A stretch of DNA of 64,000 nucleotides from Sipunculus nudus (Eukaryota; Annelida; Sipuncula; Golfingiida; Sipunculidae): NCBI GenBank assembly GCA_026874595.1, contig CM049321.1, positions 5,820,979-5,884,978 on the forward strand. The letters are read 5' to 3'. The notes beneath the pieces were generated by a model, which made no database searches, was not told the DNA's origin, and worked only from the letters and a program-made list of their open reading frames with translations. Both the position numbers and the translations under genes were made by a program. Below are positions 1-64,000 of this stretch, piece after piece (within the stretch, counting starts at the first letter, position 1; every line of letters starts with the position of its first letter).

Positions 1-677
1 ATTTCATGCGGCTACATAGCCCAAAAATAATGCACTCCTCAACTGCGTTTCTTCATCACTGGTGCAATGTGGAGTACATAAATTACCCAACCTATAAACT
101 ATGATTACTTTATACACAACTTTGCTATTCAACATATTTCTATTGATTTATGTTCAGTACATCTATTTGTATCTATGAAAACATTATTGTCTATTCTCAG
201 CACTATTCGGCACCCAGGAAGTGAAAACATACACATGATAGTACACAGACCTGATGCATTATGAAGGACTGCCGCTAAATGGAAAATGTCTACCGGGATG
301 TAAATGCTTAAATTTGCCCTGGACAAATAAATAAGTTATTGATGTTAAGCGAGTTTCATACTTTCCAGTATGGTAACTATTGATAACAGGCCTTTCAACA
401 GGGAAAGTAATTTAAACATTGGCATGTTATCACCATAGGAAATATTTGTATTCAATCTCCTTTCTAAAAGTAACAGCTATATAATCCCAATTAACCCTTT
501 TTAAGTGCCAAATGTATATTATGGTTTAATTGACAATAAGTTTTCTTATATCAATCTTCACATGGAGTTATGTATAGACTAGCCAATGGCGCCATCTATT
601 GGTCAGAATGTAAACTAATTAAAGTAATCACAATTGAGAACGTCCTGGTCTGGCATTGACAACTGTCATCATATATT

Positions 678-3600
678 AGACAGGTCCTTGACATGTAAAA
701 ACTGCCATTTTTCCGGTCAAGGTTATCTCAGTGAAATCTGGTAGTTCAAATTCAATATGGCCGCCAAAATGACTAAAATGTTATATTGAAGAATCCTATC
801 AGGAGAAATGCAGATTTTTTCCCACCTATTTGTGATGATAATAGGAAATGACCATGAACCGATTTGTTGGTCGCCCCAGCAGAACTCTATTGCAGTTAAA
901 TCAAATATGGCCGCCGGGAACATCACGCTTTTTGGAGAATAGCTATATCTCCTGTTCTGGCAGAGATATGACTATAAATTTGGTGTCTAGACCTAGGTTT
1001 TCAGGAGATAAATTTGCCATCAATATTGAAATTACGTCATCATGTCATGAGCGAAATTCGACGGCCGTCAACGGCGATGTCCGTAATCTGTTTATTGATA
1101 TTTCTTGTGATTTGCAACAGTAACAAAAAATTGACTTGCAACAGCAAAACCCAGAATAAGTGGCATAGACAGAAAGTGTTGAAGACATGCCTGGAGTCAA
1201 CAGAAGAAATAGATTTAGTTCGGTATCACTGTGTAAAGAGAATAGTGAAATGGGCTAACTGTAAATACATGCCCTTTCCACTGTGCAGAGACTTATTCAG
1301 GCTTTTGCTGCAGCAGGTCACAAATAATTATTTGGACGAGATATAGATTTTCAGGTTCATGAAAACTGTTCACCAACTTTTTCACAGTCTTTTATTCACT
1401 TCTTGTATCATGAAACACAGGGGTCCTTAACCAAGTTTATTGAGGAAAAAAACATGGCTGCCTTGTAAGGCCAAACAGTATTAGAGAGCCGGAAAGGCTC
1501 CATACAGATCATGGATTTTTTTCCTTATTCATTGATATCCAAGTCACTATAAACATCATCTCGGTCAGCGAATCCATGTCACTAACGTCTGGAGAAGTAT
1601 GAGGTGCTGATTCAATGTCACTCATTGTCGTAAATTTCATCAGCTCCGAGGAATCCGTAGTCACTGCGCTTTGTCGTTCATATTTGAGGCCTGCAGTGAT
1701 TTCCTGCCGAGGTAGAGGTTGTTCATCTCCTGTAATCCCATATGCATCTTTCTCATAATCGGGATGACCTGAAAATAAAATATGAATCTCAGACCGTTCA
1801 TTAAATCTTTAGTTTCATTGTCTTTTTTTTCTGTTACTTATCTCCCTTCGTTTTTCCCTTCTTTTACCCCTAGCTCTTGATCCTCCTCCTCTTGGCTTGT
1901 AAGTTGTATTTTTGCATTAACAAGGGGCAGTTCACTGCCAGTGTCTTCAGCTGCTTTTTTCTACGTTTGCATCATAATCGGCACAGCCAACGGGATAAAC
2001 TTTGTATAACTAATACGGACAGTTATGGCATTATTTTTGTGAGAAATGTCATGGTTAAGAAGCTGTGGAAACCTCTATCTGTAAATTCAGGATACTCAAT
2101 GATAGTTTTGAGACACTGGTACCATATTGATGTCTGCAAGTCACTGCTGTTCATATGCTCATTAGTGCCGTGTTCGTGGGGCAGGATGCTCATGCTTGAT
2201 TTCACTTTTTTCTCGTTGTACATTCTGATCTGAGTTTGCACGCGGGATTATATTTCGAGCCCTGGGTACATGCAAGTTTGGAAGAAATTCTTAGCTTTGG
2301 TGGTGTCCTGAATCGAATCATCTGACCTTCTATGTCAGAGAGGAGGTGGGACTTGCCCTGTTGCAGCATCTTCTTGATTGGCTTCTTCTTATCAATATCG
2401 TACGTGTATGAGGTGGTATCAGAACCAGTAATACTGTAGATCTCCAAAATGATCAGCTACTTTCCTTATGCTAATGTAGCGAAGATCTACCTTCATAAGC
2501 CAGTCATGTAATGGCTTGCAGGTGGAATAAGCATAGCACAGGAGGAACATGATGTCCGTGTCAGTGGCTCTGATTATCACTGGATTTTTGCACCACGAGG
2601 CATGTAACACTAGCCTTGTATCTGATTCTGTGTGGTTACATCATTCTAATTCCTGCATGCTTGCATTTGTCAGCAGCAAGGTTTTCTCTTCCGCTGTCAC
2701 TGTAGGAGGGGGTCTCAGGTTGGATCTGATGGCATCTGACTTGTAGTAATTTACCATAAATATGACAAATTCTGTTATGTCTTCATAATTGTGCAGAAAC
2801 ATGTCCAAGTCTTTGTAACTTGGCATAATTTGCTCAGGACTGGTGATGTAGATTCTTCGGCCAGCAGTAACCCGGCCAATTTGAATTAATTCCTTGGTTG
2901 TAGCTGTGCTGTAGGAATCAAATATTATTTCCAGAGCCAATTGCTTGTATTTACTATTAGACCGGCAGAACTCCAACAGGGCATCTGCACATTCCCCTAA
3001 ACCTGTTAAGAAGAGGGGGATAGTCTTGACAGCTGCCAATCCACCAATAAACCAAAGAAATTACTGAGTGCTGCTTTTAATCCTAGACGGAGATCTCTAT
3101 CTGGAGTGGCTAAAGCAAGCAGGACAACTGTAAGAAGGTAAGAATGTGCCTCTACGGGTGAGGTGACTTTGCCTACCAACAGGCCAAAAGATTGCCTAAT
3201 GAGAACATTCGCAGTTTTTAGCTCCATCTTTGATTTCTCCAGGCCCGTCTTAATTTTTAAGATTCACAATCTTCTCAAAGCAATTTTTCCCGTATTCTCA
3301 TGTGGCTTTCAGTCTGATGTCACGAAACTCACTGTACTGGTTTTTCTCCAGCTTCTGTTGATGGTAAAAGCCCTTTCATAATATCATGGCCAATTTCGAC
3401 ACCTGTTTTCATATGACGAGCTGGAGCACTGAAGAAGGGATAGAAGTTTCTATACAGCTGTACAACTAGTGTAGAAACCATGTTGTCATGATAACTTCGT
3501 GTGCTTATATTTATCTCTTTATGAATTGAAGACGTATGTCTTACCTTTCTTTTAGTGTAGCTTAAATCTTTGCCATCATATGGCTAGTCTTGATAAAAGT

Positions 3601-5118
3601 ATATGTTGTATGCTCACTGGTGCTGTATCCGCTCTACATCAAACCTCCTCTTACCTTTACATCACGGCTGACTGTGGTCTCCGTGTACATATCTCCGTAA
3701 ATGGTAGAAAATGGTTCCGCCGATAATGACCCTCCAAATCCATTCTGAACTAGGTCCTCCCACGCGTCCAGCCATCGATCTTCACATTTTGCAGGTTGGC
3801 ATGCTGTAATGTGAGGTGTCTTGCGTAATTAATGTGTCCGAAAGCAAAGCCCTTTGGCAGTAGAGCACGATCAGGTGCCATGCGAGTCTCCATAATTTTC
3901 TCCCAAACTGCCATAATGAGACAGAGGAAAACAGATACATTCCTGAGATACTCTACCGTCATTTTCGCTTGTGTGCCTTCAGACGTCTGTAGTGATGAAG
4001 ATATATCTTTGAATCTAGGCAGGCCCAGCAGAGATTGGAGATTTTCAGCACAAAGGTTGTACCTCAGTTTTTCAATCGCTTGTCTCGTATCCTGGTCAAG
4101 TTTGTTGCTAACTTCATCTGACTTGATTCGATGCCCGAGTAGTGCCTCATTGGACTGCTTGTGCAGGCGAATACTCGGTGCAAAATGACGACTTTGTAGT
4201 GCGGGGGCAACAGAGCCATCAGCAACTGCTCCACTGTCAACCCACCAATCACCGAATTGTGACAGGCGTACTACTTATACATGATCTAAAGGTCACCAGA
4301 ATTGTATAAAAATCACCATGAGCGGTATGATCTTATTATATTTCTTGACTGAGTCAGGATATTATCAACATCTTAATTATGATAGCCTCATCTGCGTGTG
4401 CAAAGATATAATCTAGTTCAAGGTTTTCTGCCACTTGAACTTTATGTTCCTGTACCATTTGATTACATTGTCCCCTGGTGGCAAAGGAGCAACATCTGGA
4501 AGATACTCAAGCTTGCATTTGGTGGTTCCTCCTTACTATCAGTGATGCGATGTATTGTGGGACTCAAAGTAGTTCCTAATGGTATTCATTAACCAGTAAA
4601 AAAGCCATTTCCCAACTTTGACTAACTGCTGAGATTTTCTCTCTGCTGCCTTCCTTGAAACTGTTACGTATGCAAGTGCTTTTTTTCTCCGATGAGAGAT
4701 TGGCCAAGAGATGGCATTATAAATGCACTGAAGGGGTCTGTGGCTATCAAACAGGCTGAACAATTAGTGTGCTTCCAAAGGCCCCTTTACTGCTTCTCTT
4801 TGTGATACCTTGCGACGGATAAGCTTCGCAAATGATTTTGTCAGATCACTTTCCTGGAGACCATGGCATTCAAATATAACTGCAGAATATGATAAGGGAT
4901 TTATATTGCTTGAATGTACCACAAGCCCTTTTCTAATCTTATGAAATTCGATAGTATTTCCGAATATCTCTGAAAGCCTCAACTTACTAATGGCCGTATT
5001 TGTGATGGGTGGGTCGATAGGACTATTCTCACTGCTAAGTTCTTTGATATTTTCCAACAGCTCGGTCAGAAGAAAGGATCTTTTGGTCCCTGACAACATT
5101 ACTCTGAATCAGATGGAA
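678..5118. mobile_element. Truncated copy of the same element (left ~4.4 kb)
   Basis: Same left terminal repeat (about 678-1030) and the same internal gene as the copy at 11628-17661. It is cut off at 5118, so the right terminal repeat and the gene's 5' part are missing. The break lies about 12 nt upstream of a plausible splice acceptor (minus-strand 'catctgattcag'). Confidence 0.75.
1520..5118 (-). pseudogene. Decayed element gene, copy 1 (multi-copy invertebrate family with DTD and TGSDT motifs)
   Basis: Broken open segments follow one another on the minus strand: 5099-4764, 4763-4539, 4252-4064, 3962-3750, 3227-3006, 3039-2641, 2610-2419, 2447-2202, 2241-2023, and a possible last exon from an acceptor near 1770. 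Recognisable pieces are FGHINYARHLTL, IIFDSYSTATTKEL, NHTESDTRLVLHA, VIIRATDTDIMFLL and SITGSDTTSYT. These match in order a family present in many copies in cnidarian and molluscan genomes (from general knowledge, no search run). The spaced acidic residues suggest a PIN/FEN-like nuclease fold, which is inference. Frameshifts and in-frame stops (e.g. TGA at 2643-2641) make it a pseudogene. The 5' part is missing beyond 5118. Confidence 0.72.
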
Positions 5119-5540
5119 GACGTATGGCACAGTATTTACTCGATAAGCGGTATCGATCCATTTCAAGCTAAATTAAGATATTGTACAATACTGATCCGTT
5201 GCGTATTATGTGAAAAAAAATTATACAACGATATCTATATACACTGTTTTGAGGAGAATCCGCAATAAATAATCCAAGTTCAACACTCTGGTAATCTGCT
5301 TAAAAGGGCTTGTCCATGGTCTAGTTTACCAGAAACTTCCTGTTGCTCAAAAATAACCTCTGGTAACACTAAAGCCCATCTCATTACTCTATTTTCATGC
5401 GTTGCTATTACACTTGAGAGGTTTGTGATCTGTTTGAATCTGCCACCTTAGCTTTAAGCAAGTTTTACGCATTGTCATGGACTTCCTTCCAATCATGTTT
5501 GGGAGTACTAATGCCCTGATATTGTGTGCAAATACGCCTA

Positions 5541-5655
5541 CGGGAAGAGATTCTGGCGTAGCAAAGTAATTAAGGCACCCGTCCGGAAATCGGAAGATTG
5601 CTGGTACGATTTCCACCGTCATTGAAATGACTTTTCTGTGTATACCATCTATATA
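5541..5655 (+). repeat. tRNA-derived SINE, copy 1
   Basis: Shares the order gggaag, tggcgtagc, aagt, ggcac, ccggaaat, ggaagat, B-box-like 'tggtacgatttcca', then 'gtgtataccatctata' with the copy at 5838. The B box is degraded compared with copy 2. Confidence 0.6.
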
Positions 5656-5837
5656 CAGTGAACCAGCATGGCTATTCATATATCTATATTTAATATATGC
5701 CGACACCATATACGGCCATTAGTTCTCCTTGTTGCATGCAAACTCGCCATGCCGACATATGTAGTTGTTAAGTCTTTGACGCCACTACCGTGACGTCACT
5801 TCGCTGGCTCTGACAAAATTGTGTATATACACAGATG

Positions 5838-5957
5838 GGAAGGGAATATGGCGTAGCCAAGTGGTTATGGCACACGACCGGAAATAGGAAGATCGTGGGT
5901 TCGATTCACACTTTCAGTGAACCGTAATTACCGTGTATACCTTTTCCATCTATATAT
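5838..5957 (+). repeat. tRNA-derived SINE, copy 2
   Basis: An A-box-like 'tggcgtagccaagtgg' and a good B box 'gggttcgattcac' (5897-5909) are spaced as in a tRNA. A tail ending in 'ccatctatata' follows. It is not a functional tRNA, since the acceptor stem does not pair. Confidence 0.7.
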
Positions 5958-6199
5958 GTGTATATATAAATATACTAAATATACATGGCGTATATATGTG
6001 TTTATATAAATAAATACATATTTATATATATATATTCGTCACATATTCACATATATAATATATATTATACATATAATCTATTTGTCAATATATCATATAT
6101 ATATGTTATCCATGAACATTATATATATATATATATGTTTATAAATATATATATATTTATATATGTCACTGGATCCCACATATATTATATATAACTCTT

Positions 6200-6260
<61 letters not shown>
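5940..6260. repeat. AT-rich region with (TA)n microsatellite
   Basis: Imperfect TA/TATG repeats followed by an uninterrupted TA run at about 6203-6258. The open frame through it is an artefact of the repeat. Confidence 0.95.
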
Positions 6261-6262
<2 letters not shown>

Positions 6263-8277
6263 ACTGACAGTATTAAGGGAACTACGTTCTTATGTACATT
6301 AATCGGTCCTCAATATGTGAAAACATGCCATTCTAATCTAGGCAATATTGTTGATTATGCAAATCAACCAATATTCAAAATGTTATCTGAAAAACTTGAA
6401 ATATAAGGATCAGCACATTTTGTCTTTTAAAATCTTTAGCGGTACCCCTAATGCAGCGTTTGTAGTACGTCTTCGAAAGAGGACACAGTGATGCGATTTG
6501 GTTTGTATACGCAAAGCTGTATATTTTATATTGGAATTAAGTAATGAAACCTGAAATAGTTGTATGTTATACTCACACACGGCAGGTTGATTTCGTACAG
6601 TTACAATATAACATTCTATAATTTTAGTTACATATGTACATATGTCAGTGCCTCTAAGTAACTTCTCTCCTCACAGTTCAGCAATCGCACAATGTACTTT
6701 AAAGTTGGTTTATCATTTACAATAAATATAAATCTTTATTTTAATCAGTGGTTAGTCTTTGTTCGTGTGTAAAGGTGAATGCAATGAAACCAGGACTGCC
6801 ACCGGATTGCCCTGACTAAGATTGGGTCATCTGGCTCAATGCACATCTTTACAGCTCCCCTGTGTATTGCCCCTGTGTTATCGCAAGGGGAACCCTTGCA
6901 GGTAATTACCACCTATTCTTTCGACCATTGCAGCTCTCGGGGTTGCTTGGGTCCCTGTGTAAGACACTGGGCACTCCTGATGAACATGGGCTTTGCAGTG
7001 ACTGTGTTAGACAAAAAAAAAAATGATTTGTTAAGTTTGATGAGTTTGTTATTACTTCGAGTCATAGGAATCATGTTGATTTTTGCTTTGATTGTCGTTT
7101 GATGTCCAGTGGAACCATGAAACGCAACAAGGCAGTCTTGATGCAGCAATTCAAATCGTTTGGGAAAAAAATTAAACAAAGCACTCTACAGGCAATGTTT
7201 ACAATGTTTACGGTTTTAAAAATATCTCCAGAACTTTCATAAACTAATGCCTCCCAAATGTCCGCTTCCTATGATCATTTAATTAAGAATACTAGTCTCA
7301 AAGGATGAAAAACAGTTTTGCATTGATATATTTTCATTCGACCATGCAGATATTATCATGGTAGTCCTTGGCTTATACCACATTTTGATCAATTTAAACA
7401 TGCTATGTCTTGCTCTAAAATGCAGAATGAAAAATGCAGATTTTCTACGGTAATGGCAATGAAAAAAGAACGTTATGTACACACATTATACTGGTATTTT
7501 AGTGGCAGTCATGCACATAAATGGCTGCTTATTTATTATTTATATGACAGTGCAGAAGTATGGTCTACCTTAGAGTCTTCCCAAAAATCTGTTTTTGGCA
7601 TGTATTTGTTTATCATAGCAGTACTGAATGGACGGCACTGGCCTTCTTGCCTTCCTCCAACCTATAAGGCCGGTTTCTATGCACGCTGATATGTCATCGC
7701 GCTAAAATAAGCAAGCAGAATAGCATGCTGAAAAGCTTTTTTTCATGAGCCCCTTTCTACTCACTGAATCCGAACCGCTGTCTAAATAATTAATTGGCTC
7801 TATTTTCTTGTTCATCAAAACTAACAGTACTCTTTGAATACATATCTAACGTACGTATCTCGTTCTGTGAGATTATTATTTTGAAAAAAATCTGATTATT
7901 ACAGCATAACATTCCATAAAGAAATATTAGCTACGTAATATTGATATCATTAGATCAAAGTGTAATTTTTTCGATTATTTATTTTTTTTTCAATTGGACC
8001 AACAAGCTCAGTAATTTCAGTAAGGATAATTAATGAAAAAAAAAAAACGAATGAAGATATGACCAATTAACAACTCCATTATATGCATATTTGCAAGTAA
8101 CAAAGAAGCAAGCGTCAGTAATTCTTTAATTATTTTAAATAAACATGTAGACATATATTTTTCCTGAGAGACTCATGTAATAAGGACACTCTTTGGCGAG
8201 GCAAATTATTAACTCAACTTTGTTTAGTACAACCAATAACATATATACAAAATGGATGCAAGTATCAGCAATATTTA

Positions 8278-8278
<1 letters not shown>

Positions 8279-8345
<67 letters not shown>
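8279..8345. repeat. (AT)n microsatellite
   Basis: Uninterrupted AT dinucleotides for about 66 bp. Confidence 0.97.
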
Positions 8346-8349
<4 letters not shown>

Positions 8350-8449
8350 ATGTACATTGTGTATTCATATACAATTTAAACTGTAAATATTTATATACAG
8401 AATATATTTATATACAGAATAAGGTCAGATATATAGATATTTATATAAA

Positions 8450-8800
8450 TAATGTTCTTTGCTTACATCCACTGAAAGAATGTGGTTATGGAGGACTGAC
8501 CTTACAATTTCCTGCTGATATGCTAGTTCTAGGTTCACTTCAGTAGAGGAACTACCACTCAGTCCCTTTTCACTGAGATCAGCTTCAGTTGTTGCGCACT
8601 TTTAATTGCCTCCGATAAATCTTTGATGCTACATTCATCTAGCACATCTTGTTGTGTTTCGCTTTCTGAATTATGAACACTGTCTGTTGGTTTGATGACC
8701 TCTTGTATCAAGCTTCTAGTTTTCAATCATCTATTTGCCAACCTCCGCACAGGGCCAAGATCTATTGCAGAAATGAAGGGCCCCAGCAATGGCTTGTTTA
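8450..8800 (-). pseudogene. Degraded coding remnant of unknown origin
   Basis: The minus strand reads with protein-like composition from about 8800 down to 8560, including SVHNSESETQQDVLDECSIK, with one in-frame TGA near 8730. After a frameshift near 8590 it continues (e.g. LSEKGLSGSSSTEVNLELAY) to about 8450. Low bias and acidic/polar content look like an old exon or transposon gene. No family is recognised. Confidence 0.4.
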
Positions 8801-10950
8801 CTCAGAACAGTACCTGAGCGGCCTTGACTGACATTGACCTACCTACTGTAAATCACTATCTCGGCCGAGCGGTCGTTATCCAGTCACCAAGCTATAAACA
8901 TTGACTTGTTATGGCGGTACCTTGTGCGTAGTAATACCGCATTTCCTTGAACAGACTCCCGGGCGTTTTTTCGACCCTGCTTTGACCCGTTGTCTAAACA
9001 AGGCATGACTCTATTTTAGGCCAACGTTCAATAACAAAAAATTATCAAGCTCATCAGACAAACTTAAAAAATAGAACACGCCGAAACAATGAAGGCGCAG
9101 GTCATTACCCAGGGAAACGGTTGAAACAGGGGTTGTGTTTATGAAATTTCTAAAAATATCATAGGCATATGGGCCACGCGCATCTCCACAATATCGCACC
9201 ATAATACGAATTAACGAGGAATCACAGCGAGAGATTGCAGTTGTCCACGAGAATCTGTCCGCGCGGCCCAGTACCCAGTTGTTTCATGTGACTATTCGAT
9301 TTACTTTACACTGCGTGCAGTTGGTAACATAGTTTCCCTCTGAACATGGGCTGCCTCTTCCATAAACACGAAAAACTGGTAACATTGTTTTCATCGAAAT
9401 ACAGGGGGAGGGTGTTTGGCACTGATAACGGCATAGCGTAATTATTGTTCATGACACTTTCTTCCCTTAAAATATTCAACTGATTCAGCTCGACACAGCG
9501 TATTCAAGCGTTTTTGACCTGGTATATACTGAACACGGGTAGCTCTTCTATTAACTGTGCACCGCTTGCTACTGGTAATTATTGGTCCCATCGAAATACA
9601 GGGGGTGGTACGTATAACGACCCTGCGTAATTCATTTTTATGGCAGTTTCCGCCTTACTTTAAACGGATTCAGCTTGACATAGCGTATTCAAGCATTTCC
9701 TACCTGATAAATACTGCTATGTGACATTCACTGCCGGGAATATTACTTAAAATATAGTTGTAGACAAGTGTAAATAGTATTTTGAACTCTAAAGATTTTC
9801 TAAGAAGCCAGGTTTTGGTAACAGCGGGGACGCACTTGAATGCGCTTCAAAATGAAAGCAAGGAGTCGAATTGGCTTGACAGTAGCTACTAACTTTCCCG
9901 CTTGACACTATGGTTTGGTGTCTTCATGCTACACAAGAAATAAGTCCCAAAAGTTATTTGATCAGTACTGTTAACCATCCGTGTGGTAGCCCGTCACCGT
10001 ACCAAATTGTACCGCGGTACTATTTTTACCTAGTTTGATAGGAGCGAAAGTGTTAGCTTTCTCACTGCTAACGCATTTGTGTAGCGTTTACTAGGATCGG
10101 TGGTGGAAACAAGCGTGTACGTAAAATGAATGAATGAATTAAACATATTATCAATACAACATAAACCGAAAATAATATACAACAATATATGTTCAATTTT
10201 ATCGCTACATGCGCCAATTAAAGTGAAAGAAAAAAATATACATCTGACTGCAAACATGGAAACTACCCTGACACCAGGCCTGTTAAAAAGACCGGCATTT
10301 ATTTAAGCCGGAGCTTATTTTTCTTTGACACGGTTTTGTCCATACGACTCAAAAAGGCAAGGGGCTATTTAAAGCAATGATGAATGATAGCTAAGATAAT
10401 CTAGATATACTTTTTTTTAAAGATTTTCCTATTAAAATATCGCATTTACTCTGATGAGATGATCGATATTTTATCTTATTTTAGCCTTCAGCTATTTTTT
10501 TTGCTGATAACATCGAAACACCCGCTCTCTTCGGCCTGAACCTTTGCCCTGTTCCAAAAACGGTGTCATCAAACAAAAGGGAGTGGGTGTCACATGTTTA
10601 AGATTTGGAGTTGAATGCACAAAGCGACATTACTTTCTGGTTCGTCTGATTAGAATTCCTTTCTCTGTGTGCACCCTTGTGAACCCAGGGACCCGTATAA
10701 CCGCTGTGTTAGGAGCGTGGTGAAAGTTCAGAAGCAGAATGCTTAATACACTTCACCAGTTCCTAGAAATATCTTTCCCTTCGTGATGCTCTTGGTTCTA
10801 AATCCTCTAGTCTACTGCTTGGATCTTCTTTGAGTTCTTTCTGAAATATGGTGTAGCAATATATCTCTGCTATATTGTGTTATTTCATAGATCAGTTTGG
10901 CTTAAAAAGTAAAAATAGAATGACGTGTCAGCCAAACGCAACCGAAAATG
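8800..10950. other. Non-coding stretch with a degenerate tandem repeat
   Basis: No gene is supported. Two diverged copies of a ~190-bp unit lie at about 9375-9715. The rest is unique AT-rich DNA up to the start of duplication copy A2. Confidence 0.6.
9375..9720. repeat. Degenerate tandem duplication, period ~185-197 bp
   Basis: 'catcgaaatacaggggg' recurs at 9392 and 9589. 'gcgtaatt' follows, and 'gattcagct...gaca.agcgtattcaagc' recurs at about 9482 and 9668. A shorter echo ('ggtaacatagttt') begins near 9320. Confidence 0.8.
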
Positions 10951-13900
10951 ATTTCATGCGGCTGCATAGCCCAAAAATAATGCACTCCTCAACTGCGTTT
11001 CTTCATCACTGGTGCAATGTGGAGTACATAAATTACCCAACCTATAAACTATGATTACTTTATACACAACTTTGCTATTCAACATATTTCTATTGATTTA
11101 TGTTCAGTACATCTATTTGTATCAATGAAAACATTATTGTCTATTCTCAGCACTATTCGGCACCCAGGAAGTGAAAACATACACATGATAGTACACAGAC
11201 CTGATGCATTATGAAGGACTGCCGCTAAATGGAAAATGTCTACCGGGATGTTAATGCTTAAATTTGCCCTGGACAAATAAATAAGTTATTGATGTTAAGC
11301 GAGTTTCATACTTTCCAGCATGGTAACTATTGATAACAGGCCTTTCAACAGGGAAAGTAATTTAAACATTGGCATGTTACCACCATAGGAAATATTTGTA
11401 TTCAATCTCCTTTCTAAAAGTAACAGCTATATAATCTCAATTAACCCTTTTTAAGGGCCAAATGTATATTATGGTTTAATTGTCAATAAGTTTTCTTATA
11501 TCAATCTTCACATGGAGTTATGTATAGACTAGCCAATGGCGCCATCTATTGGTCAGAATGTAAACTAATTAAAGTAATCACAATTGAGAACATCCTGGTC
11601 TGGCATTGACAACTGTCATCATATATTAGACAGGTCCTGGACATGTAAAAACTGCCATTTTTCCGGTCAAGGTTATCTCAGTGAAATCTGGTAGTTCAAA
11701 TTCAATATGGCCGCCAAAATGACTAAAATGTTATATTGAAGAATCCTATCAGGAGAAATGCAGATTTTTTCCCACCTCTTTGTGATGATAATAGGAAATG
11801 ACCATGAACCGATTTGTTGGTCGCCCCAGCAGAACCCTATTGCAGTTAAATCAAATATGGCCGCCGGGAACATCACGCTTTTTGGAAAATAGCTATATCT
11901 CCTGTTCTGGCAGAGATATGACTATAAATTTGGTGTCTAGACCTAGGTTTTCAGGAGTTAAATTTGCCATCAATATTGAAATTACGTCATCATGTCATGA
12001 GCGAAATTCGACGGCCGTCAACGGCGATGTCCGTAATCTGTTTATTGATATTTCTTGTGATTTGCAACAGTAACAAAAAAATGACTTGCAACAGCAAAAC
12101 CCAGAATAAGTGGCATAGAGAGAAAGTGTTGAAGACATGCCTGGAGTCAACAGAAGAAATAGATTTAGTTCGGTATCACTGTGTAAAGAGAATAGTGAAA
12201 TGGGCTAACTGTAAATACATGCCCTTTCCACTGTGCAGAGACTTATTCAGGCTTTTGCTGCAGCAGGTCACAAATAATTATTTGGACGAGATATAGATTT
12301 TCAGGTTCATGAAAACTGTTCACCAACTTTTTTACAGTCTTTTATTCACTTCTTGTATCATGAAACACAGGGGTCCTTAACCAAGTTTAATGAGGAAAAA
12401 AACATGGCTGCCTTGTAAGGCCAAACAGTATTAGAGAGCCGGAAAGGCTCCATACAGATCATGGATTTTTTTCCTTATTCATTGATATCCAAGTCACTAT
12501 AAACATCATCTCGGTCAGCGAATCCATGTCACTAACGTCTGGAGAAGTATGAGGTGCTGATTCAATGTCACTCATTGTCGTAAATTTCATCAGCTCCGAG
12601 GAATCCGTAGTCACTGCTCTTTGTCGTTCATATTTGAGGCCTGCAGTGATTTCCTGCCGAGGTAGAGGTTGTTCATCTCCTGTAATCCCATATGCATCTT
12701 TCTCCTAATCGGGATGACCTGAAAATAAAATATGAATCTCAGACCGTTCATTAAATCTTTAGTTTCATTGTCTTTTTTTCTGTTACGTATCTCCCTTCGT
12801 TTTTCCCTTCTTTTACCCCTAGCTCTTGATCCTCCTCCTCTTGGCTTGTAAGTTGTATTTTTCCATTAACAAGGGGCAGTTCACTGCCAGTGTCTTCAGC
12901 TGTTTTTTTCTACGTTTGCATCATAATCGGCACAGCCAACGGGATAAACTTTGTATAACTAATACGGACAGTTATGGCATTATTTTTGTGAGAAATGTCA
13001 TGGTTAAGAAGCTGTAGAAACCTCTATCTGTATATTCAGGATACTCAATGGTAGTTTTGAGACACTGGTACCATATAGATGTCTGCAAGTCACTGCTGTT
13101 CATATGCTCATTAGTGCCGTGTTCGTGGGGCAGGATGCTCATGCTTGATTTCACCTTTTTCTTGTTGTATATTCTGATCTGAGTTTGCACGCGGGATTAT
13201 AATTCGAGCCCTGGGTACATGCAAGTTTGGAAGAAATTCTTAGCTTTGGTGGTGTCCTGAATCGAATCATCTGACCTTCTATGTCAGGGAGGAGGTGGGA
13301 CTTGCCCTGATGCAGCATCTTCTTGATTGGCTTCTTCTTATCAATATCGTACGTGTATGAGGTGGTATCAGAACCAGTGATACTGTAGATCTCCAAAATG
13401 ATCAGCTACTTTCCTTATGCTAATTTAGCGAAGATCTACCTTCATAAGCCAGTCATGTAATGGCTTGCAGGTGGAATAAGCATAGCACAGGAGGAACATG
13501 ATGTCCGTGTCAGTGCCTCTGATTATCACTGGATTTTTGCACCACGAGGCGTGTAACACTAGCCTTGTATCTGATTCTGTGTGGTTACATTATTCTAATT
13601 CCTGCATGTTTGCATTTGTCAGCAGCAAGGTTTTTTCTTCCGCTGTCACTGTAGGAGGGGGTCTCAGGTTGGTGTGATGGCATCTGACTTGTAGTAATTT
13701 ACCATAAATATGACAAATTCTGTTATGTTTTCATAATTGTGCATAAACATGTCCAAGTCTTTGCAACTTGGCATAATTTGCTCAGGACTGGTGATGTAGA
13801 TTCTTCGGCCAGCAGTAACCCGGCCAATTTGAATTAATTCCTTGGTTGTAGCTGTGCTGTAGGAATCAAATATTATTTCCAGGGCCAATTGCTTGTATTT

Positions 13901-16069
13901 ACTATTAGACCGGCAGAACTCCAACAGGGCATCTGCACATTCCCCTAAACCTGTTAAGAAGAGGGGGATAGTCTTGACAGCTGCCAATCCACCAATAAAC
14001 CAAAGACATTATTGAGTGCTGCTTTTAATCCTAGACGGAGATCTCTATCTGGAGTGGCTAAAGCAAGCAGGACAACTGTAAGAAGGTAAGAATGTGCCTC
14101 TACGGGTGAGGTGACTTTGCCTACCAACAGGCCAAAAAATTGCCTAATGAGAACATTCACAGTTTTTAGCTCCATCTTTGATTTCTCCAGGCCCGTCTTA
14201 ATTTTTAAGATTCACAATCTTCTCAAAGCAATTTTTTCCCGTATTCTCATGTGGCTTTGAGTCTGATGTCACGAAACTCATTGTACTGGTTTTTCTCCAG
14301 CTTCTGTTGATGGTAAAAGCCCTTCCATAATATCATGGCTAATTTCGACACCTGTTTTCATATGACGAGCTGGAGCACTGGAGAAAGGATAGAAGTTTCT
14401 ATACAGCTGTACAACTAGTGTAGAAACCATGTTGTCATGATAACTTCGTGTGCTTATATTTATCTCTTTATGAATTGAAGACGTATGTCTTACCTTTCTT
14501 TTAGTGTAGCTTAAATCTCTGCCATCATATGGCTAGTCTTGATAAAAGAATATGTTGTATGCTCACTGGTGCTGTATCCGCTCTACATCAAACCTCCTCT
14601 TACCTTTACCTCACGGTTGACTGTGGTCTCCGTGAGCATGTCTCCGTAAATGGTAGAAAATGGTTCCGCCGATAATGACCCTCCAAATCCATTCTAAACT
14701 AGGTCCTCCCACGCGTCCAGCCATCGATCTTCACATTTTGCAGGTTGGCATGCTGTAATGTGAGGTGTCTTGCGTAATTTATGTGTCCGAAAGCAAAGCC
14801 CTTTGGCAGTAGAGCACGATCAGGTGCCATGCGAGTCTCCATAATTTTCTCCCAAACTGCCATAATGAGACAGAGGAAAACAGATACATTCCTGAGGTAC
14901 TCTACCGTCATTTTCGCTTGTGTGCCTTCAGACGTCTGTAGTGATGAAGATATATCTTTGAATCAAGGCAGGCCCAGCAGAGATTGGAGATTTTCAGCAC
15001 AAAGGTTGTACCTCAGTTTTGCAATCGCTTGTCTCGTATCCTGGTCAAGTTTGTTCCTAACTTCATCTGACTTGATTCGATGCCCGAGTAGTGCCTCATT
15101 GGACTGCTTGTGCAGGCGAATACTCGGTGCAAAATGACGACTTTGTAGTGCGGGGGCAACAGAGCCATCAGCAACTGCTCCACTGTCAACCCACTAATCA
15201 CCGAAACCGTGACAGGCGTACTACTTATACAGGATCTAAAGGTCACCAGAATTGTATAAAAGTCACCATGAGCGGTATGATCTTATTATATTTCTTGATT
15301 GGGTCAGGATATTATCAACATCTTAATTATGATAGCCTCATCTGCGTGTGCAAAGATATAATCTAGTTCAAGGTTTTCTGCCACTTGAACTTTTATGTTC
15401 CTGTACCATTTGATTACATTGTCCCCTGGTGGCAAAGGAACAACATCTGGAAGATACTCAAGCTTGCATTTAGTGGTTCCTCCTTACTATCAGTGATGCT
15501 ATGTATTGTGGGACTCAAAGTAGTTCCTAATGGTAATCATTAACCCGTAAAAAAGCCATTTCCCAACTTTGACTGACAGCTGAGATTTTCTCTCCGCTGC
15601 CTTCCTTGAAACTGTTACGTATGCAAGTGCTTTTTTTCTCCGATGAGAGATTGGCCTAGAGATGGCATTATAAATGCACTGAAGGGGTCTGTGGCTATCA
15701 AACAGGCTGAACATTTAGTGTGCTTCCAAAGGCCCCTTTACTGCTTCTCTTTGTGATACCTTGCGACGGATAAGCTTCGCAAATGATTTTGTCAGATCAC
15801 TTTCCTGGAGACCATGGCATTCAAATATAACTGCAGAATATGATAAGGGATTTATATTGCTTGAATGTACCACAAGCCCTTTTCTAATCTTATGAAATTC
15901 GATGGGATTTCCGAATATCTCTGAAAGCCTTAACTTACTAATGGCCGTATTTGTGATGGGTGGGTCGATAAGACTATTCTCACTGCTAAGTTCTTTGATA
16001 TTTTCTAACAGCTCGGTCAGAAGAAAGGATCTTTTGGTCCCTGACAACATTACTCTGAATCAGATGGAA
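10951..16069. repeat. Segmental duplication copy A2
   Basis: Direct partner of 1-5118, offset about 10.95 kb. It starts at 'atttcatgcggct' and ends at 'agatggaa' (16069), after which the copies diverge completely. This copy continues into the rest of the element, up to about 17661. The left limit may be set by the window start rather than the true breakpoint. Confidence 0.95.
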
Positions 16070-16330
16070 TCATTTGTCCATGATTATAGTCTGCAATCTC
16101 TACTGTTCTTCCCTGTCTGTAGTCGGCTACTTCATGCTATACATGTAGGTTAAGTTATCGTAGCTCGTCTTATGGTATTACAGATCAAACGCAAACACGT
16201 GGTAGGATGATCCACTGAGAAGAACTTCTAGTCGCTTTGCTGCAGGATACTTGTTTTTCCCATGCTTTATTTTCAAGTCCATGGACTATTTCATTTTACT
16301 GAAAGCGTTCTCCTCTGAGCATCGTCCCAG
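12470..16330 (-). pseudogene. Decayed element gene, copy 2
   Basis: Same gene as in copy 1, in the fuller element. Open pieces are 16050-15715, 15714-15499, 15246-15013, 14911-14699, 14175-13954, 13987-13664, 13396-13151 and 13190-12972. A 1-nt deletion near 13670 shortens the piece that runs on to 2641 in copy 1. The codon that is TGA in copy 1 (2643-2641) is TAA here (13592-13590). Beyond 16069, minus-strand Lys/Arg-rich coding-like sequence (16150-16330, e.g. KIKHGKNKYPAAKRLEVLL) may be an upstream exon absent from copy 1. Not functional as read. Confidence 0.72.
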
Positions 16331-16339
16331 GCCACTATC

Positions 16340-17200
16340 ATTGATATGATTCATATCATAATTAGTCTCCAAGTCACACATAAAATAGAGTTCTTTTTTC
16401 TCTAATGATCCTCTGCTAATTCGGCATGGGAGGACTTAAGCTTGCTCAGTTTGTTCGGGAACCTGTTCTGTAGTACTGGTACCCTGCCCGGGGTGGGGGG
16501 GGGGGGGGGTGGGTCTGCCTTGAATCGATACAACCTTATTCGAAAACTTACTACGGTCCCCAGAAAACCGTGGTCTTGTTAAATTAAATGCAACATATAG
16601 TGGCTGGGAGCATAACACTTCGTCAATACCAGCCCATCTATCAACCCAAGCCAGAAGAGACTGCGATCAACTGGACCCCACCTCTGCAGTTTCCTCATTG
16701 TCCTCGATGGGTTCATTGCAAAGACTGCATCTCACCTGTCGGTTACTTTAGGACGAATAAATGGTGTCAGTGCCATATTGGAATAATCTGGCTGTCACAA
16801 AGGTAAAACACACTCCAAGGTCTTTATCAACTTTTAACTACAGATTCACTGAATCTTGGTCAGGGGCGCCTCATTGTCTTCTTGTGGAATGGACTCATAT
16901 AATCTGATAATACACCTGAGATTAGTTTCTGTGATGAAATTCTCTAACAGAACTTTTATCTTCGTCTGAGTGTAGAGGAATCAAGGCTCTGACTCTAAAT
17001 GTGCTACCACTCAACGACTCATCAAAGCGAGGCAGGATAAGGCAGCCATCTTGGGGTCATGGCACCTGTTGAAGATATTGTGGCTAAAAGTAACGGAACG
17101 TATTCCTTGACCTTGAAAATCTGTTTCGGTCCTAGGATTACTTTTGCAATTGCTGTACAATATGGGAAACACCAATGAGTAGATTATGGACATCGCCATT
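16340..17200. other. Right interior of the transposon-like element
   Basis: No recognisable coding sequence. It contains a G tract near 16495-16510 and short minus-strand frames (16618-16436, 17199-17011) without known motifs. It lies between the element gene and its right terminal repeat. Confidence 0.4.
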
Positions 17201-19210
17201 TGTGGCCATCTTGAATTTTTCTGATAACCTAATGGCCTAATTTTAAATATGATGGCATATTTGGATTTCTCGACACTAAAAACCTAGGGATAGACACTAA
17301 ATTTACAGATATTTCTCTGCCAGAATGGGACCCGTATCTATTTTCCAAAAAACATGGTGGGCACGGCGGCCATATTGGAATTAACCACTAATAGCGTTCT
17401 GCTGTAGGAACCAACTAATTGGGTAATGTTCATTAAATATAAACAGCCCAAATAAGTGGGGAAATGTCTGCTTTTTACCTGATAGGGTTCTTCAAGATAA
17501 CGGTTGAGTTATTTTGGCGACATATTGGAATTTTGCGGCCAAATTGCATTTGATGCAAAATTCAAAATAGCCCAAGACATAGTTTTAAAGAGCATGTCTC
17601 AAACTACTAAGAAAACTTTGACTGAAAAAATGGCTTTTTTTTTGTAGCATGGACTTGTCTGTAAAAGCCATAACTCCAAATCGTGCTGAGCAACCAAAAA
17701 TGTAGCATCCCGGGTCTCCGTGGATTCTTAAAAGGGGTTTTGAGAAACTAAAAACCACATGAAAAAGCCAATATTTTATACTGGCCTACGTTTATTAATA
17801 TATTAAGATAGTCAATATAAAAAAGGTAAATTTGTGGATTCAAGTAATTATAAACCAATCATGAGCAGTTAACACAAATGTGCCATGCCGAACAAATTAA
17901 ATGATTACAGTTACGTGATGAGACCAGGTTTCACCGTATACATACAGACCGGTCGACATATTCATATTCAGGTCGGGGTTACAATTTTGTCCAGGTCCAT
18001 GGCCAGATTTCTCGTGACGTAACGGCCCGAACCACATAACAATCTCTCCACACTCATTAAACCACAAAACTAACTTGACCTCTTGTAACTCTCACAGGAC
18101 AGTCACGGATCTTTACCTATGCTCTCTGAACACATAATTTTCCCACTGATATTTTTTTTTATTTCTAATACTCTTTTTGAAGAACCAACGGATTGCAAAA
18201 CGGAAATGAAATTTGGTGGTCAATTCTTGAGTTTTCTTTGACGAGATGAATCACCGACATCATATTTTCCTAAAATGCATATATTAAAAAACTAAGAAAG
18301 ATATCATTACTAACCTGGCCCCCATATTCGTCATTTACACATGTCTGTAAAAGTCTGTAAAAAACGTTTAAATTTTCTAGGTTAAATGGTTTATTCGGAA
18401 ACCAGGTTAAACTGAAAATTTGTTGATATATCTGTCAAATCGGTTTTCGCATGCTTGAACACAAATTGGTATCACCAGTAATGTTTTGAATCTTATATTA
18501 AGTTAAATTTTTCATCCATTTGTCTGTATATGTTACAGATGAAGTTGAAAATGACCATTGTAATCTCAAAATACGGCACTTTTTGACATCTGTGACCTAA
18601 AAAAAGGGTCAAGGTTACTTAATAAGCCAAATTTTTGGATTATTGTAAAGTTAATTCTTTGTTAGTGGCGAACAAATCGGATAAAAAAGTGGCAGAATAA
18701 TTAGAAGAAGAAGATGAATATTAATGCTGAAAACAAATATGTACACCTACAGGTCGATAGGTGGAGATAATGAGTTAACCATAATGCTTCTTCCTCTCAA
18801 AGCGTTCCCCGGTTTAGGTCATCTGATGCAAACGTTACTGATTACTCCAATCTCCCACCAAAGTCGTCCATAACTGGACGCATTCGAACCAATTTACAAC
18901 ATCGTACTTTATACAATTACAACATGTATGCCGTACCCGGGGGGGGGGGCACAAACATACACACCTGATGGTGCCTCCATTCACCATTTATCTTATTATT
19001 TCTTATGAGTCTATTTTTACTGCCAACTGCCATCTCGCGAGACAGAATTCAAAACACATTACTTTAAGTTAATGAGAATATCAGCTTGCTTATAATACTA
19101 TTACATTCCCTACTTTCTCCGTTGAAACTAAAACAAAAAAAAAAAGAAATCAATTACCAAGTTATGCAAATATAGAGCACGTACAATCTGCGCCCTTGCC
19201 ACCTGGCGGA

Positions 19211-19285
19211 AGTATAATAATAATAAAAATAATAATTTATAATAATAATAATAATAATAATATTATAATTATTTTAATAAAACAA
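19211..19285. repeat. (TAA)n microsatellite
   Basis: Imperfect ATA/TAA triplets for about 75 bp within block B1. Confidence 0.9.
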
Positions 19286-19424
19286 CAAGGAGAGTACAGG
19301 AACTGGGAATGGGGATGGTGTCAAAAGTGAGGGCTAACAAAGATAAGTTGTAAAGATGTAAATAAACTTTATGTAGTTTACATGGATTGTACAAATAGTC
19401 ATGAAAACTAATCTAAACACTCTT

Positions 19425-19565
19425 CATAGCTCAGTTGGTGGCTCCGGTAGTTTGATAGATCAAGGAAACTGGAAAACCAAAAGAAACCAATGAAATAGAT
19501 AAACAACTATACAAACTAATCTCATAATCACGCCGGGGATCGAGTGCAAGTTCGAGTTCTTCATT
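19425..19565 (+). repeat. tRNA-derived SINE in B1
   Basis: A-box-like 'atagctcagttggtggctc' and B-box-like 'gcaagttcgagttct'. The same insertion is found at the corresponding place in B2, so it predates that duplication. Confidence 0.65.
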
Positions 19566-21789
19566 TCTTTTGGAAATCGAGTCGGGTTCAACATCAAATT
19601 ATATATGTCAGTACTAGAAACTGACAGGTCAGGAAAGACTCCGCAAAATAGCCGAAAGACATCCTGTTGGGCTGAATGATGCTTGAAAAATATAATAAAA
19701 TACAGATTGGGACAGATTGAATTGATTAAAATAAATTTTTGAACAACCGAAAGATGTCAATATTTAATAATTTAAAGTTATGTATTATGATATGGAAGTG
19801 GAGCATCCCATGGCAGAGACATAATTACATCCGGTGAATTAGGTGGGAGCATGGTCAGCATATAATGAATTCGGGTGGCCCTGTGACCTTGACCTTTGAC
19901 CTTGTGATGTTATTAGCAATTGAGGCATGTATGTAAGATGAAAGGTTTGTAATGAAAAGTGTTGCGTAAATGAACCAAAACGTATTGAAGAAGTTGGTCC
20001 TGTTACCTAGGTCTGTGACCCTAAAGTTTACAAAGTTCTGACTAGAATGATAATAGATTATTTTTCAAGCTTGAAACCAATTAGTTAACCCAAATAGATG
20101 TGACCATCCAGAAAAAAATATGTAAACCTGACCAGTTTGACTTTGAGCTTTGAACTAATAAACCCAAATCAACAGGCTTCTTTCCGTATTGCTCGGTGAG
20201 CTCTATGTGCAAGATGGTAAAATCTGGATGAATGTTTAGCTTAAATGCATCTATCATCTTTTTTTAAAGATGTGAGACTGGTGATCATGACCTTTGACCT
20301 CATGGCCGCAAATGAAAAAAAATATCTCTATACAATAGACCAGCAGGGCAATTCTCATATTTTCTAGATGGTTACAGTTTATAAGAAAAGCCCGTGCGTA
20401 ACATTTTTGTTGATAGTCTTCATTAACATATAACTGATATTTCATTAAAATAACTAAGAATGGACAATTGGGCAACGCTTTATCTCACGTTTAGCAAGGG
20501 TATATTCAAACTAAAGTTGATCCGTTTTTCGCATAGTTATAAACGGAAAATGTGTGCTTGTCACTTTCTATATCTACAGTTCAACAATTTAAATAGTTGT
20601 TCCCGTTACACATTGTAAATACACTTTGTTGGCTAAGTTATCGATCACTCATGTCAAGGTTATACGTCTGTTGGCCAGAGAATTCGGTCCAAAACTAATT
20701 GTATTTGAAGTAAATGTAATTATAATTGCTATTCAAGTAATTGTGATTGTAATCGATTACATTTTTAAAATATTGTAATTGCTATTGATTTCCTTTTGAA
20801 AGTAATTGTTTGAACAATTACTGTTCAAATACTTTTGGTATATTAATCTCATATGAATAATTCTATCAAACTGTCAAATGAACTGAAGCATATCTGCTCG
20901 TTCCTTATGTACTTTAAACACATGCATTTTTAATAATATCTTTATTATGTCAGGCTACTAGATTATGATTGAACAAAACGTTTCCATCAACGCTTTCCTT
21001 TTGTAAAGACTTCAGATTACCCGCAATCACTTAAAGCTTATCCCTTGGGTAGTCTGAACCTAATTTCAGGTACCCCAACACTATAAAGGTTACCATCTTG
21101 CACTATTATTTCAATGATAAATGTTAATACTTTTAACCAATTATATATATTATTTCAATAAAACCCATTTAAAAGGTGAAATCAGTCCTACACAAGTTGT
21201 CGCATATTGTTAACAAAATTATAAAAAAAAACACTTCGCCAAAGTGCATTATTTACAAGCAAAAAGATATGCAAAGGTTCAAACTATTTTGGGAAATCAA
21301 GAACTATTTAAAATTTATGTCAATATACACAGAGTAACAACTGCTTTGAAATGGTAATTTAAAATCGTAGGGGATATCTGAAACCGATTTCTAGGTAACG
21401 GGTGGGGGGGGGGTAAGTTTTCAGCCCGACCTCCTTCTCTTAATCTGAAGGGGGAGGGAATGTGAAATCCGAAATAAATAAAAATCCTACACCGGCACAT
21501 GCACTTATTTCACCTGTCTTATTCTTTGAAATGGTTCTATGTGCAAGAACACATAGTAAATGTGTATCTGTGTGCTATGTTACAAAACTAGAGTATGATC
21601 TTGCCAAAACATGAAGACACATGAAGTAAGAAACATAAAAAATATACTGGTTTGATGACTGATAATTTTGACTTGTCAAGTTGTATGATACAGCCACCAG
21701 GTGGTGTGAGCACTTTGCAAATGTTAAGCTATCTAGCTGAGAGCGGGACAAGTTTATTTTTCATTCATGTAGAGGAGAAGGCAGAATTT

Positions 21790-22520
21790 AAATCAGCGAC
21801 GTGATCTGACCCGTTATCGGTTATAGTAACCAAAAAGACGATATAGATAATCATATTTGCCTCTATTGGTACAAAGGGTATCGCAGCAGAGTCACAGAGC
21901 TCCTTGTATTTCATTAAGATGGTTATCCAACCCCATGGACACTTAATCTTCATGTAATCATGGCATTTACAATCACATGATTGGTCGCTCTTCTTGCAGA
22001 CAATGTGTATTCTTAGTGCGACATTGTAATACTTGACCACACGGAAAACTAAGTTTAAATGTCTGGTGGGTACATGTAAACCAGAAGATTTGCTGTGTTT
22101 TTTTCCGTATATAATATTTTAATGATATACATTCGACATTCAGCAATACAAAGGTCGAAATGGACATAGATCAAAAATATGTATTTCATTCTAAATATAT
22201 AACACCAGATGACACGTTATTCTTGAGACTTCTACGGGCGACAATTCATGTAAAAGACTAACACTTGAACGGTCCTAAAACCCGTATGTACCAGGTGGAA
22301 ACATACACTTAAACAAAAATTATTACCATTAAATCTTCTGTTCTCTCTATTTTAAAGGTTAATTTCAACCCCTGTGGTTTTTCTGGTATTCAGCAGTTTA
22401 TAACTTTCGGCTCCACGCTGTTTATTATCGAGGATAACAGGATAGCTGATACCGTATCGAGGTTGCACGAACCTTCCGCCTACGCACGTTTACATAAAGT
22501 ATTGTCTGAGAGTGTAATTA
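21790..22520. other. Non-coding stretch
   Basis: No recognisable gene. Short minus frames (22040-21765, 22167-21973) have no known motif. It lies between block B1 and the recombinase fragment. Confidence 0.4.
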
Positions 22521-23090
22521 CATGATATTGTGTTTCAGATAGCCTTGAACGGACGTTAGATGGTGAAGTGCTCAACTTCCTGCAACAAACCTATGCTCCC
22601 TCGACACAAAAGGTTTATGGACCTCACAGCTGCACTTACCTTGCCTTTTGTATGGCGATGGGGTACTTCCCAGTACCAGCCAATACCGGTGTTTTATGTA
22701 GGTATGCAGTGATGTTGGGTAGAACACTGAAGTACTGTATAGTTGGTCAATACATGAATATTATCACCGCTTTACATCTAGAATGGAATTTGCCTAATAC
22801 AATGAGTAATAACTTTAAGTTTAAGTGTTTGCTAAAAGGGATGCGAAGTAGCTTAGGTGATACCCCTCGCAGAAAGTTGCCAATTACACCTGACATCCTG
22901 CGTAAAATATTGTTGCACCTAGGTGTTCAAACAGTGTTCGAGGCAAATCTTTGGGCGGCCTCCCTATTAAAATTTTTACCATGTTACGGCGCGGGGACGT
23001 ACTAGTGACGGCAAAGTCATCCGATGAGCGCATACATCTCCAACGACAGGATATAACGTTTTATCATTGGGGAATAGAAGACCATATTCT
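22520..23090 (+). pseudogene. Tyrosine-recombinase fragment (DIRS/Crypton-type integrase)
   Basis: An open frame at 22568-23002 (also open a little upstream, from about 22537) resembles the N-terminal arm-binding domain of eukaryotic tyrosine recombinases: FLQQTYAPSTQKVYGPH, then CRYAVMLGRTLKY, LLKGMRSSLGDTPRRKLPIT, ending with WAASLLKF. A frameshift between about 22955 and 22980 moves the homology into the frame open at 22981-23130, which begins MLRRGDVLVTAKSSDE and covers the start of the catalytic domain. The later catalytic motifs (second Arg, His and the Tyr) are not seen. It is a truncated, frameshifted relic of a DIRS- or Crypton-like element; which of these is unresolved. Confidence 0.7.
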
Positions 23091-23269
23091 TTTTTTTTCA
23101 TTTGTTTTCGCTTCAGATTATATAGATTAGTTCTATATTCATGCTTCATCATTGGTGAGATTTTTTATGAACTTAATTTTTAAGATAATCATTTTAAAAA
23201 CATTAAAGACAGTTCACATGATTGTACAGGACGCCACAAGATAATGAAGTCGGTCTATACAAACATTCA

Positions 23270-24320
23270 TAATTCATGGTCTTCATCACATGTACCTTTA
23301 AGTTTACCCCATTTCATAATATGTTTAGATATAACACCTTTATCATTAGCTATGTAGCTTTCTGTAACTTCTGTTTTTGCTAAAATCTTTTTAAACATTG
23401 GAAACAAAAAAAGATGAGTTGTTCCCTCTTGGTATATACAATACATCATTTTATGTTATGTTCTAGTTTGGAGACCTCTTCTTCCAATAGTTTACCCTTT
23501 TCCTTAAACTTTCTGACTTTATCTTTACTATATTAAATAGTATACTCTCTAATCTTGTAATTTAAGTACATCCATGTAAATCTTGCTGTGTCACTTCTTG
23601 CTTGCTTTTAATTCGTTTTTTCCATACATTAATTTCATATTTAATAGCACTTATATATCCGTTATCATTAATTAATCATTATTGAAACACCAGTGCGATG
23701 GTCCTCTGCTGACATCTATTAATATGATTACTTTAAACAAAACTGCTGAGTGATCAGTGCTTAAGGCAGGAATGATATCACAATATTCAACAAGTGACTG
23801 AACAGTGTTTGATATAAAAATAATTAAGGCGCCTCTGAATTAAAGGAGTTGAGGATCGCAAAGTAAAAGTTTCCGCATTTTCATGTTTTACACGCCATAT
23901 ATCACATATATCTAATAGTCCCATCATAGAACATAGTTTATTGACTGAAGCCTGTTTCACATTTGTTCTGCCTCCATCAGCATCATGCTCAGTGAGATGT
24001 ACATTAAAATCTCCTCCCCAGATAAGATCAATATTTCAATTATTAGACATGTTCATTATTTCCTCAAAACATTTTGAAAAAAAGGCAACTTGCTGTGATT
24101 CATAATTTAGTGGATAAGTGTTAACAATCATGCAGTGTAGAACTTCAATTTTACATTCAATTAGAATATATCTTTCATTATTATCAATATTCTTATCAAT
24201 TTCCTTAAATTCAACATTTTTACCGAAAAGTATAGATAATCTGAAATTGTATATTATCTGCCATGTTGCTTGTGTAGAGTTACTTCTCTCATAAGTATGG
24301 GGTATTTAATTTATAAAAAA
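23270..24320 (-). pseudogene. Non-LTR retrotransposon (LINE) endonuclease-domain remnant
   Basis: The minus strand reads as an apurinic-type endonuclease domain. It starts with NNERYILIECKIEVLHCMIV and TYPLNYESQQ; then come GGDFNVHL at about 24020-23997, MGLLDICDIWRVKHE, PLIQRRLNYF and, after a frameshift, LSTDHSAVLFKV at about 23765-23737. The catalytic Asn of GGDFN and the C-terminal SDH-like motif (TDH) are present. Below about 23640 it decays into the linker before reverse transcriptase, which is absent. The L1/Tx1-like wording of the domain is suggestive only. Confidence 0.75.
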
Positions 24321-24789
24321 GAAGTGAGCTATCTCTAATGTCACTCAGCTGATTACAAAAAAAAGAAGTCCATATTAGGACTCTGTATGCTTACTATGAC
24401 GACGCGCATTTTTATAATGTGAACTTTTCAGAAAGTAAAGTTCTCAATTACCGACACTTGTGAGTTTGTTGTCTGGATATGGTTAATTTCAGATGGCAGA
24501 GGGCGCTTTCACGATTCACTGGGTTTTGCCAGGTGGTCACTGTGCACGTTTTTTCAATTATATTCACAGAAACTCTAAGATATGTAACGATGTCCAAACC
24601 ACCAGACTCATAAATATCTATAAAAAAAATGTTGTGCCATAGTCAAACACAGAATAATCATTACTTTACCTCAGTATACAGACATGATTGTTCAGGATGG
24701 TCTTCATAAATATACATTGTTTCAAATTGCAAATGTAAAAAAAAAATATATAAACTTCAACCAATATAACAGTATTAGTGTTTGCATAG

Positions 24790-25030
24790 TTTCAAATAAC
24801 GCATGCACAGGAAATATTGAGTATGCTGTATAATTCAAAGGGTACCAGCTAAGAAATTCAACTTATATCTTCAGGTCTATAGACACAATGTACATTATGG
24901 TCGAATTCTCATTGAAAACCAAGATTTCTAAAAGCAATCTGCTGATGATGTTATAATATAGACCGGCCAGTTGCGCCATATATTGGTTAGGTATTAAACT
25001 AATCCAAGTAATCACAATTTGAAACGACCT
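24790..25030 (+). repeat. Diverged copy of the element's left flank
   Basis: Matches 430-650, e.g. 'gcgccat.tattggt' and 'aagtaatcacaatt.gaaac' around 24973-25026 versus 589-642. It joins directly to B2 with no element in between. Confidence 0.8.
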
Positions 25031-25039
25031 GGCCAGGAA

Positions 25040-28000
25040 TCTTCAACCCAATATCGTGCTTAGCCACCAAAACCCGTAGCATCTCAGGGCTCTGTATACC
25101 AAGTGCTTCGTGGGTGCTTTAGAGGGGGTCTAGCGAAAATAATAACCACATGTCAAAGCAAATGTTTTATAAAGGTCTCAGTTTATTACGATATAAACAG
25201 CCAATAAAATGCAAAACCAGGCGTTTGAATTTAAGTAATTATGAACAAATCATGAGCATTTAACACGAAAATAGCCTGCCGGACGAATTAAAATTAATTA
25301 CTATTGCCAGGTCAGTCTAAGTTTCTCCGTTAACCTTTACGCCATATTCATGTTCAGGTCGGAATTACATTTTAGTCCAGGAGGATGACGGAGTTTCTCG
25401 TGACGCTCGGCCGGAACAATATAGCAACACTCTTCACACTCACTAAACAACAAAACTCCCTGGAGCTCTTATTACTCTCACAGGACATTATCGGATCTCC
25501 ATCCATGCTCATCGGCCCAAGATTCTCCCACTGAATTTTTATTAATCTCTAAAAGTTTGGAAAAGAACTAAAGCATTGCAGAACAGTAATAAAAATTTAG
25601 TGGTTAAATATTTAGTTGACCAGATGAAATTACATTTGATTTAAAAGCTAATAAACATATCGCTACTAACCTGGCCGTCACAGCCTTACATAATAATGGC
25701 ACATGTCTGTAGAAGGTTTATCTTTCTAGGTTAAATGGTTTATCCAGACCAAACTAAAAAGTTGTTGATTTATCTGTCTAATATATTTCCGCATGTCTGT
25801 ACACCTTACAAATGAGAAGAAAATCAAGGTAGAAATATAAAATATAGAACTTTTTGACCCCCATGACATCGAACAAAAGGCCACTGAAAATTATTAAAAA
25901 ATTATTGGATCATATTAAAGAATATTCTGGGTAAGTATCAAATCAAGTCGAATAAAACAGTGGAAGAATAATAATAAGAAATAATAATAATAAGAAGAAT
26001 ATAAATGCCCCCCCCCCTATAAAAACAAATATCTCCACCTGTGGATCGATAGATGGAGATAATAAGTTAACCATGCTGCTTCTTCTTCCAAAATTATTCC
26101 ACGATCTTTGCCATCCTCAAACAAACGTTCTCGATTGCTCCAATTTCTCTCCAAAGTAGTCCATATCTGAACGCCTCCGAACCAATTTGCAACATCTTAT
26201 CACAGACACTTCGTACAAAATGTACGCCGTATCCCGGAATGTCGGGGCACATTTCGTACAAAATGTACGTTGTACTCTGGGATGGGGCGGGGGGTATATA
26301 TACTTGTATGCATACATACATGTACATATATTCACTTTTTAGTTCCTTCATGCACCATTTATCTAATAACTTTCTTATTAGTATATTTAGGTGAGTCTAG
26401 GGTATTGTAATTTATATTTTCCTCAACTGCCATCTCTTGAAGAAAATACAAAACTAGAATCTAAAAATTAACATGGATGAACGGAACTTGTTGTTTTCCT
26501 GTTGTGGGTGTAGAGATTTACTTGCTTATAATGTTATTACATTCCGTACTAAGACGGAATAGACCAATATATAAACTTAATTTATTGTACATGGTTTGTA
26601 CAAATAATCATTAAAAACAATATAGGCACCTTTTATGGCTGAGTTGGCGGCTCCTGTAGTGTGTATGGGTGAAGGAAAATGGAAAACCAGAAGAACCCCA
26701 TGAATTTGGAGGGGCAACTACACAAACTAGTCTCATAGTCACGCCGAGGATCGAACCCGTGTTGCCAGCGGACAGAGCCAAGCGTTTCCCCCCACGACCG
26801 GCCAGACTCTATCTTTATTTTTCCACAAACCCACACATAATATAATGTGTTGGCCTTTCCATGGGTCAGTCCACAGCAACTTTCCCTCTCCGCTTAAAAA
26901 CTCCTTGATTCTACCCTGAACATGTCTTGTTACACATAAAGTTAAAGCATCTAATATTTTTAAGGATTCCGTCACCACAACTTGTAGCCACGACAACATG
27001 CCATTTAGGCCTTTAAAAAATAAACTTAAAAAGGCCTGCTCAACGTCTTCAATTACATAAAAGTGCGTATGGGTGGCAAGCTGCCGCTTCAAAACTTCAC
27101 AACCCTTCTTTAAACCCCTCTAACCACTAATACATCAGTGTCCGTCTGTGTATGTGTGTGTGTAAATATGTGTGTCAGCACGTCTGTGTAAGTTAAAATT
27201 CTTATATTCCTGTTTGATGTTGAACCCCCCCCCCCCCAACATTGTGACAAGCACGAAATTGCACCTCACGGTCAGCAATAATTGACCCATAGACTTTGCT
27301 AAAACGTTAGTGTTAATTCCATAGCATTGATATTTGCAATGTTATTTGTATATTATCTCGACCTTCAGATTTTCTTGGCTGAAGTGAAACGTTCCCAGCA
27401 AAACAACCGTCAAACTGTCTAACTTTCTCCGATTCATTTGTTTATACATCGTTTACATCACACATTGTTATACTTTCTATTCATCAAATATTTATACAGT
27501 AAAATGTTCAGGCTTAGCCTTATCTTCGATTAGGGGTTGGTTAAAAGTACAACAATTGTCTATTTGATTGTTAAATAGTGTTAAAGGTATCGTTTTGTAT
27601 CAACATGGATTCACGCAGCTTTGGTCGTCTGAGGATTATATTGATGAAACTCTCAATGTATGGATGTCGGACCCACTATATTGCAGAGCCTAATATTATT
27701 AAAAACCTGGTATGCCTGGGCTCGGTGTTCAAGTTCTTGGTTTTAAAGTTGTGCTAAAAAGGAGCTTGTTTATATATTGGGAAGGGGGGGGGGCCGTGAG
27801 TCCAGTTTTGTATTTATGCTAACACTATCCGAGTTTAGGCCAGGTGAGTCGAAGTTCTAAAACCGAGTGCATGAGATATGAGTGCTAGACCGCAGCCTTT
27901 CTGTCTTTTGGAACTCGAGACCGGGTGTACTTCAAATAATATACCACACTGCTAGAATACTGATATGTCAGAAAAGGCCCCGCAAAATGCAAAGAGACGT

Positions 28001-30190
28001 CCAGTTTGAACTGAATGATGCTTGAAAAAAAAACAAATATGTACCTAATAATACGTAGAGACAGAGGGAACGTACTAAAATCAGTATTTAAACAACTGTA
28101 TTAAAATGCTAAGGTTTGAAGGAGTGACATGTGTATAAAGATATAGGAGTGGACCATCTACAAGCAGAGACGTAATTACATCTGATATATTAAACGGAAA
28201 TCGTGGTCAGCACACTATGAGGTCGGAAATTCTTGTGACATTGCTCTTTGACCTTGTGATGTCAAAAATTGAAGGACCTTCCCCTTTTAGCAGGTGAGGC
28301 ATGTGTGGAGGATGTTAGGTTTGAAAATGTTGCCTTAAAATACATCACAATGTATTTAAAGATGTGGTTCCTGCGACAATTATCTTTGATATCATGACCC
28401 TAAAGTGTACATAGTTTTAGTATAGTGATTATAGATGTAAAAGTCCAGTTTGAAACCAATTCATTAATCCAAATATATGTTACCATCCAGAAACAAATTT
28501 GTGGACAGCTGGCCATAAATGTGTGACTATGAGCTTTGATACAGTGAACCCAAATCAACATGCATCTTCCCGTATTGCTTGGTGAGCTATATGTACAAGA
28601 TAGTAGATTTTGATGTAATGTTCGGTTTAAAATGCATCGATAATCTTTTTAAAGATATGGTTCTGGTAACTTTGACCTTTGATCTCATGGCCAAAAAAAA
28701 TCAAAATACTGCTAACTTTAGCATCTCTATGCATTGGACCAGAATGGCCATTTGTATATTTTCTAGATAGTTACAGTTAATATGAAAAGCCTGTGCACAA
28801 AATATTTGTAGATAAACATCATTTAAATGTAATTGATTTTCTTATATTCAATACCTCATAATGGACCTTTGGCATCTTCTTTATTCAAAATTTAGCCTGG
28901 GAATATTATTACGTAACGTTTACCCCTTTTTGTATTGTTATAAACGAAAAATATGCTTTTGTAATTTTTAATATGTAACGTTCAACAATTTAAAGGACCG
29001 TTCCCGTTACACACTGAAAATCATCTGATGGCTCAGATTTATTTTATTTAAGTCATTGATCACTCACTTCAAGGTAATACGTCTGTTATTTCACAGAATT
29101 CGGTCCAAACATAATTGTGTTTGAAGTAATTGTAATAACAATTGCTTTTTATAAAAGTAATTTTTAATTGTAATCGATTAAATTTTCTAGTTCACAATAG
29201 TAATTGTAATTGCTATCCATTGCTTTTGAAAAGTAATGGTTTGAACAGTAACTTTTCAATTATTTTTGGTGTAATTGTCTCATGTGAATAATTCTGTCAA
29301 ACTTGCAAAGTTATTGAATCATACCTGCTTATTCCTCGTGTACTAAGACACATATGCATTTTAAATAATATGTTTATTAATTCAGGCTACTGGAAAATTT
29401 TGACTGAATAAAAAAATATTCCATCAAATAAATTCATAAATTTAGACTTTGGGTTACCTTCAGTTAACTGAAATCACTTACAAATAAAATGATAAATTTT
29501 AATAATTTAAGCAATGATATATTTTTTTCAGAAAACCCCTGAAGAAGACAAGTTTTAAAATATTAAAACAATCTAACAAAATTAGTCGCCTATTGTTGAC
29601 AATATTATAAAAAAAAATATTTTAATTGACTCGTACACTTCTCCAAAGAGCATGGAAAATTACTTGCAAACAAAGGATATGGAATGATTCAAACTTCTTT
29701 TGAAATCAAGAAAATATATGAAATTTATTATATACATAAACATGGAGAAACAACTGTTTTTAAAAGGTAATCTAAAATCGTAGGGCTTTATCGATTTCAA
29801 GATAGGGGAGGGGGGGGGGGGGGTATGTAAAACCGTTTTCAGACCTCTCCCACCAACTTAATATGAAGACGGAGGTAATCTGAAAAAAAATCTAAACCAT
29901 CACATGGACTCTCTCTTTCCTTTCAAGTTTTTTTCTTTGATATGGTTCTAAGTACGAGCATTCATAGTAAATGTGTATCGGTTTATTATATTACGAAACC
30001 AGAGATGTGATCTTGTCAAAAAAATTAAAGAAGAAAGACATAAGATATTGGTTTGATGACTGAACGTCTTGACTTATGAAGTTGCGTGATACAGCCACCA
30101 GGCGGTGTACGCAATATGTATATATTCAGCTTACTGAACGCGACCGGTGCACGTTTATCTTCATTCAGTAGAGGAGTAAGCAGAACGTAT
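25040..30190. repeat. Ancient duplicated block B2 (partner 17680-21790)
   Basis: Longer than B1 because of extra sequence around 26800-27800 (including a TG run near 27150 and a C tract near 27226). Immediately to its left, 24790-25030 matches the left flank of the transposon-like element (430-650 and about 11380-11600). No gene is recognised. Confidence 0.85.
26630..26770 (+). repeat. tRNA-derived SINE in B2
   Basis: Counterpart of 19425-19565: 'atggctgagttggcggctc' then 'gaggatcgaacccgtg'. The B box is better preserved here than in B1. Confidence 0.65.
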
Positions 30191-31300
30191 ATGGAGCAGA
30201 TACCATTATATGTTAAGGATAAAACACTTTAAGTCATGTATTTATATCATGTCTATTATGTGAATATGTCCCTTAAAATATAATTCGACAAGGTGAAAGA
30301 TATACTTTGTCTTAGTCGCCGTTTGCTGGTTTGTTTGTTGCAACTCTACTCAAATTTTAAGTGAATGAAAGGTTTGATGATGTTTTAAGGATTCAGATAA
30401 CGCCTACGAGACAACCGAATAAACTTATGAGGTAATCTGGATCACCATAACTTTCCTTTGAAGGATTCTATACCAAACAGCAATCGAGATCATATCATTT
30501 AAATGCGTATTCGAAGAAACGTTTTGTGTCACTTTTGACGGGGTGTAAGTAAAAGTATGTAAGTTGACACTGTCGACAGTGACTGCAAATGTCACATGAT
30601 TGAAGACGGCTTTGTTCTGGAATGCACAGTGACATTAGATTCAACCATAGGGTCGGAATAGTGACACACATTTGTCTCTGCTTTATGTTATGCGTTTCCA
30701 GTCCTTATGATTACTGCATATCAAAATATGATGAGGATGTTCAACACATATTATTCCAGATATGCTTTCCCCTTAAATTCATTCATTAAAATTTAATTCA
30801 GGTATTAAATATGTTGAGACTGTTAAACAATGTTAAGTGCTCAAACAAATCTCTAACTCAATTGCTGTTCTTGCTTGAGGTTAATTGTCCTAAACCGTAT
30901 TGCAATTTCCTTTAAAAGTAATCGTAACTGAAATTGACTGCTTTTCGTAAAACACAAAATTAATTGTAATTGAAATCGTGTACTTTTAATAGTGACTGTA
31001 TTTGTAATCATTTACTTGTACATACATAACTGTAGTTGTGCCTAACTGTGCAGTTAACATGTTACAAATCGTTACGGCTGTTAACGCCATAGTTGAGAGT
31101 AAAGAGGACTCAGTATATATTCAATATCAGACGTACATACCAGATACCGATACCAGAAAGCTACTTTTCTTTGAGTGTATGAAAAGCAAGGCTTTCCAGG
31201 TTTTCAGTCTTTTTTGTCCTGGATTTTCTTAAGGAGCGACATGTTTGTAACTAGGTACCCGTTGCCCACAAGGTGGCCTAAAATTGGACATATCGCAATT
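30190..31300. other. Non-coding stretch with AATTGTAATT-type repeat
   Basis: About 30840-31030 is rich in 'aattgtaattg' and 'gtaatcg' runs, like 20700-20830 and 29110-29270. Nothing coding is recognised. Confidence 0.5.
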
Positions 31301-33650
31301 ACCTACAAATGCTTTTGCAGGATTAACCACAACGTTGGCACGCTTCGAGTGTTTTTACATGTTCGCCCCGCGATTCCGCATGTTCTAGCATGTCGTTTAT
31401 GGGCAGATCACGTTCAGCATGTCGCTGAACAGATTCCGCATCATGCTGGTAAATACTGCCTCTGCCGTCACTAATCCGAATGACATGATCCTGAACTGGT
31501 AATGTCCGGCAGGAATCAGTTTTGGATCAAAAACGACAGATTGGTTTAACTTGCAGTAATCGATCACGGTTTAGATCTATCTGTCCGGTTTACATAGCAT
31601 AATACAAAGTAACGCAAAACTTCACTCCGTTTTCTCGATTATGCCTAACTTTAACATCTTATTGATTCTCGAACGCATCGTCTCTGTCAACTCAAACGGA
31701 ACATGATACGGTTTCGACTTAAGTTAATATTTCCTCGTACTCTTTCAAGAGATCGTGTATCTCTCGCTGTTATCACTTGCCTAGCTCGGCATTAACTTGT
31801 ACGTCACGCTCATTTTTTGGGCACCATTGATGGTAACGACACGTGGGGGGTTTCGTCTACTTCCTCGAGGTTTATTTCTCCTACAAAGAGATGTTCTTGT
31901 TCGGATTCGTTTGTTTTCAAGGCGACCCTCTCTAGACACACCGAGGATCAGCTTTTGTCTTATTTATGGAAAACTACCCTCCTAGTCGAATTGGAACTAA
32001 CATGTTCGTCTGTTAGGTCTATGCCATGATGTTCCGCCATAATTGCTTCGTTGTCCATCATCATAAGTCCGTTATGGCTGGGGTACCTCAATCCTTATCC
32101 ATCCGGATCACCGCGTTTATCCCGCGCAATATGGACTAAGCAATCCTCCTTAATCTAAAATGTGCTATCAGTTCTATCAGCAGATTTGGCAAGCTTCCAG
32201 TATGAATCTAACGACTGATCTTCTTATTTCGCTTGGTAAAATTCGGCCTGACTTACATCAGCGACTGGATTAGCGAGATATCAATTTCGTGTCAGCGGTT
32301 TCCACTTACTAGCAGACTTCCACGTAGGATTAGGATCGTGCGGATCCCGCACTCCTGATACATGTTAAAGAGCTAAGTCGCAAATGGCTTCTTCGACTAC
32401 CATCGCCTCGATAGTTCACAAAATCGGAAATTCTACATTAATCACCGCCACAGGAAATGACCGACACTCAACGTTGTGTCCCGTGAATTGGCCAGGACCC
32501 ACGTAAGTCACATATACTTCTGCTAAAGAGCAACCGGAATTGCGTAACACCATGGCTGTCTTGCCGTTAAATAACCCCTTACGAATGGCTCAAGCGCTAC
32601 CGACCTCTTCTAGAGCAGTAGATCCGAATAACTGACCCTATTTATCCGAATCCGGATTAACGGGACCTAGGGTTTTGGATTCTTATTCCATAACTATCGT
32701 TGTCATCGACTCGGGTTTACTCTTTGGTTTAGCCACCGACCGACTAGTACTTGGTTTAGCCTCATGCTGTCCAACAACTGAGTGCAACGCTTGTTGGGTA
32801 GCACTGGTCTGTTTATATTCACGCGTCTTATGGCCCAAACAAAAAAAACATCTTTAGCTTCAGATGTCCTAACTGCCTGTTCTAGTGATACGCGTTCTAC
32901 ATAACGTCTTTCTCCCGGCTGAGTTGCTTGCTGACCTGCACGGGGAGCACTTCTACGGGGATTCGCCGTAAAATTGTGTAAGCCGTGTGCCTCCGTAAAC
33001 CTTTAAGTCTCTCTTTCAAAATCACATAAAGATCCTTGCTGCAACAGTTCAAATACTGTTCACGCATCAGCAAGTCAACTAAGAGATTAGATTCATTGCC
33101 TATTCTTGCCATCTCCATCCAATGGTCAAGGATTCAACTAACCTTTACCGCGAACTTACCGGGAGTTTTACCACGCTCTGGCCGACAGGTACGAAACTTT
33201 AGCTTTACGTAGCTCATGGTTCATGGTTCAAGTATCACGCGCTTTACTACGCAACAAATGACTCGGGTACACAGCCCTTCTATCAAGCTCGTAGTTCTGA
33301 CACAGCGCTAAATGCCTAGAAAGCTCTAGAAACGCGTCCACTTTCTCATGCTGCTCGTCGAACAGAGGGAGCTTGAGTTTCGGGACCGTTTGGGTACTCC
33401 TCATTTGTTTAATATCGCACTCTTCGCCGCTGAATGCTTATTTCAATTTCAGCCTTTTTATCCCGTGAACCCTCGCTGCGCATTCTTGTTCTGTCTCACG
33501 CTGTTCACGTTCTAGCACCCTCCGCCTTGGCCCATCGCCACGCTCGTTGTCTTCCCGCTGCTTGACTTCTAAAGCCTCCACACGCTTGCTAGCAAACCCC
33601 TGCAGAGATCGTCCTTGCACCCTAATGTTTGCACATATTCGGGAATGGAC
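31300..33650 (-). pseudogene. Decayed Ty3/gypsy-type LTR retrotransposon, gag to reverse transcriptase
   Basis: On the minus strand, in order: a Glu/Arg-rich coiled segment (33620-33438, e.g. LEVKQREDNERGDGPRRRVL); gag core (33430-33220, PKLKLPLFDEQHEKVDAFLE); a SCAN-like piece (33118-32897, LLMREQYLNCCSKDLYVIL); a degraded zinc knuckle (CFFCLGHKTREY near 32850-32815); and reverse transcriptase with DYCKLNQSV (about 31565-31540) and YQFRIMSFGLVTAEAVF (MSFGL at 31486-31472). Many stops and frameshifts separate the pieces. The region is less AT-rich than its surroundings. Protease, RNase H, integrase and both LTRs were not identified. Gag style resembles molluscan and fish Ty3/gypsy elements. 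Confidence 0.78.
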
Positions 33651-33899
33651 TTCAACAGCTCTATGGTAACGGCTTTATCAACCGACCATGCAATTGAACC
33701 GCGTAACATACACAAAAATCTGCAAACGTAAACAGTAATCACCGACAAAGCAAACCGATGGAATCCTTACAATCACACGTGGGTCAGTAAGCGTAAGCGC
33801 CATGTCCTGTCAGTTGATGACAAGCTGTCGATCCTTGCAAGACTTGACACGGGTACTTAGCCAGCTGACCTCACCAGTTAATTTAACGTCGACGGATCT

Positions 33900-35042
33900 A
33901 CGACCAGCAAGATTACTTTATGTTTCATTTTTTTAATAGAACTGCGAACACAAACTTGTTTACTTGTGCATTCAACCGATCCAATGGCTTGTAATTTCAA
34001 TAAAAATACAGTACATGTACAAAAGTTCCCGTAGTTTACCTATCTGCCGATTGATGGCAGCACTTTCGAGGTCATGGCAAGTCATTTCAGTTATCATGGC
34101 AGTGACATGATGCAGGTTCGATACCGATTGTTTCTAGCGCAGGGCTGTTCACCATAATTATATTATTATATTATAATGTTTTCTGTATGATACATTATTT
34201 AAATCGACCGAAAACTAACAATATATTGTCACACATTTACCATGGGCTAGCTTAATCAATTCGAGTCTTTCAGTATCCGGTTATGTAGCGAACATGGTGG
34301 TAATCACGGTGATTACCAGAGCAATTTCATGCAAAATCATTCATTTGAACGATTGTTTAACCGAAGAAACAGCTTGTCCGCGGGGCGTTTGAATAAACGA
34401 CGCTCTATACCCCGCCAGATTGCCTGTCCTTCCTCAAAATGCGTTATTAGCTCTGAAGTCCTTTTTAGAGAAATCACTTCCTGAGACGACTATTTAGACA
34501 TAACACATGTCAGCTTTCTCCACTGTGACATATGCAGACCTGCCTCTGGAATGCTAAACAGGCACTTCTCTCCCCGAACGCTGAAACGGGCCCTCCTTAT
34601 CAATGCTATCTGATGTAACAACTCCGGATGGTCTTCCCGCCCAATCATAACTGCAAATTATGCCGAACGTCAACAACAACGAGACTATTGATAGGTGTGC
34701 CGCCTCTAGTTACAGTGTGTAACAAAATTTTACTTACACAGGTGCGCTTCCTTTGAAATATACAACTAACACTTGTCATCTCCAAAACTGAGGCGCCTAA
34801 GTCTAAATTTAACCGTACAATTAACATCAGACGAGACACGTGTGTTCTTTAACCAACTATCTCACGTTATTATCAAAACATGACACTCCATCAAAATGCA
34901 CAATCAATTGTCAACACAATCATCTGGCCATTGTCCCTACTAGAATAGGTAACACAATACCGAAGTCACAGCACTCTGGGGACAATGAAAAAGGCTCCGT
35001 TTTCTGAATAGAGTAATTTGTTTAGTTTTTTACAGTTAAAAG

Positions 35043-35089
<47 letters not shown>

Positions 35090-37350
35090 TATATATATAT
35101 ATGTGTGTGTGTGTGTGTAAGCGGTAAACCTCGCATCATGAACGGGTCTAATACGGGGAAATGGGTGTCAAGCTTTCTTATATTGATAAGCAAAACATTC
35201 TTCAACACAACTTAGTTCCTGAAACATATCCTTGAGGAAATATTTGATTCGACAAGGATGATTATATAGTTGGCATAAGACCAGCGGCTTCAAATGATAT
35301 GACGTGATAACAGTATAATCAGATGAAATCATTTATACACTAAATACAACAAAGCTTTTGTATATAAGTTGGTGCAGTGCCCTTGACCTTTGATCATTGG
35401 CTCTCAAAATCAACAGTGAAATTCCCCTATGTGTAGGTGGGCCATATGTGATAGATGGTAGGTTTTTTTTAAAGAGTTTAGCTTTTAACAAGTTGCTATA
35501 TGTTTTGTTTGGGTTCAGTGAACTTGACCTCTGACCTAGAGTTCTAAGAATTGATATAATGCGTAATTCTGTAAGAGGCTAGCCATTTTTGGAAAATGGA
35601 AGATTTCGAATGAAAAATAAAAAAAACTTTACCGAAATAAATTCACTGTGATCTGTATTCTGCAACATGTGTGGGAGATTTTAGCAACTTACAAGTCAGA
35701 CGGACTCAAATCGTAGCAGTTATACATATACTCCTTTAATTTAGTTAAGGCACCGGGAGGTCTCAGAAAAATCTTCTAAGATACCGAAAGTCAAATGACA
35801 CATAGACACTTCTGACTTAGCATCTAACGAATTCTTTTTAAATTTTCTAAAAAACCATACCCTACTTACCCAGAATGTTGAGCCAATATTGCAAAATTAT
35901 GAGCTATCAGATATAATTAATCAATTGTTCATGGTTTCTTAACATTTTTTTTTCACCACATAACGGCACCAATAATCAATATATGCATCGTCTGTAGGTC
36001 AAATTCATCGGGGCGAAATTTATCATATTAGGATTAATTAGAATTTTACCAACGCATACAACGTATATCTAGTTCTTTCAGTTTAGTATTTTATAAAATT
36101 TTAACAGACCTGTGATGAAAATTTAACGATCATTTTTTATCCATATAAAATTGTATTAATATATCAGGAAATTTTAAATAGAAAACTCGAACAACACTTC
36201 AGGAATAATCCATTATCCTTATAATAGTATTTATTTATATTTAGTTCTTTAATTTCGTATGAACTGTATATAATAATATATGACATCTGCACTTCAAATA
36301 ACCACATGATTTAATATAAACAGTTAATTTAAATAATTTATTGTGTGTATATACATATATCATATATTCGTATAATAATGACTGTGCATGATAAAGAATC
36401 ACATACTTTGTAGTCTTATTGCATGTAACAAACGCAATTAAATCCCGTGTTGACTCTCCTCCTAACTATCTGCTGTAATAAAATGATCGCATGTAATTTT
36501 GTAGAACAGACCTTCATGAACTTCTACCACCACTTCAAGATCTTACTTATTTATCCCTGCACTACTCCTTTACTTCCTTGCCGGCGTGCAAGTCACAAGA
36601 AAATGCAGCTAATTTGGTCCACAGTCAAAATATATTCTTTGTAGTTGAGCATAAATAAAATAATCAAAAATTAATTAAAACTGCATCGAATGCCATAGCC
36701 CATCGGATGTTGTGAATTAATTTCCTTATTAGTGAATTATCAGCGAAGAAAACAACATATAAGCTTGGTTAACTTTATTTCAGGATGGATCAGTGGATTT
36801 ACTGTGCGGACTTGGATCCAGACTAATCTAAATTTGTCCCTCTCCATTTACTGTCTTGCATGTAATTCTGTAAAGCATTTCCGAAATAAAATTTATTTCT
36901 CATAATGTTGTATTACGTCTTTTGCTCGTTCAGCCTCTATTTATTATAAAAATCTATTGAGAATTTTAACTATGTATGCCGGGAAGGCACCCTTTAACAC
37001 GCATAGGTAACTACAAGGTATATAGTGATGAACCAAAGTTATCTTGACTATTGAGATAAAATTTAAAAGCAACTGTTAATAAATGTTTATGTCGATCTCA
37101 TCCAATGTTCCCAATGTATTACAATGTATTAATGTGGAATGTCCTGATATGAGGTTGAATAAATTTTGAGGCAGGCCTAGAGGGATACATGTGTCTGGGT
37201 AGGTATGAATTCTGCGAGTGCTTTCTACTTCTGCATTTTCATTATAGAACACTCTAGCATTACACCACACTCAAAAACACGACAGATTACACAGAGGCTC
37301 AAACAGATGCATGAAAAAGTCATAAATCCCACTGAAGACAATAAAAAGAC
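33900..37350. other. Intergenic AT-rich stretch
   Basis: No gene is supported. It contains a pogo-like terminal-repeat end (about 34365-34412), an AT/TG microsatellite (35045-35118) and a block resembling parts of B2 (35380-35600, with 'cccttgacctttgat' and 'gacctctgacct'). Confidence 0.55.
35045..35118. repeat. (AT)n(TG)n compound microsatellite
   Basis: AT dinucleotides with two short 'ttta' interruptions, then eight or nine TG units. Confidence 0.95.
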
Positions 37351-37372
37351 TTAAGCCGGTGTACCAGGGTGC

Positions 37373-37378
37373 TTTATT
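37373..37378 (-). promoter_or_regulatory. Polyadenylation signal AATAAA
   Basis: AATAAA on the minus strand lies about 390 nt after the VWD gene stop codon (37771-37769). This implies a 3' UTR of about 0.4 kb ending near 37350-37360. Other AATAAA-like hexamers lie further downstream, so the exact end is uncertain. Confidence 0.5.
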
Positions 37379-37768
37379 TTCATCTAGACTTCACCTGGTG
37401 CAAGTGAATGTGAGAATCAGAGCAATACAGATTTACTCTAAGATTGGAAATTGTTATATAATGAAAAAATTAATAATTATAATTAATGATGCAATTCTGT
37501 GCCTATATATATATAATATATATATAATATATATATATAATATTACCATCAGCACCATGATACCGGATATTATGCTTATTCTGTTTTATAAATGCAAAGA
37601 TATGTCATAAATTTGTTTCTGTTTACAAATAATGTTTGCCGGATTCTGAGGCTTAATCCTATATCGAGATATGATAGTAATGTTCAGAGTGACGGCCAAA
37701 GCTCATGATCAATGGTGCAGCAAGTGATCGGATGAAGTCTGTTCCCTTGTCAAGTGGCAGCCTTATCC

Positions 37769-38280
37769 CTATGCAGGGCATCTGCGAAAAAAAGAGAATA
37801 TGTATTTTAATTATGCAGTTATGCGCGGTCCCAAATTGCCATATCTGAAGTGTGTATTTAGCTTCCTGTTTTATTTGATGATTCACAATTTAATGAAGTT
37901 GAGGTTTTAAAAAATTATAAAAAAAAAACATAAAAAAAATTCTTAAAATTCGTGTCCAAAAAGTATGACATTAATTTGGGTTTGGATGAAACCTGAGATG
38001 ATGTTTCTCAGGTGAGACGTGGGCGATTAATATATACTTACCCTTCTACTTTCCAACTGTTTATGAATGTTTCAAGTCCGTTTGGATCGTTGTTCACGTC
38101 GTCACCCTCCCTAGTTATAAGGTCGTCGTCCCTAAAATACATTAAAAATAAATAATATATAATTTTGGTATCCTCTGGCTGGAACGGACAGGGGGTAAAC
38201 TTTGTGCATCAATATTGACGACTTAGGATATTTTTTTCTTATAGGATTGGATGTAAGTCCTGTTTTACTTCATTATTCCA

Positions 38281-38333
<53 letters not shown>

Positions 38334-41300
38334 TAGTTGCTATATATGAAAATGGGACATAATGGCCATGCAAGAAAAAAACAGATTCCAAGCCCCCCCC
38401 CCCAAAAAAAAAAAATCATTATGTCTATATTTATGTTAGTAATGTTCAGAGCAACGCTGACAGTAACGAGCCCTCAAATCCTAACTCTGACTCGAGTACT
38501 GTCTTTGATTTACTTGTACTCGAGTACTCCAAGACACCTTACATAAATACCGTCCGCACCATATGATGCCAGTTACGTACGGAGGGGATACTTGTAGGGT
38601 TTATAGCTTTATTTCTTCATATATGTCAAGGTAAAACTTGTAGAATGGGGACTTTTTTTAGGTCTCTGACAGTGCAAAACCGTCAAATACAATTATGTTC
38701 TTCTCAATGCCCTTGCTCGTGGCTACGTTTAAGATTGATCTAAAATATGATGAGCTTTCAAAACTGACCTTTGGACAAAAATTAGTCATAGGTGATCGAA
38801 TTGCATATATTAATTTCTAAATTTGCCCATATATTGTAAACACCACTGTTTGATTCGTTTTCCAATTTTCTCTAACGTATTCGCTAATGCTCTCGCCAAG
38901 AAATTCGGTTTGGTTAAGTTTAGCATATAAGATTCCCGAGGTGTTACTACTGGCGGGTTCACAAACTAGTCTAACTAGTAATTGGAAAACTCAACAAAAC
39001 CCTTTTCATAATGTATGCACTTACACGCCATTGCAGTTTCCACACAGGCCAGACACTATTCCGTCGAATTGGTGATCAAAGCAGAGGTCGTAACAATATC
39101 GTCCAGGCGAGCAAATTCTCATAGGTTCTTGCACGGAATCGCAGCAGAGCATGTTCTGGTCATCTTTGTAGCAATCAAACTCTTGATCCTCGTAGGGAGG
39201 CGTCACATCTTGTCCGTTCTATAAATAAAAGAAATACCCATAATCTGGTATTTAGGTATTTGTAGAAATAATTCATTTATAACATCTGGAAATAGACAAT
39301 TCTTTGATATCAACATAAAGCAGACATTGGGGAAGATCAGTACAGTTTAAGCACAATGATAACAGTTTATACTACCATCAATAATCTGGCCTGTATACGC
39401 TTTCTGATACCTTATTTCATCGAGCCACTCTGCCGTCTATTTCAAGAGATACATACTAACACGCGTTTGGGCTGAAATCAGTACTGCAAATCAAATACGG
39501 ATGGGCTTAAAAGGTCCTGTTTGAAAGGTCAGACTTTGATGCCTTATTTTTAAAATGTTAAATATTTTATATTAAATGCTTACAGCTGTGTTTAAGGAAC
39601 GGCGTAAAACAAGTGTTCTATATTCATAGAATAAGCGCAAGAGCACAAGGTAACTGATAGAATAGGTCGACCGTGCCGTTGCTGGTAGAAAAAGGCGACA
39701 ATGTCATAGGTCTTTTATTTGACTGGATAAAGCGAGAATAGTTAGGATGATTTGGACACCAGAAGGATAATTAAAGCATATACCAGAAGTTGGAAAACGT
39801 TAATACAGAGAACCTCAAAATAATGTAGACCACCGGGACCTCGACAAATTGGTCATATATTCTTGATGGAGATCGGATGTATAAATAATACAAGAATTGG
39901 GTTAGCGAAGAATTGTCTTATTTTTACATGGTCGCTTTACTAATGTGGTCTTAAGGCGATTTTTTTCTGCATTAACCCTTATTGTTTATATCGCATTGAT
40001 ATTCAAAGGTAATATCAAGCTCAGCTATTTTTTTCTTTGCCGAATTTTTAACATTCCGTATAGAGTGGGGTTACCTTAGATTAATTAGAATCCTTAGTTC
40101 TGAAGAAATAATATACATTAGTACGACCTCAGATAATCTAACCTGCTGCCTAACTAAGGGTCAGTGATGTAGAGTCCACAATATCCGAGACTCTAGAACA
40201 CACGACTTAATTGCCCAGATCCTGTACCCCAAGTACAAGTCCGTGTGCGAGCCTTTAAAAAGCAGGCTCTACTCCGGAGATAACTGCAAGTCCGGATTCG
40301 AGCCCTTCATCATTGCCCCGGATGTGTGGCCCCCATGAGATGAATGACCTGCAGTTTTATATGGAGTAATAAAGACACTTTGGTACAACACTGATTATTC
40401 TTTATATTTACATTATTATATTTTGCGTCGGGTATTACCCGCGCCATATTGGCCGGTAGGTGCTTAACTGGTTTTCCGTAAGCCGAACTCAGTTGCGTAG
40501 TTTCAGTTAGATGGCAATGCGACTGACCCTTTAGCAAAATAAGGTCTCATTCCTCAGAAAGTATAAACAAATATAGGCAAACGACTTCTTTGCATTGTTT
40601 CCGCGGAATTGCATGACATTACTTTCTATCGTCATTCAACCGAAGTATAAGGTTTGGTTTTCTCATATGATCTCCCAAGGCTCTAGCACATTGTATTATT
40701 TACCGTGATTGTTCCCGGTAAGCCATGACCAGTCGTATACTATGCTAATCCGAATCCGTTGTTTTAATAGTCGCATTCAACCTGATTTTCATGACACTTT
40801 GGGGCGATGTAAGTAGATTTGAACTACTGGTTCGAATAAAGAAAATAAGCGGTATTTTAGGGTACCAGATTATCTGACTATGGCATATGAAAATTAAAAC
40901 CAAAATCCTTCGTGCACTAGAACATTTAGTCAAAAAAGGGATGTTGTGTTATAAAACCGGATAAAGAATACAAATTTCCTTAATTATAACCCACATTGGC
41001 ACATTTATTTATTTATTTATTTTACTGGGGATATCACCAAAGGATCCGAAAGGCGCGTTTGGTTGTGAGTGAAGCAGGACCGCTCAGCCTTGGTGGGTAA
41101 AAAACACCCTTAAGATATCACCTTGATAAACATATTACCGATTTTTACAACGATAGAGAAATCCAATAGAAAAAAATATATTGTGAACCAGGTCCTCCAA
41201 ATAGAAATAACGTTCCAATTAAAGTGTCTAAGAGATAACCAATTTACCAATGTATCGACACAACCGATTAACCAACCAATTGCGAAGCAAACAAGTCGAA

Positions 41301-43515
41301 AACTTAATAAACATAAATCTTACCACAGACACGGATGTATGGTTCATTCTATATACGCCTCCGTTTTGCCTGAAGATGATTTTGTCGGTCCAGCTGCGTC
41401 GCAGATTATTGTTCCGTCGCATTGTGATCATACCCATATCTAGCTTTTTATCATCAGTAAGAATCATATCATATGTACATACATCATTGACGTTAAAATT
41501 TAGACCATCCGGTATTGTCGTGTGAGGGTCTCCGCAGACTCTACAACATGGCCAGGCTGTCATACAAAAAAAAAGGTCAGCAATTAACTGTCCAAATATT
41601 CAATTTTCAACATGCATAAGGATAAACATGATTTTAATTTTGTTTTCATTTTTCTGTTTATATTCAATATTCAACATTCTATTGACAGGTCCTAACACTA
41701 ATTTTTACTGAAAACAGTTGTTATCCTTAGGTTTTATTTAAAAAATCAGTAGGGGCAATGCCGACCAAAACTGTGTGTCTGCATAAGACAATTGAAATCA
41801 AAATTCACGAAATTTAAGAATAAGCCAAAAAAAGCAAAGAATTACATTTTTTAAAATAAATTTTAAATACTCAAAACACGGGGAGCAATACCAGAGCATC
41901 AATCGAAACTGGGATTCTTTGAAAAGAGTCAGTTATCTCAGTCGTCTTATAGATCATTTTTAAGGTATGTCCTACAGATAAACTGAAAAGAAATAAAACT
42001 TTAGGTAACATGCCAAGTATTTGCTCCGCTTTTTTACTAGCCAGCATTCAGCATTGCTCTGGGACTATTAACAGAACATCACATTCATAATCAAATAACT
42101 GGCCGATAATACGGCACATTTTGTAAACAATAACTAGTATTTTTTTCACTGCTATTCATCTATTGTACATCATTATTCAAAAGGGATATGTTTTATGAGG
42201 AATTCTGCATGTATGTTTTCCTAAGCGATGAAAAATATGTCAATTTCAATATTACCCCTAACTCTGTTTTAAGCAAGCCCTCACTATGTGCTATACACCC
42301 CTGTTTGTAACTAATGTTAAAGTGTTCGGATCGGCATTCGATAAGAAAATAACAGTGGCATCTGCAAATAAACTACATTTTAAGTTCCAAATCTTACCAC
42401 TGATATAATTTACATATAAAACAAAAATTGTTGTATCAGTCGATCTAAAATTGACCCTTGTAGAATATCTGTGGGTATACGCTGCGGTGAAGATTGTCAT
42501 ACAACCACACGCACTTGTCACCATGTGGCGGGGAGGGGGATGATGATATAAAAAGCACTGCAACACTGTCGTTTTAGCATATCATATCGTTAAACTACTT
42601 TTCCTCCCTATTGTAAAAAAAATATGCAAAATATTTTGGAGGTCATCCAGTGATCTTTATGTCGACCCCCACTCCCTCCAACCTCCCTTCATGACAAGTG
42701 CCTTTGCATTATACCCAATAAACCATAATGGGCGCTATGATGGCGTATTCCATCTGGATTTGGAGATGACCAGTACATCTTCACTCCCAGATGGTGAGAG
42801 CACACCCTTGTAGTAGAGACCTTGGCTTAGGTGTAAGCGCATGAGTCAGCTAGTTCGTGATGTGGATTAACAACCTTGGGGTACGAGCACAGCGCCCTAA
42901 CCATGACACCACTGCGCACTACTCTAGATGCGAATGGAGAATCATTTTCCCCAGGATATAGCCTCTCTGGATGCTCAACCTTTCAAATATATGACTTCAT
43001 ACACTTTTTTTTCTTCTCAACAATTCGCATGAGAACGCCTAATTTAATATATCCTTAACATTTTCATTCCCTGAGATTCCTAGTGTCTATAGTTTAGTGA
43101 TTGACGCGTATGACGTTTGGGCCGGTACACTGGGTGGGTAGGGTTCAAATCTTACAGAAGCCCATGCCAGATTTTCCCCAAGGTCTTAAATTAAATAAGA
43201 AATTACAGAAGAATATTGTTTTCTGGTAACTGGTTTGCCTTTGTCTGAAAATGACGTCACGCCAGCAGAGGACATGAGGTGTAAGATTGTGTTAACAAGG
43301 AAGATGCTGGGGAAGGTAAACCAGTGATGGCTGGTCAGGAGGACACTAGGGGTACTTGTAATATGCTGACACTAGTTAGCCATAGCCCCAGCCAAAAAGT
43401 AACATAAAGTACTCACGTTTAGGGGGTTCTACTTCGTCGCACCTGCAATGGAATGCGCGATATAATGGATGGATTAGATGGATAGTGAATAAAAAGTAAT
43501 AGGTAATACAAACGC

Positions 43516-43570
<55 letters not shown>

Positions 43571-45624
43571 TTATGTGAAACTCCTTCTAAAAAATTCATA
43601 CCTTAATCGAACTGTTAGGGACATTCCTTATTCACAACAAAAAAATTGATATCCTGCTTTCACAATATTTGAGAAATCTAATAATTAAAACAAATCAGGA
43701 AAATCAGACTGTACATTACAACATTTCAGCCCCACCTAAGGCACTCAAGATCCTTGGTCACAAGCAAAACCAGCAGCTAATGCCTCAAAAAGGAAGGTAG
43801 GCGTTCATCCCCGTGCATTTCGATGTGTTTGTTCACAATATAACTCACGCAATTAAGAATAAAATATCATGTAAATTACAAAGCAATTGGAGAATCGATC
43901 AGACTTAGTGTTGACCCAGCGCGTGATCCGGATTTAGGAATATCATCAATAACTATGCACAAATATACAGTCACTTTGGAATATGGACCGAATAAGTGAA
44001 TGTATAAACGGTTTAGGAACCCCCCCCCCCCATCTATGGCGGATATTTAATTCCTAAGAAATAAGATTTCTTGTTAGAATATGTCGGTAAAATTTTCAAA
44101 ATTGGTTGTCTGTATGAAATCAGTAGAACATATTTTTTAAATGAAATTTTATAAAGACAAGTTCACTAATAGAGGAAGGGAATATATGAGTAAGTGAAGT
44201 AGACATATGATACCTTAATGTAGACTAGCTGGTCTTCTTTAAGGTATCATATGTCAACTTCACTTACTCATATATACAGACTAGCACGGAAATTAAAACC
44301 TTATATTATAAAGGGATTATATGTAATACTATTTTGTATTTTGTTCCGGCGATCTCTACACTGCAACAATGTGGAGCCAATTGGAAATATAGACTATATA
44401 TTATATATCGGCAGACTTATTCCAAAAAGTTAGCTTCTATATTAATGCAACAATGTATTATATAAAAAATAATAATAAATAAAAATCAACCCACAAACAT
44501 AAATTGCAAAAAAAGGTGCTGTGTACACATAGGGCATCGACTTCTTGATACCTCTACAGGATACCTCTCCCCTCAGCACACAATCTATAGCCCGTTACAT
44601 TCATATTTTTTTTTTTATTTCAATTTTACTGGAAACTATGATAGTGTAGGGTAAAGGTTTAAATGGCTTAATTTTCATAAAAAAATAAATACCTACATTA
44701 CATCTTATCTAACTGAAGTTTTTTTTTTTAAATTATGATCAGTCAGTCTACATTAAACAAGAATTCAGTCCCATATATGGACGGTAAGGACATTGGTCAT
44801 AGCAAAACCAGCTTGAGTTGACAGCTGCTGATTGGATGATGTCATTTAAAACTCTAAGAAATATAACCTACCAAAACAAAGATGGCTACTCATGCTGGGA
44901 CACACCATATCATATACCAACTCATTGTGAAGAGACTAATTGTTTTAAACATTAACAGGGTGTTTATTGTAAAATTCTTATTATTTACACTAGGTTGTCA
45001 CTTCCAAATGTAGTATTCTAGGAGATTATTAATAATTATAACTTTTTAGAAAATTGTCTTAAAAAGACAGGTGGCAATACGTTGGAGAAACAGAGAATAA
45101 TCAAAATATCTACTAGTTGCTTCTAACCGTTGGGTAATACCTATGAATGGGACGGTCTCCCCGGTTCCAAAGGAAATATATTACGATAATCAAGGTAACC
45201 TCCACAATTTAATGGGCTGTTTGTTTTGTGTTGTCCTAACTCTCCACAAAATTCTTGAAAATCGATTCTTACGTTTTGCAAAAAGACAAACATACCAAAG
45301 ATCAAAGGAAGAGAGGCTGAAGCACAATTAATTTTTAGGCAAGGAATACCTTTTTAATATTAAATAAAATCATTATTTGACGTAGGAGTTTTCAAAACAG
45401 AAAATATACTACATTGGAAAGCTGTTGATGAAGTGGTTGGTATCATGAATATATCTAAAATAAAAATAACAAAGTGATGGTTAGACGGAAGACGCACTTT
45501 AACTTTGCAAAACTATCATTGACTAATGTGAATGGAGACCCTGAGGTGGAACGAGCTGAAGTTTGTTTTGGGGCAAGTAATATATGGTAATATATAACAA
45601 TGAGCAATCCAGCTCTGCCAATAT

Positions 45625-45714
<90 letters not shown>

Positions 45715-48700
45715 CATTGAGCAGTTACCATTACGCAATGACTAAAAATAAGTATCAAGATACTTAATTCACCATATAACCTATATAACGACATATTGCA
45801 TTTGTCCCAGTGGTCTTCCATGTTCATAAAAATACAACCTACATTATTTAAAAAATTACCGCAGTTAAATTCAAAATATAATTGATAAGTGTCAGCGAAT
45901 CAGATGTCATTCAACTGCCTTCTAACAATCGTTTTCCCCGTATACGCCTGTATGTAGTGAGCGGGGAGACAGTTTATGAATGTCGCTTACCATCATTCTA
46001 CTCGGTATCTTACTCACAGGAATACGACTCTATTTTCTGGAGCTTGAGCGTATTGAAGACCCTTCTCCATAGTGCACTTAGACCTTTAAATGCACTAGTT
46101 ATACATGTGCTATATATAGCCTACCTGAATTAATACAGTGAAACAGTCACAATAAGACCACCCGTCGCACAGTCGGTGTTATTAGAAAAGTTAGTTTTTA
46201 CCAATCTTAATGCCTACGGTTCTCTCAAGGGTGGTCTTTCAGACAAGTGCCATCGTACATCGAGCTGTGCGTATATGAAGGTCTGCGTGTGTGGAAGAAT
46301 GAATGATGATGTCTTATAAAATATTGATTTTATGAACATACCCATCCACGACATTCCAGCTTTCGCCAAATATTTTGTACGTATCGAAGTTTCTTTCCTC
46401 CAGGACCGTGCCGTCGCTAGTGACCAGATCATCAGTTTTACTACAATGAAAACTTATATCTTGCATCTCATGAAGCTCTTATTCCACACACAGTTTTCAT
46501 ATTTTTATTTATATATTGATATAATTTTATTTACTTTATCATAGCGACCGAATGCACTTGAGAATGGTGATCTTCATGCCTGCATACCAAACATATGCAT
46601 TTTTTCTATTTTTCTCTGGTTAAATTTGTCAATTTCAGATAATTTCCATATAATTATCTCCTTCATGTATTACTGTTGATTGACCACAATGATTCAATTT
46701 AAATTAGATGTTTAAATCAGCACAATGTACTCTAGTTGATAGGCATGGGAAAAGTCTAGACAAAGATTAAATGATGCAAATCAAAATTAATGGGCAAATA
46801 GGAACACAGAGACAATGTCGCATACATCAGGGAGTTGGTAATTGTAACTGGCATTGTAATGTGCCTATATGTAATTTAATCTCTCAAGAAACATGATTGA
46901 TACGAGAGCTTCCGTATTGGCTAAAACTAAGCCTGATATAATGATAAGTGAGAATAATTGTTATATAATGTGCCTCCGCATTATCGGGACAACGCCCGTC
47001 CAAAAAATGCACAGGTCCTGCCTGATGGCTATAGTAAAATATACCAACGGGGCCGGTTTAAAACTCACTCTCCGTTATTGTTTCCACATAAACCATTCAT
47101 CGTGCTCGGATCTTGTCTCCACTGGTCTCCGACACAGACCTTCAGATTATAAGCCCCATGCCAAAAGATTTCCACTTCCTCTGGGATAATCGTAAACTTT
47201 ATGTTTGCTCCTATACTTTCTATGCGAATGGTGCCATCATCTTGGGTAGGAAAGCCCTGGATGGGGGCAACCGTGCCGTCGGGCTGTAATGTGAATTAGA
47301 GTTAAATATTATATAATATTTACCAATCATTTATCTAAACAAATATTTATCCACACATTTGTTGGATTATTGAGTTTTCCTAAACATCTTAACAATTCTA
47401 AACACATAAACATTTCAATAATTTCTCCAACATTACCTACGAATGGTTTAGGAAAGTTCTCATCCATCCATGGTGTATGTATTTTGTGCACATAGGTATA
47501 CGTATGACTATACGTCGGTTTCATTTATAGTATATTTATACTAAAGAACCCTATTCCAGTATCTGAAGTCTGTTAACTAAAGAAAATCCTAGACACTGTC
47601 ATAGAAATAGGACGGGAAAACCCCGATCAAATCGCACATAGCCTCCTTGTTTTTTCTTTTGTTCACCTGTTTTAAACGTGTGGTAAGCCAAAATAAACGG
47701 AACGCATTCAACAAGGTTATGATGAGCCAGAATTGTGCAAATAGTGTTTTACAACTAAGGAAATTCAACATTCATGCAGCAAACCATCTAAGATACATAT
47801 ATTTTGTTTAGAACATAGTTTTGTATATTAACGTTTTTTTTACGCTCTTACATAGGTTACAGCAGCATTATAAAAACATTTCTTAATAGGAAAACCATAA
47901 TTTATTAAATTGTATGCAGAATAAGCAAGATATTAAATAAAATCTATAGAAAGGTTTGATGAAGAACTTGCTATAAGAATTTACCGTATTTCTGTGCTAT
48001 CCCCTTCCCATTTTGGGCACATGTTTAAAGATACAATTTATATAGAAAATTTTAAGGCAACTTAAACAAAAACAAAAAAATGAGGAATTTTTGTTCCTTT
48101 TGTATTATTCTTTTGAATATATTTGCATAATTAATCAACATTATGGGGAAAGGGGCTCACGTGTGGCCGGAATTTATAATTATATATCTTCAATATTCGA
48201 GTAACTTTAAAGTGGTAGTTTCTCGGTGTTATGACGTAGCTGAGTGTAGTGTTGCAGTGACTTAAGTCACCAGTATAAAAAGTTATTTTAATTTTTTATA
48301 CTATCCAGGGTCGTCAAAATATGGGGTATGGGGGCGGGGGGGGGGGGTTATTCCCCTTTTTTATTAATTTATACTGATATGATAATACTTATATTTTCTA
48401 AGAACTTTATACGTAAATATAATATATGATTAGTTATATATATTTGAAATGTATGATACAGACAAGAATATATTTGAAATTTGTCAGATGCTATATTTAC
48501 AGGCCTGTGTGTGTATGTCTGCGGGTGCCCTATCCCACCACCACCCAAGGAAGACAAATTGACTCAACTGATGATAATTAATGGAGCAGATCAGATGCAG
48601 AGCTGTTTATAAATATCCTTATAGTATTAGAACGTAATAAACTGTGGAAAACTTGATAATCTAATTGCTGGGTTTAAAAATAATGAAGTACAAAGGTATA

Positions 48701-51700
48701 AGTGGGAAGACGAAGATTAAATGTGGAATGTTATAGTTGGCCAGGAGGGGGTTGCCCATGGATTCGCCAATAAGAACGTATAAAACGTATGAACTTGAAA
48801 TGGCATGTCCGTGTGCCACGGTAGTTTTCTAGGAAATCTTTGTATTAAATAAAAATCTTACTGACAGTACACACTTTATTGCAGATGATTATGTGCCGTT
48901 TACAAAATGTCTGCCTTTAATTAACAGGATTCTCCTACCTTTGGATATTTCAAGGATCATTCTCAAATCAAAAGTTTTCAGAATGTTATTTATTAATTCA
49001 TACAATAAATTATATTTTGTGAGGAATTAACTTTATCATGAAATCGAGTTAATCAAACCTGGGCTATTTTTAAATTCCTAAAAGTTTACCTCAGAAAATA
49101 AAGTCAACCACATAATGTTAACTGAGTCACAATATTTTGGACCCATAACTCTCTCAGAAGATTCTCGAATATATTGCATTGCCAGTGTTTGAAATCGTGG
49201 ATGGTGAAGTATAATGAAACATCATGAGTACACACCCATGGTGGATGGCAGAGGTGAGTTTGGCAAAAACACGAGGTGAACATTACACATACATGATCGT
49301 TTGATTTATATATGTTTAGAGAGATTCTAGAAAATGGGGACGCACTGGAACCCGTGGTAGAAGAAGGGTCTAGATTTAAGAATGAAATTACCTATTGCTT
49401 TCTCATATAATTAGACAGGAACATATAGAATTAAACAAAAATCTTAAAAATATTTTATGTCAAATAATTAATTGTGGAAAGTTTATTTTTTGGAATGTCT
49501 ATCTATTGACTAGGTTCAGAAAAGTAAGTTAATAGTTAACCCAAATTTCCATAGATGGCGCTGGCAATTGACGGGCTCCTGACTTCAACAACATAAAATT
49601 TGATCCTAAAGGATTGTTAAATGCACATTTTGTAAGAGAAACAATTTATAAAACTCAAAAGTAAAGAAATATCCAAATTATCTCTTAATATTTACCCAAG
49701 GTCGCTGATAAAAACTATATATGATATAAATGAAGTTTTTTTCATTCATTCAACACTGATGAAGTTTTCTTTCCGCCAGTTGGTGTCCAGTCAAATTTGG
49801 CGATTATTCCCTTCAATTTAAATATTCTCACACAATCTCACACTGAAACTCACGAAGGAGCAAAAACCTTAAGCTACATAAGAAAAAAACAGCATGCATA
49901 TTTTGCAACTTTATCTGTCTTCTGAGTCTTTTGGGCAACTGACATGGTCTTGGTCAAGGGTTAGCAGCCTCACTTTTACAATTATTTTTTTTAGAATATG
50001 TATGATACTCAATAACTTATCAACAAATTTCAAATGGAGTTGTTTCAATATGTAAGCAGTGAGCTTGGTCTTTATCAGTTTGGTTGATCTGTTGAAAAAA
50101 AAAAAAAACTGTTTTTCTAATATATTGATTTTACTGAATTAAAGTAATGTTTAACCAGGCATGGTTATAATTTTATTGTAGTTTTCTCCAATGCAGCTTT
50201 GGCATGGATATGGTTTCATTCTAGTGAATTAGGCCTATCTCATTCCTCCTTTTATAAAGATTATAGTTGGCACGACCATCGGTGTTTTTTTTTGTTGTAC
50301 AAGAGATTGTACTGATGAATATTTTTAGTCTAACAATCATAAATCAAATATGTATTTGAAAGTATATTGATAAGCTAGTAAATTCAATTAATAAGCAAAT
50401 TTATTTCGCTCAAATTTCTTACAGTTATCATTCAGAAAAGTGTCAAGTTTCCCAATGAGGCATGACAAGAAGATTCCATTACACTAAGAATTCAGAACTA
50501 TAGAACTCACAACATTACTCCAAACTATTGCAAAGTCTGTTTACATATTGTATTAGTTTTCCTAAATATAATTAAAGCTGTTGCTTTTATTTCTTCTTAA
50601 AGATTTAATACACTCTTTAAGGAGATGTATGGAAACTTTGAGATTTAACAATATTTATGGCATTTTCAAGGATATAAAGATTTTACATAGTTTAACTGTA
50701 AATAGGTATTTCACAGCCATTTATGGTACAAAACATTTTATATTTAATCAACATGGAGTTGTATACATATGTTGTAAAATATCAATTATGTTTGCCTATA
50801 TTTAGCTTGAAACTGTTTAATATTTGGAGAACATTTAAAAAGAATAGTTTGAGTACATTTTAAATTTAAACGTGCTATGAAATCATATTCGAAGAATCAG
50901 CAGCTAAAAGTATTAGGTTTTCTCTGGTTTTTAATATAACGGCGAGAGATGTTCAATTGCTGTTAAAAGTATACTTGAATATTCAATAGCAATTGGATAT
51001 ATGATATCTGAAATTCATTAAACTATTTTAAAAGTTACGTGAAATCTGCAATTTTCAGATATCCGACATTTACAAGACACCAAAAGGAATAAATAATTAG
51101 GGTTTTAGATTATGTACATGTCATGGGGCCACAGACAAAGAGTATGAAAAATACTTGATGTATGCATTCGGCTTGGAATGTTCCCTGGGAGTCAACGACT
51201 GAGCAATATTGGTTATCGGGAAACGGTTATTGCTTGTGAGTCCTTGTAAATGCGGTCAAGTTCAAAAATGGATATCTGGACAATGCCTGTGACCTACGAC
51301 TTACAGTGTGCCTCAATTTCAGCTATATGGAATCTGCCCTTTTGAAGATCTTGCCGAACAAAAAAATGACAGAAGAAAGAAATAAACTATTACCCAATAT
51401 AAGCCCCTCGTCCCAAGGAGGGAGGGGGGGGGGGGGGCTCCATAAAAGAAAAAAAAACTGACACAATTGTTACATATGCTAATGTGATCTGAAATAAATT
51501 TCCGACATACCAGCTGGACTTCCGTGTAGTTCAGATAGTACGTCTTGCCGTCATAATGAATGATTGTACTATTTGCGAAGCTGACTTTAGGGTTATCTTT
51601 ATGGAATTCAGGATCCACCCAGATTTGAAATACTCCGTGTATGTCAGATGCAAAATTGTACACACAGTTGCTTCTGAAATGTACACTCGGAGGATTGTCA

Positions 51701-53870
51701 AATTGTTTGTAGTTCCCGTTACCGCTCAGCTTGCAACATATATCTGTGAAAATAACGAGATTTACCTGCAGCACCAGTGCACCAATCTGGGAATAAACAG
51801 GTATAAACAACAGGTCTTCATTGTTACACAAGAAAAACTTTTGTTAAACTCTCAAAATATCTCCGCAGAAACATCCACTCAGTCGTTGGACTGAATCCAT
51901 GTTTCATTTGGATCCGCGCAACATATAATTGCATCTGTTGCTGAATTATCATTAATAAATTATATATATTATATATAAATATTATGATTATAATAAATAA
52001 ATGCTTTCATTTATTGCAATTTAATTCTACATTTTCTCAATATTTGTCGTTGATATGTACAGAAAAGTAGATATGTCAGGTTTGAAACTCAATGAAACAA
52101 ATATATGATGTACAGATTGACAGTATTAAAAAAAATCTTACCTCTTGCCCCGTGAACTTCTGCTAAAACTGCAAGATAATGTTAGGATAGTACTATTATT
52201 ATTATATTATATATTACTTTTATATCAACATGACAATATAACATTAATGCAAACATTTTTTTGTCTTTAAATTCATCAGTGTGTTTTTGTTTTATATCTA
52301 GACAGCTTTGAACTGAACTTAAGTTAAAATAGCAAATTGCAGTGAATCGCCGTTTATCCGAACAAAGTCACTGTCCTCGATATATTCAAATAAACGACGC
52401 TTAAATATATATGCTTATCGAAATACAATTCTTGGTTCTGTTGTTGGTTTACTCAACGGCTTCCTTCCTTCTTTCGCTTGTTATGTAAATACTTGGATTA
52501 AAATCCTGATACGAAACATTTCTGTCACGGATTGTGCGTTAGACAACTAGGTCGTGCGAGATGACGGCGGTTACCATAGATATGTGATGTATACTTAAAT
52601 CTATACATATATAACTGTAGTTTGTGTTCCTGTTTTTGTAGCCTTATTATAGAGTTTCTTATCTGTACAACGAGACATTTAATGTCACTTATGGCTAGGA
52701 TTTCTGTATATTGCAAATAAAACATTTCAGACAACATATTCAACATATTTATTTCCGCTGAAACACCTAAAGCTGCGACACTCTCATAAGCGAATTTGAA
52801 AAGAAAACACCAGCAGTATTGAAAAATTTCAAATGCTCAACTTTGGTGGCATCATTCCTTTTGAAGCAAACATCCCAGAAACACCTGATTTTATATCCTT
52901 CTTAAGTTCCTACCTATGCATCTGCTATTGCCTCTGCAAACTGCTAATTATGCTGGCTTAGCTGACCTCATTGAATATGCATTTGTAAACCTGTGTAATT
53001 TAAACTCAAATAACAAGAAATAGTAGCCAGAGAAAAAAAAAGTTTAATTGGAATGGGGAAAAAGTGTGAATTTTGTTATCAATTACTCATTCGTTTATGA
53101 TGCATGATTCCTTATATCCAGATTGCTAGTTATCTCATTACATGTTCAGCAAAAATAGCTTTCCGAGGATATATTTTTATGCATGAACTGACTCAGATGA
53201 AAGTGTAAACTTGTGTATTAATTGTATATTAATGTGACCAGTATTTCTGCCGATTAATAACAGTAAGCTTGTTGGTACCTTATCACTCTTAGGACACCTG
53301 CATGTCCAGATGATATTAATTGTCTTATGATATACTTAATATTTTTTTATCGTTTGAATTTACATATCTGTAAATATTTTGTTTTATTATTCAGCTCATC
53401 AATATTTTATTGTTTGTATGTGCCTACGGGCACGGGCCACGCTTATAACAAAGCGCTCCTCTGGTGCGATTGCACTAGAATAAATAACGATCAATACCAT
53501 AATAAATACATAAATGAGCCAGCAGTATGCTAAGATCGCTGATCTCAATCCAGGCAGCTTTTTCCCCCCGTATGGCATTGTCAGATATGCAGCATTTTTT
53601 TATAAGTTCAGCGGTCGAAAGCAACACACTCAGGATACATGTGCTGCCACCTGTTGTGACATCAGTAAAAAGTAAGATGATTATGTTGGGGCATGAGCTT
53701 CCTTGTTTTCTCATCTCACCCAAAACTTCAGCATATAATACATAAATATTTTATATCTAAATTCTAGATCCAGACGGCGATCCGGACCATTCCGGACATA
53801 ACATGGCTGATCTAATTAACTACTCACATGACAGCATGGAAACGAAGAGAAAGATCCCCTTATACATCAT
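37769..53870 (-). CDS. Secreted protein with two tandem von Willebrand factor type D domains (10 coding exons, 390 aa)
   Basis: Coding exons in transcript order: 53870-53828, 52168-52142, 51743-51511, 47283-47069, 46440-46342, 43442-43417, 41556-41324, 39218-39025, 38131-38042, 37781-37769. Every border is AG/GT, phases match at all nine joins, and the total is 1173 nt, closing at TAG. Residues 1-22 are a signal peptide (MMYKGIFLFVSMLSF, then a likely cut near VHGA). VWD1 spans about 26-207 with GLCGNNNGD at 165-173, DDLVTSDGT and GESWNV. VWD2 spans about 218-388 with CGDPH at 222-226, VNGQDVTPPY, GLCGNCNG at 349-356 and SWKV. Potential N-glycosylation sites are NST and NYT in VWD1 and NHT in VWD2. 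VWD1 lacks the usual GDPH (GNGNY stands there). VWD domains occur in extracellular mucin-like, matrix and coagulation-type proteins, so an extracellular structural or binding role is likely; the specific function is unknown. The start is the first of two adjacent ATGs, with A at -3. The model is deduced from sequence only; an extra or alternative exon cannot be excluded. Confidence 0.87.
38284..38330. repeat. (TA)n microsatellite in intron 8 of the VWD gene
   Basis: Uninterrupted TA run of about 47 bp. Confidence 0.95.
42700..42920 (-). repeat. tRNA-derived SINE in intron 6 of the VWD gene
   Basis: Minus strand: 'gcgcagtggtgtcatggtta' (42919-42900) followed by 'agggcgctgtgctcgtac' and 'aaggttgttaatcc', laid out like the A and B boxes of a tRNA head. 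The body runs to about 42700. Confidence 0.55.
43084..43390 (+). repeat. tRNA-derived SINE in intron 6 of the VWD gene
   Basis: A-box-like 'tatagtttagtgattgacgc' and B-box-like 'agggttcaaatctta' about 50 nt apart. The body ends just before the microexon at 43417. Confidence 0.5.
43516..43566. repeat. (TA)n microsatellite
   Basis: TA run of about 50 bp with one TG interruption, in intron 5 close to the 26-nt exon. Confidence 0.93.
44182..44275. repeat. Near-perfect 36-bp inverted repeat (hairpin) in intron 5
   Basis: Arms 44182-44217 and 44240-44275 pair at 35 of 36 positions, with a 22-nt spacer. 'agactagc' also occurs in the spacer and just after the second arm. The size (about 94 nt) would allow a small-RNA hairpin or a tiny palindromic transposon. 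Confidence 0.85.
45621..45711. repeat. (AT)n microsatellite in intron 5
   Basis: About 90 bp of AT dinucleotides with two 'aaat' interruptions. Confidence 0.95.
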
Positions 53871-54899
53871 AGTGGCGTCTGTACCTGCAGCAGATAATAA
53901 CATGCGTCGATATTTAGATTAAAATTTGATGTTAACATCACTAATAAGCTTTAATATACACTAACAACCATGATAAGTTTAATGATTAAATATCTGAATA
54001 TTGCATTTTCCTGTTGGTGTATCCATAATTTCTACATGCAGCCTGCAATATCCATGTCTAGCTTGTATGTACAATGGCAGTACCGGAGCTTTAGAGAAAT
54101 ATGAAGAAATTAACCTGAGAGGCTTCGTCAAGGGTTGGAGTGGATTTAGTTGCAAAGTACGTGCATCTGCAAAGTTTATAATATTAACGCTTGTTGGCCC
54201 AACTCAATCCTTAAATCACAGTGGAATAACGTTCACCAACCAACCCATAATGTGAGCTTTGACAGAATTAACAGATAAAGGATACCGCGGTGTAAAATCC
54301 ATGTGTTTCAGTATGTTTCTTCCAATAGGGTAGGTATAGGAACTACTAGCGACTCAGGCGATCTATATTTATTGTGTATATTTGGGGAAGAATAGATCAA
54401 CATATCAGTTTGTATATGAATCAATGTGTATATATTAAGGGCAAATGACCATTTAAATAAAAATTGTATTTTTGTTGCCAATTTGGACATGCAGATATAT
54501 TAACTGAATCAATATTTAAATCTGACACTCTTTGTATTTACAACAGAAGTGATATTTCTTTCAGTGTTCATTGTTTATTTATTAAACATTCAACATTAAC
54601 TGCAGATAACTGATTCAGCTTAATGAAATAAAAGTTAATACTTAAAGAAAATATGCAGAAATTTGACCTAATAAAATCTTTTGCAAAAAAGAGAGGGAAC
54701 TCCAGGTGCCAATATCAAGTGAGCCCGGTGGTCTTCCGAACAGTGGAGGGATAAAGCATAATAATGACAGCGGTTTCTGTACATATTGCAATTTTTTTTC
54801 AATATTTATTATTTCCACTAGCATATGTGTTCTGTTTTTGATGAGAATGATTTGATAATGGTAGCTGATTCGTAACATATCGTTAAGTTTGATATAATA

Positions 54900-56048
54900 C
54901 TTTTGAGCGCCGCTTTTACAAATAACGAATTTCCGAAAATTCGTTTTTCCGAAATCTCAACTTTTTCCCGAAAATTAATTCGTATCTACGAACTATTTTG
55001 CAAGTATTTAAGTACTTCAAATCATTTTTTTTAATTACGAGTCACAGGAGCCTGAAGTCAGATGTTTAAGCCGTGTGATGACCTTAATTAATAAGTTCTG
55101 GACGGATGTTTCCGCCGGGCAAAGGTGTGAAAACTACATCTAGTCCCGCCATGCTAGGCTCCGAATACTCCATGAAAGCTACTGAGCTACTACTATCTAA
55201 GAGCACGCATCTGTACTCAAGCAAGCATAGTTCGTTAGCTTGGGTGTCAGGCCTAATAAATGAGCAGTTAACTCGCATGGAGACTGGCGAGGTATCATTC
55301 ATACATTGCTGTGATGGAAAAGTTTTATGTGCGAGGCAAAAGCAAACAGGCCTGACCATACACATGAGCAGTTCATTCCCAAGAGCAACTGTGTCAGCTA
55401 CTTAAACTGACTGTTATTCAGTATATTCATCATTTCACTTTTACTGTAAAGAATACCATTATTCAGACACGATCGCCTTTCTGTCACTTCCAAAAATATA
55501 TGAGGTCAAAGAAGAGAAACGACGACGTTATGCTTTGAAGACAAGGTGACAATCCTTGAGTGGAAAGACCGTGGTGACAAGTCTGCCATCATTCAGATGT
55601 AAAAAAATAGAGAGAACATTTTTTTAAAAAAGAAGTCAAGAAGTTATATAAGCGACGTTGGCTAGGGTATTCAATAAGCTTAAACCTACGTTACATCTGA
55701 AATTTATAAAACATCCATTTAAATAAGTAGGTTCTACGTTCTTTCAAAAACTTTCGCTCTGCCTGTGGGCAGTTAAATCAACCACCTCAAATGCCATGTC
55801 ATATGCTCTTTCCATAAAACAGGCTAGACTGATCTTTACCATACAATCTCTGCAATAAATCAAATATTTGTACATGTCAATTACGTAGGTCGAAAAGAAA
55901 CACGGTGTTCCCTCAGTAAAATGGCGTTCAATTAATCACTAACTGTCATACAAACTTGCCGCTTGTTCCCTGACCGATTTTCCGAAAATTCGTTTTTCTT
56001 AAAGTAAAGCTTGTCCCTCGACGCTTTTGGAAAAACGGCGCTCTACTG
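54900..56048. mobile_element. 1149-bp element with pogo-like inverted ends, flanked by TA
   Basis: The left end begins CTTTTGAGCGCCG (54900) and the right end, reversed, begins CAGTAGAGCGCCG (56048); each is bordered by TA. Inside, 'tttccgaaaattcgtttttc' occurs at 54930-54949 and nearly so at 55979-55998. TA target sites and ends of this type are known from Tc1/mariner-superfamily pogo/Tigger elements. The interior has a 94-codon open frame on the minus strand (55365-55084) and a 99-codon frame on plus (55106-55402), with no recognisable transposase. Probably non-autonomous. It sits in the inferred first intron of the VWD gene. Confidence 0.7.
55084..55402 (-). other. Open frames on both strands inside the pogo-like element
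   Basis: The minus frame (55365-55084) is Cys-containing at its start (MCMVRPVCFCLAHKTF) and ends PLPGGNIRPELIN then TAA. The plus frame spans 55106-55402. Base composition is more balanced than around it. No family is recognised; it could be a captured exon or chance. Confidence 0.3.
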
Positions 56049-56049
56049 T

Positions 56050-57577
56050 AAATACTATTTTATACAATATAAAACATCACAACTACCTGCCGCCCCTCTT
56101 TCATCTCTGTGGACTAACTAACTATCCCCGTTATCCCACAATTATAGGTAGCCCTATCAAGAGAAGTTATGGACATGATTTTTCCACGAGCTGGCCAAGC
56201 CAAAAAAGGCGATTCATTGCTTCACAGGTTTTCACCAATAGTAAATAGTGTCTTTCAATCTTCCACACATGTAATGTACACACCTAGGGTAACACAGATT
56301 CTATTTGTAAACACTGGCACGTGTTCCGTGTTTAACATCAAATTATTGATAAACAAGCTCATGTATCCTTCACAGAAGCGTGACAGGAAGTGTCCTCATC
56401 ATGAATTATAAAGAGTTATTAATACATACGTGTCAGAAATCACATTATCAAGCAATTGTACAGTTGGCTAATCAGTTGACAAATCTCATAGTTTAAAATT
56501 GCCAATGGATTGTCATCAGGAATTTTGAATAAACGTTGATCTCTTTGTTTAAACGGCTGTGATCGCTGTTTTTAAGCTTTCATATAACACTCACCGAAAT
56601 ACAAGTAACCAGGAATGAACAACGAACCTGCGCAGGAACCCAAAGGAAATCTCTCTTTGTGTTACACAGAAAATATATGTAACCGTCAAATGGAGCTATT
56701 CACATATCTGGTATGTTTTATAGACAAGACAGACCAGTGCTTTCTCTTTAAATTTATTATGACATCTGCCAATGTTTCAAACCGTCAGCTTAGTCCTATA
56801 CATCAGTACAAATTTAATGAGGTAGCACTGTGATCAGTCGCGACAATATAAACATAACACACACGCCACTTGGCTAGAAAACTGCAAAATTTTACAGATA
56901 AAGAGTAGTGTTTCTTCGATGTTCATGTTTTATATTCCCTTCTCTTGCTTTCAGATGTCGCGCATATACATGATTAAACCACGGTTTGATAATAGGTCAG
57001 TTATAAAAAAGGGCTTTCCCTAATACCAGCGGATGGCCGATGATACGGAATTCATAGAACTAGTCCAAAGTCTACCATTTATTAAGGCTATGCTCTCCCC
57101 GCAGCGGAAATACTGCAGTTGTCCCAGACATCCTTTTGTGTAACCACTGCTTTGAATAGCTAGGTTAACTTGGCTCGAACAGCAGGGTGCGCACAGCATA
57201 CTGAATTGTAATCGGACCACACAACGCGTTGTACTGCGTTGTGCATTCTGCCCAATTTTAATACATGCGAAAGCCGCTCTCGTTTGTCTGTAAAACCAAT
57301 TCTGGCATACTTCGAAATCAGACCGGTGAAAGCTGATGTTCAATGTAATCAAACAATCCAGACCTGCTAGATTTTGACTAGAATCACAATGAAATATCAC
57401 GTACGCTTTCAATGCTCTCATTACAATGCTAGGCTCTCTATTCGCCCTTGTGTTCGAGTCCAGGACACCAATGTATCAGGAACGTAATTAATGCAGGAAC
57501 GTTTCCTAAGAGGTAATTTTTAGCAAAGGTTAATCCCGTTTTTAAGTAAAATAACATGAATTTTTTGTCCCTCTTAC
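56050..57577. other. First-intron sequence, nothing recognised
   Basis: Upstream of the VWD start codon and downstream of the inferred first exon. A 133-codon minus frame (57421-57020) has no recognisable motif and no supporting splice context. 'gaataaacgttgat' near 56528 is a weak echo of the pogo-like ends. Confidence 0.35.
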
Positions 57578-57612
57578 CTTTTCGGTTCTGGCGACTTCTT
57601 TCTTCCGTGCTC
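57578..57612 (-). other. Probable non-coding first exon of the VWD gene
   Basis: On the minus strand a TATA box at 57632-57640 is followed about 25-30 nt later by sequence ending in a consensus donor (CCGAAAAG|GTAAGAG, exon end at 57578). A matching acceptor (ctgctgcag) lies just upstream of the VWD gene start codon, giving a second 5' UTR piece of about 14 nt at 53884-53871. The joined leader has no upstream ATG. The 5' end is estimated from the TATA position. The intron would be about 3.7 kb. That this promoter serves this gene is inference from orientation and splice-site match. Confidence 0.55.
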
Positions 57613-57631
57613 AGGCTCAGTTCTGGAGGGG

Positions 57632-57680
57632 CTTTATATACCTTCCTTATAGGCCCGCGTGGCACATGTGCGCATGCGCA
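57632..57680 (-). promoter_or_regulatory. Core promoter: TATA box plus NRF1-type site
   Basis: TATATAAAG reads on the minus strand at 57640-57632. Upstream at 57669-57680 is TGCGCATGCGCA, a perfect palindrome matching the animal NRF1 consensus. The patch is CG-rich in an AT-rich region and sits just before a consensus donor site. The nearest gene in this orientation is the two-VWD gene. Confidence 0.6.
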
Positions 57681-57689
57681 ACAAATAGG

Positions 57690-60600
57690 TGAGAAAAACG
57701 TGGATTCAAACTTGTCAGGTGTGTAAATATCAGTAGCTTTTATCACATATGTACCTGTACCTATGTTATGAATGGTTCAATTTTATCGATGGAAAACATG
57801 AATAAATTTCTTATTAATATATGACAGTCATCATGCACTTTGTTTGCTGGGAAAATGTGAGCTCAACAAGGATATCTCGTCAAAAGCACCAAAGAACCCA
57901 TCTCCCCTCTTTTATAAGGATTATAGTACCCAAAAAAAAAATTACAATTTACTGTTTTGTGAATAGTTTTGTCATGTTTTTAGTCAATACCAATTCACTT
58001 TATCTCATATTATGCAAATTCAGCATTATCATCAATGCTGCATTATATTTTATAATGTTTATATCAAATGTAAAAAAATTGCTTTGCATTATAATTTATA
58101 AAATTTATATCAAATGTAAAAAAAATGCATTGTTTAGTTTGATTGTTGTTGTTGAGGAGAGGAGTGCTTTGTCTTGGGGCGGGTTATTTACGGGAGCGCT
58201 TGTTCGATAAGGGGTTTAATTATTTGGAGAGGCGGACCTTTCAGCGAGGGGGGGGGGGGTTTGCCCTGTTGACCTTAAGACCAAAGTCGCCCATTATAAG
58301 CAAAAGAAACCTATATGGGTCACCCCCGGCTTTCTTCATGACAAATATATTGTTAAACTCAAGGGTATTATTTTTCAAGGGGATGCAGTATTTGAGAATG
58401 CAGGTATCGGGGTTGTTAAGGGAGGAGAGTAAGGGTGTCCCCCTGATATGGTGTTAACACATTTTGAAATATAAGCTTTAAAGGCACATTATGGGGTATT
58501 TTAAAATACGGCTTGCTTTTCGGTATTAAGCAAAAAGTGTACTATATCCCACATTTTCCAGGCCTATCTGAAGTATATTCATCAAAAGGTCATGCCACTG
58601 AACTTGACCGTTTAACATTTCTCCTACAGCAATTTGTTATTTTATTGTGTGGGGAACGATCTGCTATCACATGTGCATTCGTCATGTTTGGAATTTGTAA
58701 ATATTTACCATGTGCCATAAAATACACGTCACTATTTTCATCAATGGTCTCAAATGGTATATGGTGTTGAAGTGCAAAATGCTACTTCTGAATGTTCTTG
58801 GCAACCACCGCAGCCAAGACGTGAGTGAAAGTAACATGAAAGCTATCAGCAAACAGTTATCATGTCGGCTGAAATCATTCCCCTTTTGGTTTCATTCTAC
58901 TTGTTTATTTAACAACTCCTTATTACAGTTTTGAATTTCCGGGGCTCCAAAGGACGGGCATCATAAACAGTAGTTAAACAACCTATCCTTTCTCATTCTG
59001 TAAACGCTTCAATTCTAGCTAGATAAATATATACTTGTTTGTTTAGAGTAAAATTCATATGGTATAACAGCCTCCATATGTGACATTTTTAGGGTGTTAA
59101 TCTACCTTACGTGTTGGTTATTCTCAGCGTCTGCAGAACATATACTGTAAAGCGTCGATTATCCGGCCATTTCGGGGGTAAGGTTTTTATTCGAATTAGC
59201 AATCAAGGTCCATAATCTGTAATGAGACTCTTTGTTTGATGAGGATTTAAGGGATTCCATAAGATACTTTTGATCTGCAATTATAATTATAATTGATTCT
59301 TATGGATATTAGGTCTTTAACAAAGGTAGTCGAAATCACGTAATCATCTCTTTAAAGGTATATTGAAGACATTTAAAAAAAAACTGATTCGCTGTGAGGC
59401 TCTGTTCAGGGTATAAGCAATAATTGTATGGAAAGAACTAAACTAGGTTTTCCGGCAAATCATGACTAATTATTTTTGTACCGCACACTCAGAGCGTGTT
59501 GCAGTCATCAGATGTTATAGCCTAATAGTGCTGTACCAGTTGCGGGGGTCTATTGTAAAGTCCACGGGGATAAGGTTTATCTGTGTGATGTTACCCTTCT
59601 GTGTTGAAGGCCGGTATTTGGTATTTTAACTGGTCCGAGTGCTGGTGCTGCGTATAAGATAACCCAAGATTAATATTATGCTTATCTGGTCATTGTCGCT
59701 TGTTTGTCTTTTTGTTATAGGCTTTGCAGCAGGAATTTATGTGCGTGTTTACATGATGTCACAAGTTCATTTCTTTTGTTTAGAGCTGCGAGTTAGAGTT
59801 GTTATATGATGAAGTATTTTTCACAAAAGCGCAGATTTCATCTTTATGCCGGAAAGTAGGGTTTTGAAAGTTTGATAAATTTCCATGTTATATGTGGTGC
59901 ATTTTGTTATCTGTTATTTCCCCTTTAAGTTATTTCCTAAGATATGTGCTTTGTTTCTGGCTGCATTCTTGAACGAGGTTTGTGGTTATCAAATCTTGTT
60001 TTAAATAAGTTCTGTGTTGAGCCGACGTATGTCTGGTTTGCTCAATAATTGTTGTGTTCAGTGTTGACTGTTGCTGAATATAACACTAACTCTGTAAGGC
60101 ATTGTCCGTGTATAGGGCAGTCGCGGTTATCTTTATGACAAACGAGTAGTGTCATGAATGTTTTCTCTTGATATTAAATGCCAAATCGGATAGGGAGGTG
60201 GGGGAGGAGTGTACATGGTTTTACTATATAATGCCTTTAGGCAATGGCAAGGAAGTAGGAAAGAAACTTCGGCACAAAAGTCTAATGCTGCATTCATTAC
60301 CTGTGGGCATTTTGGAGATCACCACTTGCTACATTTAAGCACCAAATTAACTTTATAAAAGCCCTATGACAGGATTTCTACTAGCTTATCAAAGTATACG
60401 CTCCCGAGGCAGCGGAAATCTTGCGCTTTGAAAGAAGCTACTGACTTTCTCGCTGACTGCTTTGACCGTTTATGTTGCATTTAAACACCAGGTGGTGCAC
60501 AAGGGCCTGATTGCTTAAAAAAACTGCTGATGTGACTATCAGCCAACCAAATGCAAGTCAACAAACATTCGACAGGCATCAGGCTCCGCCCAGAAACCAC

Positions 60601-63300
60601 GTAAGGGGCAATTTTCTCTGAGCCTGTTGCCTGTTCAAACAGTCGCCGGGGCGGTGAGCTGTCACTCAAAACGAAATGATCAACATTGGCTTCGTGTATT
60701 TCTCGCTTGGCTGGTACACCGTTTTGCTTCCAGCATAGTGTCTCATCTGATTGGACCAAAATACAGTGCTCCCCTCTGATGTAGAAATTCAGGATACAAG
60801 GTCATAACAAATAGCGCTTACGATATAGGTAGTTGGTAGCGCAGTGCAAAGAGCGTAGTCAAAATACCCAAACAGGAACTGATTTATAATATATGTTTCT
60901 TGTCACATATGTTCAACTTCTTTTAACTAAAAAAAGTATTATTATTCCCTAATAAAATATTGTATTTATTATTAGCACCCTGGATGTTGTCCTTGCGAAA
61001 TAAAGATTGTGGTAGTTGAGTTGGACAAATGTTGTACCCTCAACAAGCCGAAGTTTGTCAGTAACAGATATCTTAAGAACCACGCTACTTTTCACTTGTA
61101 TACTCGTATTTACATATTGCCCAGAGGAGGGGCAAGAAGTTATGGAAGAGGGTTGCCGTGGATATAGGGTTTCGGGTGCAGGATACCCGCTGGCCAAAGA
61201 ATGCATACAAATATGTATGAGTCTAGAACTAGAAAATAGTCAACAACTCTAGAAGACTCAAAGCAAAATAAATTGTTATTTATTAATCTTTTGTTGGTAG
61301 GCATGATTCATTTTGTTCAGTTTCTTGGTAATTACAAAACAAGTTTAGAAATAACGACCCCGAGACAAATCTCTTTTTTTTTATAAAAGTTGTTACCAAA
61401 AGATGTAAGTGTAGAGCATACTGAAACTTATGGTTTCCATGTTAATTTGACTGATATTTCCACCCATGAAAAATTAATTTTATACAAAAATTTTCTTGGC
61501 TATTATTTTGTGTTTTGAAGGTTTGTCTTAAATACCACATAAGCCCTTGCACTTCCCCCCCCCCCCCCCCACCCGGCTACGCCCCTGCAGAGGTAACTAA
61601 TGCAGTATAAAGCCTATGAACATCTCTCATAACGAAGCGTGAGCATTGTTCAGTCTTTTTCTTAACATTTTACAAACCTCTCTCGTGCTGGCACACAAAG
61701 GTAATATTTTGCTTTTTTTTGTAGCAGACGATGTGAATGAAACTGGTGTCAACATAACAGAATATAGCGATACAATAAACATTTATATAGATCAGTTTAC
61801 TTCAAACATGAAAAATGGCAATACTACCTACTAATGTACATAGAAAAGTACCTACATGTTGTTGACAGTACTCAAAGAAACATTTATAATCAGAGGCCTT
61901 ACATGTGCAACTGCTTTTTAATTAGATAATTCTGGACTCTGGTTAAGCACAAAGCAGGAAAGATGGTTGTACGCAAACACAGACACGCGATACCTCTTCA
62001 CACTTGATCTTCCTGTAGTTAAAATAAGATTTAAAGGGAAAATATTAAATAATGAATAATTATTATGACAGGGTTCCAACATATTTCTTTTGCTGTAAGG
62101 AAATATTTCTCTTTTGACCGTAAGTCATCGAGCAGATATGCAGGGTGACGGATTTTTAATCTTTGGTATATGAGACCAAATTAGAAATATAATAAAAGAA
62201 ATATCTGTTTATCCATTAGCGACTTACTTTTAACGCCTTTCATTAATCCCGGCCAATTTAGACGTCTCATTTTTCAATAGAAACATTTTTTTATACAGTT
62301 AATCAGTTTTAGGCACGTTCAACAATATCGCAATTTGTACGCAATATGCATATCGCCCTTTCGTATAAAAAAATATGCAGATAATATCGCACACCCGTAA
62401 AAACATGTAACCTAAGGCGGTTGGAAACATATGAGTGGAATTTTAACTATCGATAGTTGCAAAATGCCCGGAACTTTTGCAAAATGCAAAAAAAAACTTT
62501 GGTTAAAGTGTTAAGCTTGGTTAAAGGTGTTTGAATTTTATGCTCCCGCATGTTATAAACACGTGGATATAAAAAAGGCGACCAGCCAGTGAAAGGAGGG
62601 ATAGGCGATTACAGATCTGGTTTTTTTTTATATAATATGGTCAAAGTAGTATTTAAAGTTAACACCATACGATATCTGGATTGTCTGTTTCAAAGAGAAA
62701 AATTGAGTGATTTTAAATTTATATGTTCAAATGAACCTGATCAAGTAAAACACAGTACAACTAATATTTAAAAATTACTTTCTGGCCGTTGTATATCACC
62801 TTTCGATGCCAATACATCGGTTTTATTGGACATTCAACCATATTTTATAGCTTCTCTTTTCATTTTGTTTTTCCTTAAATGATAATAATTCCCATAATCA
62901 ACATTTCTCAACAGCAAATAACACAGGCATCTTCTAGTTGAGATCATTTCCTAGTTTTTGGCCAAGTATGACACAAATTTGCTTCATTAATGTATAAATA
63001 GATTACATTAAAAATTAATAATGGGTCTCTTATCTGACATCAGCTTAACTTCGCAAACAACGAAAATCGTCTGCTGCACATATTGCAAACGTTCACTGTC
63101 CAATATACTTTCATACATAGGGAATTTAATTTAGAGAGCAAATTTTGGCGTACTATGTCATTCACAGGCTGAGCAGTGAGGGGCTTATAATGATCGACCC
63201 CGACGGCCTGTCTGTCCGTCCGTCAATGCTAAAAACAATGTTTTAAACATTTTATTTTAGTGAAGGTATAACTATTATGACAGTGGTAAAAATAAAGTCG
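57690..63300. other. Intergenic stretch without a supported gene
   Basis: It contains a pogo-like left end near 59146, G/C tracts near 58250 and 61555, a less AT-rich patch at 60480-60760 (minus frame of 92 codons, no known motif; GGGCGGAGC and CCAATC nearby) and overlapping frames at 60949-61252. None shows a known domain. Confidence 0.4.
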
Positions 63301-63319
63301 GTGCTCGAACTGATCACGC

Positions 63320-63577
63320 TTAATTCTTACTCAGCCGGATCCGCATCAGTTCCCTCAAAATCTTTTTGTGTTTGTTTTCCGGGATTGTAAGGCGAAAGTA
63401 GAAAATACCGATAGACATGAAGAAGCGATGGACTCGAAAATTCCACAAAGATACAAGCGATTCAAGACGCCTCCCCAGGTCAGCCCTAGGCCGCCAGGCA
63501 CCGGGTCCAAGAGGCGAAGTCGGATGAGCAAGCAAAGCAGCAGCAACCACTCCCACTCCGAGCAGAAACCTGTACAT
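63320..63577 (-). CDS. Possible small secreted or membrane protein (85 aa), unknown
   Basis: The frame begins MYRFLLGVGVVAAALLAHP, a good signal-peptide-like segment, then a Pro/Gly/Arg-rich part and a basic tail (KHKKILRELMRIRLSKN) before TAA. The patch is distinctly GC-richer than its surroundings. However, two other frames over the same bases are also open (minus 63546-63355; plus 63368-63604), so the correct strand is uncertain and a CpG-rich non-coding patch is possible. No relatives are recognised. Confidence 0.3.
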   Translation of the reverse strand: MYRFLLGVGVVAAALLAHPTSPLGPGAWRPRADLGRRLESLVSLWNFRVHRFFMSIGIFYFRLTIPENKHKKILRELMRIRLSKN

Positions 63578-63722
63578 CCCTTAACGCAACAGCGTAGTCC
63601 GGCCTAGAACTCTTGTGAACATTAAGCGAGGTATCATTATTTTCTTCATCATCTAGTATATTCTTTACGGCAGTTTTAACTTATGAGTCTCTAGGCGTAA
63701 TTACTAATGATTTGGTCACAGA

Positions 63723-63725
<3 letters not shown>

Positions 63726-63777
<52 letters not shown>
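63726..63777. repeat. (TA)n microsatellite
   Basis: Uninterrupted TA run of about 50 bp near the right edge. Confidence 0.95.
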
Positions 63778-63779
<2 letters not shown>

Positions 63780-63781
<2 letters not shown>

Positions 63782-64000
63782 TTATTTTTAAATGATTTTT
63801 ATTTCATATTTTATTTTCCATGTGGTAAGTAATATTAAAAAAAATATACTCATATACATCTAATAACCCTGGAAAATGAACCTGATGGATCTTTTGACAC
63901 TGTTAGGATTCGGTGACACTTGAATATTTTACAGATAGTTTTAACGTTTTAAATTTTAAATCAAACATATAATACAAGACAGGATTTTCTTAAGAACGAA
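63780..64000. other. AT-rich window end, nothing recognised
   Basis: No coding, RNA or repeat signature beyond AT richness. Confidence 0.5.

Follow-up and report, generated by a model that had tools for sequence, protein, structure and literature searches.

Do the small exons scattered over 16 kb of a 64,000-nucleotide stretch of Sipunculus nudus DNA (C16:5820979-5884978, here called the window) belong to a single gene, and, if so, where might a secreted protein of two bare VWD domains come from and what might it do?

The gene model

An earlier note on this DNA had proposed a ten-exon gene of 1173 nt and 390 codons with in-phase joins, and our rebuild of the chain on the minus strand reproduced it exactly. 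The exons (43, 27, 233, 215, 99, 26, 233, 194, 90 and 13 nt) run from ATG to TAG with a coding sum of 1173 nt, that is, 390 codons plus TAG; every join is in phase, and all nine introns have GT-AG borders (Table 1). Paralogous copies elsewhere on the contig, named by letters below, agree with this model. Two features place it beyond what chance would be expected to produce. First, the two domains have matching exon plans (233/215/99/26 nt in VWD1 and 233/194/90/13 nt in VWD2), with exon-start phases 1, 0, 2 and 2 in each. Second, in A and B, two diverged copies, the ten exons still read through as a single open frame. From the sequence evidence, and mainly from the paralogues in the animal's own genome, we conclude that the predicted ten-exon gene is real. 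A block at about 51897-51965, between exons 2 and 3, was considered as an additional exon and rejected, as an in-phase stop precedes a usable donor (judged by eye).

Table 1. Features of the ten-exon gene in positions of the window (W, the copy in the window; other letters, copies in the array)
Feature	Position	Strand	Content
Possible 5' UTR start	53871..53884	-	Follows a candidate acceptor that reads CTGCAG in W, A and D and CTGAAG in B
Exon 1	53828..53870	-	ATG and most of the signal peptide (MMYKGIFLFVSMLS); counterpart in A, B, D, E and F
Exon 2	52142..52168	-	End of the signal peptide, FLAEVHGAR
Exon 3	51511..51743	-	First half of VWD1, ICCKLSGNGNYKQFDN...
Exon 4	47069..47283	-	Second half of VWD1; ends NGLCGNNNG
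Exon 5	46342..46440	-	End of VWD1, DDLVTSDG...FGESWNV
Exon 6 (26 nt)	43417..43442	-	Last cysteine of VWD1 and Pro-rich linker, GCDEVEPPK
Exon 7	41324..41556	-	First half of VWD2, CCRVCGDPH...
Exon 8	39025..39218	-	Second half of VWD2, cysteine-rich; ends SGLCGNCNG
Exon 9	38042..38131	-	End of VWD2, DDLITREG...FINSWKVE
Exon 10 (13 nt)	37769..37781	-	GCPA and stop TAG; carries the last cysteine of VWD2
Candidate poly(A) signal AATAAA	37373..37378	-	In a conserved 3' stretch, shared by B and D; for A, the compared stretch stops before this position

Neither a tRNA nor an Rfam family at gathering scores was detected in the window. With stops read as X, six-frame Pfam scans of both strands of 54000-64000, 5126-15124, 16000-25998 and 26000-35998 gave no match; these empty scans say little, because the same scan of the minus strand of 38000-47998, inside which most of the exons lie, was equally empty. 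Positions 1-5125, 15125-15999, 35999-37999 and 47999-53999, and the plus strand of 38000-47998, lay outside the scans. None of the viral contigs matched any of six peptide patterns taken from the product.

Two VWD domains and the comparison with cypridinid luciferase

The predicted product is acidic (pI 4.45) and cysteine-rich, has a mass of about 42 kDa and carries three N-glycosylation motifs, at 81, 95 and 286. Its N terminus is hydrophobic and, judged by eye, reads as the signal peptide that had been claimed. Pfam assigned PF00094 (VWD) to the whole product (7.2e-24) and to each half separately (1.3e-12 for the first, 9.3e-12 for the second). The per-domain scores of 48.7 and 46.0 bits lie above the curated cut-off of 22.9, and no other family reached its own cut-off on the whole product, which bears out the description of a protein with VWD domains only. 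NCBIfam returned a single match, far under its cut-off. The two domains share 24% identity. All 19 cysteines, an odd number, lie behind the signal peptide, the last one in VWD2 and two residues before the C terminus. Core VWD cysteines were looked for before GDPH, in N/T-C-x-Y, in GLCG and after the final W: in VWD1, all four align with VWF, and in VWD2, the first three align with FCGBP and the fourth is present but unaligned. The full CGLC multimerisation motif is absent, the corresponding sequences being NGLCGN in VWD1 and SGLCGN in VWD2.

Among solved structures, the best whole-chain E-value for VWD1 was that of VWF (1.8e-12; best single stretch, 23.5 bits) and for VWD2 that of FCGBP (1.9e-13), both values adding up several VWDs per chain. 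The single stretch that VWD2 shares with the second VWD of the luciferase chain 24ne_A (17.8 bits; whole-chain E-value, 2.3e-4) exceeds any FCGBP stretch among the matches listed (at most 14.9 bits), and the better whole-chain E-value of FCGBP for VWD2 is explained by its many VWDs. The earlier note's suggestion that a minimal secreted protein with two VWDs may belong to a little-described family is not quite right, since such a protein has a precedent in cypridinid luciferase, which is described (PMC8859458) as a secreted protein of 553 aa and 34 Cys, with two VWD-like halves that are about 20% alike. Possibly, then, the product might be a secreted enzyme of this kind, as the shared outline of signal peptide (by eye in our case) and two VWDs and the resemblance of VWD2 to the second luciferase VWD would suggest. 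We nevertheless consider this very unlikely. The match is limited to residues 58-161 of VWD2, VWD1 has no luciferase match up to an E-value of 10, and the present product has 390 aa and 19 Cys compared with the 553 aa and 34 Cys of the luciferase. In addition, the luciferase extends about 100 residues behind its second VWD, a region that is missing here, where only two residues follow the last cysteine; deletion of this region lowered production (PMC8859458, section 13). Residues 31-36 near the N terminus of the luciferase are needed for activity; the present product has a few residues between its signal peptide and the first VWD cysteine. Deletion of the second VWD gave no activity (PMC8859458, section 13), and a 302-aa first half produced in E. 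coli is credited with 45% activity in a work cited in the introduction of the same paper.

The paralogue array and the divergence of its copies

Searching the product against the 1.43-Gb assembly (153 contigs) gave 106 exon-level matches, 74 of them at C16 5.74-6.39 Mb. The array thus defined spans about 640 kb and holds at least 18 places for exon 3 (13 full and 5 partial), 13 for exon 4, 8 for exon 5, 14 each for exons 7 and 8, and 7 for exon 9, all of these counts being lower bounds; exons 1, 2, 6 and 10 are too short for a protein search. A full rebuild was attempted in seven copies (W, A, B, D, E, F and G) and yielded complete ten-exon frames in six, with products of 389 aa (B), 390 aa (W, A, D and F) and 392 aa (E, whose last exon was taken as 19 nt). 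The rebuild required AG/GT borders by construction; a scan free of this requirement gave the same exons for A and B, except that exon 7 in B, exon 8 in A and exon 9 in both copies deviate by 3 nt in length. Exon 6 matches at 17 to 18 of 26 bases in A and B and exon 10 at 11 of 13, and among 1000 first-order random sequences equal matches occurred 0 times for exon 6 of either copy, twice for exon 10 of A and once for exon 10 of B.

The state of the other copies varies. Copy G has lost the exon-2 donor, and its rebuild failed. Copy C has lost one conserved Cys, and an exon 7 sought behind its exon 5 was not found. Copies H and I each show five exons as stop-free matches, and in three more (L006, L008 and L009) exon 3, the only exon read, is open. 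Across six copies, 18 of the 19 cysteines are kept, the exception being C354, which is Asp in A, and the linkers are Pro-rich in W (EPPKPW), A (TPPPEQW) and B (IPPPLPW).

Nine pieces of the W segment (5848431-5900360), each 1.5 kb or longer, align with the D segment at 94.6-98.6%, three kinds of copy recur at a spacing of 81-85 kb, and D, E and F are mutually 98.3-98.9% alike (six comparisons of 3.2-kb stretches). The array looks like the product of recent, repeated segmental amplification. The nearest copies, at 98-99%, could be uncollapsed haplotypes, while A and B, with a dS of about 0.4 from W, are by this measure clearly separate genes. The notion of a lineage-specific family can be retained in part: the family is expanded, and its lineage specificity stands only in the sense of a recent expansion within one genome.

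Between W and D, the exons are 99.15% identical (1163/1173), compared with 97.35% for introns (14405/14797) and 96.1% for flanks (12942/13461), the difference between exons and introns being significant (Fisher p 2.7e-5). The exons of W match A at 87.1% (1019/1170) and B at 84.3% (985/1168), and the alignable nonexon parts at 78.2% and 76.6%, respectively. A point on the other side is that stretches as similar as the exons (44 or more matches per 50) also lie outside them: this holds for 15 of 27 such blocks in A and for 21 of 30 in B, a number of which adjoin exons. Over the whole frame, dN/dS is 0.11 (W-D), 0.25 (W-E), 0.09 (W-F), 0.21 (W-A), 0.38 (W-B) and 0.40 (A-B); for the nearest copies, where only a handful of changes is involved, it is 0.51 (D-E, six differences), 0.34 (E-F) and 0 (D-F). 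The greater identity of the exons and the dN/dS values, which mostly lie at 0.1-0.4, show that the gene is under purifying selection, with the D-E value counting on the other side. That the window copy might instead be a decaying duplicate without present function is conceivable given the broken members in the array, G with its exon-2 donor and C with its Cys and exon 7, but appears most improbable for a copy that is itself intact, whose dN/dS is 0.21 against A and 0.38 against B and whose exons are better conserved than its introns.

Constraint is distributed unevenly over the product. The dN/dS values of VWD1 and VWD2 are 0.08 and 0.30 (W-A), 0.18 and 0.52 (W-B), and 0.20 and 0.50 (A-B), so that VWD2 reaches 2.5 to 4 times the value of VWD1; among 2000 bootstraps, 0.1, 0.4 and 0.85%, respectively, gave the opposite order. 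The three pairs come from three lineages and are mutually nonindependent. dS, too, is greater in VWD2 (the opposite was seen in 8.4, 5.1 and 0.35% of bootstraps; for A-B, 0.605 in VWD2 versus 0.286 in VWD1), and the contrast between the domains may for this reason owe something to copies exchanging their 5' halves. One reading of this pattern is that of a secreted recognition protein acting in immunity, self/non-self discrimination or between gametes, in which VWD2 has diversified while VWD1 stayed constant. The raised ratio of VWD2 in the three nonindependent pairs and the many copies, intact and broken, as is usual in recognition families, would fit such a role. We regard it as unlikely, however, since the ratio in VWD2 stays below 1 (0.30-0.52) and relaxed constraint explains it equally well, and since the higher A-B dS in VWD2 suggests that part of the pattern may stem from 5'-half exchange.

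A longer VWD-C8 locus, a possible origin and its meaning

The claim that C8 and TIL partners are missing was borne out by the genome-wide searches. Of 53 places with C8 (PF08742) and at least 62 with TIL (PF01826), none lies within the array. Likewise, when 264 kb of the array's roughly 640 kb, this gene included, were searched with the genome's own C8 exons, nothing matched (best E-value, 0.064). The TIL places found on C16 are at 16.70, 16.71 and 48.67 Mb only, and C8 places adjoin related VWD exons at C16 2.75, 5.59-5.61, 6.56, 18.29 and 27.34 Mb. A genome-wide search with the VWD profile returned 125 places and missed the exons of this gene, which the protein search did list. C1q domains, whose genes number in the hundreds in bivalves, were abundant in the genome (141 of 150 scored candidates), and a search of the genome for molluscan haemocyanin gave no match, its control being silent too.

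At C16 18.276-18.297 Mb, modules follow each other on one strand in the order VWDa-VWDb-C8-VWDc-C8-PT-VWDd, where a is a VWD of the GNGNYKQFD type and PT is a Pro/Thr-rich stretch that runs into VWDd. In Pfam, a, b, c and both C8 modules are above their cut-offs, and the two pieces of d score 15.0 and 21.7 bits against 22.9. We read this locus as one putative gene from the order of the DNA on one strand; the locus at 2.75 Mb repeats this order with b, C8, C8 and d. In a tree of first-half exons, VWD1 joins the a modules (100/100) and VWD2 the d modules (100/98), although this tree comprises 19 exons and 79 columns, came with a long-branch warning and has 4 of 16 inner branches starred. First-half exon identity is 57% between module a and VWD1 and 42% between module d and VWD2, and the Pro-rich linkers of W, A and B occupy the position of the PT stretch of the long gene. 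The minimal gene thus looks like the first and last modules of a longer VWD-C8 gene. A recent duplication within the gene, which the mirrored exon plan might have suggested as the source of VWD1 and VWD2, was rejected, as the tree assigns them to different modules of the long gene.

By parsimony, we infer that the long form is the older one and that the middle was lost rather than gained. A phase-1 start is clear in five of the eight VWD exons read, the other three having more than one possible acceptor, and both C8 exons examined have a phase-1 donor. Because modules start and end in phase 1 where their borders are clear, dropping b-C8-c-C8 can keep the frame. One point counts against this picture: at 2.76 and 6.56 Mb, b-type exons, too, are without the first Cys of CGLC, so that the loss of this cysteine predates the minimal gene.

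The origin and role that we propose, and to which we give about even chances, are that the minimal gene arose from a longer VWD-C8 gene by loss of its middle and encodes a secreted soluble unit that is a component of matrix, mucus or glue. A VWDa-VWDb-C8-VWDc-C8-PT-VWDd gene would have lost its middle with the frame kept. The resulting protein would not form long disulphide polymers of the gel-forming-mucin kind, because C8, TIL, the PT-rich stretch and the full CGLC are missing, and would instead be a compact soluble unit stabilised by disulphides and probably by Ca. Ca binding is usual for VWD domains. Being encoded by a multiplied gene, the protein would be secreted in quantity as a matrix, mucus or glue component, in which VWD1 may provide the invariant scaffold or docking portion and VWD2, which differs between copies, may meet varied partners. 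A dose-amplified component of mucus, matrix or glue is the role that we favour, and other secreted roles would fit the sequence equally.

One of these, along the lines of the earlier note, is that of an egg-coat or shell-matrix protein, which seems distinctly unlikely to us: VWD domains have been reported from other invertebrates in both skeletal and egg-related proteins (PMC7853314, PMC4890752 and PMC11673550), but those whose architecture is described are of other kinds (vitellogenin-like, or ZP with VWD). Of similarly low probability is a modular family with a constant and a variable part, in which the end modules of a VWD-C8 mosaic were joined and multiplied in tandem, with VWD1 as scaffold and a diversifying VWD2 as recognition face.

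The nearest parallel, in its history as in its form, is spiggin of the stickleback, a tandem family derived from MUC19, which is a longer mucin-type VWD-C8 gene (PMC4989455). According to that paper, spiggins C1 and C2 have 616-639 aa with two VWDs, two C8s and one TIL, short spiggins have GLCG in truncated form and no dimerisation motif, and CGLCG has a role in mucin polymerisation. Both families are arranged in tandem, include a short member related to a VWD-C8 gene and show a truncated GLCG. In contrast to these short spiggins, which keep C8 and TIL, neither was found here, the product has only 390 aa, and the nearest longer gene is the animal's own VWD-C8 locus on C16, which differs from the minimal gene in two more VWDs, two C8s and a PT-rich stretch. 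With VWF, gel-forming mucins and FCGBP the product shares the VWD domain, whereas no C8, TIL or full CGLC was found in it, so that it consists of two bare VWDs rather than D assemblies. The gene is assigned to neither spiggin nor cypridinid luciferase, as it lacks one defining feature of each, and a tandem family with two VWDs only was not described in the open-licence literature searched (titles, abstract openings and passages).

In summary, a mosaic of the gel-forming-mucin type has apparently been reduced to two bare VWD domains and then amplified, and the resulting array of minimal genes would stand beside spiggin as a case of tandem-multiplied VWD genes. The recovery of the gene also illustrates that paralogues, in place of RNA data, can verify a splice model drawn from the bare sequence. 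Given that intact, variable and broken copies lie in one array, dose amplification becomes testable here against diversification of a single domain. Should the family prove to be of the constant/variable kind, one animal would secrete a repertoire of VWD2 variants.

Altered copies and exon-like DNA

One stretch of the cluster on C16 holds rearranged copies of W, the window's two-VWD gene, with exons in the order 1, part of 3, 7 and then 2 to 5 and 8; one cysteine is lost here, and these copies are apparently decaying. The product of copy E, when its last exon is taken as 19 nt, ends in GCPAQG versus GCPA. Within W itself, a block between exons 2 and 3 resembles a shortened copy of the start of exon 3 (AIICCADPNETW...), after which a stop is reached. 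DNA like this block is also present in copies D and G, the latter having lost its exon-2 donor.

Coordinates of the features described
Feature	Sequence	Coordinates
Tandem duplication, first copy (partial)	window	1-5118
Tandem duplication, second copy	window	5126-16069
Block between exons 2 and 3	window	~51897-51965
Stretch upstream of W	window	57589-57838
Head-to-tail array	C16	5901124-5931340
Rearranged copies	C16	5932758-5953526

Duplicated and clustered DNA

About 10.9 kb is duplicated in tandem at the window's left end (98.3% identity), the first copy starting ~5.8 kb left of the window. No Pfam matches were found in the scanned part of the second copy, a control scan over known VWD exons being equally blank. 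A head-to-tail array of ~4.7-kb units, 97-99% alike, begins ~16 kb past the window's right end, between W and copy C. Across the whole genome, C1q-domain places accounted for 141 of the 150 scored candidates, and many were clustered.

A conserved upstream stretch

The stretch upstream of W has blocks with at least 44/50 matches in copy A and in copy B, as do several other non-exon stretches. It could be a 5' UTR exon or promoter.
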